A stretch of DNA of 64,000 bases from Lachnospiraceae bacterium (GTDB taxonomy: Bacteria > Bacillota > Clostridia > Lachnospirales > Lachnospiraceae), in assembly GCA_017521605.1 (NCBI GenBank), contig JAFXCD010000045.1, positions 62,001-126,000 on the forward strand, read 5' to 3'. Shown piece after piece: positions 1 through 64,000 of this stretch (position 1 is the stretch's first letter; each line of letters opens with the position of its first letter). The position numbers and the translations under genes are program-made. The notes under the pieces were generated by a model. That model was not told the DNA's origin. It was given only the letters and a program-made list of their open reading frames with translations, and made no database searches.

Positions 1-130
1 ACTTACCTTTGTTCCTAAAATTGTGGCAGTTTTTCTTTCGTTGATATTGCTTGGTAATTGGATGATTAATGCTATTGTAGATTTTATGATAGAGTTGTAT
101 TCTAATTTTAGTGTTTATTTAAATGGGTAA
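1..130 (+). CDS. fliQ: FliQ, flagellar export gate protein (3' end only)
   Basis: Only the last 42 codons are present, read from base 2 to the stop TAA at 128-130. The residues TFVPKI followed by a hydrophobic stretch and a short polar end match the C-terminal half of FliQ, the small two-helix membrane subunit of the flagellar type III export gate (FliP-FliQ-FliR). The identification is supported by fliR starting 15 bases downstream, the usual fliQ-fliR order. The 5' half lies outside the window. Confidence 0.85.
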   Translation, partial: LTFVPKIVAVFLSLILLGNWMINAIVDFMIELYSNFSVYLNG

Positions 131-145
131 AGATGGAGGGGATTC

Positions 146-931
146 ATGGTAAATTATTCTTTTTCTTTATCAGATTTAGAATATTTTCTGCTAATATTGA
201 CCAGAGTAAGTTGTTTTATATTTATTGCTCCTTTTTTTAGCATGAAAAATACACCCAGCCATGTAAGAATTGGTTTGAGTTTTTTTGTTTCCATGTTGTT
301 ATATGAAATTATAACACCTATGGAAGGAACTGTGACGTATAATAGTGCAGCCGGTTATGCGGCGATTGTAGTCAAAGAAGCAATTACTGGATTATTAATT
401 GGTTTTGCACCAACAATGTGTTCGGCCATAGTAAATTTGGCAGGGTCCATTATAGACATGGAAACAGGATTGTCCATGGCTACATTATTGGATCCAAATA
501 CTAATCAACAGACCAGTATATCCGGTGCTTTATATCAGTATATGCTATTGCTATTAATGATAGTAACAGGGATGTATCGTTTCTTGTTGGGGGCACTTGC
601 AGATACATTTGTATTAATTCCGGTCAATGGTGCAGTATTCCGAACAGATTCTTTGCTTCAGTCCATGATACAGTTTCCGGGAGAATATGTGGTAATTGCT
701 TTTCGTATTGCATTACCTGTTTTTTGTGTAATGTTGATTCTGAATTCTGTTTTAGGAATTATGGCAAAAGTATCTCCCCAGCTGAATATGTTTGCAGTAG
801 GTATTCAATTAAAGGTATTAGTGGGGTTATCCGCAATATTTTTGAGCATTTCAATGCTGCCGGATGCGGCTGATTTTATATTTAATGAGATGAAGGAAAT
901 GATGACTTCTTTTGTAGGAGGCATGATGTGA
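146..931 (+). CDS. fliR: FliR, flagellar type III export gate protein
   Basis: A 261-residue, very hydrophobic protein with about six predicted membrane segments, the normal size for FliR. FliR forms the core of the export gate with FliP and FliQ and passes flagellar rod, hook and filament subunits across the membrane. The segment with LDPNTNQQTS near residues 116-125 and the C-terminal helix pattern are typical of the family. Start ATG 146 is preceded by GGAGGGG at 134-140. The last codons overlap the flhB start (stop 929-931, flhB GTG 928), which suggests translational coupling. Confidence 0.95.
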   Translation: MVNYSFSLSDLEYFLLILTRVSCFIFIAPFFSMKNTPSHVRIGLSFFVSMLLYEIITPMEGTVTYNSAAGYAAIVVKEAITGLLIGFAPTMCSAIVNLAGSIIDMETGLSMATLLDPNTNQQTSISGALYQYMLLLLMIVTGMYRFLLGALADTFVLIPVNGAVFRTDSLLQSMIQFPGEYVVIAFRIALPVFCVMLILNSVLGIMAKVSPQLNMFAVGIQLKVLVGLSAIFLSISMLPDAADFIFNEMKEMMTSFVGGMM

Positions 932-2037
932 GTTTAAAATATAATCTCCAATTCTTTGCAGATGGTCCCGGTGGTGAAAAAACAGAACCGGCTACACAGA
1001 AGAAACTGGATGATGCAAGAAATAAAGGACAGGTGGCAAAAAGTAGGGAAATAGCCAATGGATTTGGTCTGCTTGCATTATTTCTGGTTATACGTTTCTG
1101 GATAGGAAATATGGGCGGTCAATTTCTACGGGTATTTACAACTACATACAATAAGATTCCGGATATCGTAACCTTTTGGAATGGCAATATGCCCTTAAAT
1201 GATATAAGTATTATGTTTCAAAGCACAGCTATACAGATTATGATTATACTGGCACCGGTATTTATTGTTGCGGTACTGGTAGCTTTTTTGTGTGATCTTG
1301 CACAAGTGAAATGGAAGATAGCGAAGAAGGCTATGGAGCCGAAGCTTAGTAAGCTAAATCCGATATCGGGATTTAAAAGGATATTTTCGGCAAATGCCAT
1401 TGTGGAGTTAATTAAGTCCATAGCTAAACTGGCATTGATAGGAATTGTGGTGTATAATTATATTAAAGATAAATGGCAATTGTTATTTACTCTTTATGAT
1501 ATGGCTTTATTACAGGCCTTACAATTGATAGCGAAAATTATAACAGATTTAGGAATACGTATTTCGGCCTTTTATCTTATAATATCATTTGTGGATTTTG
1601 CATATCAGAAATATAAATTTTCGAAGGATATGAGGATGACAAAGCAGGAAGTAAAGGATGAGTATAAACAACAGGAAGGTGATCCTAAGGTTAAGGGTAA
1701 GATACGCCAAAAGATGCAGGAGGCATCCAGACGAAGAATGATGCAGGATTTGCCTACAGCAGATGTAGTTATTACGAATCCTACTCATTATGCGGTAGCC
1801 ATAAAATATGACCCTGAAGTGGCGGAAGCACCTATCGTATTGGCAAAGGGTAGTGATTATCTGGCTGCAAAAATTAAAGAAGTAGCAAAAGAAAATCATA
1901 TTGAGATTGTGGAAAACAAACCTTTAGCCCGTATGCTTTATGCTAATGTGGATATTGGACAGACAGTACCGCCGGAGCTATATCAGGCAGTAGCAGAGGT
2001 ACTGGCTTTTGTTTATAAGGTACAAGGAAAGATTTAG
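928..2037 (+). CDS. flhB: FlhB, flagellar export switch protein
   Basis: 369 residues. The N-terminal part has a basic amphipathic start and four membrane segments (about residues 40-225). A cytoplasmic domain follows and carries the autocleavage motif NPTH at residues 284-287. Self-cleavage between N and P in this family switches export specificity from rod/hook to filament subunits. The start is GTG 928, overlapping the end of fliR by four bases, with AGGAGGC at 915-921 as ribosome site. Length and motif are canonical, so the protein should be functional. Confidence 0.97.
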   Translation: MSLKYNLQFFADGPGGEKTEPATQKKLDDARNKGQVAKSREIANGFGLLALFLVIRFWIGNMGGQFLRVFTTTYNKIPDIVTFWNGNMPLNDISIMFQSTAIQIMIILAPVFIVAVLVAFLCDLAQVKWKIAKKAMEPKLSKLNPISGFKRIFSANAIVELIKSIAKLALIGIVVYNYIKDKWQLLFTLYDMALLQALQLIAKIITDLGIRISAFYLIISFVDFAYQKYKFSKDMRMTKQEVKDEYKQQEGDPKVKGKIRQKMQEASRRRMMQDLPTADVVITNPTHYAVAIKYDPEVAEAPIVLAKGSDYLAAKIKEVAKENHIEIVENKPLARMLYANVDIGQTVPPELYQAVAEVLAFVYKVQGKI

Positions 2038-2052
2038 ACAGGAGGTGATTAA

Positions 2053-4092
2053 ATGAAGATGAAAAAAGCCGATTTATTTGTTGCCATATATGTATTGACT
2101 GCTTTTATCATGTTCATTGTAACACTTCCAAACTGGTTGTTGGACGTTTTTCTTGCAATTAATATTGGCATAGCCTTTGCTATAATGTTTGGAACTATGT
2201 TTGTAAAGGAAGTGTTGGATTTTTCATTTTTCCCAACGGTTTTGCTGTTTACTACGTTGTTCCGTATTGCATTAAATGTATCTTCAACCAAATTGATTTT
2301 AGGTACCGGTGACCCCGGTAATGTTGTTACTACCTTTGGAGAATTCGTAGGTGGTGGAGACTTGGTAATTGGTATTATTATCTTTATTATCATTATTTTA
2401 ATTCAGTTTATGGTAATCAATAAGGGTTCTGAGCGAGTAGCTGAAGTAACTGCACGTTTTACACTGGATGCTATGCCCGGTAAGCAGATGGCTATTGATG
2501 CTGATTTAAATACCGGTGCTATTACTGACGAAGAGGCAAGAAAAAGACGAGAAAAAATCCAGGAAGAATCTAATTTCTTTGGTTCTATGGATGGTGCGGT
2601 GAAGTACGTAAAAGGAGATGCTGTAGCAGGTCTGATTATTACGGCTATCAATATTATCGGTGGTATAGTTATGGGTATGACCAGACAGGGGATGGAATTA
2701 AATGCAGCTTTGGATAAGTATGTGATTTTGACCATTGGTGATGGTCTTGTCAGTCAGATTCCCTCTCTGCTGATTTCGCTTTCTACAGGTGTTTTGGTTA
2801 CGAAGGGAAGTAAGGATGCAGATTTTGGAAGCAGTATAATTAATCAATTGTTTGGTATTCCTAAGGTTATGTACATTGTAGGAGCAACCATGGTGTTTCT
2901 TGGCTTTGCCACACCCTTGAATACAATATTGTTTGTGGGCCTCGGCGTGTTGTTTATTATTGTGGGGCGTAATATTCAGGCTACCATTGAAACCTCTCAG
3001 ATTGAAGGAGAAGTGGATATGGCAGAAATGGCTGCTGAGGAAATCAGACAACCGGAGAATGTAAACAGTTTGCTACAGGTAGATCCCATTGAATTGGAGT
3101 TTGGTTATGGTATTATCCCCTTGGCGGATGTTAGTCAGGGTGGCGATTTATTAGACCGTGTTGTAATGATTAGACGTCAGATGGCTTTGGAATTAGGTAC
3201 AGTGGTTCCAATTATTCGTTTGCGTGATAATATTCAGTTAAACCCCAATCAGTATATTATTAAAGTAAAAGGTATTCAGGTCAGTGAAGGCGAAATCCTT
3301 TTTGACCATTATATGGCTATGAATCCCGGGTATGTGGAGGAAGAGATTACAGGTATTCCAACCTTTGAACCTTCCTTTCATCTGCCTGCTATCTGGATTA
3401 CGGAAGGGCAACGTGAGCGTGCTGAAAGTATGGGCTATACAGTAGTAGACCCACCGTCTATTATAGCCACCCATTTGACAGAGATTATCCGTCAGCATAT
3501 TGCAGAGCTTTTAACAAGACAGGATGTACAGAGTCTGGTAAACAATTTGAAAGAAACCAATCCATCTTTGGTGGAGGAACTGGTTCCCAAACTATTGGGT
3601 ATTGGAGAGGTACAAAAAGTTTTGCAGAATTTGTTACGTGAAGGTATTTCCATTCGTGATTTACTTACTATTATGGAGACACTGGCGGATTATGCTGTTA
3701 CAACCAGAGATACGGATATTTTGACAGAATACGTACGCCAAAGCTTGAAACGTGCCATATCCAGTAGATATTTTCCTGCTAATGAAACTACCAGTGTGGT
3801 TACGCTGGATCCCAAAGTGGAACAGGAGATTATGGGAAGTATAAAACAGACCGAAACAGGAGCATTTATCAATCTGGATCCCATGCGTTCTAAGTCAATT
3901 ATAGCTTCCGTAGGTAAAGAGGTACAAAAGCTTGAAAATCTTGGTAAGAATCCGATTGTAATTACTTCTCCTATAGTCAGAATGTATTTTAAGCGCCTGA
4001 CAGAAGATTATTACAGAGATTTGGTAGTTGTATCCTATAATGAAATAGAAGCTAATGTGGAATTACAATCAGTAGGGATGGTGACTGCTTAA
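2053..4092 (+). CDS. flhA: FlhA, flagellar export apparatus protein
   Basis: 679 residues, the usual FlhA length. The first ~300 residues form a membrane domain of about eight helices with the family signature RIALNVSSTKLIL from R71 and the charged FHIPEP loop RFTLDAMPG from R135. The rest is the cytoplasmic domain that docks chaperone-substrate complexes in the nonameric export ring. AGGAGGTGAT at 2040-2049 precedes ATG 2053. The stop codon directly abuts the ATG of flhF. FlhA works with FlhB, FliP, FliQ and FliR, and the last two are encoded immediately upstream. Confidence 0.97.
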   Translation: MKMKKADLFVAIYVLTAFIMFIVTLPNWLLDVFLAINIGIAFAIMFGTMFVKEVLDFSFFPTVLLFTTLFRIALNVSSTKLILGTGDPGNVVTTFGEFVGGGDLVIGIIIFIIIILIQFMVINKGSERVAEVTARFTLDAMPGKQMAIDADLNTGAITDEEARKRREKIQEESNFFGSMDGAVKYVKGDAVAGLIITAINIIGGIVMGMTRQGMELNAALDKYVILTIGDGLVSQIPSLLISLSTGVLVTKGSKDADFGSSIINQLFGIPKVMYIVGATMVFLGFATPLNTILFVGLGVLFIIVGRNIQATIETSQIEGEVDMAEMAAEEIRQPENVNSLLQVDPIELEFGYGIIPLADVSQGGDLLDRVVMIRRQMALELGTVVPIIRLRDNIQLNPNQYIIKVKGIQVSEGEILFDHYMAMNPGYVEEEITGIPTFEPSFHLPAIWITEGQRERAESMGYTVVDPPSIIATHLTEIIRQHIAELLTRQDVQSLVNNLKETNPSLVEELVPKLLGIGEVQKVLQNLLREGISIRDLLTIMETLADYAVTTRDTDILTEYVRQSLKRAISSRYFPANETTSVVTLDPKVEQEIMGSIKQTETGAFINLDPMRSKSIIASVGKEVQKLENLGKNPIVITSPIVRMYFKRLTEDYYRDLVVVSYNEIEANVELQSVGMVTA

Positions 4093-5322
4093 ATGATTAT
4101 TAAGAAATATATAGGGAAAACAGAAACAGAAGCGATTGAGACTGCAAAAAAGGAACTTGGCAACAGCATAGTGATTATGAATGTCAAGGAAGTAAAATCA
4201 AAGGGTTTGTTTTCTGTTTTTCGTGGTAAGTGTGTAGAAATAACAGTTGCGTTGGAGGAAGAGCAGGAGAAATACAGTACTTTTCGTAAGGAAACTGCAA
4301 CAGTTCGGACAAAAGAGAACAATGTTAAAGAGAATGTGGGTACGGAGGAATCCAAGAGCATTGAAGAAAAATTGGAAAATTTGCAGAATTTGCTTGTTAC
4401 CCGCTTGAAAGCAGAGGAAGATAATGACGAAAAACAGGGGGCAGTACTCCATAATGAAAAGGAAATGATTACCGGAAGAGAGCAGGATGAAGATGACACT
4501 GCTATGGATGAGAAAGAAAATGAATACCTGCGATTTATAAAACTTTTGTATAATATGATGGTCGACAATGAAGTTGATGAACGTTATGCCAACCAGATAA
4601 TCGAAGGGTTGGACCGGTCGTATAAGCCGGGACAGACATATGATCAACTCCTGGCCAATGTTTATCAGCGTTTGGTTTTGAAGTTTGGAAAAACAATGGG
4701 TATTGCACCTGCAACAGAGGGACCTAAGGTGGTACTTTTTATTGGACCTACGGGAGTAGGGAAAACAACCACTATTGCTAAGTTGGCCAGTATGTTTTCT
4801 TTGGAACAAAAGAAAAAAGTGGTATTATTGACTACGGATACATATCGTATTGCAGCCGCAGAACAGTTGAGGACTTATGCAAATATTTTACAGGTTCCTT
4901 TTCGTGTGATATACACAGAAGAAGAGTTGGCTACAGCTGTTAAAGATTTTTACCAAAGTGATTATATTTTTGTGGACACAACCGGTCATTCACATCAGAA
5001 TGAAGAACAGAACAATAATATTGAAAAGTTGATTAATTGTTTAAAAGAGTTGGCAGAAGTGCAAAAATTTTTAGTCTTAAGTACAACTACAAAATATAAG
5101 GATATAATAAAGATTGTTGATAGTTATTCTGCAATAACAGATTACGAATTGATATTTACAAAATTAGATGAAACGTATACATTGGGGAATATGTTAAATG
5201 TTAAGCTCTATACCGGTAAGGGGATTGCTTATGTCACGTGTGGACAGAATGTACCGGATGATATAGAGAGTTTTGACCCTCAAACCATAGTAAAGCAGTT
5301 GCTTGGAGGAAAGCGTCAATAA
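4093..5322 (+). CDS. flhF: FlhF, SRP-type GTPase for flagellar placement
   Basis: 409 residues in three parts: an N-terminal B domain beginning IIKKYIGKTETEAIETAKKE, a highly charged variable linker (about residues 60-135), and a C-terminal NG GTPase domain. The P-loop GPTGVGKTT is at 218-226 and the G4 motif TKLDE lies near the C-terminus. FlhF sets the number and position of flagella together with FlhG, the next gene. The G3 motif reads DTTGHS at 295-300, where DTAGR or DTAGH is usual. The ATG follows the flhA stop with no gap. Confidence 0.95.
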   Translation: MIIKKYIGKTETEAIETAKKELGNSIVIMNVKEVKSKGLFSVFRGKCVEITVALEEEQEKYSTFRKETATVRTKENNVKENVGTEESKSIEEKLENLQNLLVTRLKAEEDNDEKQGAVLHNEKEMITGREQDEDDTAMDEKENEYLRFIKLLYNMMVDNEVDERYANQIIEGLDRSYKPGQTYDQLLANVYQRLVLKFGKTMGIAPATEGPKVVLFIGPTGVGKTTTIAKLASMFSLEQKKKVVLLTTDTYRIAAAEQLRTYANILQVPFRVIYTEEELATAVKDFYQSDYIFVDTTGHSHQNEEQNNNIEKLINCLKELAEVQKFLVLSTTTKYKDIIKIVDSYSAITDYELIFTKLDETYTLGNMLNVKLYTGKGIAYVTCGQNVPDDIESFDPQTIVKQLLGGKRQ

Positions 5323-5331
5323 GGAGGGGCT

Positions 5332-6210
5332 ATGGATCAGGCGGAACAATTACGGATATTAAAAGCAAGTCAGGTGAACAGACCTTTAGCTAGGGTGATT
5401 ACGGTTACCAGTGGCAAGGGTGGTGTAGGAAAGTCCAACACCTCAATTAATCTGGCAATCCATTTTAAAAAGATGGGTTACAGAGTTATTATTCTGGATG
5501 CGGATTTTGGACTGGCCAATATTGAAATAATGTTTGGTGCTATACCAAAGCACAATTTATGTGATCTTATTTATCAGGGGAAAAATATAAAAGACATTAT
5601 TACCTGGGGACCCATGGGAGTAGGATTTATTTCGGGTGGTTCTGGTATTGCAGGCATGTCGAATTTAAATAGGGACTATTTAAATTATATTATACAAAAC
5701 CTGGTGGAATTAGATTCTTTGGCTGATATAATTATAGTGGATACAGGAGCAGGAATTTCAGATTCAGTGTTAGAATTTTTAGTGGCAGGTGGTGAAGTTT
5801 TACTTGTTACAACACCTGAACCTACCTCAATAACCGATTCGTATTCATTATTGAAGGCATTAAGCAGACATCCCAGATATGATAAGGAATGTATGTCGGT
5901 TAAAATGATTGCAAATAGGGTAATTAGAGAAGAAGATGGCTGGAGCTTGTTTAAAAAGCTTAATGCAGTAGTAGAACGATATTTAAAGATACCCATAAGT
6001 TATCTGGGTAGTATCCCGCAGGATGACAAACTGTTAAAAGCGGTTATGCAACAGACGCCGGTGTCACTACAGAGTCCTACAGCCAAGTCCAGTTTGGCAT
6101 ATGAAGTAATGGCACATAAGCTTATAAATAATGAAGATGTGACAAAGCAGCCTAAGAGAGGCATGGCAGCATTTTTTTCTCACATAGTAAATGCTCGTAG
6201 AACTATTTAA
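5332..6210 (+). CDS. flhG: FlhG (YlxH), MinD-like ATPase partner of FlhF
   Basis: 292 residues of the MinD/ParA P-loop family. The deviant Walker A motif SGKGGVGKS is at 27-35, with ILDADFGLANIE (switch I region) and IIVDTGAGIS (Walker B region) following. The N-terminus carries a DQAEQLR element like the one with which FlhG activates the FlhF GTPase. FlhG limits flagellar number in other bacteria. AAGGAGGGGC at 5321-5330 precedes ATG 5332, nine bases after the flhF stop. Confidence 0.94.
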   Translation: MDQAEQLRILKASQVNRPLARVITVTSGKGGVGKSNTSINLAIHFKKMGYRVIILDADFGLANIEIMFGAIPKHNLCDLIYQGKNIKDIITWGPMGVGFISGGSGIAGMSNLNRDYLNYIIQNLVELDSLADIIIVDTGAGISDSVLEFLVAGGEVLLVTTPEPTSITDSYSLLKALSRHPRYDKECMSVKMIANRVIREEDGWSLFKKLNAVVERYLKIPISYLGSIPQDDKLLKAVMQQTPVSLQSPTAKSSLAYEVMAHKLINNEDVTKQPKRGMAAFFSHIVNARRTI

Positions 6211-6233
6211 AATATGGTAAGGAGGTTACCTAG

Positions 6234-6959
6234 ATGATTTCAAAATATGTAGAACCAGGCGACAAACTGGAATTAATGCTTGTTGAACATGGTCATAGTG
6301 AGAGTAAAGACGGGGAGAAGAGAATATATCTGTCCAAAATTAATGATATTTTGTCGGAAGATCGTTTGGAAATTCTGATGCCCATGGAAAAAACAAAATT
6401 GATACTTTTACCTGTGGATGCAGAATATGATATGGCTATTTATTCCAAAAATGGTTTGTATCAATGCTTTGTACGAGTAATTGACAGATTCAAAAGCGAT
6501 AACATGTATCTGTTAGTGGTGGAATTGACCAGCAATTTACGCAGAAATCAACGTAGAGAATACTATCGATTCAGCTGTGCATTGGAAATGTGTTCCAGAA
6601 GTCTGGAAACAGAAGAATTGGAAAGTATAGAAAATAACATGACATATAATTTGGTGCCGGGATTACCTTTGAAAAGAAGCGTTATTGTGGATATTAGTGG
6701 TGGTGGATTACGTTTTATTTCTGAACAGAAATATGAAGAAGGAAATTTAATATACTGTAGCTATCACTTATTGATAAATGGTACTAGAAAGCTATATGAA
6801 ATAGTGAGTAAGGTGTTGGAAGTAAAACCGGTTGAAAATAGAAAAGGCGTGTTTGAACATCGTGTACAATATGTGAATATTTCAGAGGGAATGAGGGAGC
6901 AGATTATACGCTACATATTCCAGGAAGAGCGTAAAAACATGAAGAAGGACCGATTCTAA
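6234..6959 (+). CDS. PilZ-domain c-di-GMP binding protein, YcgR-like flagellar brake
   Basis: 241 residues. The N-terminal ~95 residues resemble the YcgR N domain. The PilZ domain that follows has the two c-di-GMP binding elements: the arginine motif QRREYYR (R107, R108, R112) and the DISGGG motif from D153. In this family c-di-GMP binding lets the protein slow or bias the motor. Position between flhG and cheB in the fla/che operon supports a motility role. AAGGAGGT at 6220-6227 lies upstream of ATG 6234. No GGDEF or EAL gene is present in the window. Confidence 0.9.
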   Translation: MISKYVEPGDKLELMLVEHGHSESKDGEKRIYLSKINDILSEDRLEILMPMEKTKLILLPVDAEYDMAIYSKNGLYQCFVRVIDRFKSDNMYLLVVELTSNLRRNQRREYYRFSCALEMCSRSLETEELESIENNMTYNLVPGLPLKRSVIVDISGGGLRFISEQKYEEGNLIYCSYHLLINGTRKLYEIVSKVLEVKPVENRKGVFEHRVQYVNISEGMREQIIRYIFQEERKNMKKDRF

Positions 6960-6994
6960 AGAATTATGAATAATAACTTCATGTGGAGGTAGAA

Positions 6995-8074
6995 ATGAAG
7001 AAAAAAATATTGGTTGTTGATGACTCTGCACTTATGAGAAGAGTCATATGTGATATAATCAATAGTGATAACAGATTCGAGGTTGTTGATAAAGCAACAA
7101 ATGGATTAGAAGCATTTGATTTGTTAACCAGAAATCATTATGATGCAGTGGTTTTGGATGTAAACATGCCAAAGATGAATGGGTTACAGCTTTTGCAGGA
7201 ATTACGTAAATACAAAATCTCTGCTAAGATAATGATGGCAAGTACGGATACAAGAGAAGGTGCCCAAACGACATTGGATGCACTGGAACTTGGTGCAATG
7301 GATTTTATACACAAACCAGAAAATGCTTTTGATTGCAAGGAAGATACCTTTAAGAAAGAAATGTTACGAATTCTGAATGCTTTGGCAAACAGCAAGGCAC
7401 CCATAATAGAAAGTCGGGTGCAAGAGCAACAAAGTCGTGACAGAGTACAGAAGGTAGTAGAAATTGTTTCCAGGCAGAGCATAAAATCAAAAGGCAAAAA
7501 GCTGGTAGCCATTGCGAGCTCTACAGGTGGTCCAAAGGCTTTACAGTCGGTAATACCTAATCTGCCAAAGAATTTGGACGCCCCGGTGTTAATAGTGCAG
7601 CATATGCCTAAAGGTTTTACAGCTACTTTGGCTGAGCGATTAAATACTTTGAGTCAGGTAACTGTGAAGGAAGCTGAAGAAGGAGATGTACTAAAGCCTG
7701 GGAATGTATATTTATCCCAAGGCGGAAAACACATGAATGTAGTGCAATCCACATTAGGGGTGTATTCAATTCATTATTCAGATGAGCCCAGCAGAGAAGG
7801 GGTTAAACCATGTGCCAATTATATGTATGAGTCGTTGGTAAACAGTACTTATGATGAAATTGTATGCGTGGTAATGACAGGTATGGGAGCAGATGGAACG
7901 GTTGGTATCAGGAACCTTGAAGAAAAAAAGAAGGTACATGTAATTGCACAAAATCAGGAAACCTGTGTAGTATACGGAATGCCCAAAAGTGTAGTGAACG
8001 CAGGTCTTTCCGATATAACTGTGCCATTAGATGAGATCGCTCAAGAAATAATATTAAACGTGGGGGTACACTAA
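6995..8074 (+). CDS. cheB: CheB, chemotaxis receptor methylesterase/deamidase
   Basis: 359 residues from ATG 6995. GGAGGT at 6985-6990 favours this start over an in-frame GTG at 6983. The N-terminal receiver domain has its phosphoacceptor at D55 (LDVNMPKMNG). The C-terminal methylesterase domain carries the catalytic triad S176 (in SSTGG), H203 (in QHMP) and D300 (in GMGADG). CheB removes methyl groups from receptor glutamates and is activated by phosphorylation from CheA, encoded next. No cheR is seen in this window. Confidence 0.96.
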   Translation: MKKKILVVDDSALMRRVICDIINSDNRFEVVDKATNGLEAFDLLTRNHYDAVVLDVNMPKMNGLQLLQELRKYKISAKIMMASTDTREGAQTTLDALELGAMDFIHKPENAFDCKEDTFKKEMLRILNALANSKAPIIESRVQEQQSRDRVQKVVEIVSRQSIKSKGKKLVAIASSTGGPKALQSVIPNLPKNLDAPVLIVQHMPKGFTATLAERLNTLSQVTVKEAEEGDVLKPGNVYLSQGGKHMNVVQSTLGVYSIHYSDEPSREGVKPCANYMYESLVNSTYDEIVCVVMTGMGADGTVGIRNLEEKKKVHVIAQNQETCVVYGMPKSVVNAGLSDITVPLDEIAQEIILNVGVH

Positions 8075-8075
8075 T

Positions 8076-10145
8076 ATGGATGTCAGCCAGTATCTTGAAA
8101 TCTTTATCGATGAATCAAATGAACATTTACAGAATTTAAACACACAGATTCTCAATTTGGAAGCAGAACCGGATAATATGGATACTATCAATGAGATCTT
8201 TCGTGCAGCCCATTCCTTAAAAGGTATGGCTGGAACCATGGGATATAAGAGAATGCAGAATCTTACCCATGATATGGAAAATGTGTTCTCAGAGGTACGT
8301 AATGGTCATATTAAGGTGGCTCCCAGTATGATTGATATTTTGTTCCAGTGTTTGGATGCACTGGATGAGTATGTATCAAATATCAAGGAATCTGCTGATG
8401 AAGGTACCAATGATAACGAATCCCTGATAAAGCAGTTAAATGCCATTTTGGATAATAAGGGTGAGGAACCTGAGCAGGTCAAAGAGGAACCAAAGACTTC
8501 AGCACCTAAGGAAGAAGCCGGTGACGGAAAGAAATGGTTGAATATTGTTTTGGATAGCACTCAGGTAAGTGTAATCAAAGCTGCTCAGGAAATGAAAAAG
8601 AATATATATGGAATAACCGTTGCGGTACAGGAAACCTGTATATTAAAGGCAGCAAGAGCGTTTTTGGTGTTTAAAGCAGTGGAAGAGAAGGGAGAAATTG
8701 TTGTGTCTAATCCACCGGCTCAGGACATTGAGGATGAGAAGTTTGATAAAGATTTCAGTTTAATTGTAATTTCCGATAATAGTTTGCAGGATGTAATAAA
8801 AGCTGCAGAATATGTTTCAGAGATTGCCAGTGTTGTAGGTGATGTAATCGATCTAAACAACATGAAGAAGCAGAAGGAAGCAAATGTACAGGAGGAAACT
8901 AAACCTGTAGCATCAGCAGCTAAGGTGGTGGAAGCAGAGAAAAAAGAAGCAGCTAAAGCTACAGAAAAAAAATCATCCGGTTCCAAACCTGTTGTAAACC
9001 GTACAGTTCGTGTAGATATAGAAAAATTGGATGTATTGATGAATCTGGTAAGTGAATTGATTATTGCCAAGAATTCACTTGTTTCCACTACCGGTCAGGA
9101 ACAGAGTCAGGATGATGCGTTCAATGAACAGATTGAATATCTGGAGAGTGTAACCACCAATCTTCATGAGTCTGTTATGAAGGTTCGAATGGTGCCCATC
9201 GAAAGTGTAGTAAGTAAATTCCCACGTATGATTCGTGATTTATCTAAGAAATTAGGTAAGAAGATGGAATTATATATGAGTGGTGAAGATACAGAATTAG
9301 ATCGTACAGTGGTGGATGAAATAGGAGATCCTTTGATGCATTTATTGCGTAATTCTGCAGACCATGGTTTGGAAAGTGCAGAGCTTAGAGCAGAGAGAGG
9401 AAAGCCGGAAACAGGTTCCATCTTCCTGGATGCATATCAGGATGGTAATAATGTTATTATTGAAGTACGTGATGATGGTAATGGCATTGACGTTGAAAAG
9501 GTACGTAATAAAGCCATTGAACGTGGAACCATTACAGCAGAGCAGGCAGTGAACATGACTGACAAAGAGATTATTGATCTCTTATTCTTACCCAGCTTTT
9601 CTACAGCTAAAGCAGTTACGGATGTATCCGGAAGAGGTGTTGGTCTTGATGTGGTACGGTCCAAGATTGAATCTTTAAGCGGTGAAGTAGAAGTAAGGAG
9701 TAAGTTGGGTGAAGGAAGTACATGGACCATTCGTCTGCCATTGACATTAGCTATCATTCAGGCTCTTATGATTGAAGTTGGAAATGAAAAGTATGCTATT
9801 TCATTAGGCTCTATTCAAACCATAGAAGATATTATGGTTGATGATATTAAGCTTGTTCAGAACAAGGAAGTTATTCATTTGAGAGGTAATGTTATTCCTT
9901 TGGTACGCCTTTCTGAAGTACTTGAAGTGGAAAGTACGAAGAAGGATGATGAGAGTATGGTGGTAGTTATTGTTAAGAAGGGTGATAAGCAGGCGGGTCT
10001 GGTTATTGATGAATTACTGGGTCAGCAGGAAATTGTTATCAAGTCTTTAGGTAAATACATGAAGCAGACCAAGATTATCAGTGGAGCAACCATTCTTGGT
10101 GATGGTGAAGTTGCATTGATTCTCGATACCAATGCTTTATTGTAA
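8076..10145 (+). CDS. cheA: CheA, chemotaxis histidine kinase
   Basis: 689 residues with the full CheA layout. The P1 HPt domain has phospho-histidine H46 in AHSLKG. A P2-like CheY/CheB-docking domain follows (about 155-265), then P3 dimerisation (from about 310) and the P4 kinase domain with N box NSADHGLE, G1 box DDGNGID and G2 box GRGVGLDVV. The C-terminal P5 is a CheW-like domain. It phosphorylates CheY and CheB in response to receptors. The start lies one base after the cheB stop, with GGGGGT at 8061-8066 as a distant ribosome site. Confidence 0.97.
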   Translation: MDVSQYLEIFIDESNEHLQNLNTQILNLEAEPDNMDTINEIFRAAHSLKGMAGTMGYKRMQNLTHDMENVFSEVRNGHIKVAPSMIDILFQCLDALDEYVSNIKESADEGTNDNESLIKQLNAILDNKGEEPEQVKEEPKTSAPKEEAGDGKKWLNIVLDSTQVSVIKAAQEMKKNIYGITVAVQETCILKAARAFLVFKAVEEKGEIVVSNPPAQDIEDEKFDKDFSLIVISDNSLQDVIKAAEYVSEIASVVGDVIDLNNMKKQKEANVQEETKPVASAAKVVEAEKKEAAKATEKKSSGSKPVVNRTVRVDIEKLDVLMNLVSELIIAKNSLVSTTGQEQSQDDAFNEQIEYLESVTTNLHESVMKVRMVPIESVVSKFPRMIRDLSKKLGKKMELYMSGEDTELDRTVVDEIGDPLMHLLRNSADHGLESAELRAERGKPETGSIFLDAYQDGNNVIIEVRDDGNGIDVEKVRNKAIERGTITAEQAVNMTDKEIIDLLFLPSFSTAKAVTDVSGRGVGLDVVRSKIESLSGEVEVRSKLGEGSTWTIRLPLTLAIIQALMIEVGNEKYAISLGSIQTIEDIMVDDIKLVQNKEVIHLRGNVIPLVRLSEVLEVESTKKDDESMVVVIVKKGDKQAGLVIDELLGQQEIVIKSLGKYMKQTKIISGATILGDGEVALILDTNALL

Positions 10146-10161
10146 GAAAGGAGATTTGGAC

Positions 10162-10626
10162 ATGGATGAGTTAAAAGTAATCAATGAAGTGGATTCTATC
10201 CAGTATATTGTAATTGGTCTGGGAGAAGAACAATATGGTGTTGATATTAAGTACATAGACAGTATTTTGAGAATGCAACGTATCACCAGAGTTCCTAAGG
10301 TTGCAGCTCATTTAAAAGGTGTTATTAATTTACGTGGTGAAGTAATACCGGTAATGAGTCTGAGGTTGAAAATGAATCTTCCTGAGGATGAGATAACACG
10401 AGCAACAAGAATCATTATTTTAAAGCTGGAACAGTATGGTATGATTGGCATTATTGTTGACGAGGTTAAGGAGGTTGTTACTTTAACTTCAGACCAGGTT
10501 CAGAAAATATCATATGATCCAAAAGATGAAAGCACTAATTATATTAATGGTGTGGGTAAATTTGATGGAGAATTGATTTCCTTACTGGATTTCAATTTGG
10601 TAATGCAAGAGAAAGAAAATGTTTAA
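10162..10626 (+). CDS. cheW: CheW, chemotaxis coupling protein
   Basis: 154 residues, a single CheW domain linking receptors to CheA. The sequence shows the usual YVIGLGEEQYGVDI start, the RVPKVAAHLKGVINLRGEVIP core (about residues 38-59) and a C-terminal strand ending in LLDFNLV. ATG 10162 is chosen because AAAGGAG at 10147-10153 precedes it. An in-frame upstream ATG at 10132 lies inside the end of cheA. Confidence 0.95.
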   Translation: MDELKVINEVDSIQYIVIGLGEEQYGVDIKYIDSILRMQRITRVPKVAAHLKGVINLRGEVIPVMSLRLKMNLPEDEITRATRIIILKLEQYGMIGIIVDEVKEVVTLTSDQVQKISYDPKDESTNYINGVGKFDGELISLLDFNLVMQEKENV

Positions 10627-10647
10627 AGTAGTCGAGGGAGAACAGTC

Positions 10648-11265
10648 ATGGCAGAATTAAGTTTGGAACAAATGACGGAAAACTATGCCGATGTATTAAA
10701 GGAAATAGGAAATATAGGTGCAGGTAATGCCATGACTGCGTTATCTCAGATGTTGAATTGTAAGGTGGATATGAAGGTACCACAGGTTAAGCTGTTGGAC
10801 TTGAAAAATGTGTCTACTGTAGTAGGCAATGAGGAACAATTAATGGTGGGTGTGTTTCTGGGAGTAGATGGAGATATAACCGGAAGTATTATGTTTCTTA
10901 TTGAGTTAAAAGCAGCAAAGATTTTAGTGAAAAAGATTATGATGGGTTATGAATCCGGTATGCCAATGTTTGACGAAATGGAAGCCTCGGCAATGCAGGA
11001 GGTAAGCAATATCATTACCGGAGCATATTTGAATTCATTGTCATCATTAACAAATCTGGTGATTTATCCAACACCGCCCAGCTTATCCATTGATATGGCA
11101 GCTGCTATTTTGAGTGTACCGGCTATAGAGTTTGGAGTTTTGGGCGATAAAATACTGATGATTCAGTCACAGTTTTATGATGAAGTTGAAATCGATGGTT
11201 ATTTTGTATTAATACCGGATGTGGATTCCTATAAAAAGATATTAACTTCACTGGGAATAATGTAG
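10648..11265 (+). CDS. cheC: CheC, CheY-P phosphatase and CheD partner
   Basis: 205 residues. Both pseudo-symmetric active sites of the CheC/CheX/FliY phosphatase family are intact: E19 and N22 in EIGNIGAGNA, and E118 and N121 in QEVSNI. The protein should therefore dephosphorylate CheY-P as well as bind CheD. In Bacillus-type adaptation CheC and CheD act together, and cheD follows directly here. The likely ribosome site is GAGGGAG at 10634-10640, ahead of ATG 10648. Confidence 0.94.
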   Translation: MAELSLEQMTENYADVLKEIGNIGAGNAMTALSQMLNCKVDMKVPQVKLLDLKNVSTVVGNEEQLMVGVFLGVDGDITGSIMFLIELKAAKILVKKIMMGYESGMPMFDEMEASAMQEVSNIITGAYLNSLSSLTNLVIYPTPPSLSIDMAAAILSVPAIEFGVLGDKILMIQSQFYDEVEIDGYFVLIPDVDSYKKILTSLGIM

Positions 11266-11287
11266 TTTACATGGAAGGGTAAATAGC

Positions 11288-11776
11288 ATGGCGGAGATTA
11301 TTAAGGTAGGGATGGCTGATTTGAAGACCTGTAAGGCTCCGGATGCACTGATTACCTTGGGGTTGGGTTCCTGTGTTGGAATTGCTATTCGGGATCCGCT
11401 GACAAAGATTGGTGGTTTGGCACATATTATGTTACCGGACAGTAAAGCTATTATGAATAATAATGGTGTAAAGGAAAAATTTGCAGATACAGGAATTGAA
11501 GAGTTGGTACAACAAATGGTTGGGTTAGGTGCTGACAGAAATCGTCTTGTTGCAAAGATTGCAGGTGGTGCTACCATGTTCCAACTGCAGGGTCGTAGTG
11601 ACATTATGAAAATCGGTGAGAGAAATGTACAAGCTAGTATCAAAAAGCTGAATGAATTGAATATTGCATTACTTTCCCGGGATACAGGAGATAACTATGG
11701 TAGAACAGTGACTTTTTATCCGGAAACGGGAGAGTTTCATATTCGCGCAATAGGCCGTGATAATAAGATTATATAA
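11288..11776 (+). CDS. cheD: CheD, chemoreceptor glutamine deamidase
   Basis: 162 residues. The cysteine-hydrolase triad is present: T23, C29 (in GLGSC) and H46 (in GGLAHIMLP), in the same spacing as Thermotoga maritima CheD (T21, C27, H44). CheD deamidates receptor glutamines and increases CheC phosphatase activity when bound. Together with cheB and cheC it gives this organism the three-system adaptation known from Bacillus. The ribosome site is weak (AAGGG at 11276-11280). Confidence 0.94.
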   Translation: MAEIIKVGMADLKTCKAPDALITLGLGSCVGIAIRDPLTKIGGLAHIMLPDSKAIMNNNGVKEKFADTGIEELVQQMVGLGADRNRLVAKIAGGATMFQLQGRSDIMKIGERNVQASIKKLNELNIALLSRDTGDNYGRTVTFYPETGEFHIRAIGRDNKII

Positions 11777-11791
11777 AGAGGCTGTTTAGTT

Positions 11792-12049
11792 ATGAATCGT
11801 AAAAATATACCGATTGTTTTAATGCTGATTGCAGGAGCAATTGTTAGTATTATAACCTTCATTAAAGAGTTTGAACTTCTAAAAAAACTTTTGATTTTGC
11901 TTATTATATTAATTGTATTTTATGGACTGGGCAGTCTGTTGGTGTTTACGATGAATTATTTCGATAAAGTTAATGAGCAAACGCGTTTGGAAGAAGAAAA
12001 AAGGGCAGAAGAAGCCAGACTTGCTGAAGCAAATCAGCAGGAAAATTAG
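11792..12049 (+). CDS. Small two-helix membrane protein of unknown function
   Basis: 85 residues with two hydrophobic helices (about 7-24 and 31-55) and a charged, glutamate- and alanine-rich C-terminal tail, probably cytoplasmic. I do not recognise a named family. The gene sits between cheD and fliA with spacings of 15 and 36 bases, so it is co-transcribed with the motility genes. Its ribosome site is AAGAGG at 11777-11782. A role in membrane anchoring of a flagellar or signalling factor is only a guess from context. Confidence 0.75.
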   Translation: MNRKNIPIVLMLIAGAIVSIITFIKEFELLKKLLILLIILIVFYGLGSLLVFTMNYFDKVNEQTRLEEEKRAEEARLAEANQQEN

Positions 12050-12085
12050 AAATAGATAATCTGGAGAAAGGCGGGGGAATTCTAT

Positions 12086-12859
12086 ATGGACGAAACAGGA
12101 AGAAAAAAACTGTGGGACGATTATATGAAGAATAAAGACCCGGAACTTAGAGAGAAGATTATTTTAGAGTATGCTCCATTGGTAAAAACTGTTGCCGGCC
12201 GATTGAGCATGTATCTGGGTTACAATGTGGAATATGAAGATTTGGTAAGTTATGGTATCTTTGGCTTGATTGATGCAATTGACAAGTTTGATACTATGAA
12301 GGAAGTTAAGTTTGAAACTTATGCAAGTTTGCGAATTCGTGGTTCTATTTTGGATCAGATACGTAAAATGGATTGGATTCCACGTACCATACGTCAGAAA
12401 CAGAAAAAAATAGAGGCAATTATAAAAGAAATAGAAATGGAAACCGGAAAAAATGCTTCTGATGAGGAGATTGCTGAAAAACTGGGGATTTCTACTGATG
12501 AATATGAAGAATGGCAATCCCAGATGAAGATTACAGGATTGGTCTCGTTGAATGAGTATGTAGAACAGGGGAGTGATGTGGCTCAGGATTTGAATCAACG
12601 CACCACATCCAGATTTGAAGGTCCTGAAGAAAACATTGAAAAACAGGAGTTGACACTGGTTTTACAGGAAGCTTTGGAAGTTTTGACGGAAAAAGAATGT
12701 AAAGTAATTACATTGTATTATTATGAAGAGTTGACTTTAAAAGAAATCAGCAACATATTGGAAGTTTCAGAGTCCAGAATATCACAATTACATACAAAGG
12801 CTTTACAGAAAATGCGTGGTAAATTGGGAAGTTATATGGGGATGTTTTCAGATAGATAA
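12086..12859 (+). CDS. fliA: FliA/SigD, flagellar sigma factor (sigma-28)
   Basis: 257 residues with sigma-70 family regions 2, 3 and 4. Region 2 contains YEDLVSYGIFGLIDAIDKFD and the -10-recognising segment FETYASLRIRG. Region 3 follows RKMDWIPRTIRQK. Region 4 has the helix-turn-helix LTLKEISNILEVSESRISQL near the C-terminus. FliA directs late flagellar and chemotaxis transcription and is held by FlgM until hook completion in other bacteria. GGCGGGGG at 12070-12077 precedes ATG 12086. Its place after cheD matches the sigD position in Bacillus. Confidence 0.95.
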   Translation: MDETGRKKLWDDYMKNKDPELREKIILEYAPLVKTVAGRLSMYLGYNVEYEDLVSYGIFGLIDAIDKFDTMKEVKFETYASLRIRGSILDQIRKMDWIPRTIRQKQKKIEAIIKEIEMETGKNASDEEIAEKLGISTDEYEEWQSQMKITGLVSLNEYVEQGSDVAQDLNQRTTSRFEGPEENIEKQELTLVLQEALEVLTEKECKVITLYYYEELTLKEISNILEVSESRISQLHTKALQKMRGKLGSYMGMFSDR

Positions 12860-12889
12860 GAAGGAAAGTATTTACTTGGGGGAGACAAA

Positions 12890-14473
12890 ATGAACGGTTT
12901 TTTTCGCTTGATTAATGTTGATGATGGCTTTGCATTACAGTTGATACCACCGGACGCAGAGGGTGAAGAAATAAATATTGTAGAGGTCATGGATTATTTG
13001 CAAAGCAACAATTTGGTCTATGACCTTTCTGTGTTAAGGGAAAAAATCAATTTAGGTGTAAAAACCGAATATTGGTTGGATAAAGGGAAATGTCCTGTTT
13101 TGTCGGAAAATTATAAGATAGAGATATCAGAGGATCAAATGACGGCTGTAATTCGTTTTATTGCACCTTCAGAAGGCGGGCGTCTGCTTACACTGGAAGA
13201 ATTGGTAAAAGATTTGCGTTTCCGTAAAATTATGTTTGGTATTCAGATTCAGAACCTGCAGGAATTCTTCGCAAACAGAGAATATTGTAAAGATATTGTG
13301 GTTGCAAAGGGCAAAGATGTGATACAAGGTAAAGATGCCTATATTGAGTATGCTTTTAATACGGATATTCATATTCGTCCTACTGTAAGAGAGGATGGAA
13401 GTGTAGATTTCTTTAATTTGAATACAATCAGTCACTGTCGTAAAGGTCAGGTGTTGGCCAGAATTATACCGGAAGTGAAAGGACAAAACGGAAGGAATAT
13501 TATGGGTATGGAAATAGAGCCCAGAGAAGTGACGGCTACATTATTTCACTTTGGAAGAAATATTGAAGTGTCCGAGGATAATCTCAGTTTAATTTCAATG
13601 GTGGATGGACATGTTACTTTGGTAGATGACAAGGTATTTGTATCAGATATTTTTGAAGTTGAAAATGTAGATAACAGTACCGGTAATATAGAATTTGAAG
13701 GCAGTGTACAGATAAATGGTAATGTAATATCAAATTTCCAGGTGAAAGCCAGAGGTAATGTAATTGTTAATGGTGTGGTGGAAGGTGCTACAATTATTGC
13801 CGGAGGAGATATAGTTATAGCCCGGGGTATGAATGGTATGGGCAAAGGAAAAATGGAAGCAGGCGGTAATATTATAGCAAAGTTTTTGGAAAATGTAGAA
13901 GCGAATGCAGGTGGATATATACAGACGGAGTCCATATTACATAGTAATGTTTCCTCAGAAAAGTATATTGAAGTTGATGGAAAACATGGTTTTATTACAG
14001 GAGGTCATGTAATTGCGGCAGAAAGATTAGGTGTTAAAACTCTGGGTTCTGAGATGGGGGCATCTACTGTTGTTGAAGTGGGGGCTAATCCTAAGATGAA
14101 GGAGGAGTATCTGCAATTACAAAAAAATGTGGCAGAAACACAAAAAATTTTAAACAGTACACATTCCATTATTGCCACCTATGCAGATAAGAGAGCAAAA
14201 GGGGTACAATTAAATAACGAACAATTAGAATACTTAAAGTCTGTTATCCTGTTGGATAATAAGAAGAAAAAAGAATTGGAGAAAGACCAAAAGAGAGTAG
14301 AAGAGATTCAGGAAAAGCTTGGCGTTCAGAATCAGGCATATGTGGAAGTGAGAGGACAGGTGTTTCCGGGAACGAAGATTATTATTGGTGATTTATCTAT
14401 GGTTGTTCAAAATAGCAACCGATCCTGTAGATTTGAAAAAGTACGAGGAAATGTAAAGTGTATTAACTCCTAA
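12890..14473 (+). CDS. FapA/DUF342 family protein
   Basis: 527 residues. The central part (about 170-380) is a glycine- and valine-rich repetitive region (GNVIVNGVVEGATIIAGGDI and similar) that should fold as a right-handed beta-helix, as in polymer-forming and FapA (DUF342) proteins. A coiled-coil segment follows (about 400-485). Proteins of this family affect flagellar assembly in Vibrio and are often found next to motility genes in Clostridia. ATG 12890 has GGGGGAG at 12878-12884. The molecular function is not known from the sequence. Confidence 0.88.
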   Translation: MNGFFRLINVDDGFALQLIPPDAEGEEINIVEVMDYLQSNNLVYDLSVLREKINLGVKTEYWLDKGKCPVLSENYKIEISEDQMTAVIRFIAPSEGGRLLTLEELVKDLRFRKIMFGIQIQNLQEFFANREYCKDIVVAKGKDVIQGKDAYIEYAFNTDIHIRPTVREDGSVDFFNLNTISHCRKGQVLARIIPEVKGQNGRNIMGMEIEPREVTATLFHFGRNIEVSEDNLSLISMVDGHVTLVDDKVFVSDIFEVENVDNSTGNIEFEGSVQINGNVISNFQVKARGNVIVNGVVEGATIIAGGDIVIARGMNGMGKGKMEAGGNIIAKFLENVEANAGGYIQTESILHSNVSSEKYIEVDGKHGFITGGHVIAAERLGVKTLGSEMGASTVVEVGANPKMKEEYLQLQKNVAETQKILNSTHSIIATYADKRAKGVQLNNEQLEYLKSVILLDNKKKKELEKDQKRVEEIQEKLGVQNQAYVEVRGQVFPGTKIIIGDLSMVVQNSNRSCRFEKVRGNVKCINS

Positions 14474-14493
14474 TAGGAAAGGGGGATACGTTT

Positions 14494-14799
14494 ATGGCAA
14501 TTAATCCCATTAATATTGTAACAATGGCAAGAACACAAGATTATACGTCTATTAAACAAAATGAAGATAATAGAGCTGCAATGATGCAGATTACCACTGC
14601 GCAACAGGAGGATAAGGCACAGAAGCTACGTGCCGGACAGGTGTTCCAAAAAGAAGAGGTTAATTGGCAACAGAAAAAGTTTGATGCCAAGGAAAAAGGG
14701 GATAATGAATATGGCGGAGATGGTGGTAAGAAGCGTTCATCAAAGCAGGAAGACAAAGTGATAAAAAAAGGACAACAAGGATTCGACATAAAGATATGA
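14494..14799 (+). CDS. Small charged hypothetical protein of the fla/che operon
   Basis: 101 residues, no membrane segment or signal peptide, rich in lysine, glutamine and glycine, and probably largely disordered in its second half. The N-terminus MAINPINIVTMARTQDYTSI is the most ordered-looking part. No family is recognised. The gene has a clear ribosome site (AAAGGGGGAT at 14477-14486) and is packed between the FapA-like gene and the DUF6115-like gene with gaps of 20 and 10 bases. That argues for a real, co-transcribed gene. Confidence 0.72.
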   Translation: MAINPINIVTMARTQDYTSIKQNEDNRAAMMQITTAQQEDKAQKLRAGQVFQKEEVNWQQKKFDAKEKGDNEYGGDGGKKRSSKQEDKVIKKGQQGFDIKI

Positions 14800-14809
14800 G
14801 GAATAAGCT

Positions 14810-15457
14810 ATGGAAATAATGGAAATTATGCTTTTAATAGTAGGTGTAGCTTTATTGATAACCGGCTTTTTATTACCTGAAAAAGGAGAAACGGATACAA
14901 AAGTAACCAGAGAACTTGCAAAAGCAGAGATTAAAGAGCTGGTTGATGAAGAAATGAAGGAAATTAAACAACAGGTCGATGATACGGTTGAAGAGGCTGT
15001 TTCCTATGCTATGGAAAAAACAGAGCGTTCTTTAGAGAGGATATCCAATGAGAAAATCATGGCTGTAAGTGAGTATTCCGATACTGTTTTAGCCGAGATT
15101 CATAAGAATCATCAGGAAGTTATGTTTCTTTATGATATGCTTAATGATAAACACACAAACCTAAAGCAAACAGCTACTGTGGTAGAAAAGAAGGCGAAGG
15201 AAGCAGAAGCAATTGTTAATGAAGCATTTCAAACTCTGAAACCGGAAAAGGTAGAAGATACAGTTAAGAAGGGTGAGCCGTCAAAAAGTATCAAAAGTAC
15301 CAGGACAAAAAAGGATACAAAGAGCAAACCAAACAATAGTAACGCCAATATTCTATCATTATACAAACAGGGCTGGGATAAGGTTCAAATTGCCAGAGAA
15401 CTGGGACTGGGTGTAGGAGAAGTGGAATTAGTGATTGGATTGTTTAAGGAAAAATAA
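14810..15457 (+). CDS. DUF6115-like membrane-anchored coiled-coil protein (SwrB-like position)
   Basis: 215 residues: an N-terminal membrane helix (about 4-22), a long acidic/basic coiled-coil region (about 30-140), a lysine- and serine-rich linker, and a C-terminal helix-turn-helix-like module (ILSLYKQGWDKVQIARELGL, from about 181). I believe this architecture corresponds to the DUF6115 family. It occupies the place that swrB has in Bacillus, between sigD and rpsB, and SwrB shares the membrane-helix plus cytoplasmic layout. Homology to SwrB is an inference from position and layout, not from alignment. Confidence 0.75.
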   Translation: MEIMEIMLLIVGVALLITGFLLPEKGETDTKVTRELAKAEIKELVDEEMKEIKQQVDDTVEEAVSYAMEKTERSLERISNEKIMAVSEYSDTVLAEIHKNHQEVMFLYDMLNDKHTNLKQTATVVEKKAKEAEAIVNEAFQTLKPEKVEDTVKKGEPSKSIKSTRTKKDTKSKPNNSNANILSLYKQGWDKVQIARELGLGVGEVELVIGLFKEK

Positions 15458-15459
15458 TT

Positions 15460-16065
15460 ATGAGATTAAAGTATTATTTAAAGGGGCTGGGTATTGGACT
15501 GATTATTGCTTCTCTTTTAATGGGACTTGCTACAAAGGGACCGACAACTATAACGGATGAAGAAATAAAAAGCCGTGCAAAAGAACTAGGTATGGTGGAA
15601 CAGAAAACCTTGGCAGATAGAAGACAGGAAGTTGCTTCACAAACTACAGAAAGGCCTGCAGAAATAACGCCACCGGTAACATCATCACCACCTGTTGAAA
15701 GTAAGCCCATTGAGACAATCAGACCTGTGGAACAGGAACCGGTAAGAACAGAAGAGCCTCCTTTGGAAACGGAGAAGCCGGCAGAAACATTACCTGTTAC
15801 AACGAAAGAACCCACAGAGGAATCGAAAACTACAGAGTCGTTAGTTGCGGAACAGGAGATAATCACTTTCGAGATACAGAAAGGCGAGAGCTCAGATTCT
15901 ATCAGCAAAAGGTTGGAAGAACAAGGGCTGGTTGAGAATGCAGTAGCCTATAATAATTATTTGTGTAATAATGGTTATGATAGAAAATTAAATATTGGAA
16001 CATATAAACTTTCTATTGGAATGACAGAAGATGAAATAGCAAAAATTATTACCAGAACCCAATAA
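15460..16065 (+). CDS. Membrane-anchored protein with MltG-type LysM-like domain
   Basis: 201 residues. A membrane helix (about 7-25) is followed by a long Pro/Thr/Glu-rich linker (about 50-130), probably extended across the cell wall. The C-terminal domain (about 135-200) contains FEIQKGESSDSISKRLEEQG and GTYKLSIGMTEDEIAKII. This closely resembles the N-terminal LysM-like domain of MltG (YceG), but the catalytic lytic transglycosylase domain is absent. It may bind peptidoglycan near the flagellum. It is the last gene before the operon terminator and starts two bases after the previous stop. Confidence 0.75.
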   Translation: MRLKYYLKGLGIGLIIASLLMGLATKGPTTITDEEIKSRAKELGMVEQKTLADRRQEVASQTTERPAEITPPVTSSPPVESKPIETIRPVEQEPVRTEEPPLETEKPAETLPVTTKEPTEESKTTESLVAEQEIITFEIQKGESSDSISKRLEEQGLVENAVAYNNYLCNNGYDRKLNIGTYKLSIGMTEDEIAKIITRTQ

Positions 16066-16092
16066 TTGGAAAGAAAGTATGTAAAATATAAG

Positions 16093-16122
16093 AAAACTTG
16101 CAAATAAATATTGCAAGTTTTT
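16093..16122 (+). terminator. Rho-independent terminator of the fla/che operon
   Basis: A perfect 11-bp inverted repeat (16093-16103 with 16111-16121) around a 7-base loop, followed by a T run. It lies 27 bases after the last gene of the operon. Its 3' arm contains TTGCAA, which also serves as the -35 box of the rpsB promoter. Confidence 0.85.
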
Positions 16123-16139
16123 CTAAGTTATGGTAAAAT
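16111..16139 (+). promoter_or_regulatory. Promoter of rpsB-tsf
   Basis: TTGCAA at 16111-16116, a 17-base spacer, and TAAAAT at 16134-16139 with an extended -10 TG at 16131-16132. Transcription should begin near 16146, giving a leader of about 160 bases before rpsB. Confidence 0.75.
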
Positions 16140-16145
16140 CACATC

Positions 16146-16307
16146 GTTGTGACTATAAAACACGTATTCTGATTTGATGTAGGTGTCTTTTGGGTATGAA
16201 AGATGAGCATTAGAGCTAACCGAACTTTAACGCAGTGTTCGGCAGAAAAGGAATACGGACGACGGTTACCGGCAAGCGGAACCGATTAACCAAATGGAGG
16301 TAATATC
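16146..16307 (+). ncRNA. Structured mRNA leader of rpsB (putative S2 autoregulatory element)
   Basis: Four helices can be drawn by hand. P1 is long-range, CGTATTC 16163-16169 with GAATACG 16251-16257. P2 pairs TCTTT 16186-16190 with AAAGA 16199-16203. P3 pairs CCGAAC 16220-16225 with GTTCGG 16237-16242. P4 pairs 16263-16271 with 16277-16284 (eight pairs, one bulged A, GCAAG loop) and lies just before the ribosome site GGAGG at 16296-16300. TAACCG 16217-16222 can alternatively pair with CGGTTA 16263-16268, competing with P3 and P4. Ribosomal protein leaders commonly act by such switching. I do not recognise this as a named family. Confidence 0.6.
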
Positions 16308-17063
16308 ATGAGCGTTATTTCAATGAAGCAGTTATTAGAAGCAGGTGTTCATTTTGGACATCAGACCAGAAGATGGAACCCTAAGATGGCTCCTTATATC
16401 TTCACAGAGAGAAATGGTATCCATATTATCGACTTACAGAAGTCTGTTGGCAAGGTTGATGAAGCTTACAATGCGATTTCTGAAATTGCAGCACAGGGTG
16501 GTACCATTCTTTTCGTAGGTACCAAGAAGCAGGCACAGGATGCTGTTAAGACAGAAGCTGAGAGATGTGGTATGTACTATGTTAATGAGAGATGGTTGGG
16601 AGGTATGCTTACAAACTTCAAGACTATCCAGTCTCGTATTGACAGACTTCGTGCAATCGAAACCATGTCACAGGATGGTACTTTCGATGTTCTTCCCAAG
16701 AAGGAAGTTATTGAATTAAAGAAGGAATGGGAAAAGCTTGAGAAGAACCTTGGTGGTATCAAGGATATGACCAGAGTTCCTGATGCAATTTTTGTAGTAG
16801 ATCCTAAGAAGGAAAAGATTTGTGTACAGGAAGCACATTCTTTAGGAATTACTTTAATTGGTATTGGTGATACCAACTGTGATCCTGAAGAATTAGATTA
16901 CATCATTCCGGGTAATGATGACGCTATCAGAGCAGTAAAATTAATTGTTGCTAAGATGGCAGATGCTGTTATCGAAGCTAATCAGGGTGAAGCTGTTTAC
17001 ACAGCAGAAGATGTAGCTGTAGAAGCAACTGATATTGAAGAAGTAGCAGAAGAGCAGGAATAA
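16308..17063 (+). CDS. rpsB: Ribosomal protein S2
   Basis: 251 residues, full length for S2 of the small ribosomal subunit. It begins [20 protein letters not shown], a signature of the family, and contains [18 protein letters not shown] and [11 protein letters not shown]. The acidic C-terminal tail is common in Clostridia. GGAGG at 16296-16300 precedes ATG 16308. It forms an operon with tsf and is probably regulated through the structured leader. Confidence 0.98.
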
Positions 17064-17077
17064 TATAAGTATATAAG

Positions 17078-17106
17078 GAGAAACATTCGTTTATCGGATG
17101 TTTCTC
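17078..17106 (+). terminator. rpsB-tsf intercistronic hairpin (attenuator or processing stem)
   Basis: A 12-bp stem (17078-17089 with 17095-17106, one G-T pair) with a 5-base TTTAT loop lies between rpsB and tsf. No proper T run follows, so full termination is unlikely. It may be a partial attenuator or an RNA-stabilising stem that tunes S2 against EF-Ts output. Confidence 0.55.
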
Positions 17107-17157
17107 TCTGTAATATGAACTCATGAATATATTAATAGAAGATGGAGGAATGTGATT

Positions 17158-18240
17158 ATGGCAGCAATTACAGCAGCTATGGTAAAAGAACTGCGTGAAA
17201 TGACCGGCGCAGGTATGATGGATTGTAAGAAAGCTCTTAACGAGTGTGATGGAAATATGGATGCAGCTGTTGACTTTTTAAAGAAAAGTGGCGCAGCTAA
17301 AATGGAAAAGAAAGCTTCAAGAATTGCAGCAGAAGGTATTGCTCGTGTTGCAGTAAATGGAAATGTAGCAGTTGTGGCAGAGGTTAACTCTGAGACGGAC
17401 TTCGTTGCTAAGAATGAGACCTTCCAGGAGTTCGTACAGTTAGTAGCTGATAATGCTCTTGCTTCCGATTTAAACGGTGGTAAGAATGGTGAAGATATTG
17501 AAGCTCTTCTTGAAATGAACGGTCTTAAGGAAGTATTAATTGAAAAGACCGCTACTATTGGTGAGAAATTATCAGTTCGTAGATTTGAGAAGGTTACCGG
17601 TGAATGTGTAGCCAGCTACCTTCATGCAGGTGGTAAGATTGGTGTAATCGTAGCAGCTGATGGTGCAGCAGACGTTAAGGAAGCTCTTACAAATGTAGCT
17701 ATGCAGATTGCTGCTATGAATCCTCAGTACATCAGCAGAGAAGATATCTCAGCTGAAGAAATCGAAAAGATGAGAGATATCATTGTAGATTCATCTCTGA
17801 ATGATCCCGCATCTCTTCCTAAGCCTATCTTGAATGCATTAATCAACAAGGCTTGTACAGAAAAGGTATGGAGCGACGAAGATATCGCTATTTACGAAGA
17901 GAAGAAGAGCAATATGAACTTCTTGTTCAACTTCCTTTCTAATGAAGCTAAGACTGCACTTGCTGGTTTGGCTATGGCTGATAAGACTAACATCATTGCT
18001 GAAAAGATGTTTTCCGGCGCAGTTGAAGGTCGTGTATCTAAGCAGTTAAAGGAAATCTGCTTATTAGATCAGACCTATGTTAAGGCAGAAGATGGAAAGC
18101 AGACTGTCGCAGCATACTTGAAGTCAGTAAACAGTGCTATCGTTATCAAGAAGGTTGTTCGTTTCGAAGTTGGCGAGGGTATGGAGAAGAAGAGTGAAGA
18201 CTTTGCAGCTGAAGTGGCAGCACAGATGGCTGGAAATTAA
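17158..18240 (+). CDS. tsf: Elongation factor Ts with an enlarged C-terminal region
   Basis: 360 residues. EF-Ts recycles EF-Tu-GDP. The N-terminal UBA-like domain contains VKELREMTGAGMMDCKKAL, followed by VAEVNSETDFVAKNETF of the core. ATG 17158 is chosen because GGAGG at 17143-17147 precedes it and the protein then starts MAAITAAMVKEL. The usual length is about 290-310. The excess lies at about residues 216-280, between the second dimerisation subdomain and the GRVSKQLKEICLLDQ segment. The protein ends with the conserved VRFEVGEG. The insert is in frame and should fold. Confidence 0.95.
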   Translation: MAAITAAMVKELREMTGAGMMDCKKALNECDGNMDAAVDFLKKSGAAKMEKKASRIAAEGIARVAVNGNVAVVAEVNSETDFVAKNETFQEFVQLVADNALASDLNGGKNGEDIEALLEMNGLKEVLIEKTATIGEKLSVRRFEKVTGECVASYLHAGGKIGVIVAADGAADVKEALTNVAMQIAAMNPQYISREDISAEEIEKMRDIIVDSSLNDPASLPKPILNALINKACTEKVWSDEDIAIYEEKKSNMNFLFNFLSNEAKTALAGLAMADKTNIIAEKMFSGAVEGRVSKQLKEICLLDQTYVKAEDGKQTVAAYLKSVNSAIVIKKVVRFEVGEGMEKKSEDFAAEVAAQMAGN

Positions 18241-18265
18241 TTTGAAATTAGTGATAAACTAATAG

Positions 18266-18297
18266 GACCGAAAGAGTAGTTACTCTTTCGGTCTTTT
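18266..18297 (+). terminator. Rho-independent terminator of rpsB-tsf
   Basis: A 13-bp inverted repeat (18266-18278 with 18281-18293) followed by TTTT, 25 bases after the tsf stop. It ends the operon, so pyrH and frr, which commonly follow tsf, are not part of it. Confidence 0.9.
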
Positions 18298-18321
18298 GCT
18301 TGCAAAAATCCATTCTATATC

Positions 18322-18350
18322 TTGCATGAAACTATAAATTATTATATTAT
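18322..18350 (+). promoter_or_regulatory. Probable promoter of the 2H phosphoesterase gene
   Basis: TTGCAT at 18322-18327, a 17-base spacer and TATTAT at 18345-18350. The ribosome site AAGGAGG at 18361-18367 follows closely, which implies a very short leader. Confidence 0.45.
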
Positions 18351-18369
18351 TAATATTAGGAAGGAGGAA

Positions 18370-18900
18370 ATGGTTTTGTATACAATTACAATATATTTTG
18401 ACGAAATAAGCAACAAGATGATACAGCAATATATTAATCAGATTGCCAGACAGACAGGAAATATGCATATGGTAGATAATCAAGTACCGCCACATATTAC
18501 ACTTTCAGCTTTTGACACAAAAAAGGAATCCGAAATAATTGAACTGGTTGATGATTTAAGTAAAAAAATCAACAAATTTCCATTACAATGGGTTTCAGTG
18601 GGAGCGTTTATGCCGTATGTTGTATATTTGGCACCAGTCCTGAACGAAGGACTGAATAATGCTGTGACGGAAGTTTATAAAAGTCTTTTAGAGTTGGGAG
18701 ATGTATCAGTCAGAAATTGTTACAAACCATTCCAATGGCTCCCACATACAACGTTAGCAAAGATGCTGTCACAGGATGAGATGTTGAGTGCTTTTAAAAT
18801 GCTGCATAGTCAATTTGGAGTGATTAGAGGCACTGCTACCAGATTAGCAGTGGCAAAATCAAATCCACATATGGATATTGCAGTGTTTGATCTAAAATAA
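18370..18900 (+). CDS. 2H phosphoesterase family protein (2'-5' RNA ligase-like)
   Basis: 176 residues from ATG 18370. Two H-x-T/S motifs, HIT at 42-44 and HTT at 126-128, are spaced as in the 2H superfamily, which includes 2'-5' RNA ligases and cyclic phosphodiesterases. The substrate cannot be told. The start is uncertain: AAGGAGG (18361-18367) is only two bases from ATG 18370 but eight bases from TTG 18376, so TTG may be the true start. The gene stands alone after the tsf terminator. Confidence 0.8.
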   Translation: MVLYTITIYFDEISNKMIQQYINQIARQTGNMHMVDNQVPPHITLSAFDTKKESEIIELVDDLSKKINKFPLQWVSVGAFMPYVVYLAPVLNEGLNNAVTEVYKSLLELGDVSVRNCYKPFQWLPHTTLAKMLSQDEMLSAFKMLHSQFGVIRGTATRLAVAKSNPHMDIAVFDLK

Positions 18901-18914
18901 GTAGGATAAATAGC

Positions 18915-19129
18915 ATGAATAAGATTATTATGATTACCGGTATTATTGTTTTCGCAATTATTACCGGTATATTTCATGTTAATATATTATGAAGCAGATA
19001 TAAAGATTATGAAAGAAGCAACCTATGTAGGTGTGAAGCTGAATGGAAGTATAGGAAAGCCATTCTCTTGTATTATCTTTTTGTGGTGAAATGGTTAATC
19101 AGGCAGACGATTATTTAAAACAAAAATAA
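18915..19129 (+). pseudogene. Possible remnant of a small membrane/secreted protein gene
   Basis: The 364-base gap 18901-19264 holds no intact gene over 40 codons, but three short open stretches in successive frames join into one plausible product. 18915-18992 encodes a hydrophobic N-terminus (MNKIIMITGIIVFAIITGIF). 18976-19089 continues with YYEADIKIMKEATYVGVKLN. A third frame to the stop at 19127-19129 ends with GEMVNQADDYLKQK. Two frameshifts would explain this. The alternative is random low-GC sequence. The remainder of the gap holds only the promoter of the next gene. Confidence 0.3.
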
Positions 19130-19155
19130 AAAAAATATTTATAAAAAAAGTTTTC

Positions 19156-19184
19156 TTGTCAAATGCTGGTATTTATTATATGAT
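19156..19184 (+). promoter_or_regulatory. Promoter of the Na/Pi cotransporter gene
   Basis: TTGTCA at 19156-19161, a 17-base spacer and TATGAT at 19179-19184, about 75 bases upstream of the start codon. This is a near-consensus vegetative promoter. Confidence 0.75.
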
Positions 19185-19264
19185 TATATATGTGCGAACA
19201 AACGGTAAAGAAGTGGTAAAGAAAAATATAATAAGTATATTATGATTGCACAGAGGAGAAAAAT

Positions 19265-21064
19265 ATGGAAACGATATTGATGATTATTAAGCTTCTTGGA
19301 GGTTTAGCCATGTTCCTGTATGGTATGGAGGTTATGGGAGATGGTTTAAAGCAGGGTTCGGGTACAGTTTTAAAGAATGTGCTTGGGAAATTAACACAAA
19401 ATACAGTATTAGGCGTATTGACAGGTGCAATGGTTACCGCAGTAATCCAGAGCTCAACAGCAACCATTGTATTGACTGTAGGTTTGATTGGTGCGGGAAT
19501 CCTGAATTTGAAGCAGGCAGTAAGTATTGTACTTGGAGCAAATATTGGTACCACAGTTACAGCGCAGATTATTAGGTTGATGGATATTGATTCATCAGGA
19601 AGTTCTATACTTACTTTCTTTAAGCCGGATACTTTAGCTCCAATTGCTTTAATTCTTGGTATTATTCTTGTTATGTTTATAAAAAAAGAGTCATGTAATA
19701 ACATTGGAACCATTGCATTAGGATTTGGTGTACTATTTATGGGACTTATGGGTATGACAGATGCGGTAGAACCTTTGGCAGAATCAGATACATTTGTTAA
19801 TGTATTGTCATATTTTAGTGATATGCCTCTATTGGGTATATTTACCGGTCTTGTATTGACTGTAATTATTCAGAGTTCTTCCGCTATGGTTGGTATTTTA
19901 CAGGCACTTTCCGTAACCGGTGTTATAACCTTTAATTTAGTATATCCGCTTATTATGGGTATTAATTTAGGTACTTGCGTGACAACTGCATTGGTATGTT
20001 CTATCGGTTCCTCAAAAGATGCAAAAAGAACCGGTATAGTACATATTGTATTTAATAGTGTGGGTACCATATTATTTATGATCGTGATGACCATTATTCA
20101 AAAGATGGGAGGCTTTCCGGATTTGTGGGAAAGTATTGTTGACAGCGGTGTGATTGCGAATTTCCAGACATTATTTAATTTGGTTACTGCAATTGTATTA
20201 TTACCATTTACAGGAGTGCTGGTAAAGATTGCGTGCATGATTGTAAAGGATGATGAGGTGAAAGAAGAAGTATATCCTGAGCTGGCAGGTCTTGATAGTA
20301 AGTTAATGATTGCACCTAAGTTAGCACTTGCAGAAGTGAGTAAATTAGTGGTTTTAATGGCCAATATTGCGAAGGAGAATCTTTCCTTAAGTTATGAGCA
20401 GTTCAGTAGTTATGATGTAAAAAGGACTGAAGTAATAGCAGAGAATGAGGGACGTTTAGATATCTTTACAGACAGGGCAGATAATTATTTGATTGAGTTA
20501 TCTGGTAATATTGAAACAGAAAGTGATAATCGTCTGTTGAATATGTTAATGCAGTGTTTACGTGATGTAGAGCGTATTGGCGATTATGCAACCAATTTTG
20601 ATGAAATGGCTGAGAAAATGTCCGCTTCTGAACTTACCTTTTCGGAAATGGCTTATAAAGAAATTGAGATTTTAAATGATGCTGTACAGGAAATTTTGAG
20701 ACTTACCTTAGAAGGTCTTAAGGGAGATAATGATTATGTAGTACGTCGTATCGAACCTTTAGAGGAAGTTATTGATGATATGGTACTTCTGTTAAGGAAC
20801 CGCCATACAAATCGTTTGTGTCAGGGCATTTGCTCTATTAATTCCGGCTTGATTTTTATGGATATGCTTACCTATTTTGAACGTACAGCAGACCAGTGTT
20901 CTAATATCGCATTATTATTGCTTGGTAAAAATAATGAGGAGATTATGAAGAATCATCATTTATATTTACAAGAGCTTCATAAATCCGGTAATCAGGACTA
21001 TCTTGCAGAACAGGAAAATCGTAAGGAACAATATATGACGCAATTAGAAAATATAAAGTTTTAA
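19265..21064 (+). CDS. Na/Pi-cotransporter family protein with PhoU-like domain
   Basis: 599 residues. The first ~330 residues are a membrane domain with two inverted Na/Pi repeats, each carrying the QSSTAT / QSSSAM signature (VTAVIQSSTATIVLT and VIIQSSSAMVGI). The last ~250 residues are helical and resemble PhoU, a phosphate-signalling regulator. This is the NptA/YjbB layout and suggests sodium-coupled phosphate transport. GAGGAG at 19254-19259 precedes ATG 19265. The gene is monocistronic, with its own promoter and terminator. Whether it imports or exports phosphate is not decided by the sequence. Confidence 0.93.
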   Translation: METILMIIKLLGGLAMFLYGMEVMGDGLKQGSGTVLKNVLGKLTQNTVLGVLTGAMVTAVIQSSTATIVLTVGLIGAGILNLKQAVSIVLGANIGTTVTAQIIRLMDIDSSGSSILTFFKPDTLAPIALILGIILVMFIKKESCNNIGTIALGFGVLFMGLMGMTDAVEPLAESDTFVNVLSYFSDMPLLGIFTGLVLTVIIQSSSAMVGILQALSVTGVITFNLVYPLIMGINLGTCVTTALVCSIGSSKDAKRTGIVHIVFNSVGTILFMIVMTIIQKMGGFPDLWESIVDSGVIANFQTLFNLVTAIVLLPFTGVLVKIACMIVKDDEVKEEVYPELAGLDSKLMIAPKLALAEVSKLVVLMANIAKENLSLSYEQFSSYDVKRTEVIAENEGRLDIFTDRADNYLIELSGNIETESDNRLLNMLMQCLRDVERIGDYATNFDEMAEKMSASELTFSEMAYKEIEILNDAVQEILRLTLEGLKGDNDYVVRRIEPLEEVIDDMVLLLRNRHTNRLCQGICSINSGLIFMDMLTYFERTADQCSNIALLLLGKNNEEIMKNHHLYLQELHKSGNQDYLAEQENRKEQYMTQLENIKF

Positions 21065-21068
21065 CATG

Positions 21069-21102
21069 AAAACTACCGACAGTAATCTGTTGGTAGTTTT
21101 TT
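21069..21102 (+). terminator. Rho-independent terminator after the Na/Pi gene
   Basis: A 14-bp stem (21069-21082 with 21087-21100, one G-T pair), TAAT loop and T run (TTTTTT), five bases after the stop codon. Confidence 0.9.
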
Positions 21103-21163
21103 GCTGTTAGGCAGTGAAAAGAATGTGCGAATTTAATTTAATAAAACTTTTATAGAAATAATC

Positions 21164-21191
21164 TTAGGATTTTAGAAATAGGTATTATAAT
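21164..21191 (+). promoter_or_regulatory. Probable promoter of the cardiolipin synthase gene
   Basis: TATAAT at 21186-21191 with a weak -35 (TTAGGA 21164-21169, 16-base spacer). The start point would fall near 21198, exactly at the first ATG of the next gene. This bears on the choice of start codon there. Confidence 0.5.
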
Positions 21192-21197
21192 GTAAGT

Positions 21198-22808
21198 ATG
21201 TACAAAATAGAAGAAGCGGGAGATGATTTTTTGAAAGTACAGGAAGAACATTTTGGATTACGTTTACTTAGGAGGGGACAAAGAGGAATCGTTCATGCTG
21301 TGTTTAGTCGATTTGGCATATTATTATTAATATTAATGATACAATTTTTGATTCTTTTTATTATGTTTATAAGATTTAGTGAATTTTTGCCACAGTATGC
21401 CGGACTAAATACCCTAATGTCTATAATTCTTATGTTATATCTGTTGAATAGTGAAATAAATCCCACATCTAAAATTACCTGGCTGATTATTAGTATGATA
21501 GCTCCGATAGTTGGTTTGTTGTTTTTTGTGTTTACTCAGATGGAATTTGGGCATCGACTATTAAAAATAAGATTGTACCAGATTATTAAAGATTCCAAAG
21601 AGGCTATAGAACAAGATAAAAACATTATAGATAGACTGCAGGAAGAGAATCCCAAATTAGTATCCCTGCAACGTTATTTAAATCGTTCAGGTTGTTTTCC
21701 TATATATGATGATACGAAAGTGGACTATTTTACCGGTGGCGAAGATATGTTTGAGATGCTTATAAAGGCGTTGAAAGGTGCACGACACTATATATTTCTG
21801 GAGTATTTTATTATCGATGAAGGATATATGTGGGGAAAGGTTTTAGAAATTTTGAAAACTAAAGTTGAGGAGGGGGTCGAAGTTAAGGTAATGTATGATG
21901 GAACCTGTGAATTCGCATTATTACCTCATGATTATCCCAAGAGACTAAAAAGACTCGGTATACAATGTAAGGCATTTGCACCTGTCTCTCCTTTTGTATC
22001 CACACATTATAACTATCGTGACCATAGAAAGATTTTGGTGATTGACGGACATATTGCCTTTACAGGTGGAATAAATATGGCAGACGAATATATCAATAAA
22101 ATAAACAAATATGGCCACTGGAAAGATACTGGTATTATGCTTAGGGGAGAAGCTGTAAAAAGTTTCGCACTACTGTTTTTACAAATGTGGAATGTAGATG
22201 AAAAGAATGCTGAATATAATAAGTATTTGAAAGAATCTATAGAAATGAATGAAGAGAAAGCTGGTTATGTGTTGCCATATGGTGACTGGCCACTGGATGA
22301 TGATAAGGTTGGAGAATGTGTATATATAGATATACTAAATCATGCAGATAAATATGTACATATTATGTCACCTTATCTTATATTGGACAGTGAGATGGAG
22401 TATGCTATAAAATATGCTGCTAAAAGAGGGGTAGATGTAAAACTCATACTTCCCGGCATTCCGGATAAGAAGGCAGCATATGCCTTGGCTAAAACACATT
22501 ATAAAAGCATGCTAAATGCAGGAGTAGAAATCTATGAGTATACCCCCGGTTTTGTACATGCAAAAGTATTTGTGTCAGATGATTGTAAAGGAACAGTGGG
22601 AACGATTAATCTGGATTATCGTAGTCTGTATCATCATTTTGAATGTGGTGCATATTTATATGAGGTACCATGTATTAATGAGATAGAGAAGGATTTTCAA
22701 GAAACTTTAAAACAATGTCGCAAAATTTGTATGTTGGATGTAAAAAAGGAAAAATTATACTATAAAATATTAGGAGCACTAATGAAAGTGGTAGCGCCCC
22801 TAATGTAA
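21198..22808 (+). CDS. cls: Cardiolipin synthase (phospholipase D family)
   Basis: 536 residues. Two or three N-terminal membrane helices (about 30-110) are followed by two PLD domains with HKD motifs: H276-x-K278 in HRKILVIDG and H454-x-K456 in HAKVFVSD. The enzyme condenses two phosphatidylglycerols to cardiolipin at the membrane. Start choice is uncertain. ATG 21198 has no ribosome site and coincides with the predicted transcription start, whereas TTG 21231 has GCGGGAGA at 21215-21222. The conserved region begins after both. The 3' end faces the methyltransferase gene three bases away. Confidence 0.93.
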   Translation: MYKIEEAGDDFLKVQEEHFGLRLLRRGQRGIVHAVFSRFGILLLILMIQFLILFIMFIRFSEFLPQYAGLNTLMSIILMLYLLNSEINPTSKITWLIISMIAPIVGLLFFVFTQMEFGHRLLKIRLYQIIKDSKEAIEQDKNIIDRLQEENPKLVSLQRYLNRSGCFPIYDDTKVDYFTGGEDMFEMLIKALKGARHYIFLEYFIIDEGYMWGKVLEILKTKVEEGVEVKVMYDGTCEFALLPHDYPKRLKRLGIQCKAFAPVSPFVSTHYNYRDHRKILVIDGHIAFTGGINMADEYINKINKYGHWKDTGIMLRGEAVKSFALLFLQMWNVDEKNAEYNKYLKESIEMNEEKAGYVLPYGDWPLDDDKVGECVYIDILNHADKYVHIMSPYLILDSEMEYAIKYAAKRGVDVKLILPGIPDKKAAYALAKTHYKSMLNAGVEIYEYTPGFVHAKVFVSDDCKGTVGTINLDYRSLYHHFECGAYLYEVPCINEIEKDFQETLKQCRKICMLDVKKEKLYYKILGALMKVVAPLM

Positions 22809-22811
22809 TTA

Positions 22812-23594
22812 TTATTCTTTTTGCAGTATATCCAGCGTGTGTGCTCCTGCACCAATTAAATCCTGTCGTTCACAAGTGGATAAATGGTATTCGATGAAGC
22901 ATTTAAATTCTACATCAGTTAATTGATTTAAGAACGGGCGGATGTAATTTGCAGGGCCATCCGGTGAGATGATTTGTAACCGTTTAAGTGAACAGGCTTC
23001 ATTCAGTGCATTAATGTCCTCTATACGTACATAATCATATAGGTTCTCCTTGGTTGAAATTGTGTGATAATCTTCTGTAAAGCGGTTTTGCTCCATGCAT
23101 TCCAGAATATGTCGTTCCTTGAAGGCGTAGGTTAATACACTATATTCGTTCATGCAATATGCTACTAATATGATACCACCGGGTTTGGTAACCCGCTTGG
23201 CTTCTGAGAGGGCTTTTTCTTTGTCACCAGAACCAAACAAATGATACATGGGTCCAAAGAGCAGTGTCATGTTAAAGGTATTATCGGGTAGCTTCTTAAG
23301 GTTTAAAGCATTACCCAGCATGGCCTTAACGGAGCTGTTTTTCTTTTTTAGGATACCCAGATTGTATTTAACCAGTTCCACAGCAGTAACATCATATCCT
23401 TCGTTTGCAAGTGCTACACTATAACGCCCCGTTCCGGCACCGATATCCAGTATTTTATAGTCGTTTGTAGGGATTTTTTGATTAATATATTTATGTATAT
23501 ACTTCATGGAGGTAATAAACTCTACCTGTCCATGTCTGGAATCCAATCGTTTTTCTTCATTAAATTTATTATAGTATTCCTCTAATTCTGTCAT
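22812..23594 (-). CDS. Class I SAM-dependent methyltransferase
   Basis: 260 residues on the minus strand. SAM-binding motif I is LDIGAGTG at 49-56, followed by VTAVELVKYN (motif II region, acidic E after strand 2), NMTLLFGPMYHLF (motif IV region) and a KPGGIILVAY strand. This is the common Methyltransf_11/25 fold. The small-molecule substrate is unknown. GGAG lies upstream of its ATG on the minus strand. It is convergent with cls and divergent from the acyltransferase gene, so it is probably transcribed alone. Confidence 0.88.
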   Translation of the reverse strand: MTELEEYYNKFNEEKRLDSRHGQVEFITSMKYIHKYINQKIPTNDYKILDIGAGTGRYSVALANEGYDVTAVELVKYNLGILKKKNSSVKAMLGNALNLKKLPDNTFNMTLLFGPMYHLFGSGDKEKALSEAKRVTKPGGIILVAYCMNEYSVLTYAFKERHILECMEQNRFTEDYHTISTKENLYDYVRIEDINALNEACSLKRLQIISPDGPANYIRPFLNQLTDVEFKCFIEYHLSTCERQDLIGAGAHTLDILQKE

Positions 23595-23646
23595 AGCCCG
23601 GCTCCATATATTTGATTATTACATTTAGTTTACAGTAAATTGCTAT

Positions 23647-23679
23647 CCCTTGCAAGGGGCTAATTTGGTGTGTTATAAT
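23647..23679 (+). promoter_or_regulatory. Promoter with palindrome upstream of the acyltransferase operon
   Basis: TTGCAA at 23650-23655, an 18-base spacer and TATAAT at 23674-23679 with an extended -10 TG (23671-23672). The -35 box is centred in a perfect 12-bp palindrome, CCCTTGCAAGGG (23647-23658), which could be an operator. Confidence 0.65.
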
Positions 23680-23737
23680 ATCATGGATTGTGCATAGTGG
23701 AATTTATGAGATATGTAGATAGAAAAGGAGAAATCGT

Positions 23738-24997
23738 ATGGTGATTACGAAGGATAGGGTAAAAAGATTTAATTTTGCCAAGAAGCCGAAACGACCGGGA
23801 TTTTTATTGAATGTGGCTAAGGAAATTATCAGTAAGCCGGATTTAAAGAAAAGAGGATTTAAACTGACAAAAACGGATATGGAAACCATACAGGGACCTT
23901 ATTTATTATTGGTTACACATTCTTCCATGGTTGATTTTAATATTATGCTGGTTGCTACGGAACCCAATATGGTAAATAATGTTATGACGCTGGAAGGTTT
24001 TAAGGATTATACGGAGCCTCTGATGCGACATTTAGGAGTATTGGGAACACGTAAGTTTATTCAGGATATTCATCTGGTGAAAAATATAAAGTATTGCATT
24101 GAAGAGCTGGGAACCACCTTTGCCTTGTATCCGGAAGCAAGATATTCTCTGGATGGTTGTACTTCCTATTTGCCGGATTCTTTGGGGAAGATGATTAAAA
24201 TACTGAAGGTTCCGGTGGCAGTACTTCAGATTCATGGTAATTTTGTGACCTGCCCACAATGGAATAAGATAAATAAAAAGACCTATGTGGAGGCAGAACT
24301 GAAAAAAATACTAAGTGGTAATGATGTGAAAGAAATGTCCTATCAGGAAATAAACCGGATAGTAAATGATAATTTCCAATATGATGATTTTAAGTGGCAG
24401 TATGAAAAGCAGATTAAAATAGAACATCCACAAAGAGCGAATGGTCTCCATAGCCTTTTGTATAAATGTGCCTCCTGCAAAGAAGAAGGTCGGATGCATT
24501 CAGAAGGAACAAAGCTTTGGTGCGAAGCATGTAGAAAAGAATGGGAAATGGATGAGTACGGACGCTTAAAAGCTGTAGAAGGGGAAACAGAATTCCCCCA
24601 CATTCCGGATTGGAGTAATTGGGAAAGAGAATGTGTACGTAAAGAAATTCTGGACGGTACGTATTATTTTGAGGATACAGTAAGAGTGGAAACACTTCCC
24701 GGTTCCACCAGATTTTATAAACAAGGTGAGGGTAAATTCATTCAAACGATTACGGAAACCAGATTGGAATGTAATTACTATGGAGAACCTTATACCTTAG
24801 TAAAAAATGCAAAGAGTCTGGAAAGTATGCATATTGAATATGATTATCATAAGCATGGGGATTGTATTGATATTTCCATACCTGATGACAGCTTTTGGTG
24901 TTATATGAGTAAAAGAGATGTGATTACTAAGCTTTCCTTTGCTACAGAAGAAATACATAAGCTGGCAATGGAAAAGACAGATAAGCAGGAGGAATAA
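23738..24997 (+). CDS. PlsC-like acyltransferase with zinc ribbon
   Basis: 419 residues. The N-terminal domain has the acyltransferase motifs HSSMVD (H61, D66) and PEARYS (E133), so it probably transfers an acyl group to a glycerophospholipid or related acceptor. A zinc ribbon follows (C244, C247, C262, C265), then a ~150-residue domain rich in aromatic residues that I do not recognise. No membrane segment is obvious. AAAGGAG at 23725-23731 precedes ATG 23738. The ABC ATPase gene begins one base after its stop, so the two are co-transcribed. Confidence 0.85.
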   Translation: MVITKDRVKRFNFAKKPKRPGFLLNVAKEIISKPDLKKRGFKLTKTDMETIQGPYLLLVTHSSMVDFNIMLVATEPNMVNNVMTLEGFKDYTEPLMRHLGVLGTRKFIQDIHLVKNIKYCIEELGTTFALYPEARYSLDGCTSYLPDSLGKMIKILKVPVAVLQIHGNFVTCPQWNKINKKTYVEAELKKILSGNDVKEMSYQEINRIVNDNFQYDDFKWQYEKQIKIEHPQRANGLHSLLYKCASCKEEGRMHSEGTKLWCEACRKEWEMDEYGRLKAVEGETEFPHIPDWSNWERECVRKEILDGTYYFEDTVRVETLPGSTRFYKQGEGKFIQTITETRLECNYYGEPYTLVKNAKSLESMHIEYDYHKHGDCIDISIPDDSFWCYMSKRDVITKLSFATEEIHKLAMEKTDKQEE

Positions 24998-24998
24998 A

Positions 24999-25703
24999 AT
25001 GGAAGGTTTTGTAACCTTTGAGAACGTAAGTAAAGTATATCAATCGGGTGAATTGCAGATACCGGCATTACATGATGTGAATTTTACTGTTGATGAGGGC
25101 GAGTTTTGCGTGATTGTAGGTGCTTCGGGTGCAGGAAAAACCACGATATTAAATATATTAGGTGGCATGGATACTTTAACAGACGGAGTTGTATATCTGG
25201 ATGGAAAAAGGGTATCTTCCTACAACGATAAACAATTGACAACTTACAGACGTTTTGATGTAGGATTTGTTTTTCAATTTTATAATCTAGTGCAGAATCT
25301 GACAGCTTTGGAAAATGTAGAATTGGCAGCCCAGATTTGTAAGGAGCCCTTGGATGCAGCTACCGTACTACGTGAAGTGGGCCTGGGAGAGCGCATGGCG
25401 AATTTTCCTGCACAGCTTTCCGGTGGTGAACAGCAACGAGTTGCCATAGCAAGAGCATTGGCCAAGAATCCTAAGCTTCTTTTGTGTGATGAGCCTACCG
25501 GAGCTTTGGATTATAATACAGGCAAAGCAGTATTAAAGCTATTGCAGGATACTTGCCGAAAGAAAGGAAAAACAGTAATTGTAATCACCCATAATCAGGC
25601 TATTACAGCTATGGCTGACAGAGTGATTACTGTAAAAAACGGTACCATCCAAAGCATTGTTAAAAATGAACAGGTGATAGATATTGACTTAATTGAATGG
25701 TAG
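24999..25703 (+). CDS. ABC transporter ATP-binding protein, LolD/MacB type
   Basis: 234 residues. Walker A is GASGAGKT at 41-48, the signature LSGGEQQ at 140-146 and Walker B LLLCDEP at 160-166, with the family-typical EPTGALD. This subgroup powers FtsX-type permeases that move lipids, peptides or transmit force rather than translocating a substrate through a channel. ATG 24999 is chosen over an upstream in-frame start inside the acyltransferase gene because AGGAGGA at 24987-24993 precedes it. Its partner permease follows 19 bases downstream. Confidence 0.94.
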
Positions 25704-25722
25704 TACATTTGGGAGTTGTTTT

Positions 25723-28700
25723 ATGAAGTCGATGATGAATAAATCCACTTTGCAGGAAATAAAGCAAAGCTTAGGAAGATATCTGGCCATCCTTGCAATT
25801 GTGGCATTGGGTGTAGGCTTTTTTGCAGGTATAAAAGAAACGAAACCAGCTATGGTTGAAACAGCAGACAGGTATCTGAAGGAAAAGAATTTTTATGATT
25901 ATAGATTGGTCAGTACTTTAGGTTTTGATCAAAAAATAATAGATGAAATCAGTGAAAGAGATGATGTGAGTGTGGTGCAAGGGGCTTATACCTTTGATAT
26001 TCTTTGTCAGAGTGCAGGGGATGGGAATGTACAGGTAGTGAAAGCGCATAGTATCACAAAGGATATTAATGAATTAGAAGTTTTACATGGAAGATTACCC
26101 TCCCAGCCTAATGAATGTGTTGTGGATTCTTCTATGTATTCACACAAATATATAGGTAAGAAGATACGATTGTCTGACAGCAATACAAAAGAGGATTTGG
26201 AACATTTCAGCTATACAGAATATAAAATAGTAGGTGTTGTAGAATCGCCCTTATATATTCAGTTTGAAAGAGGTAATTCTGCTTTGGGAAATGGCAAGGT
26301 AAGCGGATTTGTATATCTGCTTCCTGAAGGATTTCAAAGTGATGCATTTACAGAAGTCTATGTGAAATTGACAGAAAGCTTTTATCTGTATGATGATGCA
26401 TATGATGACTATATAGAAAAGAAGGAACCGGAATGGGAAAGCTATCTTGAAAATCTTGGATTGCTTAGATACAGGAATATTCTTTTGAATGGTGCTGAAA
26501 AGTTGGCAGATGCAGAAAAAGAACTGAAAGAAGGGAAGGAAGAAGGGGAAAAGGAGCTTGCAGACGCCAAACAAATGCTAGATGAGGCAGCTTTGGAAAT
26601 AGAAGATGGTAAGACACAGCTTGCTGATGCCAAGAAGGAAATTGCTAAAGGTTATGAAAAGATTGAAAATGAAGAGAAAAAGCTGGAGAATGCTTTAATA
26701 ACAATTGCGAAGAATGAAAAACTTTTATTAGAAAAGGAAACAGAACTTGAAAAGGGTATAAAGCAATGGGAGGATGGAAAAACAGAGCTTGAAAAAGGAA
26801 GAACAGAATTAGAGCAGGGCGAAAAAATACTTGCTGACCAAGAAAGTCAATTGCTTGTGGGGCAACAACAGCTGGCAGAAAAGGAAGCAGAGTTGATAGC
26901 CGGTGAAGAGCAGTTTACTATCATGGAAAAATTACTAAAGGATTCATTGGTAGAGATTGAGAAACAGGAAGAACAGCTGAATAAACAGGAACAGGATTGG
27001 ATGAATTCCATAGGTGTTGTGCCGGATTATGTTGAAGTAGAAATTGCTTCACAAAGGGAATTTTTGATACGATCCAAAGATACGATTTTATCAAGTCAGG
27101 CTGAATTGGAAAAGAATCGAGTACAACTGGTGGACGGACGTATACAATTGGAATCAGCTAAATCACAAATGGTAAGTGGTAAGCAACAAATAGATGGAGC
27201 CAAGCAAGAGATTGTAAATGGTAAAACCGAGCTGGAATCAGGTGAAAAGGAATTAGCAACTTCATGGGAAACTATAAAGGATGGCAGAAAGCAGATCAGT
27301 GAAGGTCGCAAGGAACTGGTAAAAGCAAGAAATGATATTGAAGAAGGAAAACGACAAATACAGGATGCCAAAGAGGAATTGGCAGATGCAGAAACTCAGC
27401 TGATTGAGAAGGAAAAAGAATTGGTTGAGGGAGAAGAAGAATATGTAGAAGGACTTGCAGAATACAATGATGGTCTTGCGGAATTTGAAAAGGAAATCGC
27501 AGATGCAGAAACAGAAATAGCAAATGCCAAGAAGGAACTGCAGGAATTGGAACTGCCGGAGAATTATCTTCTTGGCAGAGATACCAATGTGGGATATATG
27601 ATGTTTCAAAGTGACAGCAATATTGTAGAAAAAGTATCCACAGTGCTTCCTATCTTTTTCTTCTTAGTGGCAGCATTGGTATGTATGACTACCATGAGTC
27701 GTATGATTGAAGAGCAGAGAACGCAGATTGGTACATTAAAAGCCTTAGGTTATGGAAAAGGTGCTATCATGGGAAAATACATGTTTTATAGTGGTAGCGC
27801 GGCTTTTATTGGATGTGTGAGTGGCTATTTAGTTGGAATAGTGCTTTTTCCTTTTGTTATCTGGATGTGCTATGGATTAATGTATGATATGGGTAGTATC
27901 TGTTTTGTATTTGATTGGAAGCTGGCAATTCTGTCCTTGGCAGTTTCTTTATTATGCTCTGTGGGTACTACCTGGTATTCCTGTCATAAGGAATTAAATG
28001 AGGTGGCAGCACAGCTGATGAGACCTAAGACTCCTCAGGCGGGTAAAAGAATTTTGCTGGAACACATTCCTTTTATTTGGAATCACTTGAAATTTTTACA
28101 GAAGGTTTCCATTCGTAATGTATTCCGCTATAAAAAACGCTTCTTCATGATGGTGCTGGGTATCAGTGGCTGTGCTGCATTAGTATTAGCAGCTTTCGGT
28201 ATTAAGGATTCCATTGCAGATGTTATGACGATGCAATATGAAGAAATACAGATTTATGATATGAGTATTATGCTTCAGGAAGGTTACAATGATACTCAGA
28301 AAAAACAGTTCGAAAACGTATTGGGTACACAAAAGGAAGGACTTTTGCCTGTATGGGAAGGGTCTATGGATATTACAGGAACAGAAGGAACAAAAGCGAT
28401 TACCGTAATAAGTGCAAAGCAAATGGAGCAAATAAATACATTTGTGGATATGCATACATTGGATGGGGAAAGAATTCAGCCTCCGGCTTTCGGGGAAGCA
28501 GTGATTTCTCATAAAATTGCTGAGAATTTAGGAATACAGATTGGAGATATTGTAGAGCTAAAGGATGAGGATTTTAAGACGATTCAGGTGAAAATCAGTG
28601 GTATTATGCAAAATTTTGTATTCAATTACCTGTATCTTCACCCGGATACCTATGAAAAATATATGGGAAATGCACCGGAGTATAATAATATGTATTTAAA

Positions 28701-29220
28701 TGTAATATCGGGAACAGATATGCATGGTTTATCTGCAGCATTAATGAAACTGGATGATGTGACAGCAGTTACTATTAATGAGGTGGAAAGACAGCGATTT
28801 GAGGCTATGATGTCAACTCTTGATTATATTGTTGTATTAGTACTGGGCTGCGCTGCGGCATTGGCATTTATTGTTATTTATAATCTGACCAATATTAATA
28901 TAACGGAACGAGTACGAGAAATTGCAACAATAAAGGTTTTAGGATTCTATAAAAAGGAGACCGCAACCTATGTGTTCCGTGAGAATATATTATTGACTTT
29001 AGTAGGTGCATTGGCAGGTCTTGTATTAGGTAAAGTGTTCCATTATTTTATAATGGAATGTATACAGATTGATATGATTAGTTTTGATGTGAGGATAAAT
29101 GCAGTGAGTTATCTGTATAGTGTTATGCTTACAATGTTGTTTGCAGTTTGCGTAAATAAAATGATGGAAGGTAAATTGGAAAAAATCAGTATGACAGAGT
29201 CTTTGAAGTCTGTTGATTAA
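25723..29220 (+). CDS. FtsX-family ABC permease with large coiled-coil hairpin
   Basis: 1165 residues from ATG 25723 (GGGAG at 25710-25714). After an N-terminal helix (about 20-40) and a MacB-like extracellular domain (to about 240) comes a very long coiled coil (about 255-610) built of heptad-like units such as ELADAKQMLDEA. A break near residue 426 (GVVPDY) lets the two arms fold back as a hairpin. Then come an FtsX three-helix unit (about 640-770), a second extracellular domain (to about 1020) and a second FtsX unit. The coiled coil probably reaches into or through the cell wall. Paired with the ATPase just upstream. Confidence 0.92.
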   Translation: MKSMMNKSTLQEIKQSLGRYLAILAIVALGVGFFAGIKETKPAMVETADRYLKEKNFYDYRLVSTLGFDQKIIDEISERDDVSVVQGAYTFDILCQSAGDGNVQVVKAHSITKDINELEVLHGRLPSQPNECVVDSSMYSHKYIGKKIRLSDSNTKEDLEHFSYTEYKIVGVVESPLYIQFERGNSALGNGKVSGFVYLLPEGFQSDAFTEVYVKLTESFYLYDDAYDDYIEKKEPEWESYLENLGLLRYRNILLNGAEKLADAEKELKEGKEEGEKELADAKQMLDEAALEIEDGKTQLADAKKEIAKGYEKIENEEKKLENALITIAKNEKLLLEKETELEKGIKQWEDGKTELEKGRTELEQGEKILADQESQLLVGQQQLAEKEAELIAGEEQFTIMEKLLKDSLVEIEKQEEQLNKQEQDWMNSIGVVPDYVEVEIASQREFLIRSKDTILSSQAELEKNRVQLVDGRIQLESAKSQMVSGKQQIDGAKQEIVNGKTELESGEKELATSWETIKDGRKQISEGRKELVKARNDIEEGKRQIQDAKEELADAETQLIEKEKELVEGEEEYVEGLAEYNDGLAEFEKEIADAETEIANAKKELQELELPENYLLGRDTNVGYMMFQSDSNIVEKVSTVLPIFFFLVAALVCMTTMSRMIEEQRTQIGTLKALGYGKGAIMGKYMFYSGSAAFIGCVSGYLVGIVLFPFVIWMCYGLMYDMGSICFVFDWKLAILSLAVSLLCSVGTTWYSCHKELNEVAAQLMRPKTPQAGKRILLEHIPFIWNHLKFLQKVSIRNVFRYKKRFFMMVLGISGCAALVLAAFGIKDSIADVMTMQYEEIQIYDMSIMLQEGYNDTQKKQFENVLGTQKEGLLPVWEGSMDITGTEGTKAITVISAKQMEQINTFVDMHTLDGERIQPPAFGEAVISHKIAENLGIQIGDIVELKDEDFKTIQVKISGIMQNFVFNYLYLHPDTYEKYMGNAPEYNNMYLNVISGTDMHGLSAALMKLDDVTAVTINEVERQRFEAMMSTLDYIVVLVLGCAAALAFIVIYNLTNINITERVREIATIKVLGFYKKETATYVFRENILLTLVGALAGLVLGKVFHYFIMECIQIDMISFDVRINAVSYLYSVMLTMLFAVCVNKMMEGKLEKISMTESLKSVD

Positions 29221-29229
29221 TTGTGGGTG

Positions 29230-29901
29230 ATGAATGTGTGGATGATTTTATTGGAAGCAATTGTATTTGTAACAATGTATTATTATTTGTGTATGGATGC
29301 CGACATACATAAATCAAGGATAAAAGAAGCGGTCCAGCCTGTAAACATTTTGGCGGTTATGTTAATTTCGACAGGTATGTGTTTCTTTATAAATTTTCAG
29401 CTTCCCATTGTTATGAATGTATTGCCTGATAGTATAGTAAAAGAATATACCAATATGCTAGAGCAGGCAGGATATGGTGTGGAATGGATTCCTACTATAA
29501 TTTGTCTGTTTCTGGCACCAATAGCAGAGGAATTCTTATTCAGGGGAGTAATATTTTATTATCTTATAAAAATATGTGAAATTAAGCTGTCAAAAAGAAA
29601 AGCATTCTGGATTGCAAATATTATACAAGCCATGCTTTTTGGTTGGTTTCATATGAATCTTATACAGGGGGTATATGCATTTATAATAGGATTGGTACTG
29701 GGATTTCTGGCATATCAGTATAAAAGTGTGACGTCATCCATAATAGCCCATGTGATTAATAATTTCCTTTCTGCCTTTGTTTGGAAATTGGTTGTGGAAG
29801 CATTACCTGTAAGCAATGGTATGTATACTGTTGGTGCAGGATTGGCTCTGTGTGTGGTAGTGCTGGGAATTATGTTATGTATTGTAAATAATGAACAATA
29901 A
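29230..29901 (+). CDS. CPBP family intramembrane metalloprotease
   Basis: 223 residues from ATG 29230, about seven membrane helices. The three CPBP (Abi/CAAX protease) motifs are present: EEFLFRG with E100, E101 and R105, then H141 (FHMNL), and HVINN with H174 and N178. These residues bind zinc and catalyse proteolysis in the membrane. The start is uncertain (TTG 29221, ATG 29230 and ATG 29242 are all in frame), and the only ribosome-like site is GGGTGAT at 29225-29231. It follows the FtsX permease stop closely, so it is the last gene of that operon. Confidence 0.88.
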   Translation: MNVWMILLEAIVFVTMYYYLCMDADIHKSRIKEAVQPVNILAVMLISTGMCFFINFQLPIVMNVLPDSIVKEYTNMLEQAGYGVEWIPTIICLFLAPIAEEFLFRGVIFYYLIKICEIKLSKRKAFWIANIIQAMLFGWFHMNLIQGVYAFIIGLVLGFLAYQYKSVTSSIIAHVINNFLSAFVWKLVVEALPVSNGMYTVGAGLALCVVVLGIMLCIVNNEQ

Positions 29902-29917
29902 GTAAAAATTAAGAAAG

Positions 29918-29965
29918 TCTTAAACAATCTTAAACGCTTCTTAAAACACTTTATTTATGTATAAT
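29918..29965 (+). promoter_or_regulatory. Promoter with three phased TCTTAAAC repeats before the lipoprotein/ABC operon
   Basis: TCTTAAAC occurs at 29918-29925 and 29928-29935 and, as TCTTAAAA, at 29939-29946, spaced 10 and 11 bases, that is one helical turn each. A perfect TATAAT lies at 29960-29965 with no good -35. Such phased repeats upstream of a -10 are typical binding sites for OmpR/PhoB-type response regulators that activate transcription. Confidence 0.6.
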
Positions 29966-29985
29966 GTATAATAAATGATATATTA

Positions 29986-30037
29986 TACAAGACCTCATCT
30001 TTAGAAATTCTTAAGATGATATATGGAGGGTCTTGTA
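29986..30037 (+). promoter_or_regulatory. Leader hairpin of the lipoprotein/ABC operon
   Basis: In the predicted 5' untranslated RNA, 29986-29994 pairs with 30029-30037 (9 bp) and 29995-30001 pairs with 30013-30019 (7 bp), with a one-sided bulge at 30020-30028. The stem ends 20 bases before the ribosome site AGGGAG (30054-30059). No T run follows. It could stabilise the mRNA or affect initiation. Confidence 0.5.
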
Positions 30038-30067
30038 GTATACTATTTACTATAGGGAGCGATAGAT

Positions 30068-32392
30068 ATGAAGACAAAATTTTGGAAAAGAGTTACCACT
30101 TTTATTGTAACCGGTTTGTTGGCAGTAACCATGGCCGGATGTGGTGGAAAAGAAGAAACCAAAGGACAGGAACAGGCAGGCGAGAGTGTTTCTTCCGGAC
30201 TTAGTGAAGAATATGTTTATGTACCCACCTTTTCACCCTTTGGCAGAACGGATGAGAATGGGTATATTGGGACTACCATTATAAAAGGGGATTATCTGTA
30301 TTTTAGTGAGTCCAAATACGAACCGGAAAGCGGGACCACTTCTTCTCAGATTATGAAGATGGATATAAACAATCCGGATACTATAGAAGCTATGGATATT
30401 CAACCGCCGGAATTAGAAGGTTATCAGTCCAGCTTGAATAGCTTTAATCTGGATGAAGAAGGTAATCTATACATAGTATATCATATGGCACCTCCTTACG
30501 AAGAGGGAGCTGATTATAACTATGAGGATTATACCAGCTATTTGGTGAAGTATGACAGTAACTGCAATAAGGTCTATGAGAGTGATTTGAAGGATATGTT
30601 TGTAGACCAGAATAATTCCTATCTGGGACAATTTGAGATTGGTAAGGATGGGGTAATCTATGCAGCATCTAATAATGTGATTTATGTGATTGGAGCAGAT
30701 GGCACACCTATTAAAAATATCCCTACCCAAAGTGATTGGATTAGTGGATTCCTTCAGACGGAGGATGGTAGGATTTTCTATGGACGCTACAGCAATACCG
30801 GTGCCGGTATGGAGCTTGTGGAGATTGATACTGCTAAATATGCCATTGGAAGCACCTTTAAGAACCTTCCGGATATGAATGGCAGAATCGCGGCCGGTAA
30901 AGATGGAAAGCTTTTTGTTTGCGGAAGCAGCTATTTGTATGAGTATGATTTGGATACCCAGACTGCCACTCCTGTATTGAACTGGCTGGATAGCTATATT
31001 ACTGCCGATTATGTACAAGGTGTTACGCAGCTTGAGGATGGTAATTTCATGCTATATTATAGTGACTGGGAAAAGGATTCTAATGAGCTGGTAACGCTTA
31101 CCAAGACCAAAGCATCAGAGCTTCCGGAGAAGGAAACTATTGTAGTGGCCACCCTATATGGTCAAAACCAGGGAGTAGAACGTGCCATTGTAGATTTTAA
31201 TAAGTCGAATTCCAAATATAAAGTGGTTTATAAACCTTATTATGATCTCAATGCGGAGTGGACGGAGAACCTTTATAACGACACCATTAAGGCTATGAAT
31301 ATGGATTTGGTCAGTGATAATCCTCCGGATATTATAGATTTGTCTTCTATAAATGTATCAACCTTAGCTGATAAAGGGGTATTGGAGGATTTGTATCCCT
31401 ATTTGGAAAAAAGTACCGTCTTAAAGAAAGAGGATTTTGTAACCAGCGTATTGAATGCCTATACCTATAATGATAAACTAGTGACTATACCCAGTAGCTT
31501 TAATATTAATTCATTGATTGCGAAGAAATCTCTGGTAGGAGATGTGGAAAGCTGTACTATTGAAGATTTGATGGCTTTGTCAGCAAAATATCCGGATGCT
31601 GACTTAATGCAGTATGCTACAAAACAGTCCGTATTAAGTGAGTTCCTAATGTATAATACTAAGGCGTTTGTAGATTATCAGGAAGGCACCTGTCACTTTG
31701 ATACACCGGAATTTATAAAGATACTAGAGTTTGCCAATACCTTTGATGAAAATCCTTCCTATGGCGGAGATTATCCGACTCAGATAAGGGAGAATAAAAT
31801 ATTATTGGGAAGCTTGAATATCTTTGATATAGCCTCTTATCAGATGTACACCATGATGATGGAGGAGCCGGTTACCTGTATCGGTTATCCTACCATAGAT
31901 GGAAGCAGAGGGATTTATTTAGTAGGACAGGATATTCATGCCATCACATCTAAGAGTGCACATAAAGAGGGTGCATGGGCATTTATTGAGTATTATCTGT
32001 CTGATTGTCAGGACAGTATGTATGTACATGGGTTATCCACAAAGGCAGATAAGCTTGAAGAACAGTTTAAGGAAGCCATGACACCGGAATATGAGAAAGA
32101 TTTCTCTACAGGTGAGTATAAAAAGGATGAGAATGGTGAACTCATAGAGCGTCCCAAGACTACCTGGGGGTATGATAGCTGGGAGGCAGAAATTTATGCA
32201 GCCACCCAGGAAGAAGTAGATGCGGTAAAGGAATTAATTGCCGCAGCAAAACCTTATGATATGAATGATGAAGAAATCTTTGCAATTATCAACGAGGAAG
32301 TAGCCCCTTACTTTAAAGGACAAAAAAGTGCACAGGATGTGGCAAAGGTAATTCAGAGCAGAGTGTCTATATTTATTAGTGAGAATAGCTAA
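30068..32392 (+). CDS. Lipoprotein: beta-propeller-like domain fused to ABC solute-binding domain
   Basis: 774 residues. A lipoprotein signal ends at C25 (TMAGC). Residues ~45-350 consist of repeated short strands with motifs such as DEEGNLYIVY, GKDGVIYAAS, TEDGRIFYG and GKDGKLFVCG, as in beta-propellers. From about 357 (ETIVVATLYG) the protein is a sugar-type extracellular solute-binding domain, ending in YFKGQKSAQDVAKVIQSRV as many such proteins do. Ordinary solute-binding lipoproteins have about 400-450 residues. It should capture a ligand, probably a glycan, at the outer face of the membrane for the two permeases encoded next. AGGGAG at 30054-30059 precedes ATG 30068. Confidence 0.85.
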   Translation: MKTKFWKRVTTFIVTGLLAVTMAGCGGKEETKGQEQAGESVSSGLSEEYVYVPTFSPFGRTDENGYIGTTIIKGDYLYFSESKYEPESGTTSSQIMKMDINNPDTIEAMDIQPPELEGYQSSLNSFNLDEEGNLYIVYHMAPPYEEGADYNYEDYTSYLVKYDSNCNKVYESDLKDMFVDQNNSYLGQFEIGKDGVIYAASNNVIYVIGADGTPIKNIPTQSDWISGFLQTEDGRIFYGRYSNTGAGMELVEIDTAKYAIGSTFKNLPDMNGRIAAGKDGKLFVCGSSYLYEYDLDTQTATPVLNWLDSYITADYVQGVTQLEDGNFMLYYSDWEKDSNELVTLTKTKASELPEKETIVVATLYGQNQGVERAIVDFNKSNSKYKVVYKPYYDLNAEWTENLYNDTIKAMNMDLVSDNPPDIIDLSSINVSTLADKGVLEDLYPYLEKSTVLKKEDFVTSVLNAYTYNDKLVTIPSSFNINSLIAKKSLVGDVESCTIEDLMALSAKYPDADLMQYATKQSVLSEFLMYNTKAFVDYQEGTCHFDTPEFIKILEFANTFDENPSYGGDYPTQIRENKILLGSLNIFDIASYQMYTMMMEEPVTCIGYPTIDGSRGIYLVGQDIHAITSKSAHKEGAWAFIEYYLSDCQDSMYVHGLSTKADKLEEQFKEAMTPEYEKDFSTGEYKKDENGELIERPKTTWGYDSWEAEIYAATQEEVDAVKELIAAAKPYDMNDEEIFAIINEEVAPYFKGQKSAQDVAKVIQSRVSIFISENS

Positions 32393-32407
32393 GGAGGACG
32401 GAAGGCC

Positions 32408-33319
32408 TTGGAAGAACAAAGAGGCATAACCAAGAAAAAACTCCATAAGAACACAAAACGTAAAAGAAAGTTAAAAAGAAGCTCGGGGCTATTTATAGCT
32501 CCCAGCTTTCTTGGCGTACTATTATTTTTTGTGATTCCTTTTATTGTGGTGATTTTTTATTCGGTAGTGGATAATCCCATCAGTAAAAGTTTTGTGGGAT
32601 TAGATAACTATACCATGGTTTTACAAAATAACGCTTTTAAGAGGGCGGTTACCAATACATTTAAGTTTTCAGTAGTAGCAGTACCGCTGGCAGTGTTGTT
32701 ATCCCTGCTTTTGGCCATAATGCTGGAAGCTAAGCTTCCCTTTAGAAGTCAGTTTAGAACCTTCTTCTTAAGTCCAATGATGGTACCGGTGGCTTCCATT
32801 GTACTGATTTGGCAGGTGTTGTTCAGCTATAACGGTGCAGTAAATGATTTGATGGCACATTTTGGTGTGGAAAAAATTGATTGGTTAAAATCTGAATATT
32901 CCCATGTGGTAATTGTACTCTTATTCCTATGGAAGAATCTGGGCTATAATATGATATTATTTATGGCAGCACTGGCAAGTATCCCAAAGGATATATTGGA
33001 GGTGGCGAGACTGGAGAGTGCCAATGCATTTCAAACCTTTTTTTACATAAAAGTGCGTTACCTTTCCTCCACATTTTTGTTTGTGACTATCATGTCCCTG
33101 ATTAATTCCTTTAAGGTATTCCGAGAGGTATATATGCTGACAACGGATTATCCCTACGATACTATCTATATGTTGCAGCATTTTATGAACAATATGTTTA
33201 ATAAGCTGGATTATCAGAAGCTGTCCAGTGCGGCGGTATTGATGTCCCTGGTGATGGTTGTGATTATAGGAATCCTTTTCCTAACGGAGAAGTATTTCGG
33301 AAAGGATGTGGAAGGATGA
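32408..33319 (+). CDS. ABC transporter permease, MalF/UgpA type
   Basis: 303 residues with six membrane helices. The start is TTG 32408, with GGAGG at 32393-32397 and ten bases spacing. The EAA loop that contacts the ATPase is degenerate: LEVARLESANAFQTFFYIKV instead of EAAxxDGA...LP. It should pair with the next gene product to form the membrane channel of a carbohydrate-uptake type transporter. No ATPase gene is present in the cluster, so a shared multi-sugar ATPase (MsmX type) encoded elsewhere would be needed. Confidence 0.9.
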   Translation: MEEQRGITKKKLHKNTKRKRKLKRSSGLFIAPSFLGVLLFFVIPFIVVIFYSVVDNPISKSFVGLDNYTMVLQNNAFKRAVTNTFKFSVVAVPLAVLLSLLLAIMLEAKLPFRSQFRTFFLSPMMVPVASIVLIWQVLFSYNGAVNDLMAHFGVEKIDWLKSEYSHVVIVLLFLWKNLGYNMILFMAALASIPKDILEVARLESANAFQTFFYIKVRYLSSTFLFVTIMSLINSFKVFREVYMLTTDYPYDTIYMLQHFMNNMFNKLDYQKLSSAAVLMSLVMVVIIGILFLTEKYFGKDVEG

Positions 33320-34266
33320 AAAAGCAAAAGAATCAGACTGCATCCCAATTTGAAAAACGGGCAAAACGTAAAGCTAGGAGAAAGCGCTTTAATCATGGTG
33401 TAAGAATTGTAATAGCCACAGTAGTTGCAGCGTTTTTCGCATTTATGTTTTTGGCACCCATTGTACTGACCATTAGTAATTCCTTTATGTCAGCCAGTGA
33501 AATATCTGCCAATTACGGTACGGTTTTTGCTACCACAGATACAGGTGGTAAGGTATACATAGCAGAAAAGGTAAATTTAAAATTTATACCGGACATGGTT
33601 TCCTTTAGCCAGTACATTACAGTACTTTTTAAGAGTCCGGATTATTTGATAAAATTCTGGAATTCCGTAATATTGGTAGGACCCATTGTGATTTTTCAGC
33701 TAACGGTAGCAGCATTGGCTTCATATGGTTTTGCAAGATACGAAGGAAAACTAAGGCAGATTGTGTTTTTCCTTTATATTATATTAATGCTGATGCCTTA
33801 CCAGGTTACATTGGTACCCAATTATCTGGTGTCTGACTGGTTGAATATACTGGACACTAAATGGTCTATCTGGCTGCCGGGTATTTTCTCGCCTTTTGCC
33901 GTATATTTATTGACCAAGTTTATGCGTCGTATACCCACAGCAGTTATCGAAGCAGCACAGATTGACGGAGCAGGTGAGTGGTCCATATTTCGATTGGTTT
34001 GCCTGCCGCTTTGTAAAGGTGCCATGGCATCTGCGGCAATATTGGTATTTATTGATTATTGGAACATGGTGGAACAACCTTTGATTTTATTATCTGATCC
34101 GGAAACCCATCCACTGTCCGTGTTCTTAAGTAAGATTAACAGTGGAGAAGTGGGATTGGCTTTTGCTGTAGCAACCATTTATATGGTTCCCAGTTTATTG
34201 GTGTTCTTATATGGTGAAGAGTATCTGGTGGATGGTATCACCTATCAGGGCGGTATTAAAGGATAA
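33316..34266 (+). CDS. ABC transporter permease, MalG/UgpE type
   Basis: 316 residues, six membrane helices, with a long basic N-terminus and an extra ~45-residue loop after the first helix (about 60-95). The EAA loop is canonical: IEAAQIDGAGEWSIF...LP (from about residue 212). Its ATG overlaps the stop of the previous permease by four bases, which indicates translational coupling and a heterodimeric channel. The family imports sugars or glycerol-phosphate compounds, and the substrate here is not evident. Confidence 0.92.
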   Translation: MKKQKNQTASQFEKRAKRKARRKRFNHGVRIVIATVVAAFFAFMFLAPIVLTISNSFMSASEISANYGTVFATTDTGGKVYIAEKVNLKFIPDMVSFSQYITVLFKSPDYLIKFWNSVILVGPIVIFQLTVAALASYGFARYEGKLRQIVFFLYIILMLMPYQVTLVPNYLVSDWLNILDTKWSIWLPGIFSPFAVYLLTKFMRRIPTAVIEAAQIDGAGEWSIFRLVCLPLCKGAMASAAILVFIDYWNMVEQPLILLSDPETHPLSVFLSKINSGEVGLAFAVATIYMVPSLLVFLYGEEYLVDGITYQGGIKG

Positions 34267-34332
34267 ACATAAGAAGTGTAATAGTTTGATGAATTTTACC
34301 ATAAGAATAGTTAGGATATAGGAGTGACTAAG

Positions 34333-36006
34333 ATGAACGAAAAAGGAACAAAGAGAAGAGAATGGATTAAAACAATCGCAATTATCTTTCTGGTGATTTT
34401 ACTGATACTGACGTTCTTTTCAAATACCATTATGAATTATTCTCTGCCGGAGGTTGCGGCTCAATACATACAATCGGGGAATATTAATGCACAGATAAGA
34501 GGTTATGGTACAATTGAGAGTGGTGATCCATATACAGTTAAAATCAAGACTGTTCGTAAAGTAGAATCAGTAGAAGTAAGACAAGGAGATAAGGTGGAGA
34601 AAGGACAGGTACTTTGTTTGTTATCCGGTGAGGACAGTACCGAATTAGAAACTGCAAAGGAAGCCTTGAAAGTAGCAGAGGAGGCTTTCGAAATGGCCCT
34701 TTTAACCGGTTCTGTTGACAGTTCTATTATGAATAATGCAGGTAATACAGATTCTATTCAGAATTATAAAGAGAAAATCATATTAGTACAAAATGAACTG
34801 GATACAGTGGAAGCGGAAAAAGACGCAGCAGATTCTAAGGTGAAAGAATGGCAGGACAAAGTGGATGCAATAAGTCTACAGATTTCTGTCACAGCTTCTG
34901 CTGTTGTGGATACCACTAATGAAACAAAAGCGGTGAATGATGCTAAAACAGTAATGGATAATGCAAGTTTTGCATTAACTGAGGCTAAGAATGTGTTGGA
35001 AACAATTGAAGCACAGATTGAACAACAAATGTCTATAAGTAGTGGGGATTCCGTGGCTTTGGAGGAATTAAATCAACAAAAGCTGGGAGCCGGCCAAAAT
35101 GTGATAAATTTAGAGGCAGCATATAAAACGGCAGCATTGAATTATGAAAAAGCTTTGAAAGTTTTGGAGGATAAGAAAGCTACCAATAATGTGGAGGCAA
35201 ATGTTGCCAGTCTGGAAAGACAGAAGGCATTACTGGAAGTAGAATTGAACAATGCAAAGAAGATTGCAATGGAAAAAGAAGCAAATATGACTTCAAAACA
35301 GGCAGAGCTGGATACATTGGTTAAGAATATTTCGGATGAGATTAATCTTGGTAGTCTGTATGATACAGTAACAAAGGCCAAAGCGGAGGTAAAACGATTA
35401 GAAGATATGGTGGAAGGAAGCGAGATAGTGGCTCCCATTAGTGGAACGATTATGACAGTCAATGTTAAATCCGGTCTGGATACACCTGAGGATGGTATTG
35501 TTTTCACCATGCAACCGGAGGGAGAGGGATATACTCTTAGTTTTACGGTAACCAATGAGCAGGCTAAGAAACTGGCTGTAGGAGATGTGGCAGAACCTGT
35601 TAATTCATGGCGCTATGATGATATGCAGATTGTATTAAGCAGCATAAGACCTGATACTACCAATCCGGGGCAGAACAAATTATTAATCTTTAATGTAAGC
35701 GGTGAGGATGTTGTACCTAATCAGTCAGTGAATGTATCTGTAGCACAGCGAAGTGGCGGAATGTATGAAATGGTTGTACCCAACAGTGCTATCAGGGAGG
35801 ATAATAATGGTAAATTTATACTAATTGTGGAAGCTAAGAGTTCTCCCATAGGGACCCGATATATAGCAAATAGAGTGGATGTGGAAGTGGTTGCCAGTGA
35901 TGATACACAATCTGCTATTACCGGAGCACTATATGGTTATGAATTTGTTATTACTACGTCAACAAAGCCTGTAGAAGCAGGACAATATGTGAGAATGCCT
36001 GAATAG
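34333..36006 (+). CDS. HlyD/MacA-like periplasmic adaptor protein
   Basis: 557 residues from ATG 34333, chosen because TAGGAG at 34319-34324 is eight bases upstream (a GTG at 34324 is also in frame). One N-terminal membrane helix (about 17-37) is followed by a lipoyl-like half (GDPYTVKIKTVRKVESVEVR), a long alpha-helical hairpin (about 95-350), the second lipoyl half (GSEIVAPISGTIMTV) and beta-barrel domains. Adaptors of this type join MacB-like or other exporters. Here the neighbour is a truncated MacB-like protein, and both sit inside a solute-uptake operon. Confidence 0.88.
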   Translation: MNEKGTKRREWIKTIAIIFLVILLILTFFSNTIMNYSLPEVAAQYIQSGNINAQIRGYGTIESGDPYTVKIKTVRKVESVEVRQGDKVEKGQVLCLLSGEDSTELETAKEALKVAEEAFEMALLTGSVDSSIMNNAGNTDSIQNYKEKIILVQNELDTVEAEKDAADSKVKEWQDKVDAISLQISVTASAVVDTTNETKAVNDAKTVMDNASFALTEAKNVLETIEAQIEQQMSISSGDSVALEELNQQKLGAGQNVINLEAAYKTAALNYEKALKVLEDKKATNNVEANVASLERQKALLEVELNNAKKIAMEKEANMTSKQAELDTLVKNISDEINLGSLYDTVTKAKAEVKRLEDMVEGSEIVAPISGTIMTVNVKSGLDTPEDGIVFTMQPEGEGYTLSFTVTNEQAKKLAVGDVAEPVNSWRYDDMQIVLSSIRPDTTNPGQNKLLIFNVSGEDVVPNQSVNVSVAQRSGGMYEMVVPNSAIREDNNGKFILIVEAKSSPIGTRYIANRVDVEVVASDDTQSAITGALYGYEFVITTSTKPVEAGQYVRMPE

Positions 36007-36016
36007 GAGATTAGTT

Positions 36017-37117
36017 ATGAATAAGTTGAGAAAAGCTTTCTCGTTTTCAAGATTACTATTTCTCCTGCTTTGTAGTGTTTTCCTAATCATTACATTCATC
36101 CTAAATAATATTGCTTCAGCAATTATTGAGAAGCAGGATACACAGCAGGCCGCAACCCGCTGGAAAAAAGAGGGTGGTGCGGCTCAGATTAGTTGCTTTT
36201 TTTCCGTTAATACAAAACTCACTCCGGAAAGTATAGAAGATTTTGAACATAATCTGGATAGTGCTTTAGAGGCAGCTTCTATTGTGCTAGAATCCCCTCA
36301 TGCAAATGCCAGACTATGGGCAGATGCTTATAGTGCTTCCGGAAAAATTGCTATAAAAAGTAATATTGGTAAAATAGACGTTGATGCAATAGGAATTGGT
36401 GGTGATTTCTTTCTCTTTCATCCCTTGCCACTCTTAAGTGGTTCCTATTTTTCTGGTAATGATATTATGCAGGATTATTGTGTGTTAGATCAGGATGCAG
36501 CATGGAAGCTGTTTGGGTCTAATAATGTGGTGGGACAAACTGTTTACATTGGTGAAGTGGCTCATATCGTAACAGGTGTTGTGAAGCGGGATGAAAGCAA
36601 ACTGTATAAAGCAGCCGGATTAGATAGTGCTTTGATTTATGTGTCCTATTCTACATTGGAGAAGTATGGAAGCAATAATGGAATCAATCATTTTGAAATC
36701 GTTATGCCCAATCCGGTTAAAGGATATGCATATGATTATGTCAAGAAAGCCATCGGAGTAGCGGAAGAAGAACTGGAAATAGTGGAAAACAGTAAGAGGT
36801 TTACTTTTTTTAATCGTATCAAGCACATTGCTAAATTACAAAATCGTGCTATGAATGGAAAAGCCATTATTTATCCTTATTGGGAAAATGTGGCCAGAGT
36901 GACAGAAGATAAACTGGCGAGATTAATGATATTACAGTTGTTATTTACTGCAATATCTGTTATAGTTATCTCAATTAGTTTATTCATACTTTGGAAGAAT
37001 AAAAAGTGTACTGTGAAAAGTGTATTAATTCGATTAAAGGAATGGATGGAATTAAAGATAATAAAGCGAAATCAGCAGAGAATGTATGAGAAGCAGAAAA
37101 AGCAAAGAAAAGCTTAG
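36017..37117 (+). CDS. MacB periplasmic-core-like protein lacking the FtsX helices
   Basis: 366 residues. An N-terminal helix (about 12-32) and a single C-terminal helix (about 300-325) enclose a ~260-residue external domain. That domain carries MacB_PCD signs: LPLLSGSYFSGNDI, CVLDQDAAWKLFGSNNVVGQTVYI and VTGVV. Standard MacB-type permeases have three more helices forming the FtsX unit, but here the protein ends in a short very basic tail. There is no frameshift or nearby remnant, so this looks like a real reduced form. AGGAG at 36005-36009 precedes ATG 36017. It probably works with the adjacent HlyD-like adaptor. Confidence 0.78.
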   Translation: MNKLRKAFSFSRLLFLLLCSVFLIITFILNNIASAIIEKQDTQQAATRWKKEGGAAQISCFFSVNTKLTPESIEDFEHNLDSALEAASIVLESPHANARLWADAYSASGKIAIKSNIGKIDVDAIGIGGDFFLFHPLPLLSGSYFSGNDIMQDYCVLDQDAAWKLFGSNNVVGQTVYIGEVAHIVTGVVKRDESKLYKAAGLDSALIYVSYSTLEKYGSNNGINHFEIVMPNPVKGYAYDYVKKAIGVAEEELEIVENSKRFTFFNRIKHIAKLQNRAMNGKAIIYPYWENVARVTEDKLARLMILQLLFTAISVIVISISLFILWKNKKCTVKSVLIRLKEWMELKIIKRNQQRMYEKQKKQRKA

Positions 37118-37139
37118 TTACTTTGAGGGAGGAAATATT

Positions 37140-39620
37140 ATGAAAAAAATGAAGCGGATTTTAAGTATTTTGATAATAGGGATAATGATTTTATCGCTAT
37201 GTGCCTGTGGCAAAAAGGAAGGTGAAAATATTAATAAGCAAATGAATGAGGCTACGGACCCTTCTTTATCCAAACAGTATGTATTTCATGCAAAGGATTT
37301 AGATTTAGGAATTGATTTCAGTCAGGTAGCAGTTCATGCTACAATGATAAAGAATGATCGTATTTACATGGTGATGGAAGACTATAATTATGTCCTGTTA
37401 CCTGATGAGGCACCTTATGCTTCCAAAGTTGATGGAGCAGAAGAAGATATTGATGTGACAGTAGAGATGCCAGCGCCTGTTGTTACGGCTCCGGATGTGG
37501 CGATAGAAGACGATATTATGATAGAAGATGGAGTTATGCAGCCGATAGGAGGAGAAGTTTATTTTGGACCTAATTATGTGCTGGTATCCGTTAATACAGA
37601 TGGTTCTGACAAAATGCTTAGTAAATTGGAAAAGGATGCCACCATGCATACCGGCTGGATTGGAAGCTGGAGTGTTCTGGATGATGGTTCTGTGATTGGT
37701 ATAAATGAGAACTGGTCGGAGGATTTATCTGACCCTGAGAACCCCATTTATGAGACCAAGTATCTGTTAATGAAATGGGATGATACAGGTGCATTAAAAT
37801 GGAGTGTAGATATCAGTGGTGACAATGGTGAGTATATTTATGCCCAGAAAATCCTTCAGTACAAAGGAAATATTGTGTTGATAACCGGTGATAGCCAGAT
37901 ACTTACCTTTAATAACGATGGAAAAGAACTTTCACGTAAGAAAATAGAAGGCGCTGATATGAATAATGGCGGTCAGGTTATTGTAAGAGAAGATGGTAAG
38001 GCATTGCAGATTACTTATAATAATGAGTATACCAAGATTTTTGTTAGTGAGTTGGATTTGGAAACCTGCCAGATGAAGGATAAGGTGGAACTGCCCGGAA
38101 ATATCACTAATTACGGATTATATCCAGGAAAGAAAACGGACTTTATTTTGAACAATTCTACTGGTATTTATACCTTTAATGTGGGAGATGCCGAGCCGGT
38201 TAAGATTATGGATTTTGTAAATTCAGATTTGGCAACCTATAGTTTGGAAAATATAACATTTATCAATGATAAGGAATTTATCGCAACCTATAATGACGTT
38301 ACGACATGGACTAATCATGTGGCTAGATTTACTTATGTGGATCCGGCGACAATTCAGGATAAGGTTACCTTATTACTTGGCTGCAACTATTTAAGCAGCG
38401 AAATCAGAAAGGATATAATTGATTTCAATAAGACTAACAATCAATATCGAATTACTATAAAAGACTATAGTGTGTATAGTACTCCCGATGATTATATGCA
38501 GTCATATACCCAGATGAATAATGATATAATCAGTGGCAATATGCCGGACATTATGGTTCTGGATTCATCGCAGGATATTACCAGTTGGGTAAACAAGGGA
38601 CTTTTAGTAGATATCGGTGAAATGATTGCCAAGGATGAAGAGTTGTCTAAACTGGAATATCTGGATAATATTTGGAAGGCATTTGCTGTGAATGATAAAC
38701 AGTATATTGTGATTCCCGCATTTACAGTACAGACCATGGTTGCACGTAAGGATTTGGTTGGAAATCGTAATGGTTGGACTATGTCAGAGTTCCAGCAGTT
38801 TATGGCTACACAGCCTGATGATGTAAAGCCGTTTGGAGATGATATTTTACGTGATAATATGATGTATTATATTATGCAATATTGCGGAAGTGATTTTGTG
38901 GATGTAAATACCGGTAAATGTAATTTTGATTCGCCGGAATTTATTGCTATGTTAGAGTTTGCTAATACATTGCCCAAGGAATTTTCAGAGGATTATTGGG
39001 AAAATTATGATTGGATGGCAATGGAATCCATGTATCGTGATAAGAAAGCTGTTATGATGAATGGATATATTTATAATATTCAGAACATGGTTTATAACAT
39101 TCATGGAACCCTTGGGGATGAAGCTAATTTTATAGGATTTCCCGGTATTGAAGGTAATAGTTCAGTAATAATGCCCAGCAACAATATGTTTGCAGTTTCA
39201 GCCAAATCAGCTAATGCGGATGGAGCATGGGAATTTGTCAGGGGGTATTTGACTGAAGAGTACCAAAACAGTGAGCAATTATATGAAATGCCTGTTTTGA
39301 AATCTGCCTTTGTAGAAAAAGCAAAGAAAGCGACAGAAAAACCTTATTATATAGATGAAGTAACAGGTGAAAAAGTAGAATATGATGATTACTATTGGAT
39401 AAATGATGAACAGATTGTTTTAGAGCCATTCAGCCAGAAAGAAGTAGATGATATTTGTAATTTCATTTATGCCTTGAATAAGAGAAGCTATTATAATCAG
39501 AATATCATTAATATTGTTAATGAAGAAGCAGGTAGCTACTTTGAGGGACAAAAGAGTGCAAAAGAAGTGGCGCAGATTATTCAAAGTCGTGTACAGATTT
39601 ATGTGGATGAAAATAGCTAA
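37140..39620 (+). CDS. Second lipoprotein: beta-propeller-like domain fused to ABC solute-binding domain
   Basis: 826 residues from ATG 37140 (GAGGGAGG 37125-37132). An upstream ATG at 37086 is rejected because it lies in the previous gene and would hide the signal. The lipobox LCAC gives C23. Residues ~45-430 form a propeller-like region interrupted by an acidic, proline-containing insert (about 100-140). The solute-binding domain starts near 435 (KVTLLLGCNYL) and ends YFEGQKSAKEVAQIIQSRV, almost the same as in the lipoprotein at 30068. The two are paralogues that bracket the transporter genes and may bind different ligands or form one receptor complex. Confidence 0.85.
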   Translation: MKKMKRILSILIIGIMILSLCACGKKEGENINKQMNEATDPSLSKQYVFHAKDLDLGIDFSQVAVHATMIKNDRIYMVMEDYNYVLLPDEAPYASKVDGAEEDIDVTVEMPAPVVTAPDVAIEDDIMIEDGVMQPIGGEVYFGPNYVLVSVNTDGSDKMLSKLEKDATMHTGWIGSWSVLDDGSVIGINENWSEDLSDPENPIYETKYLLMKWDDTGALKWSVDISGDNGEYIYAQKILQYKGNIVLITGDSQILTFNNDGKELSRKKIEGADMNNGGQVIVREDGKALQITYNNEYTKIFVSELDLETCQMKDKVELPGNITNYGLYPGKKTDFILNNSTGIYTFNVGDAEPVKIMDFVNSDLATYSLENITFINDKEFIATYNDVTTWTNHVARFTYVDPATIQDKVTLLLGCNYLSSEIRKDIIDFNKTNNQYRITIKDYSVYSTPDDYMQSYTQMNNDIISGNMPDIMVLDSSQDITSWVNKGLLVDIGEMIAKDEELSKLEYLDNIWKAFAVNDKQYIVIPAFTVQTMVARKDLVGNRNGWTMSEFQQFMATQPDDVKPFGDDILRDNMMYYIMQYCGSDFVDVNTGKCNFDSPEFIAMLEFANTLPKEFSEDYWENYDWMAMESMYRDKKAVMMNGYIYNIQNMVYNIHGTLGDEANFIGFPGIEGNSSVIMPSNNMFAVSAKSANADGAWEFVRGYLTEEYQNSEQLYEMPVLKSAFVEKAKKATEKPYYIDEVTGEKVEYDDYYWINDEQIVLEPFSQKEVDDICNFIYALNKRSYYNQNIINIVNEEAGSYFEGQKSAKEVAQIIQSRVQIYVDENS

Positions 39621-39634
39621 AATATAGTTGATAC

Positions 39635-39669
39635 AAAGAAAGCAGTTCAATATGACTGCTTTCTTTTTT
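39635..39669 (+). terminator. Rho-independent terminator of the lipoprotein/ABC operon
   Basis: A 12-bp stem (39635-39646 with 39655-39666) with an 8-base loop and a following T run, 14 bases after the stop of the second lipoprotein. It defines the 3' end of the operon. Confidence 0.9.
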
Positions 39670-39680
39670 GGTATACCCCC

Positions 39681-39708
39681 TTGCAAATGTTTGGATTTAT
39701 GTTATGAT
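39681..39708 (+). promoter_or_regulatory. Promoter of the comM-dprA operon
   Basis: TTGCAA at 39681-39686, a 16-base spacer and TATGAT at 39703-39708. The start codon is about 95 bases downstream, behind an AT-rich leader with no obvious structure. Confidence 0.65.
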
Positions 39709-39803
39709 ATATCTATCTGATTTTCAATAAATCTATTTTTCAATTTTTTCAGTGACAGATTCTGTTACAGTTCAAGTTTTTTAATTAATTGAAAGGAGTA
39801 AAT

Positions 39804-41357
39804 ATGTTTAGTTCAATATTGACAGGCGGTCTTTATGGTATGGAGGCCTATTTGTTGCAGGCAGAGGTGGACATATCCCACGGTTTGCCTACATTTTGTA
39901 TGGTTGGTTCGTTAAGCAATGAAGTAAGAGAGGCTAAAGAAAGAATACAAGTGGCTTTAAAAAATGCAGGTTTTGATTTACCGCCGAATAAGATTACTGT
40001 AAATCTGTCACCTGCACATATTCGGAAGGATGGTACAGGATATGATGTGCCTATTGCAATTGGAATTTTACAAAGCCTTGGTTATTTTGAAGAAAGTGCA
40101 TGTGAGAACATCATGTTCATTGGTGAATTGGGTTTAAATGGCGAGATCAAACCGGTTAATGGTATATTACCCATAGTAAGAATAGCAGCAGAAAAACATA
40201 TTAAATGTTGTATAGTGCCCATGGATAACGCTTTGGAAGGAAGTGTGATACCGGGGGTGCAAGTAAAAGGAGTGGAAAATATTGTTCAATTGGTTCAATT
40301 TTTGCAGGAAGAAAGCCATCAAAAGGAAAAAATCCTTCCTTCTTTTCAGTGCAGTCTAACACAAATACGTAAAAAGCATAGAGAAAATGGGATGGCAGAT
40401 TTCTCAGAAGTCAGAGGACAGGAGATTGCAAAAAGAGCGGCAGAAATAGCCGCAGCCGGGTTTCATAATCTACTAATGTCCGGTCCACCCGGTGGTGGTA
40501 AAAGCATGATTGCCCAAAGGATACCGGGGATTTTACCGGAATTAACTGATCAGGAATGTTTGGAAGTATCTTCAATCTATAGTGTGGCCGGACTATTGGA
40601 CGCAGAGCATCCATTAATAACACAGAGACCATTTCAAAGCCCACATCATACTATATCCAATGCTGCACTTGTGGGTGGAGGCATTCGTATTCACCCGGGA
40701 GCAATTTCTTTATCTCATAGAGGTGTCTTATTTTTAGATGAATTAACAGAATTTCCCAGAAATATTTTAGAATGCTTAAGGCAACCATTAGAAGACCATA
40801 AGGTAAGCATAGCTCGTGCAAATGGTAATTTTCAATACCCTGCTAATTTTATGCTGGTATGTGCCATGAATCCTTGTAAATGCGGGTATTATCCGGATAA
40901 AAACAGATGTACCTGCAGTGAAAAGGATATGATACAGTATTGGAATCGTTTATCCGGTCCCTTGATTGACAGAATTGATATGTATGTAGAGACTGCACGA
41001 GTGGATTTGACCAAATTGCAGGGAACCAGTAAAGAAGAAAGTACAGATACTATAAGAAAGCGTGTGGAAAAAGCCCGCAAAATTCAAGAAAAGCGTTTTT
41101 TAAAGAAAAACTATACCTTTAACGCAGAAATGAAAGCGGCTGATATTGACGAATTTTGTTTGTTGGGGAAAAGAGAAAGAATGTTAATGGAAATGGCATA
41201 TACAAAGCTTAAGTTAAGTGCAAGAACCTATCATCGAATATTAAAGGTGGCACGTACCATTGCGGATTTAGATGCTAGTGATGAAATTAAGGAAAAACAC
41301 ATTAGTGAGGCTTTGGCATATAGGTTGACGGAAAGAGGGGACAAAGAACATGGATAA
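39804..41357 (+). CDS. ComM/YifB family AAA+ ATPase (Mg chelatase-like)
   Basis: 517 residues from ATG 39804 (AAGGAG at 39793-39798). The N-terminal Lon-like domain (VDISHGLPTFCMVG, to about 170) is followed by an AAA+ domain with Walker A GPPGGGKS (about residue 229) and Walker B LFLDELTEF. A zinc-like motif CKCGYY...RCTC and a C-terminal helical domain follow. ComM is a hexameric helicase for branch migration during natural transformation in Gram-negatives, and the role of YifB in Firmicutes is less clear. It overlaps dprA by eight bases, consistent with a DNA-uptake/recombination function. Confidence 0.93.
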   Translation: MFSSILTGGLYGMEAYLLQAEVDISHGLPTFCMVGSLSNEVREAKERIQVALKNAGFDLPPNKITVNLSPAHIRKDGTGYDVPIAIGILQSLGYFEESACENIMFIGELGLNGEIKPVNGILPIVRIAAEKHIKCCIVPMDNALEGSVIPGVQVKGVENIVQLVQFLQEESHQKEKILPSFQCSLTQIRKKHRENGMADFSEVRGQEIAKRAAEIAAAGFHNLLMSGPPGGGKSMIAQRIPGILPELTDQECLEVSSIYSVAGLLDAEHPLITQRPFQSPHHTISNAALVGGGIRIHPGAISLSHRGVLFLDELTEFPRNILECLRQPLEDHKVSIARANGNFQYPANFMLVCAMNPCKCGYYPDKNRCTCSEKDMIQYWNRLSGPLIDRIDMYVETARVDLTKLQGTSKEESTDTIRKRVEKARKIQEKRFLKKNYTFNAEMKAADIDEFCLLGKRERMLMEMAYTKLKLSARTYHRILKVARTIADLDASDEIKEKHISEALAYRLTERGDKEHG

Positions 41358-42525
41358 ATACTTATACTGGCTTGACAGAACGGAAGGATTAGGAACAATT
41401 GCCAAAAGAAATCTTATTGAGGCATTTGGGACCGCAGAAGAGGTATATAGAGCTTGTGATAATCATTTAAAATATATTCTTAATGACCGAAAATCAGAAA
41501 TTTTGAAGAATGCAAGGAATAATGTGGAAATAGATAAACCTTTTCAGGCGTTACTAGATAAAAATATACAAATGTGTTGTTATCATGATACAAACTATCC
41601 CCAAAAACTGATAAATATTCCGGATCCCCCATTTTGTTTATATTATAGGGGAAAATTACCTGATGAAAAAATACCATCTGTAGCCATTATAGGAGCAAGG
41701 GAGTGCTCTGCATATGGAGAATATATTGCGTCAGAATTAGGTAAGACATTGGGAAGTCAAGGGATTCAGGTGATTAGCGGTATGGCAAGAGGAATTGATG
41801 GAATTAGTCAATGGACAGCTTTGGAGACAGGAGGTGTGTCATACGGAGTATTAGGATGCGGTGTGGATGTTTGTTATCCTAAAAGTAACCAGAAGTTATA
41901 TGATAAACTTTTAATAAAGGGTGGAATATTATCAACTTATCCACCGGGAACAAAACCACAATCCAAGCTGTTTCCTCCTAGAAATCGTATAGTAAGCGGT
42001 CTATCAGATGTGTTGGTAGTGATTGAAGCAAGGCAAAGAAGTGGAACTTCAATCACAGTAGAAATGGCATTGGAACAAGGAAGAGAAATTTATGCTATTC
42101 CGGGACGTATTACCGACCGATTAAGTGATGGTTGTAATAAAATGCTTAAGGAAGGAGCGCATGTATTTTTGTCTCCGGAAGATTTGATGATGGATTTGGA
42201 GGAAATGTTACCTGTTAAAATGGCAGAATTAAGGAAACAACAGTTAATAGAAAATGACTCAAGAAGACAATTACAAAAGGAAGCTACAAAAGATAAAATG
42301 AATGAAGATAGTAAGATAAGTGAGAGGGAGAATAATTCTTTGGGGGCTACTATTATTAATGTGCTGGATTTTTATCCCCAGTCAGTTGAAACAATAAAAG
42401 AAAAGCTAAAAAGAGAATTTCATATTGAGTTGAAACATGAAGAGTTAACAAGTGAATTAATAATGTTATGTTTATTAGGAGTAATAGAACAGGATAGTTC
42501 AAGCTGGTTTTCAAGAAAAAGGTAA
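41350..42525 (+). CDS. dprA: DprA (Smf), DNA-processing protein
   Basis: 391 residues. An N-terminal helix-hairpin-helix-like part is followed by the Rossmann fold with SVAIIGARECSAYGEYIA, ISGMARGIDGISQ, GCGVDVCYPKSNQKLY and the RNRIVSGLSD segment. The C-terminal ~65 residues form a winged-helix-like domain (INVLDFYPQSVETI). DprA loads RecA on incoming single-stranded DNA. In many Firmicutes topA follows directly, but not here. ATG 41350 lies within the end of the comM gene. Confidence 0.94.
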   Translation: MDKYLYWLDRTEGLGTIAKRNLIEAFGTAEEVYRACDNHLKYILNDRKSEILKNARNNVEIDKPFQALLDKNIQMCCYHDTNYPQKLINIPDPPFCLYYRGKLPDEKIPSVAIIGARECSAYGEYIASELGKTLGSQGIQVISGMARGIDGISQWTALETGGVSYGVLGCGVDVCYPKSNQKLYDKLLIKGGILSTYPPGTKPQSKLFPPRNRIVSGLSDVLVVIEARQRSGTSITVEMALEQGREIYAIPGRITDRLSDGCNKMLKEGAHVFLSPEDLMMDLEEMLPVKMAELRKQQLIENDSRRQLQKEATKDKMNEDSKISERENNSLGATIINVLDFYPQSVETIKEKLKREFHIELKHEELTSELIMLCLLGVIEQDSSSWFSRKR

Positions 42526-42553
42526 ATATGGGTATATGGAGGAGGAAATATAT

Positions 42554-42598
42554 ATGTCATCTACTTATATAGTTATATGTTTTCGTTATATATTTTAG
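42554..42598 (+). pseudogene. Orphan start region, possibly a vestige of topA
   Basis: A perfect ribosome site GGAGGAGG (42538-42545) lies eight bases before an ATG that opens only 14 codons, MSSTYIVICFRYIF. The first residues resemble the start of DNA topoisomerase I (M..KYLVIVE), whose gene follows dprA in many Firmicutes. I read it as a leftover initiation region after loss or relocation of topA. A short leader peptide is the alternative. Confidence 0.3.
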
Positions 42599-42611
42599 AA
42601 TATTTTCGAGA

Positions 42612-42642
42612 TTGACATTTACGTAACGTTAAGGTTTATAAT
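42612..42642 (+). promoter_or_regulatory. MerR-type promoter with 19-base spacer
   Basis: A perfect -35 TTGACA (42612-42617) and a perfect -10 TATAAT (42637-42642) are separated by 19 bases, the overlong spacer typical of promoters activated by MerR-family proteins through DNA untwisting. The spacer contains overlapping palindromes TTACGTAA and TAACGTTA (about 42619-42631). The gene downstream encodes a MerR-type protein, so autoregulation is likely. Confidence 0.75.
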
Positions 42643-42685
42643 GATGATATTACTTATAAGGACTAGTTTATATGGGGATATTATT

Positions 42686-43849
42686 ATGTCAAAATTATTT
42701 ACGGCAGGTGAATTAGCTAAAATAGCAGGTGTGTCATCAAGAACCATTCGTTTTTATGATGAAAAGGGAATTCTTAAGCCATGTGGTTATAGTGATGGCG
42801 AGTATCGACTTTATGATGAAGAGGCAGTATTACGCTTGCAACAGATTTTAATGTTTAAATACGTAGGTTTTTCTTTGGAAGAGATATCAAGATTAATGAA
42901 TCCTGGTGAAAAAATAGATGTTGGCAGTATGTTGGATAAGCAGAAGAACTTAATGTCTAAAAAGAGGGAACAGATTGATAGAATTATTTATGCATTGGAT
43001 AAGGCGAAGGAAAGCTGTATTAGGAAATCTTTTGACCTGGAGCATTTTTCTGCGATTATGCAATTGATTACCAGAAATGATATGGCAGACAAACGTTATG
43101 GTTTTTATGAAAGATTCAGTACCAGACAGGAAGAATGGTATCAATGGCGATTTGATAATCTGGAATTACAGGAAAATATGTATATTTTAGATGTGGGAGG
43201 CGGGTATGGAACTCCCTGGATGCGTGTATGGGAACAAATTCCTGCAGGATGTACGATTGTAATGTTGGACAAGGATAGTAAAGGCAGAGATTATTTAAAG
43301 AACCACATAAAAGAATATGGTTACAGACTGGCACAAGGAGTTACCTTTACCTTTTGGGATGCAGATGCAGAATTGGTAATATATGAACCGGAGAAATATG
43401 ATAGGATTCTTGCAAATCATTTTTGGGGATATATTGAAGATAAGATTGGATTAATGAAGAAGTTACAGTCAGCATTAAAGCCGGAAGGTAAATTATTTTC
43501 AACCTTACCTTCGACGGTAAACGAAAAAGATGTTGAATGTATTGTTGAGGATTTTCTAAAGAGTCTTGTTAAAATAGGTGTTAATGCAAATAAGCTGTCA
43601 GAACAGGTGTATATCGAACAATGCTTAAAAGAATGTTTTTCAAGTGTGAATTGTAATATTTTCGTGAATGAACTTTGGATAAATGATGAGGAAGCGGTTT
43701 ATGAGTACCTGTGTGATTCCGATAAGGAATTGCAACGATTATTAGAAAAGAAGAAAATTGAGTTTCTGTATCATATAAAGACTCGTTTAATCACGGAAAA
43801 CGTTATAAAAATACGTGTTGATGGACCCATGTATGTATGCGAAAAATAG
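42686..43849 (+). CDS. MerR-type regulator fused to SAM-dependent methyltransferase
   Basis: 387 residues from ATG 42686. The track start at 42641 overlaps the -10 box and cannot be used. The N-terminus is a MerR winged helix (LFTAGELAKIAGVSSRTIRFYDEKGIL) with a dimerisation helix to about 115. From about 145 there is a class I methyltransferase with motif ILDVGGGYGTP (about 163-175) and VMLDKDSKG. The fused domain may sense SAM-related ligands or modify a small toxic molecule whose presence is also sensed. GGGGAT about ten bases upstream acts as ribosome site. It is not followed by an obvious efflux gene. Confidence 0.86.
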   Translation: MSKLFTAGELAKIAGVSSRTIRFYDEKGILKPCGYSDGEYRLYDEEAVLRLQQILMFKYVGFSLEEISRLMNPGEKIDVGSMLDKQKNLMSKKREQIDRIIYALDKAKESCIRKSFDLEHFSAIMQLITRNDMADKRYGFYERFSTRQEEWYQWRFDNLELQENMYILDVGGGYGTPWMRVWEQIPAGCTIVMLDKDSKGRDYLKNHIKEYGYRLAQGVTFTFWDADAELVIYEPEKYDRILANHFWGYIEDKIGLMKKLQSALKPEGKLFSTLPSTVNEKDVECIVEDFLKSLVKIGVNANKLSEQVYIEQCLKECFSSVNCNIFVNELWINDEEAVYEYLCDSDKELQRLLEKKKIEFLYHIKTRLITENVIKIRVDGPMYVCEK

Positions 43850-43860
43850 GAGGAGAACAG

Positions 43861-44748
43861 ATGAAAGTGGCAGTGTTATCAGATGTACATAGTAATAATG
43901 TGGCATTAGGAGCATGTATAGAATATGCTCTTAATCAAGGTATAGAAACATTTCTATTCTTAGGAGATTATTTTGGAGAGTGTGGAAATCCTGAGAAAAC
44001 CATGGATATAATCTGTGAGCTTAAAGAAAAATATGAATGTTATTTTGTGAAGGGAAACAAAGAGGAAGCATGGTTATGGTATATAGAGAATGGTCCTAAG
44101 GATTTAGAGTTTGGCAATTCTATTACAGGAACACTTTTATATCAATATGAGAGACGAACAATTAGGACACAACGTTTCTTTAAAGAGCTTCCTATTACAG
44201 AATTGATACAATGGACAGGGCTTCCAACCATTCAATTATGCCATGGTTCACCATTTTCTACCAATCAACCGATAAAGCAAGAGAATGAAGATTGCTATGA
44301 CATTATGAATAAGTGTGAGGGTGATATTATCTTATGCGGACATACCCATAGAAGAAGAGTGATTGAAAGTGGTTCTAAAATAGCATATAATCCCGGTTCT
44401 GTAGGGGCACCACTGGAAAGTGGGGGTAAGGCACAGTTTATGATTTTGTGTGGTAATGACGGAATATGGACTGAAGAATTTGTGGATATAGAATATGATA
44501 TTGAATTGGCTATTAGAGTGTTACATGAAGAAAAATTAGATGAATATGCCCCTTATTGGTGTCAGGTGACAGAAATGTTATTACGAACCGGAGAAATAAG
44601 TCATGGTCAAGTATTAGGAAGTGTTATGAAAAAATGTCGCGAAGAGACAGGGGAATGTATTTGGCCATATATACCTGAAAAATATTGGGAACCTGTAATG
44701 AATGAAATATCCAAAGAAATGGAGAAGAAAGTTAAAGATGGCAGATAA
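43861..44748 (+). CDS. Calcineurin-like metallophosphoesterase, YfcE/MJ0936 type
   Basis: 295 residues from ATG 43861 (AGGAGG at 43849-43854). The metal-binding motifs are present in order: D8-x-H10 (SDVHSNN), GD with D36, GNKE with N66, a later histidine in CHGSPF, and GHTHRR. The third motif is GNKE, where GNHD/E is common in the superfamily. It is likely a phosphodiesterase or protein/nucleotide phosphatase of unknown substrate. A ~100-residue helical extension follows the catalytic domain. The stop overlaps the Nudix gene start, so they are coupled. Confidence 0.88.
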   Translation: MKVAVLSDVHSNNVALGACIEYALNQGIETFLFLGDYFGECGNPEKTMDIICELKEKYECYFVKGNKEEAWLWYIENGPKDLEFGNSITGTLLYQYERRTIRTQRFFKELPITELIQWTGLPTIQLCHGSPFSTNQPIKQENEDCYDIMNKCEGDIILCGHTHRRRVIESGSKIAYNPGSVGAPLESGGKAQFMILCGNDGIWTEEFVDIEYDIELAIRVLHEEKLDEYAPYWCQVTEMLLRTGEISHGQVLGSVMKKCREETGECIWPYIPEKYWEPVMNEISKEMEKKVKDGR

Positions 44749-45202
44749 ACCTAATTATATCAAATGGATCAGAAGCAAAGTAGGGCATGAAAAAATTATC
44801 CTTGTGTTTGCAGGTGGCTGTATCCTTAATGAAGAAGGAAAGGTGTTGCTTCAAAGACGTGCAGATACCGCTAAATGGGGATTTCCGGGAGGCGCTATTG
44901 AATTGGGGGAAACACCGGAAATGGCTGTAATAAGAGAAGCAAAAGAAGAAACAGGACTGGATGTAGAAGTTGGTAATCTGATTGGAATCTATACAGATAG
45001 TGAGATGAAATATCCCAGTGGTGATGAAGCACATAGTATATGTATTGCTTATGAATTAAAAACAACTGGAGGCGAATTGTTTGGTGATAGAGAAGAGACT
45101 CTGGAACTGCAATATTTTGCATTAAACGAATTACCGGAGCTTTTTTGTAAGCAACATGAGGAGCTTGCAAAGGATATCATACGTAAAAGAAAAAATATCT
45201 AA
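44738..45202 (+). CDS. Nudix hydrolase
   Basis: 154 residues. The Nudix box is complete at 52-74, GAIELGETPEMAVI then REAKEETGL, with catalytic R66, E67, E70 and E71. The family hydrolyses nucleoside diphosphates linked to another moiety, such as oxidised nucleotides, NADH or ADP-ribose. The exact substrate is not readable. ATG 44738 overlaps the phosphoesterase gene by 11 bases. An upstream ATG at 44702 would overlap more. Confidence 0.88.
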   Translation: MADKPNYIKWIRSKVGHEKIILVFAGGCILNEEGKVLLQRRADTAKWGFPGGAIELGETPEMAVIREAKEETGLDVEVGNLIGIYTDSEMKYPSGDEAHSICIAYELKTTGGELFGDREETLELQYFALNELPELFCKQHEELAKDIIRKRKNI

Positions 45203-45210
45203 AAACATCA

Positions 45211-45239
45211 TAGTAAAATTTACATAAATATGATAAAAT
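45211..45239 (+). promoter_or_regulatory. Probable promoter of ispG-polC
   Basis: TAAAAT at 45234-45239 with an extended -10 TG (45231-45232) and a poor -35 (TAGTAA 45211-45216, 17-base spacer). It lies about 50 bases before the ispG start codon. Confidence 0.45.
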
Positions 45240-45287
45240 TCTTTCTATATGGGTAAATTTATTTTACTTATTTAGGAGGAATTTTTT

Positions 45288-46343
45288 ATGTATCGTGATA
45301 GTACAAAGGTAATTCAAATAGGTGATAGAAAAATCGGTGGGGGTAACCCTATATTAATACAGTCCATGACCAATACGAAGACAGAGGATGTGGCATCTAC
45401 TGTAGCCCAGATTAAGCGCTTAGAGCAGGCGGGTTGTGAGATTATTCGATGTACAGCTCCTACTATGGAGGCCTGTAAAGCTATAGGGGAGATTAAGAAG
45501 CAGATTACCATTCCATTGGTAGCGGATATTCATTTTGACTATAAAATGGCCATAGCATCTATGGAGTATGGTGCAGATAAGATTCGTATTAATCCCGGCA
45601 ATATCGGTAGTGTTGACAAAGTGAAGGCTGTTGTAGATGTGGCTAAAGAACGTAATATTCCTATTCGTATTGGTGTGAACAGCGGATCCCTGGAAAAGCA
45701 TCTGGTGGAAAAATATGGGGGGGTGACCGCAGAGGGAATTGTAGAAAGTGCTTTAGATAAAGTACAAATCATCGAAGATTTGGGATATGATAACCTTGTG
45801 GTAAGTATTAAATCTTCGGATGTTCTGATGTGTGTAAAAGCCCATGAACTCCTGGCGGATAAAACGCCTTATCCTTTGCATGTGGGTATTACGGAATCCG
45901 GCACAGTACAGAGCGGTAACATTAAGTCTGCTATTGGATTGGGACTGATTTTAAATAAGGGTATTGGAGATACTGTCCGTGTATCTTTGACCGGTGACCC
46001 GGTAGAGGAAATCAAATCTGCAAAATTGATTCTACGTACACTGGGACTGCGTAAAGGTGGTATTGAAGTGGTTTCCTGTCCTACCTGTGGTAGAACTCAG
46101 ATAGACCTGATTGGTCTGGCACAAAAGGTAGAAAAGTTGGTAGAGGATTATCCATTAGATATCAAAGTGGCAGTTATGGGATGTGTAGTAAATGGTCCGG
46201 GTGAAGCCAAGGAAGCAGATTTAGGCATTGCTGGTGGTATTGGAGAAGGACTTTTGATAAAAAAAGGCGAGATTATCAGAAAAGTCCCAGAGGCACAAAT
46301 TTTGCAGACCTTGAAAGAGGAACTGGATCATTGGAATGAATAG
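45288..46343 (+). CDS. ispG: IspG (GcpE), HMBPP synthase
   Basis: 351 residues. The enzyme reduces MEcPP to HMBPP in the methylerythritol phosphate route to isoprenoids. The 4Fe-4S ligands are visible: C264 and C267 in CPTCGRT and C299 in MGCVVNGPGE, with E306 next to the cluster as in E. coli (C270, C273, C305, E312). The N-terminal TIM-barrel segment has IQSMTNTKTEDV. AGGAGGA at 45273-45279 precedes ATG 45288. It is 20 bases upstream of polC, a conserved neighbour pair in Clostridia. Confidence 0.97.
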   Translation: MYRDSTKVIQIGDRKIGGGNPILIQSMTNTKTEDVASTVAQIKRLEQAGCEIIRCTAPTMEACKAIGEIKKQITIPLVADIHFDYKMAIASMEYGADKIRINPGNIGSVDKVKAVVDVAKERNIPIRIGVNSGSLEKHLVEKYGGVTAEGIVESALDKVQIIEDLGYDNLVVSIKSSDVLMCVKAHELLADKTPYPLHVGITESGTVQSGNIKSAIGLGLILNKGIGDTVRVSLTGDPVEEIKSAKLILRTLGLRKGGIEVVSCPTCGRTQIDLIGLAQKVEKLVEDYPLDIKVAVMGCVVNGPGEAKEADLGIAGGIGEGLLIKKGEIIRKVPEAQILQTLKEELDHWNE

Positions 46344-46363
46344 AATGAAAAGAGGAATGAAAC

Positions 46364-49300
46364 GTGGGTAAACCGTTTTTAGAAGTATTTCCTTCTTTAA
46401 AACTGGATATGAATGTACAGGATATTATGGCGCAGACGGAAGTGGAGAAAGTATCAGCAACGCAGAAGAAAGACTTTTTAAGAATTTATCTGAAAAGCAC
46501 CAGATTGATTCTTAAAGAAGATATTCTATATACGGAAAAAGAAATAAAAGAACAACTGTTTCCGAGTGCGCATATCATTGTAAAAATATATGAAAAGTTT
46601 GAACTTTCCACACAATATACACCGGCAAATTTGCTGGAGTTATATTATGAAAGTATGCTTTTTGAAATACAGGAATACTCTAATATTATTTTTAACATAT
46701 TTAAAAATGCACATTTTTCTTTCCTAAATGAAAATAAAATGATTGTGAATCTGGAGGATTCTGTTATTGCACGTAGCAAGGAAGCAGAATTGATGGATAT
46801 ACTTCAGAAAATCATGGTGGAAAGATGTGGGTTTTCGCTTGAGATTTATGCTGAATACAGAGAGGCAGAAGGTGGAAAATTTGCAGAAGAGGATACTATT
46901 AAATTAAAACAGGAAGTATCCCTGATATATGATAGAGCCATGCGTTCAAAAGGCAAGGATGGCGAAGTCCAAACAGAAGGAACAGATAATACCAGCATGG
47001 TAATCAAAGAAGATAAGCCTGCTTCCGAGAAGAAAGAAAACAAGGAAAAACCTCAGGAGAAAGCGCCTCAACAGAAGAAACCTGCCGGTAAATTTGAGTT
47101 TAAGAAGGGCGAGTTTAGCAAAGGAAATAAACGTGCTGGTGATTTTGGAAGAAGCGCTATCCGTTCAGACGCCCCGGATGTTTTATATGGTCGTGATATT
47201 GAAGATGGTGAAATTACCAAGATAGAAGAAATACTAGGCGAAATGGGTGAGGTAGTCATTCGGGGATTAATTCTTGACTTTGATAAAAGAGAGATTAAGA
47301 ATGAAAAGACTATATTGATTTTTAATGTAACAGACTTTACAGACACCATAACCATAAAAATGTTTGCCAGAAATGACCAGGTGGAAGAGATAACGGCTGG
47401 GGTTAAAAAAGGTGCTTTTGTAAAAATCAAAGGTATCGCGGCCATGGATAAGTTTGACCATGAAGTATCCATTCAATCTATAACCGGAATTAAAAAGATA
47501 CCGGATTTTACTTCCAGCCGTATGGATACAGCTGCCAGAAAACGTGTAGAGCTACATTGCCATACCAAGATGAGTGATATGGATGGTGTGTCTGAAGCAA
47601 AAGATTTAGTGAAACGTGCTTATAAATGGGGACATAAAGCAATTGCTATTACGGACCATGGTGCGGTTCAAAGTTTTACGGATGCTAACCATGTATGGGA
47701 TGATTTGTGGAAAGAAGAGAAGACAAAACGTAAGGAAGCCGGTGATGAGAATCCGGATAAGCAGGATTTCTTTAAAGTAATATATGGTGTGGAAGCTTAT
47801 ATTGTTGATGATTTGAAGCAGATTGTTACAAATGTGGGAGAACAGGACTTTGAAGATGATTATGTGGTATTTGATATTGAAACCACAGGTTTTTCACCAA
47901 TAAAGAATCGCATTATTGAAATTGGTGCAGTAAAGGTAGAGAAGGGGAGGATTACAGACCATTTTTCTGCTTTTGTTAATCCTGAAGTGCCCATTCCTTT
48001 TGAAATTGAGAAACTAACCGGTATCAATGATAATATGGTATTGGATGCCAAGAAAATAGAAGAGGTATTACCTGAGTTTCTGGAATTTAGCAGGGACTGT
48101 GTTTTGGTTGCACATAATGCAAACTTTGATATGAGCTTTATTACGGAGAATGCCAAAAGATTGGGGTACCCTACAGAATACACTTATGTGGACACAGTAC
48201 CTATTGCAAGGGTACTATTTCCCAATCAGGCAAAGCATACATTGGATGCAGTGGCAAAGACACTGGGTATTTCCTTGGAAAATCATCATAGAGCAGTGGA
48301 TGATGCGGAAGCTACAGCAGAGATTTTTGTTAAAATGATTCCTTTACTTAAGGAATCTAAGGTGAATAATCTAAAAGAGTTGAACGAAATGGGAGCATCC
48401 AGTGCTGAGCTGGTTATGAAGCTTCCTACTTATCATGGGATTATTTTGGCTAAAAATGATCTGGGAAGAATTAATTTGTATCGTTTGGTTTCCCAGTCCC
48501 ATTTGACCTATTTTAAGAATCGACCAAGAGTACCTAAGAGTTTGATTATGAAGTGGCGTGAAGGCTTGATTTTAGGTGGCGCCTGTGAAGCAGGAGAATT
48601 ATACAGAGCCATATTGGATGAAAAATCGGATGCCGAAATTGCCAGAATTGTGGATTTTTATGATTATCTTGAGATACAGCCGTCAGGAAACAATAAGTTT
48701 ATGATTACCTCTGAAAAGGTTCCTTTGGTAAATTCCATTGAGGATATCCAGAACATTAATAAACGGATTGTAAAGTTGGGTGAACAGTTTAGTAAGCCTG
48801 TTGTGGCTACCTGTGACGTGCATTTTATGGACCCTGAGGATGAGATTTATCGCCGAATCATTATGGCCGGTAAGGGGTTTGCAGATGCAGATGACCAGGC
48901 CCCTTTATATTTACATACCACCGAGGAAATGTTGGAAGAATTTTCATATTTAGGCTCAGATAAAGCCAAGGAAGTGGTTATTACCAATACCAACATGATT
49001 GCGGATATGTGTGAGACCATTGCACCGGTGCGTCCGGATAAATGTGCACCTGTCATAGAAGATAGTGATAAAACATTGACGGATATTTGTTATAATAAAG
49101 CCCATGAAATATATGGTCCCGATTTACCGGAGGTGGTAGAAGCAAGGCTGCAAAAGGAGTTAAATTCCATAATTAGTAATGGATTTGCTGTTATGTATAT
49201 TATCGCTCAGAAGCTGGTATGGAAGTCAGTGGAGGATGGTTATTTGGTAGGCTCCCGTGGATCTGTAGGTAGCTCTTTTGTGGCAACTATGGCTGGAATT

Positions 49301-50941
49301 ACAGAGGTAAATCCTTTGAGTCCCCATTACATTTGTCCTAAGTGTCACTATGTTGATTTTGATTCAGAGGAAGTAAAAGCATATGGTGGTAAAGCCGGTA
49401 TTGATATGCCGGATAAAGCATGTCCTAAGTGTGGGCACAATCTGATAAAAGAGGGATTTGATATTCCCTTTGAAACCTTCCTGGGATTTAAGGGAGATAA
49501 AGAACCGGATATTGACTTAAATTTTTCGGGTGAATACCAGTCCAAAGCACATAAATATACGGAAGTTATATTTGGTGCAGGACAGACTTTTCGCGCAGGA
49601 ACTATTGGTACATTGGCGGATAAAACAGCTTATGGTTATGTGAAGAATTATTTTGAAGAACGTGGTAAAACTAAGAGAGTAGCAGAAATTAACAGAATCA
49701 CTTTAGGATGTACAGGGGTTCGTAGAAGTACCGGACAGCATCCCGGGGGTATTGTGGTACTTCCTCTTGGTCAGGATATTAATTCTTTTACGCCGGTACA
49801 GCATCCGGCCAATGATATGACTACGGATACGGTAACAACTCATTTTGATTATCATTCCATTGACCATAATTTATTAAAATTGGATATACTTGGCCACGAT
49901 GATCCGACCATGATTCGTATGTTGCAGGATTTGACAGGGGTGGATCCTGTAACCATTCCACTTGACGGACAGGATGTAATGTCGTTGTTTCAGAATACTT
50001 CGGCATTAGGAATTACACCAGAACAGATCGGCGGTTGTAAGCTGGGAGCATTGGGAATCCCTGAGTTTGGTACTGAGTTTGCGATGCAGATGGTTATTGA
50101 TGCGCAACCTAAATCCTTCTCGGATTTGGTTCGTATATCAGGACTTTCCCATGGCACTGATGTATGGCTGGGCAATGCTCAAACCCTGATTCAGGAGGGG
50201 AAAGCCACCATTTCTACAGCTATATGTACACGAGATGATATTATGATCTACCTTATACAAATGGGGGTTGAGCCCAGTCTGGCTTTTACCATTATGGAAA
50301 GTGTGCGTAAGGGAAAAGGTTTGAAGCCGGAGTGGGAGCAGGCCATGATGGATAATAATGTACCGGATTGGTATATCTGGTCTTGCAAAAAAATAAAGTA
50401 CATGTTTCCTAAGGCTCATGCGGCAGCATATGTTATGATGGCATGGAGAATCGCTTATTGTAAGATTCATCATCCTTTGGCTTATTACTCCGCTTTTTTC
50501 AGTATTCGTGCCAAGGCCTTTTCGTATGAACTGATGTGTCAGGGGCAACGTCATCTGGAAAATATTATGGCGGATTATAAAAAGCGTGCAGATACCTTGT
50601 CCAACAAGGAAAAGGATGCCATGTCCGATATGAAAATTGTGCAGGAAATGTATGCAAGAGGCTTTGAATTTGAACCTATTGATATTTTCAGGGCACAATC
50701 CAGATTATTCCAAATTGTGGATGGTAAGATTATGCCTTCCCTTAGTAGTATTGACGGTTTGGGTGAAAAGGCAGCGGATGCAATTGTGGAAGCAGCAAAG
50801 GACGGACCATTCTTATCAAAGGATGATTTCAGACAACGTACAAAGGTTTCCAAAACTGTGATAGAGTTAATGAGTCAGCTGGGCTTGTTGGGTGATTTGC
50901 CGGAAACAAACCAGATCAGCTTGTTTGACTTTGTTAACTAG
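46364..50941 (+). CDS. polC: DNA polymerase III alpha subunit, PolC type
   Basis: 1525 residues, a little longer than Bacillus PolC (1437), mostly through a Lys/Glu-rich linker near 205-255. Order of domains: N-terminal domain, OB fold (about 290-375), PHP domain (H398, H400 in HCHTK) interrupted by the DnaQ-type proofreading exonuclease (D504, E506 in FDIETTGF), then the polymerase with zinc-ligand cysteines CPKC from C991 and catalytic D1049 and D1051 in PDIDLNFSG. It is the replicative polymerase of low-GC Gram-positives. GTG 46364 is the start, with AGAGGA about eight bases upstream. Confidence 0.97.
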   Translation: MGKPFLEVFPSLKLDMNVQDIMAQTEVEKVSATQKKDFLRIYLKSTRLILKEDILYTEKEIKEQLFPSAHIIVKIYEKFELSTQYTPANLLELYYESMLFEIQEYSNIIFNIFKNAHFSFLNENKMIVNLEDSVIARSKEAELMDILQKIMVERCGFSLEIYAEYREAEGGKFAEEDTIKLKQEVSLIYDRAMRSKGKDGEVQTEGTDNTSMVIKEDKPASEKKENKEKPQEKAPQQKKPAGKFEFKKGEFSKGNKRAGDFGRSAIRSDAPDVLYGRDIEDGEITKIEEILGEMGEVVIRGLILDFDKREIKNEKTILIFNVTDFTDTITIKMFARNDQVEEITAGVKKGAFVKIKGIAAMDKFDHEVSIQSITGIKKIPDFTSSRMDTAARKRVELHCHTKMSDMDGVSEAKDLVKRAYKWGHKAIAITDHGAVQSFTDANHVWDDLWKEEKTKRKEAGDENPDKQDFFKVIYGVEAYIVDDLKQIVTNVGEQDFEDDYVVFDIETTGFSPIKNRIIEIGAVKVEKGRITDHFSAFVNPEVPIPFEIEKLTGINDNMVLDAKKIEEVLPEFLEFSRDCVLVAHNANFDMSFITENAKRLGYPTEYTYVDTVPIARVLFPNQAKHTLDAVAKTLGISLENHHRAVDDAEATAEIFVKMIPLLKESKVNNLKELNEMGASSAELVMKLPTYHGIILAKNDLGRINLYRLVSQSHLTYFKNRPRVPKSLIMKWREGLILGGACEAGELYRAILDEKSDAEIARIVDFYDYLEIQPSGNNKFMITSEKVPLVNSIEDIQNINKRIVKLGEQFSKPVVATCDVHFMDPEDEIYRRIIMAGKGFADADDQAPLYLHTTEEMLEEFSYLGSDKAKEVVITNTNMIADMCETIAPVRPDKCAPVIEDSDKTLTDICYNKAHEIYGPDLPEVVEARLQKELNSIISNGFAVMYIIAQKLVWKSVEDGYLVGSRGSVGSSFVATMAGITEVNPLSPHYICPKCHYVDFDSEEVKAYGGKAGIDMPDKACPKCGHNLIKEGFDIPFETFLGFKGDKEPDIDLNFSGEYQSKAHKYTEVIFGAGQTFRAGTIGTLADKTAYGYVKNYFEERGKTKRVAEINRITLGCTGVRRSTGQHPGGIVVLPLGQDINSFTPVQHPANDMTTDTVTTHFDYHSIDHNLLKLDILGHDDPTMIRMLQDLTGVDPVTIPLDGQDVMSLFQNTSALGITPEQIGGCKLGALGIPEFGTEFAMQMVIDAQPKSFSDLVRISGLSHGTDVWLGNAQTLIQEGKATISTAICTRDDIMIYLIQMGVEPSLAFTIMESVRKGKGLKPEWEQAMMDNNVPDWYIWSCKKIKYMFPKAHAAAYVMMAWRIAYCKIHHPLAYYSAFFSIRAKAFSYELMCQGQRHLENIMADYKKRADTLSNKEKDAMSDMKIVQEMYARGFEFEPIDIFRAQSRLFQIVDGKIMPSLSSIDGLGEKAADAIVEAAKDGPFLSKDDFRQRTKVSKTVIELMSQLGLLGDLPETNQISLFDFVN

Positions 50942-50974
50942 TCATTTGGTGGAATATATGATATGATAATTTGA

Positions 50975-51021
50975 AAAGCAGGCATTAGTGTGAAAAATCA
51001 GAAATTTTCACTTGCTGCTTT
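50975..51021 (+). terminator. Irregular stem-loop after polC
   Basis: 50975-50981 pairs with 51015-51021 (7 bp) and 50991-50996 pairs with 51005-51010 (6 bp), with an asymmetric internal loop. No T run follows, so it is a weak terminator at best and may only separate polC from the next gene. Confidence 0.4.
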
Positions 51022-51064
51022 AACAATAACGTAAAAGCTGTTTATGTTATGCATGAGGATTAAT

Positions 51065-51388
51065 ATGGATTGTAAAGAATTTGAAGGACTGATTCCTGAT
51101 TTTGTAGATAAGAGGCTGGATTATGCCACTACCAGACAATTTTTGGAGCATATAGATCAGTGCACCAAATGTAAGGAAGAGCTGAATATTCAATTTTTGG
51201 TAAACGAAGGTCTGGTGCGCCTGGAAGAAGGTGAAGCTTTTGACTTACAAAAGGAAATGAGAGAGTTGTTGGGGTCTGCCAAAAAAAAGGTTCGTGGTCA
51301 TGAACGTTTTTTAAAGCATGGGAGAATTGCTGAGTGGATTGCAATATTGGTGTTGCTGGCTGTTGTGGCAGTGATTATATTGGTTTGA
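51065..51388 (+). CDS. Zinc-finger (zf-HC2) membrane protein, anti-sigma-like
   Basis: 107 residues from ATG 51065 (GAGG about ten bases upstream). The N-terminus has the anti-sigma zinc-finger pattern H29-x3-C33-x2-C36 (HIDQCTKC), with C3 as possible fourth ligand, and a single membrane helix at the C-terminus (about 88-106). Such proteins usually hold an ECF sigma factor at the membrane, but no sigma gene is adjacent. The target is unknown. It sits between polC and polA with short gaps and may be co-transcribed with polA. Confidence 0.82.
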   Translation: MDCKEFEGLIPDFVDKRLDYATTRQFLEHIDQCTKCKEELNIQFLVNEGLVRLEEGEAFDLQKEMRELLGSAKKKVRGHERFLKHGRIAEWIAILVLLAVVAVIILV

Positions 51389-51422
51389 TTAGAGAATATT
51401 TGAAAGAAGGATATAGGTAGTT

Positions 51423-54116
51423 ATGAGTAAAAAACTGGTCTTGATTGACGGACATAGCATACTAAACAGAGCATTTTATGGAGTGCCGGATTTGACGAAT
51501 TCCAAGGGACTTCATACTAATGCTGTTTATGGATTTTTGAATATTCTGTTTAAGATTCTGGATGAAGAAAAGCCGGATTATCTTGCGGTGGCTTTCGATG
51601 TGAAGGCACCTACTTTCCGTCATGAAATGTATTCAGAATACAAAGGAACCAGAAAACCCATGGCAGATGAATTGCGCGAACAGGTGCCGGTAATAAAGGA
51701 TGTATTGCGTGCCATGCAGGTGGTGATTTTGGAACAGGCAGGGCTGGAAGCAGATGATATTCTTGGTACTCTTGCAAAGCGTGCTGAAGCAGATGGAATG
51801 GATGTGGCTCTTGTTTCCGGTGACAGAGATTTGTTGCAGATTGCAACAGAACATATTAAGATTCGAATTCCCAAGACTAAAATGGGAAAAACAGAAATAC
51901 AGGATTACTATGCAAAGGATGTGAAGGAGGCTTATCAGGTTACACCTGTACAGTTTATTGAGTTAAAAGCTCTTATGGGAGATACTGCGGATAATATTCC
52001 CGGTGTGCCTAAAATAGGTGAAAAGACAGCCACCTCACTGATGGTAGAATATGGTTCTATTGAAAATATTTATGCCCATCTGGAGGAAATCAGCAAAAAG
52101 AGTATCCGTGAAAGCTTGCAGGAAAACAGGGCTTTGGCAGATTTGAGTAAAACTTTAGCTACTATTAAGACTGATTGTGATTTTGCCTTTGAGTATGAGG
52201 AAGCAAAAGCGGAAGGTTATTTTACCAATGAAGCATATCAGTTGTTTAAAGAACTGGAATTTAAAAATATGTTAAAATATTTTGAGCATATAGATACTCA
52301 AGGTCAGAATGAGGAATTAAAGAAGCATTTCCGAATTTTGGAGAATAAACAGGCATGTAAGGAAGTCATGGGTAAACTTATTAAGAAGTGTAAGGAAATA
52401 GGACTTGTTGTACTTTCTGATAACAAAAAATTCCAAGGGCTGGCTATTTGTGGAAGTAAGGAAGAGGTTTATTTTTATTATCAGGCAGCCATAGGGATTG
52501 CTGAGAATCAGCAATTATCACTGTTTGATAACTTCGAGCAAAAGGAAGATACGGAAATCGAAGATTTGATTAAGGAAATCAGTACAAAGGTAAGCATAGC
52601 TACAGTAGATATTAAGAAACAATATCCCTATCTGCAAGATGAAAATCCGAAAGCCTATTTTGATATAGTATTGGCAGCCTATCTATTAAATCCTTTGAAA
52701 AGTGATTATGACACAGAAGCAATTGCTTTAGAATATTTAGGATTGACTATTCCCGGCCATAAAGAGGTATTTGGAAAAAGAACCCTTACAGAAGCTTATA
52801 AGGAAATACCAAAAGCAGTAGCAGAATATTTTATGTTTCAGGCTTATATAGCTTTTTCTGCAAAGAGTGTATTAGAAGAAAAATTAAATGATGCAGGAAT
52901 GCTATCCTTAATGACAGAGATAGAAATGCCACTTTCCTATGTATTATATGATATGGAAAAGGAAGGTGTTATTGTTAGGAGAGAAGAGTTAAGGGAATAT
53001 GGAGAGGCTCTTACAGAACGTATTGTAGAGTTAGAACAGAGTATTTATGAACAGGCCGGAGAATCCTTTAATATTAATTCTCCTAAGCAGTTGGGAGAGG
53101 TACTTTTTGAGCATATGAATATATCCGGCGGTAAGAAAACTAAGACTGGCTATTCTACAGCAGCGGATGTATTGGAGAAGCTTGCACCACAGTATCCCAT
53201 AGTCAATGATATATTGGAATATCGTGGATTAACTAAGCTGAAATCCACCTACGCAGAAGGCTTGGCAAATTATATTGAAGCGGATCATCGTATCCATACT
53301 AATTTTAATCAGACCATAACGGCTACAGGAAGAATCAGTTCTACAGAACCCAATCTACAGAATATTCCCATGCGTATGGAACTGGGCAGAAAAATCAGAA
53401 AGGTATTTGTGCCAAGGGAAGGTTGTGTGCTGATGGATGCAGACTATTCCCAGATTGAATTGCGTGTACTTGCCCATATGTCCGGTGATGAGGAATTAAT
53501 TCAAGCTTATAAAATGGATCAGGATATTCATCGAATTACTGCTGCCAAGGTGTTTAATACTCCTTTTGAACAGGTGACAGATTTGCAAAGAAGAAATGCT
53601 AAGGCAGTTAATTTTGGCATTGTTTATGGTATTAGTTCTTTTGGCTTAAGCCAAGATTTAAGCATCAGTCGTAAGGAGGCGGCGGAATATATTGAACAGT
53701 ATTTTGCTACTTATCCCAAGGTAAAGGAATATTTGGATAAGCTGGTAAGTGATGCCAAAGATAATGGATATATTACTACCATGTTTGGTAGAAGACGCCC
53801 TATACCGGAGCTCAGTTCATCTAATTTTATGCAACGGTCCTTTGGAGAACGTGTGGCTATGAATTCCCCTATACAGGGAACAGCAGCAGATATTATTAAA
53901 ATAGCCATGATAAAGGTGTGGAAAGCCTTGAAGGAAGCAGGATTGCGTTCGAAGCTGATATTGCAGGTTCATGATGAACTGTTGATTGAAACCTATTATG
54001 ATGAAATAGAACAGGTGAAGAAGATTTTATCGGAGAATATGAAGAGTGCTGCTGAGTTAAAGGTGAATCTGGAAGTAGATTTACAAGTGGGCACCAACTG
54101 GTATGAAGCGCACTAA
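51423..54116 (+). CDS. polA: DNA polymerase I
   Basis: 897 residues. The N-terminal 5'-3' exonuclease (about 1-290) begins LVLIDGHSILNRAFYG and has SGDRDLLQI and LMGDTADNIPGVPKIGEKTA. The middle 3'-5' exonuclease-like domain (about 310-480) lacks the metal-binding acidic residues, as in Bacillus, so no proofreading is expected. The polymerase domain has motif A DYSQIELRVLAH, motif B RRNAKAVNFGIVYG and motif C QVHDELLIE. It works in repair and Okazaki fragment processing. coaE follows 18 bases downstream. Confidence 0.97.
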   Translation: MSKKLVLIDGHSILNRAFYGVPDLTNSKGLHTNAVYGFLNILFKILDEEKPDYLAVAFDVKAPTFRHEMYSEYKGTRKPMADELREQVPVIKDVLRAMQVVILEQAGLEADDILGTLAKRAEADGMDVALVSGDRDLLQIATEHIKIRIPKTKMGKTEIQDYYAKDVKEAYQVTPVQFIELKALMGDTADNIPGVPKIGEKTATSLMVEYGSIENIYAHLEEISKKSIRESLQENRALADLSKTLATIKTDCDFAFEYEEAKAEGYFTNEAYQLFKELEFKNMLKYFEHIDTQGQNEELKKHFRILENKQACKEVMGKLIKKCKEIGLVVLSDNKKFQGLAICGSKEEVYFYYQAAIGIAENQQLSLFDNFEQKEDTEIEDLIKEISTKVSIATVDIKKQYPYLQDENPKAYFDIVLAAYLLNPLKSDYDTEAIALEYLGLTIPGHKEVFGKRTLTEAYKEIPKAVAEYFMFQAYIAFSAKSVLEEKLNDAGMLSLMTEIEMPLSYVLYDMEKEGVIVRREELREYGEALTERIVELEQSIYEQAGESFNINSPKQLGEVLFEHMNISGGKKTKTGYSTAADVLEKLAPQYPIVNDILEYRGLTKLKSTYAEGLANYIEADHRIHTNFNQTITATGRISSTEPNLQNIPMRMELGRKIRKVFVPREGCVLMDADYSQIELRVLAHMSGDEELIQAYKMDQDIHRITAAKVFNTPFEQVTDLQRRNAKAVNFGIVYGISSFGLSQDLSISRKEAAEYIEQYFATYPKVKEYLDKLVSDAKDNGYITTMFGRRRPIPELSSSNFMQRSFGERVAMNSPIQGTAADIIKIAMIKVWKALKEAGLRSKLILQVHDELLIETYYDEIEQVKKILSENMKSAAELKVNLEVDLQVGTNWYEAH

Positions 54117-54134
54117 AGAAGGAGGTATCTATAA

Positions 54135-54761
54135 ATGCGGCTAATCGGAGTGACCGGAGGTGTAGGGGCCGGTAAATCATCTATATTAGAATATATAAGT
54201 AAGCATTATAAATGTCGTATTTATTTGGCTGATGAAGTGGCACATCTGGTAAAAGAAAAGGGTGAAAATTGTTATTACAGACTGCTTGAGCTTTTAGGTG
54301 AAGAGGTTTTGGAGACTGAAAGCGGACAGATTGATAAAAAAAAGATGGCTGCCATGATTTTTCGTGATGATGAACTTTTGGAAAAGGTGAATGCTATTGT
54401 ACACCCTGAGGTGCGCTTATATTTGGAAAAACGTGTGGAAGAAGCAGAGAATAATCCGGAAATTGAACTTCTCTTTATAGAGGCGGCACTTTTGATAGAA
54501 GCCGGTTATAAAGATATGGTGGATGAGATGTGGTATATTTATGCCAATGAAGAGGTACGGAGAAAACGTCTAAAAGAAAGTCGTGGTTATTCTGATGAAA
54601 AAATAACACAGATTATGGAAGCCCAGCTATCGGAAGAAGAATTTAGATTGAGCTGTGATTTTGTGATTGATAATAGTGATTCGTTAAGAAAAAGTTATAA
54701 ACAGATTAAGAATAAGCTGGAGGCATACACATGGCTAGAGGGAAAAAAGAACAGGAATTAG
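54135..54761 (+). CDS. coaE: Dephospho-CoA kinase
   Basis: 208 residues. The last step of coenzyme A synthesis, phosphorylation of dephospho-CoA. The Walker A motif GGVGAGKS is at 8-15, followed by the substrate-binding DEVAH segment and a lid with RRKRLKESRGYSDEKI. GAAGGAGGT (54118-54126) precedes ATG 54135. Its 3' end overlaps the FtsA-like gene by 31 bases. The polA-coaE pair is widespread in Firmicutes. Confidence 0.95.
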   Translation: MRLIGVTGGVGAGKSSILEYISKHYKCRIYLADEVAHLVKEKGENCYYRLLELLGEEVLETESGQIDKKKMAAMIFRDDELLEKVNAIVHPEVRLYLEKRVEEAENNPEIELLFIEAALLIEAGYKDMVDEMWYIYANEEVRRKRLKESRGYSDEKITQIMEAQLSEEEFRLSCDFVIDNSDSLRKSYKQIKNKLEAYTWLEGKKNRN

Positions 54762-56878
54762 TATTTGGTCTGGATATTGGTACAAGAAGTATTGTGGGAA
54801 CTGTTGGATATCGGGAAGGTACTGCTTTTCATGTAGTAGCACAATATATAAAAGAACATGAGACCAGAGCTATGTTGGATGGACAGATACATGATATTCC
54901 TAAGGTCAGTGCCACTATCTGTCAGGTGAAGGAAGAACTGGAGAAGCGTATAGATAGGAAGTTAAAAACTGTATGTATTGCAGCAGCAGGTCGAGTATTA
55001 CGTACGGTAACAACCAATGTGGTACATACATATACTTCAGAGAGAGAAGTGACAGAAGAGGATATTTATGCTTTGGAAACCATGGGGGTGGAAAAGGCTT
55101 TTGAGGAGTTTACTGCCGCTAATGATACAGATATGCAGTTTTACTGTGTGGGATATACGGCAATTCGTTATTATTTAAATGGTTATACTATTATTAATCT
55201 GGCAGGACATAAGGCAAAGAATATTGGTGTGGATTTGATTGCCACCTTTTTACCGGATGATGTTGTGGATGGCTTATATAAAGCAGTGAATGGTGCAGGA
55301 TTACAGGTTGCCAATCTGACACTGGAGCCTATTGCAGCCATTCAGGTGGCAATTCCTGAAAAGTTTAGATTATTGAACCTGGCGTTAGTAGATGTTGGTG
55401 CCGGTACCAGCGATATTTCCATAACCAAGGAAGGGACTATTACAGCCTATGGTATGATTCCGGTGGCGGGAGATAGTTTGACAGACCTGATTGTACAGCA
55501 GTGTCTGGTAGAATTCGATACCGCGGAATACATAAAGAGAACCATTGCCACGCAGGAAGTGGTGGAATATGAGGATATATTGGGATTACCCCAGAGGATC
55601 ACCCGTGAGGAAGTTAAGAATCTGTTACAGCCTGCCATAGAGAGTATGACAAAAGAGGTGGCAGAGTGTATTCGTGAGTTAAATGGTGAAAAGCCTGTAA
55701 GCGCAGTGTTTGTAGTTGGTGGTGGTGGTGTAGTCGCAGGATATACAGAAACTCTTGCTAAGGAACTGGGGCTTGCTAAGGAAAGAGTGGCTATCCGTGG
55801 CAAAGAAGTAATGCAGAACATTCAATTTGAGAATGAAGGTGCACAAAAGGATTCTATGATGGTAACCCCTATTGGCATTTGTCTGAGTTATTATGAACAG
55901 AACAATAACTTTATTTTTGTTCAATTTAATGAAGAACAGGTGAAGTTATATGATAATGGAAAGCTTATGGTAGTGGATGCTGCTATTGCAGCCGGTTTTC
56001 CTAATGAAGATCTTTTTCCTAAACGTGGTAAGAGTCTTGTATATACTGTGGATGGCAAGAATAAAATGCAGAGAGGTTTGCCCGGAGAAGCGGCTGTTAT
56101 AACGGTAAACGGCAAGGAGTCTGATATACACAGTAAGATTGTAAATGGTGACAAGATTGTAGTAACACCTTCAACAGCAGGAGAGGATGGCAAAGTGAAA
56201 CTGGATAAGCTTTCCCAGTTACATGAAAAAGTGAAAATCATAGTAAATGGTAATGAAATCCTGTTAGATAAGTCGGTAAAAGTGAATGGAAATAACATGT
56301 TATCCTCTTATGAAATACAGGATAATGATGTAATAGAAGTGATTGGATATTATACAGTAGAACAGATTGCGCAATTAGCAGATGTCATACTGGACGAAAC
56401 AATGACTATTTTAGTCAATGATGTCCCGGCTAAACCGGATACTAAAGTATATCATGATTTTTCAGTTTCTTTTGTAAAGAATACTACTTCGTCAGAGGCA
56501 CAAACCTTCGAGGAATATGTGCAGATGTCTGAGAATGAGGTAAATACGGCTGAAGCTGATACAGTACAAATGCCGGAAGAAACAATTGTTGAAGCTAAGG
56601 TTGAGCAGACGGTATCAGTAGTGAATGAACAGAAAGAAGAGGAATTGCCTCAAAATATCCAGACACAAGATGATGTAACCGTGGTTTTGGTAAATAAACA
56701 GCCGGTAGTAATGCGTGGCAAAAGCGAATATATTTTTGTAGATGTATTTGACTATATTCAGTTTGACCTGCGGGAATCCGGTGGCAGGAATATTGTGACT
56801 CTTTTAAACGGTCGTCAGGCACAGTATATGGAAACCATTAAAGAGGGAGATATTATAGACATCTATTGGGAGAATTAG
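54731..56878 (+). CDS. FtsA-like actin-fold ATPase with long beta-grasp-like tail
   Basis: 715 residues. The first ~375 are an FtsA/PilM-type actin fold: LVFGLDIGTRSIVGTVGY (phosphate 1), ALVDVGAGTSDISI (phosphate 2, about 221-234) and VFVVGGGGVVAGY (adenosine loop). FtsA itself has about 420 residues and an amphipathic C-terminal helix. Here a ~340-residue tail follows, with several units of the pattern V-N-x-x-x...D-I-I-x-V (IIVNGNEILLDK, ILVNDVPAKPD, VLVNKQPVVMRG, LLNGRQAQY ... GDIIDIYW) and an acidic linker. The tail may bind a partner protein. It overlaps coaE, so it is translated with it. Role in division or surface structures is open. Confidence 0.82.
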   Translation: MARGKKEQELVFGLDIGTRSIVGTVGYREGTAFHVVAQYIKEHETRAMLDGQIHDIPKVSATICQVKEELEKRIDRKLKTVCIAAAGRVLRTVTTNVVHTYTSEREVTEEDIYALETMGVEKAFEEFTAANDTDMQFYCVGYTAIRYYLNGYTIINLAGHKAKNIGVDLIATFLPDDVVDGLYKAVNGAGLQVANLTLEPIAAIQVAIPEKFRLLNLALVDVGAGTSDISITKEGTITAYGMIPVAGDSLTDLIVQQCLVEFDTAEYIKRTIATQEVVEYEDILGLPQRITREEVKNLLQPAIESMTKEVAECIRELNGEKPVSAVFVVGGGGVVAGYTETLAKELGLAKERVAIRGKEVMQNIQFENEGAQKDSMMVTPIGICLSYYEQNNNFIFVQFNEEQVKLYDNGKLMVVDAAIAAGFPNEDLFPKRGKSLVYTVDGKNKMQRGLPGEAAVITVNGKESDIHSKIVNGDKIVVTPSTAGEDGKVKLDKLSQLHEKVKIIVNGNEILLDKSVKVNGNNMLSSYEIQDNDVIEVIGYYTVEQIAQLADVILDETMTILVNDVPAKPDTKVYHDFSVSFVKNTTSSEAQTFEEYVQMSENEVNTAEADTVQMPEETIVEAKVEQTVSVVNEQKEEELPQNIQTQDDVTVVLVNKQPVVMRGKSEYIFVDVFDYIQFDLRESGGRNIVTLLNGRQAQYMETIKEGDIIDIYWEN

Positions 56879-56882
56879 ACGG

Positions 56883-57683
56883 ATGAGACTATGTAGTATT
56901 GCAAGTGGAAGTAGTGGAAATTGTATTTATGTAGGTTCTGAGACAACTCACTTACTGGTTGATGTAGGAATCAGTGGAAAAAGAACGGAAGCAGGATTAA
57001 ATGTATTGGAAATTTCCCCAAAGGATTTGGATGGTATTTTGATTACCCATGAACATGCAGATCATATTGCAGGGATAGGGGTAATGGCCAGAAAATATGA
57101 GATACCCATATATGCTACGAAAGGGACGATAAAGTCTATTAAAGCTTGTAATTCTGTGGGAAAGATTGATGATGAGCTGTTTGTAGAGCTTGAAGCAGAT
57201 TCCAAGTTTACCATAAAAGATATTTGTGTGAACCCTATGAGAATTTCTCATGATGCAGCTGAACCGGTAGCTTATCGGTTTGGATATGGCAATAAGAAAG
57301 TGGCTATTTGTACAGATTTAGGTGTGTTTAATGATTATACGGTGGAATCCTTACGAGGAATGGATGCTTTATTAATTGAAGCAAATCATGATGTGAATAT
57401 GTTACAGGTAGGACCATATCCTTATTATCTTAAACAGCGAATATTAGGTGATAAAGGGCACCTGTCCAATGAGAATTCAGGACGATTGTTGAATAGGATT
57501 TTACATGATAATTTAGGAACGATTTTATTGGGACATCTTAGTAAAGAGAATAATTTGCCGGAGCTTGCATATGAGGCTGTTCGCATGGAGATTACCTATG
57601 GTGATAATCACTATAAAGCTGAGGATTTTGATATACAGGTGGCAAAAAGGAACGAAGTGTCCAATATTATTCAAATAGCTTAA
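56883..57683 (+). CDS. Metallo-beta-lactamase fold hydrolase, YycJ/WalJ type
   Basis: 266 residues. The metal-binding signature THEHADH is at 55-61, and further ligands lie in ISHDAAEPV, CTDLG, EANHD and LGHLS. The start MRLCSIASGSSGNCIYV is diagnostic of the YycJ/WalJ subfamily, linked in Bacillus relatives to DNA repair and coordination of division with replication. It starts four bases after the FtsA-like gene and shares its operon. GGGAG lies at 56868-56872. Confidence 0.92.
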   Translation: MRLCSIASGSSGNCIYVGSETTHLLVDVGISGKRTEAGLNVLEISPKDLDGILITHEHADHIAGIGVMARKYEIPIYATKGTIKSIKACNSVGKIDDELFVELEADSKFTIKDICVNPMRISHDAAEPVAYRFGYGNKKVAICTDLGVFNDYTVESLRGMDALLIEANHDVNMLQVGPYPYYLKQRILGDKGHLSNENSGRLLNRILHDNLGTILLGHLSKENNLPELAYEAVRMEITYGDNHYKAEDFDIQVAKRNEVSNIIQIA

Positions 57684-57715
57684 GTGATGTATGTCAATAG
57701 ATACATGTAAGGCTC

Positions 57716-57743
57716 TTGAAAATTAAGAAATTACGTATATAAT
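57716..57743 (+). promoter_or_regulatory. Promoter of the UPF0237-UPF0210 operon
   Basis: TTGAAA at 57716-57721, a 16-base spacer and a perfect TATAAT at 57738-57743. It supports ATG 57791 over ATG 57752 as start of the next gene, because the latter would sit at the transcription start. Confidence 0.75.
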
Positions 57744-57790
57744 AGAGTACAATGATGAGAATTCACATATATAGGAAAGTGGAGGATATT

Positions 57791-58063
57791 ATGGAAAAGA
57801 CAATTATTACAGTTGTAGGAAAAGATACGGTTGGTATTATTGCTAAGGTTTGTACTTATCTGGCAGAAAGTAAGGTAAATATTCTGGATATTTCGCAGAC
57901 TATAGTTTCCGGCTATTTTAATATGATGATGATTGTGGATACCGGTGCAATGACCAAAATGCATGGTGATTTGGCAGATGAATTAAAAGCACTGGGAGAA
58001 GAAATTGGTGTAGTGATTAAATGCCAGAAGGAAGAAATTTTTGATAAAATGCACAGAATCTAG
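57791..58063 (+). CDS. ACT domain protein, UPF0237 family
   Basis: 90 residues, a single ACT domain: [20 protein letters not shown] followed by [11 protein letters not shown] and [11 protein letters not shown] domains bind amino acids or other small ligands and regulate enzymes. GTGGAGG at 57779-57785 precedes ATG 57791. The partner gene UPF0210 starts 11 bases downstream. This two-gene arrangement is conserved in Firmicutes and Archaea, but its function has not been established to my knowledge. Confidence 0.9.
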
Positions 58064-58074
58064 GAGAGACCATC

Positions 58075-59439
58075 ATGATAAATCGTTACGAAGTAGCTGA
58101 AACAAATGAAATGATTGAAAAAGAGAATTTGGATGTACGTACCATTACACTGGGTATCAGCCTTTTGGATTGTATTGATTCGGATTTGAAGCTTTTGAAT
58201 GAGAAGATTTATAACAAGATTTATAATGCTTCCAAGGATTTGGTAAAGGTAGGAGAGGAAATATCCAAGGAATATGGTATTCCTATTGTGAATAAGCGTA
58301 TTTCCGTGACTCCAATTGCTCTAATCGGTGGTGCGGCTTGTAAAACCGTTCATGATTTTGCGGGAATTGCAAAGACTTTGGATAAGGTGGCCAAGGAAGT
58401 GGGGGTAAATTTTATTGGAGGATACTCGGCACTGGTAAGTAAAGGTATGACACCTGCGGATGAATTGCTGATTCGTTCGATTCCCTTAGCCCTTTCTACA
58501 ACAGAAAGAGTGTGTAGTTCCGTTAATTTGGGTTCTACCAAGACAGGTATTAATATGGACGCGGTAAAACTGCTGGGTGAAATGATTAAGGAAACGGCAG
58601 AGTATACCAAAGAGAATGATTCCTTAGGATGTGCCAAGCTTGTAGTATTTTGTAATGCTCCGGATGATAATCCTTTTATGGCAGGTGCTTTTCATGGAGT
58701 GACAGAAGCAGATCAGATTATTAATGTAGGGGTCAGTGGTCCGGGTGTTGTGAAAACAGCCTTAGAGAAAGTGCGTGGAGAGAATTTTGAGATTCTTTGC
58801 GAAACCATTAAGAAGACAGCTTTTAAGGTTACCCGTGTTGGTCAGCTGGTTGCTCAGGAAGCTTCCAAGAGATTACAGGTACCCTTTGGTATTGTGGATT
58901 TGTCATTAGCACCCACACCGGCTATTGGAGATAGTGTGGCAGATATTTTATGTGAGATTGGTCTGGAGTATGCAGGGGCACCGGGTACTACAGCTGCATT
59001 AGCATTACTAAATGATCAGGTAAAGAAGGGCGGTGTCATGGCGTCTTCTTATGTGGGTGGTTTAAGTGGTGCATTTATTCCTGTTAGTGAGGATCAGGGT
59101 ATGATTGATGCAGTCGTGGCAGGTGCATTGACTTTAGAGAAGCTGGAAGCTATGACTTGTGTATGTTCTGTTGGTCTGGATATGATTGCGATTCCGGGAG
59201 ATACCAAGGCCTCTACCATATCCGGTATTATTGCAGACGAAATGGCTATCGGTATGGTGAATCAGAAGACTACTGCAGTACGTATTATCCCTGTAATCGG
59301 TAAGGGAGTGGGGGAAACTGTGGAATTTGGCGGATTGTTAGGTTATGCACCCATTATGTCGGTGAATCCTTTCTCGTGCGATGCTTTTGTAAATCGTGGC
59401 GGAAGAATACCCGCACCCATACATAGTTTTAAAAATTAA
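58075..59439 (+). CDS. UPF0210/PFL (DUF711) family protein
   Basis: 454 residues, full length for the family. Conserved-looking segments include [65 protein letters not shown] and the glycine-rich end. The family is related in fold to glycyl-radical enzymes by name (PFL family), but no glycyl-radical motif RVxG is visible at the C-terminus, so a radical mechanism is unlikely. AGGAGA at 58063-58068 precedes ATG 58075. It probably acts with the ACT protein upstream as its ligand sensor. Confidence 0.88.
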
Positions 59440-59472
59440 GTAAATTATGCTTGTATATTTGAATGAATTGTA

Positions 59473-59551
59473 AAACAGGCAATCGATAATATAACTACCT
59501 ATGAAGCGAAAGCATCTTGCGGTAGGAGGGTATATTATCGATTGCCTGTTT
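59473..59551. terminator. 79-nt GNRA-capped hairpin between convergent genes (bidirectional terminator or RNA element)
   Basis: A perfect 21-bp inverted repeat (59473-59493 with 59531-59551) is extended by CTACC 59495-59499 with GGTAG 59521-59525, beyond a one-sided GAGGG bulge (59526-59530), and capped by a GC-GAAA-GC tetraloop hairpin at 59506-59513. T runs are short (TTT on +, TTTT on -). It fills most of the gap between the UPF0210 gene and tmcAL and can end transcription from both sides. Confidence 0.65.
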
Positions 59552-59563
59552 CTGTGTTTATTG

Positions 59564-60802
59564 CTATACAATCACAATCGGTGTAGAATATTCATTTCTC
59601 ATAGGTTTTTTGTTTTTGGATGCTCTAATACAAGTGTAAATGTCATTAATCAGAATCTCCTTCTTAAGTTTCTCATAAGCTTCTTCGGATAAGATGTTCT
59701 GTGCGTTTGCGAGTTTTGTAAGCATTGGTATGGAAGAAGCTTTGGAAATCTCAGTCAATAGATTGGCTGAAGCTTTACGGAACCCAAGAATACGTACATA
59801 GGGTGTAATATCCAGTTCATTAATATAACTATCCAGTTCCTTTTTGCGCATATTCAGCATTATGTGTAACAAGCATCTACTGATACGTGAATAGGTAACC
59901 TCTTTTGTTTTCAGTAGATTACAAAAGGCTTCAAAACCATCAAAAGCATATAAGTTCTTGCAAATGCGGTCTGAGAGAGATTTTGAAACATCAATATAAT
60001 CTGTGAAACCAATGTCCTGTTCGGTCAATAGCTTATAATACAGCACCTCTGAAAAATCACTAGGAAATAGGGGGTGGTTTTCCAAAAGATATTCGGATAA
60101 TATCTCATAAGATTTATTGGGCATTTGTGAGGAAAGTGCTTCTAAATCCACGTCATTGGAAATGGCCTGACGAATGGCAGTCGCGGAGCTTTGATTCATG
60201 CCTAAACGAATATCATGATAATCTGAACCGAGGCGTTTCAAAGTGATTGGTGTTATGGGACTGTTAAAACGGTTCAGAGCTTTTATATATTCAATACCTA
60301 AAATGTTGTTAGGAGTAGTGAGGCCGGTTATAGAGGAAGAAAGTTCAGGACACACTTCTATAATAGCTGCGGTTCTTGCAGAAGGATATGTTTTACCACT
60401 TTTTATATGAGATTGTAAACATTTCTGATAGGATTCGCTTTCATCAGCGGTAATATGAGCTACTTTAGACAAAAAATCTAAATCACCACATTCACTACCA
60501 AAGCATAAGTGAGTAACAATACCTAATTTATCCAGAAGAGATACTGAACCAAGAGCAAAATACTCGGCACTTCCGGTTGCATAATAAGCAGGCAATTCAA
60601 TAATTAAATCAGCACCACACTCCAATGCGGCTCTTGCACGATCGTATTTATCCATTAATGCAGGCGTACCTCTTTGCATAAAATTTCCGCTCATGACAAC
60701 AATAGTATAGTCAGCCTGTGATAAACAAATGGATTCTTGTAAATGATGGAGATGACCATTGTGAAAAGGATTGTATTCAGCAATAATTCCACAAACTTTC
60801 AT
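59564..60802 (-). CDS. tmcAL: TmcAL (YlbM), tRNA(Met) cytidine acetate ligase
   Basis: 412 residues on the minus strand. The nucleotidyltransferase start GIIAEYNPFHNGHLHHL has the HIGH-like motif HNGH at 18-21. MSGNFMQRG, PAYYATGSAEYFA and SSATAIR are further family segments. The enzyme uses acetate and ATP to make N4-acetylcytidine at the wobble base of elongator tRNA(Met). A strong ribosome site (AAAGGGGGG on the minus strand, about seven bases before its ATG) supports the start. It is divergent from pta, whose product also feeds on the acetate pool. Confidence 0.93.
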   Translation of the reverse strand: MKVCGIIAEYNPFHNGHLHHLQESICLSQADYTIVVMSGNFMQRGTPALMDKYDRARAALECGADLIIELPAYYATGSAEYFALGSVSLLDKLGIVTHLCFGSECGDLDFLSKVAHITADESESYQKCLQSHIKSGKTYPSARTAAIIEVCPELSSSITGLTTPNNILGIEYIKALNRFNSPITPITLKRLGSDYHDIRLGMNQSSATAIRQAISNDVDLEALSSQMPNKSYEILSEYLLENHPLFPSDFSEVLYYKLLTEQDIGFTDYIDVSKSLSDRICKNLYAFDGFEAFCNLLKTKEVTYSRISRCLLHIMLNMRKKELDSYINELDITPYVRILGFRKASANLLTEISKASSIPMLTKLANAQNILSEEAYEKLKKEILINDIYTCIRASKNKKPMRNEYSTPIVIV

Positions 60803-60842
60803 AATTTTCCCCCCTTTCTAAGGGATGCAAAATGTATCTGAA

Positions 60843-60848
60843 ATTATA
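60843..60848 (-). promoter_or_regulatory. Probable -10 box of tmcAL
   Basis: TATAAT on the minus strand (reads ATTATA on +), about 40 bases upstream of the tmcAL start. No good -35 is seen at 16-18 bases. It lies back to back with the pta promoter in the 185-base divergent gap. Confidence 0.45.
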
Positions 60849-60869
60849 CAATTTTCTGCATTGTTTTCC

Positions 60870-60898
60870 TTGTTTCTGACTAGTGTATTTAGTATAAT
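60870..60898 (+). promoter_or_regulatory. Promoter of pta
   Basis: TTGTTT at 60870-60875, a 17-base spacer and a perfect TATAAT at 60893-60898. The leader of about 80 bases contains a small GCGG/CCGC hairpin (60959-60971) just before the ribosome site AAAGGAG (60975-60981). Confidence 0.7.
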
Positions 60899-60987
60899 AT
60901 AATTAATGTATTTTGTTAAGATATTTTTGCACTTTAGCGACAAATATAGGAGTGGATTGCGGATGAACCGCTGAAAGGAGAGTTGCC

Positions 60988-61989
60988 ATGTCATATATTG
61001 ATATGATTAAGGATCGTGCAAGATTGGATAAGAAAACTATTGTCCTGCCGGAATCAAATGATAAGAGAACCCTGATTGCGGCAGCTAAAATTATGGAAGA
61101 AAAAATTGCCGATATTATTATGATTGGTGATGAAGAAAAGATTACAGATGGTGCTGGATGGTTGGAAGTGGACTTGACCGGTGTAAAGATTGTCAATCCT
61201 AAAACAGACCCTAGATTTGAAGATTATGTAAATTTATTATATGAAACTCGTAAAGCAAAGGGAATGACTATGGAAAAAGCAAGAGAAACGCTTCTTGCGG
61301 ATTATCTGACCTATGGTATTGTGATGGTAAAAGCAAATGATGCTGATGGAATGGTAGCTGGTGCCAATCATTCTACTGCAGCAACTTTACGTCCTGCATT
61401 ACAGATTTTAAAGACAGCTCCCGGTGTTAAACTTGTTTCCGGTTTCTTTATTATGGATACCCAGTTTAAAGACTTGGGTGAAAACGGAACATTTATTTTT
61501 GCTGATTGTGGTCTGAATCAGGATCCCAGTGCAGAAGAATTAGCGGCTATAGCTGATTCCTCTGCAAGAAGCTTTAAAGCTTTAGTAGGACCCAAGCCTT
61601 GTATTGCCATGTTAAGTCATTCTACTAAGGGAAGTGCCAGTCATGAACTGGTGGACAAGGTGGTGGAAGCCACCAGAATTGCTAAAGAAGAATATCCAAG
61701 CCTGTTAATTGATGGTGAACTACAGCCGGACGCGGCATTGGTGCCCGGTGTAGCTAAATCAAAGGCTCCCGGAAGCCCGGTGGGTGGCAAAGCCAATGTT
61801 TTAATTTTCCCTAATCTGGATGCAGGAAATATTGGCTATAAATTAGTACAACGTCTGGGCGGTGCGGAAGCCTATGGACCTATGTTGCAGGGTATTGCAA
61901 GACCGGTAAATGATCTTTCACGTGGATGTTCATGGCAGGATATTGTAGGTGTTGTTGCACTTACAGCAGTTCAGGCCCAGCTTGTATAA
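60988..61989 (+). CDS. pta: Phosphate acetyltransferase
   Basis: 333 residues, the short form without the N-terminal regulatory domains of enterobacterial Pta. It interconverts acetyl-CoA and acetyl phosphate. Family segments seen are [66 protein letters not shown] and [20 protein letters not shown]. With ackA 130 bases downstream it gives ATP and acetate from acetyl-CoA, a main energy route of fermenting anaerobes. Confidence 0.97.
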
Positions 61990-62119
61990 GGGCAGAGCCA
62001 AGCTATGACATATACCAACAAGCTTGATTATGTGCCTGTTAATTGTACAATTTGACGAACGAAGCATTTTAAGTGGTTGTCCTTATACAAAAGAAAATTA
62101 AAATTAGGAGATAATAATC

Positions 62120-63316
62120 ATGAATATATTAGTAATTAATTGCGGTAGCTCATCCCTGAAATTTCAGTTGATTGACAGTATGTCCGAAAAGTGCATTGCA
62201 AAAGGTAATTGTGAAAGAATCGGTATTGATGGAAGTTTTATTACCTATGCGCCCGCAGGTGGTGAGAAGGAAAAAACAGTGATAGAGATTCCTAACCATA
62301 AGGAAGGTATTCGCTTAGTATTAGAAGCTTTAACAAATGATAAATCAGGTGTTGTTAAGGATTTAAGTGAAATTGGAGCTGTGGGACATCGTGTTGTGCA
62401 TGGTGGAGAAAAGTTTTCCGACGCTACACTGATAAATGATGAAGTGATTAAAGCCATTGAAGAATGTAATGATTTAGCACCTCTTCATAACCCGGCTAAT
62501 TTAATAGGTATTGATGCATGTAAAAGTCTGATGCCAAATACCCCTATGGTAGCGGTTTTTGATACTGCTTTCCATCAGACCATGCCGGAAGAAGCCTATA
62601 TGTATGGATTGCCTTATGAGTATTATCAGAAATATAAGATTAGAAGATATGGTTTCCATGGTACCAGTCATTCCTATGTATCCAAGAGAGCTGCCGAGGT
62701 ACTTGGGGTAGATTATAGTGAATTAAAGACCATTGTATGTCATTTGGGGAATGGTGCTTCCGTATCAGCAGTAAAGAACGGTGTTTGTGTAGATACTTCC
62801 ATGGGTATGACTCCTTTGGAAGGTCTGATTATGGGTACCCGTTCCGGGGATATTGATCCTGCTATTGTGGAATTTGTGGCCAATAAAGAAAATAAAAATG
62901 TATCAGAAATGCTTAATATTTTAAATAAAAAGTCCGGTGTTTATGGCTTGTCAAATAATTTGTCCTCTGACTTCAGGGATATTGAGGATGGATATCTGGC
63001 AGGAGATGAGCATGCAGTACGTGCAATGAAGACCTTCTGTTATCGTGTTGCAAAGTACATTGGTGCTTTCGTGGCCGCCATGAATGGTGTAGATGTTATA
63101 TGCTTTACGGCAGGTGTAGGTGAAAATGGTCCTATTATCCGTAATATTATATGTGAATATTTGGGTTATTTAGGTATTGAGCTGGATCAAGAGTTGAATA
63201 ATAAGCGTGGTTTGGATTTAGTGGTTACTACTACAGATTCCAAAACAAAGGTTATGGTTATTCCTACAAATGAAGAGTTGGCGATTGCCAGAGCAACATT
63301 GAAACTCGTAAAATAA
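62120..63316 (+). CDS. ackA: Acetate kinase
   Basis: 398 residues, standard length. It converts acetyl phosphate plus ADP to acetate plus ATP. Visible family motifs are the N-terminal phosphate loop VINCGSSSLKFQL, GHRVVHGGEKF, FDTAFHQTMP, RRYGFHGTSH, CHLGNGASV, GMTPLEGLIMGTRSGDIDP and FTAGVGENGP. TAGGAG at 62105-62110 precedes ATG 62120. No convincing promoter was found in the 130-base gap after pta, so the two are probably co-transcribed. Confidence 0.98.
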   Translation: MNILVINCGSSSLKFQLIDSMSEKCIAKGNCERIGIDGSFITYAPAGGEKEKTVIEIPNHKEGIRLVLEALTNDKSGVVKDLSEIGAVGHRVVHGGEKFSDATLINDEVIKAIEECNDLAPLHNPANLIGIDACKSLMPNTPMVAVFDTAFHQTMPEEAYMYGLPYEYYQKYKIRRYGFHGTSHSYVSKRAAEVLGVDYSELKTIVCHLGNGASVSAVKNGVCVDTSMGMTPLEGLIMGTRSGDIDPAIVEFVANKENKNVSEMLNILNKKSGVYGLSNNLSSDFRDIEDGYLAGDEHAVRAMKTFCYRVAKYIGAFVAAMNGVDVICFTAGVGENGPIIRNIICEYLGYLGIELDQELNNKRGLDLVVTTTDSKTKVMVIPTNEELAIARATLKLVK

Positions 63317-63328
63317 TGTAATTTATTA

Positions 63329-63364
63329 AAAAAAGCTTCCTTTGAAAGAAGAGGAAGCTTTTTT
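63329..63364 (+). terminator. Rho-independent terminator of pta-ackA
   Basis: A 13-bp stem (63329-63341 with 63352-63364) beginning with A6 and ending in T6, 13 bases after the ackA stop. Its A-T symmetry would allow function in both directions. Confidence 0.9.
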
Positions 63365-63390
63365 GATGTAAAAATGATGTAAAATGGTGT

Positions 63391-63396
63391 TATATT
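63391..63396 (+). promoter_or_regulatory. Probable extended -10 promoter of the last gene
   Basis: TATATT at 63391-63396 preceded by TG at 63388-63389. The upstream direct repeat GATGTAAAA (63365-63373 and 63377-63385, spaced 12 bases) could help recruit polymerase or a regulator. No consensus -35 is present. Confidence 0.4.
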
Positions 63397-63430
63397 AGTA
63401 AATGTGAGTATTAAATGAAAGGTGAGAGAG

Positions 63431-64000
63431 ATGAAAAAATATATAATGCTATTATCACTTGTTCTGGTATGTTTGCCTTTTTCGGCAGAGGCAGCTAATC
63501 CTGTTAAAGAACAATATTTAGAATTCCAGAATCGTTTTGAGTCTGTTGAGGTTTATGAAGATATTGAAAATAACAGCTTTAAAATATTTGAAGACCAGAT
63601 TTTTACTGAAGTTTTTGAAAGCTTTGGACAAGAAATGATTACCTTTGTTCCGGCAATAGATCGTAAGTATAACAGAATGGCTATATTTATTGTGGATTAT
63701 ACTGGTAAGGTATTGTTTAAAACAAATCAGTTGGAAACCAATTATCAGATAAAGCAGGAAATGAGACAACCCAATCTGGAAATTGCAGCAGTTTCATTTC
63801 TGGATTTGAATAATGATGACCAAAAGGATATTGTTCTGATTACACGTTGCAGAAAAAAGGAGGATTCTGTTTCAACAAAATATAAAGTTGGAGATGTACT
63901 GTTTCAAAAGGATGGAGGGTTTTATCGAGATTATCGGATATCAGATAAAATTAATCGTTTCAGCATGAATAAAAGTGCCAAAAGTATCATTTCTTTTGTA
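63431..64000 (+). CDS. Secreted protein with FG-GAP/VCBS-like calcium loop (5' part only)
   Basis: The reading frame is open from ATG 63431 to the window end (190 codons) and continues beyond it. AAAGGTGAG (63418-63426) is the ribosome site. A signal peptide is clear: KKYIMLL, a hydrophobic core and a cleavage-like FSAEAAN near residue 22. The stretch SFLDLNNDDQKDIVLIT (about 125-141) has the spaced acidic residues of FG-GAP/VCBS calcium loops. No enzyme family is recognised. The gene follows the ackA terminator and has its own promoter signals. Confidence 0.75.
   Translation, partial: MKKYIMLLSLVLVCLPFSAEAANPVKEQYLEFQNRFESVEVYEDIENNSFKIFEDQIFTEVFESFGQEMITFVPAIDRKYNRMAIFIVDYTGKVLFKTNQLETNYQIKQEMRQPNLEIAAVSFLDLNNDDQKDIVLITRCRKKEDSVSTKYKVGDVLFQKDGGFYRDYRISDKINRFSMNKSAKSIISFV

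Follow-up and report, generated by a model that had tools for sequence, protein, structure and literature searches.

A candidate type I ABC importer operon with a MacA-like adaptor and a MacB-core protein in Lachnospiraceae

The window analysed here is a stretch of 64,000 nucleotides from the genome of a gut bacterium of the Lachnospiraceae, and it contains an operon in which the genes of a sugar-type ABC importer are joined to genes for a MacA-like adaptor and a MacB periplasmic-core protein. The product of this operon is rather likely to be a type I ABC importer (MalFG/UgpAE-type) in which a MacAB-like envelope module forms stable accessory subunits. The evidence consists of the gene content, the predicted folds, the layout of the operon, the conservation of the set, and the kind of ATPase encoded in seven relatives. 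The repeated occurrence of the pairing among related bacteria, in many of which it is found, suggests a form of importer not described before and not a chance neighbourhood. The central idea of a preliminary description of this DNA, that the uptake and MacAB-like parts belong together, is supported by the co-conservation of the genes and by the match of the lipoprotein N-termini to propellers.

Gene content and predicted architecture of the operon

The operon (positions 30068-39666, + strand) comprises six co-directional genes in the order SBP1-PermA-PermB-MFP-MCD-SBP2, followed by a terminator-like stem (Table 1). The gaps between the genes range from -4 to +57 nt; together with the stem and the order kept in relatives, they agree with the single six-gene operon recognised previously. 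Terminator-like sites in the region are not in excess over shuffled sequences (6 versus a mean of 5.6).

Table 1. Features of the operon (window coordinates)
Feature	Position	Strand	Evidence and remarks
Promoter-like site, 5′ of SBP1	30016..30044	+	Consensus scan, weak (9/12); such sites are common in the region
SBP1, 774 aa lipoprotein; N-terminal beta-propeller and SBP_bac_1	30068..32392	+	Pfam, model, profile
PermA, MalF/UgpA-type permease; TTG start	32408..33319	+	Pfam, NCBIfam
PermB, MalG/UgpE-type permease	33316..34266	+	Pfam, NCBIfam
MFP, MacA/HlyD-like adaptor	34324..36006	+	NCBIfam below cut-off, family profile, alignment
MCD, 366 aa MacB periplasmic-core protein; two membrane helices, without ATPase domain	36017..37117	+	
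SBP2, lipoprotein; N-terminal propeller and SBP_bac_1	37140 (ATG)..39620	+	Pfam 4.4e-15; hhalign versus SBP1
Terminator-like stem-loop closing the operon	39635..39666	+	13 pairs, then a T run

Both permeases contain the Pfam domain BPD_transp_1 (5.9e-12 in PermA, 4.7e-13 in PermB), and their matches to UgpA (2.7e-25) and GlcU (1.2e-25), respectively, lie below the cut-offs. The EAA loop of PermB is canonical (EAA...DGA), and that of PermA is conserved yet degenerate, since ESA replaces DGA and the usual glycine has been lost in the clade of the window. SBP_bac_1 was found by Pfam in both lipoproteins, so that the two importer permeases and two solute-binding lipoproteins described earlier are recovered.

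In SBP1 the propeller spans approximately residues 48-348 and SBP_bac_1 approximately residues 354-774; the lipobox cysteine is residue 25 in SBP1 and SBP2 alike (by eye). Judged by their sequences, the two proteins are clear paralogues: they are 27% identical over 562 residues, and the N-terminus of SBP2 is homologous to that of SBP1 (hhalign 99.9%, E 6.1e-36). The paralogy claimed beforehand thus stands, but the accompanying statement that the C-termini are nearly identical was overstated, as 21 of the 33 last residues are the same (counted by eye).

The model of SBP1 has 24 strands in the propeller domain, that is, six blades by strand count. Most matches of the N-terminal family profile are to propeller proteins (8.6e-19 at best), with top-scoring stretches the length of a single blade, and Pfam Reg_prop was detected in 20 of 36 members of this family at E up to 1; the N-terminal domain of the window's own SBP, taken alone, gave no Pfam match. 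Direct profile matches of the SBP2 N-terminus to propellers are weak (best 1.6e-5), and a fold search with the whole of SBP1 was uninformative on the propeller because its matches were filled by SBP domains. The strand count, the family profile and the SBP1-SBP2 homology support a predicted propeller fold for both N-termini, as had been suggested. The sugar-binding protein CbpC of Clostridium thermocellum (7x0o) is a 420-residue chain, a length that appears to leave no room for a propeller.

With regard to the adaptor, MFP taken as a single protein falls short of the curated cut-offs for HlyD_3 (Pfam) and RND_mfp (NCBIfam; 8.2e-16). The HlyD/MacA-like assignment made at the outset is upheld by the family profile, which matches a membrane fusion protein (5.7e-14), hemolysin D (1e-9) and MacA (1.6e-9) in the PDB; its weaker matches include plain coiled coils. 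The alignment points to an N-terminal membrane helix, a long coiled hairpin, and lipoyl and C-terminal membrane-proximal regions. Near-invariant residues occur in the membrane helix across 27 aligned rows, which suggests a partner in the membrane, and the hairpin has few. The helix motif was tried as a marker of the module and rejected, since its regular expression matches 97 of 113 first-tier rows (several of the misses being rows cut by contig ends) but only 27 of 51 others. The record of Acetatifactor muris DSM 23669 (L016) shows MFP split into two overlapping frames, through either a sequencing error or a broken gene.

MCD matches MacB_PCD (Pfam, 1e-11) and is predicted to have the MacB periplasmic core fold. 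Hydropathy and AlphaFold2 agree on two membrane helices, and helices 3-4 of MacB are lacking. By hydropathy, two helices were counted in 39 of 43 rows of the window's clade versus 1 of 36 outside it, where three to six helices are found in 34 of 36; these counts are known to err at L003 (a buried strand) and at L162 (a split helix). The two-helix form noted before therefore holds for the window, but it is a trait of the window's clade and not of the system.

Conservation within the genus, the family and beyond

MCD or PermB served as the query by which relatives were collected, many of them close kin; one locus (L142) was dropped as a copy of another (L080). MCD is present in 58 of 61 sampled genomes of the genus, the window's own genome included, and the remaining match among the 99 genomes searched was weak, partial and from another family. 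In the family, MCD was detected in 41 of 397 sampled genomes, with identities as low as 29%; these genomes represent 35 of 334 genera. PermB orthologues, defined by an E of 1e-110 or lower, occur in at least 40 of the 397, given that five to six candidates were scored per genome in the PermB searches of the family, class and phylum, so that the counts are lower bounds. Orthologues of both proteins occur together in 39 of the 397 genomes, on one contig in 36 and on two contigs in three (G232, G398, G425). Three further family genomes have one of the two alone, always at a contig end: PermB in G244, whose contig stops 258 nt later, and MCD in G197 and G431, whose contigs begin inside MFP.

Gene order is likewise maintained. 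PermA, PermB and MFP lie upstream of MCD, in the order PermA-PermB-MFP-MCD, in 100 of the 101 loci with at least 4.5 kb upstream (of 117 examined), with three loci showing a gene in two frames; in the sole exception (L141), PermB and MFP are present and a PermA match is absent. By BLAST, an SBP gene follows MCD in 89 of 101 loci and lies upstream in 75 of 90, and the loci without such a match may hold diverged SBPs. A chance neighbourhood or an assembly artefact is ruled out by this order, which recurs across loci. A neighbourhood search in relatives, which the preliminary description suggested as a check, shows the adaptor and MacB-like genes conserved alongside the permeases and, for the most part, alongside the lipoproteins as well.

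Among up to 80 genus loci (the best 80 of 150), the median identity to the window is 76% for PermA, 80% for PermB, 51% for MCD, 45% for MFP, 37% for SBP2 and 35% for SBP1, the permeases being the most conserved of the six proteins. The surface lipoproteins diverge much faster than the translocation core among these loci. Such fast change in the SBPs, the most variable part, is unusual for a fixed single substrate. The possibility that the two-helix MCD is a broken gene was rejected in view of its median identity, a frame of at least 333 aa in 117 loci and a confident AlphaFold2 model; on the other side, one stop inside the match occurs in two genus rows (G004, G054) and four family rows. MCD is single-copy in the window's genome.

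The PermB matches in the family fall into two tiers, one at E up to 1.6e-113 (at least 58% identity) and one at 2.6e-77 or weaker (34-47%), and the class sample fills the gap between them. PermB matches were found in at least 46 of 391 genomes in the class search and at least seven of 348 in the phylum search. The distant comparison covered 59 loci: 30 of the 79 second-tier places in the family, 19 loci outside the family from the class search (covering 20 of the 40 places there), one more family locus from that search, all six places outside the family from the phylum search, and three first-tier loci. In the 51 loci with at least 3.5 kb downstream of PermB, profiles detected MFP in 47 (including L247, at 7e-4) and MCD in 43, and the two occur together in 14 families besides the window's own. 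A reduced adaptor-like protein is found in two of the 51 (L199, L200) and no adaptor in two others (L218, and L190, whose PermB match has an internal stop), both of which also lack MCD. The module is therefore not strictly required, as eight of the 51 loci have no MCD by profile and two of these have no adaptor either.

Adaptor and permease stay together through loss and rearrangement, since the order is MFP-MCD-PermA-PermB in L246, a locus from one of the 14 further families, and L247 has a miniature MFP and no MCD. The L247 adaptor (5771-6136; 122 aa, by eye a membrane helix and the C-terminal region) lies between PermB and an ABC ATPase gene, and it possibly represents the minimal functional part.

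The eight other permease pairs of the window's own genome served as controls, and none has an adaptor or MCD. They were derived from nine other PermB-like places, the ninth sharing its region with the first; in one control the contig ends after 1.8 kb of downstream sequence, and for control L228 the adaptor profile gives a weak match (E 0.01) at a distance of 1.9 kb. A quick tree was built from 100 permease pairs, a chosen subset with long branches among the controls; in it, the 92 module-type pairs are separated from the eight controls by a branch with SH-aLRT 99, and the window falls inside a 47-row clade with support 100.

Several observations concern individual distant loci. In L250 and L251, from a family (f130) that shares only the phylum with the window, PermB is 65-68% identical to that of the window and is accompanied by PermA, MFP, MCD, a propeller-sized SBP and an ATPase; horizontal transfer of this set is possible. 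Upstream of the module, two loci outside the class carry S11 D-alanyl-D-alanine carboxypeptidase genes (L252, 10918-11985; L253, 4238-5212), and a two-component pair with a D-alanine-ligase-like gene was seen by eye near the module in a third (L254, 11069-14188). No recurrent glycan-degrading gene or regulator was noticed next door in an unsystematic viewing of the loci. In the window itself, a MerR-type regulator joined to a methyltransferase domain is encoded at 42641-43849.

Energy source and competing explanations

As the preliminary description held, no ATPase is encoded within the operon. According to PMC7658222, shared ATPases are ordinary in sugar importers of this kind, so this absence is not strange in itself. 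The end of MCD is overlapped by a UgpC/MalK-type ATPase gene in L236; each of L250-L255 has an ATPase gene of similar size behind MCD (after approximately 280 nt in L255). The MalK OB domain (OB_MalK) scored above cut-off in all six that were scanned of these seven ATPases, and the UgpC subfamily cut-off was passed by all four given to NCBIfam; in the ABC ATPase of L247, the OB domain was not detected. The genome of the window has, on another contig, one gene above the OB_MalK cut-off that also passes the UgpC subfamily cut-off, and a second, weaker OB_MalK match elsewhere. The UgpC-type gene has three of the four residues tested for multitask ATPases in PMC7658222 (with Q at 110), if MsmX numbering carries over. 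Because a MalK-type gene follows MCD in seven relatives, the window's system is most likely driven by a shared UgpC/MsmK-type ATPase encoded elsewhere in the genome.

A MacB-type ATPase was found neither in the operon nor at a fixed place in the gene order. Other ABC ATPase genes lie within some kb in eight of the 37 family loci (L141, L145, L153, L157, L168, L169, L172, L175), at no fixed place. Upstream of the operon, a separate unit at 24939-29901 encodes an ABC ATPase, an FtsX/MacB_PCD permease of 1175 aa, whose coiled insert is very long, and a protein resembling CAAX proteases. The ATPase of the ABC-FtsX pair (24939-29220) was rejected as the energy source, since a relative of the FtsX protein occurs in no more than 21 of the 80 best genus loci, which were drawn from 150 and of which many are short; none occurs among the 37 family loci L141-L177 as listed.

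These observations bear on the idea of a MacAB-type efflux pump for which a MacB-type ATPase would be borrowed in trans, the SBP and permease genes of the operon being passengers. The resemblance of MFP and MCD to MacA and MacB, the ABC ATPase and FtsX-type permease just upstream, and the ATPase genes near eight family loci speak for such a pump. Against these stand the sparse distribution of the upstream FtsX relative, the lack of MacB helices 3-4 in MCD, and the MalK type of the ATPases found behind MCD; moreover, a separate MacAB-type trio on contig C104 of the same genome includes a MacB-type ATPase of its own, a contrast to the operon. An efflux pump is accordingly given a very small probability, the smallest of the readings considered. 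It is scarcely less improbable that the set is a sensory or signalling assembly, in which the SBPs sense a ligand and the MacB-like protein relays the signal across the membrane without transport. Large extracellular domains of the MacB/FtsX type are sensors in Bce-type systems, and MCD has no ATPase domain, both of which would suit this alternative; yet the permeases are the most conserved part and keep their EAA loops, and seven relatives have UgpC/MalK-type ATPase genes after MCD. The sensory option, already raised in the preliminary description, gained no support.

Two co-regulated units, namely an ordinary sugar importer and an ATPase-less MFP-MCD pair with a separate job such as wall anchoring or lipoprotein handling, form an unlikely explanation, though one with more in its favour than the two above. 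Distant permeases that lack a detected MCD, and in two loci the adaptor as well, are what separate units might leave. Nevertheless, the adjacency survives at 36-49% permease identity, in the 14 further families, through the L246 rearrangement and down to the 122 aa adaptor of L247, and the only other MCD match in the window's genome is short (44% over 43 residues) and lies in the separate MacAB-type trio.

Proposed mechanism and relation to known systems

In the favoured importer with accessory subunits, the two surface lipoproteins would capture a ligand, most likely an oligosaccharide, by the solute-binding domain that stands behind the predicted six-bladed propeller, and PermA/PermB would translocate it. 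A shared UgpC/MsmK-type ATPase from elsewhere in the genome would couple to the EAA loops of the permeases and so power them. The MacA-like adaptor, anchored by its conserved membrane helix, would sit on the permease and form with the MacB-core protein a stalk or collar through the wall zone, which would keep the long lipoproteins near the permease or guide the ligand there. As the adaptor stays behind PermB where MCD was not found (L247, L200, L195), and in view of the order in L246, contact between adaptor and permease is most likely, with MCD in a supporting role for the adaptor. We infer a single physical complex, an inward direction and the stalk role from these data; sugar as the ligand is suggested by family resemblance, and glycan capture and uptake are plausible. 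Several of the observations above weigh against the model: MCD is optional in distant loci, the EAA loop of PermA lacks its usual glycine, the UgpC-type gene has three of the four multitask residues, other ABC ATPase genes lie near some family loci, no glycan-degrading gene or regulator was noticed to recur nearby, and the SBPs diverge fast.

The operon resembles MsmEFG/MsmK, AraNPQ/MsmX, UgpABEC and MalEFGK2 in its SBP lipoproteins and its two BPD_transp_1 permeases with EAA loops. It also resembles the shared-ATPase importers treated in PMC7658222 in having no ATPase of its own and a UgpC-subfamily gene elsewhere. Unlike type I sugar importers, it adds a MacA-like adaptor, a MacB-core protein and two double-size propeller SBPs. 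According to PMC5768738, the Spr0693-0694-0695 pump of Streptococcus pneumoniae (5xu1) includes a MacB-like ATPase, and each of its permeases has four helices; the operon has neither feature. Compared with Spr0693-0695 and YknWXYZ, it carries importer permeases and SBPs. It was grouped with type I importers because the MacAB-family ATPase and the four-helix feature are absent. In PMC5768738, Spr0693 is described as a hexameric tube whose modelled height the authors compare with the inner wall zone. A tube or stalk of this kind could hold the propeller-bearing lipoproteins over the permease. The more specific proposal, that an adaptor tube and a MacB-core collar work inward and channel the ligand from the propeller lipoproteins to a MalFG-type permease with a MalK-type ATPase, is tentative and rather doubtful as a whole. 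Full-text searches of a library of published, largely open-access papers listed no description of such a system.

The set extends far beyond a single operon, with looser relatives in further genomes beyond the genus and family counts. Export is the setting in which MacA/HlyD-type adaptors and MacB-core proteins are familiar. Here, parts of the export type are tied to importer permeases over deep distances, which would change what such parts can do and would add a new type of importer to those of monoderm gut bacteria. It would also explain gene clusters that annotation would split into 'sugar ABC transporter' and 'efflux adaptor'. In addition, the relatives form a natural series, with the adaptor ranging from 122 to 762 aa and the helices of the MacB-like protein from approximately six to two, which lets the function of each piece be tested.
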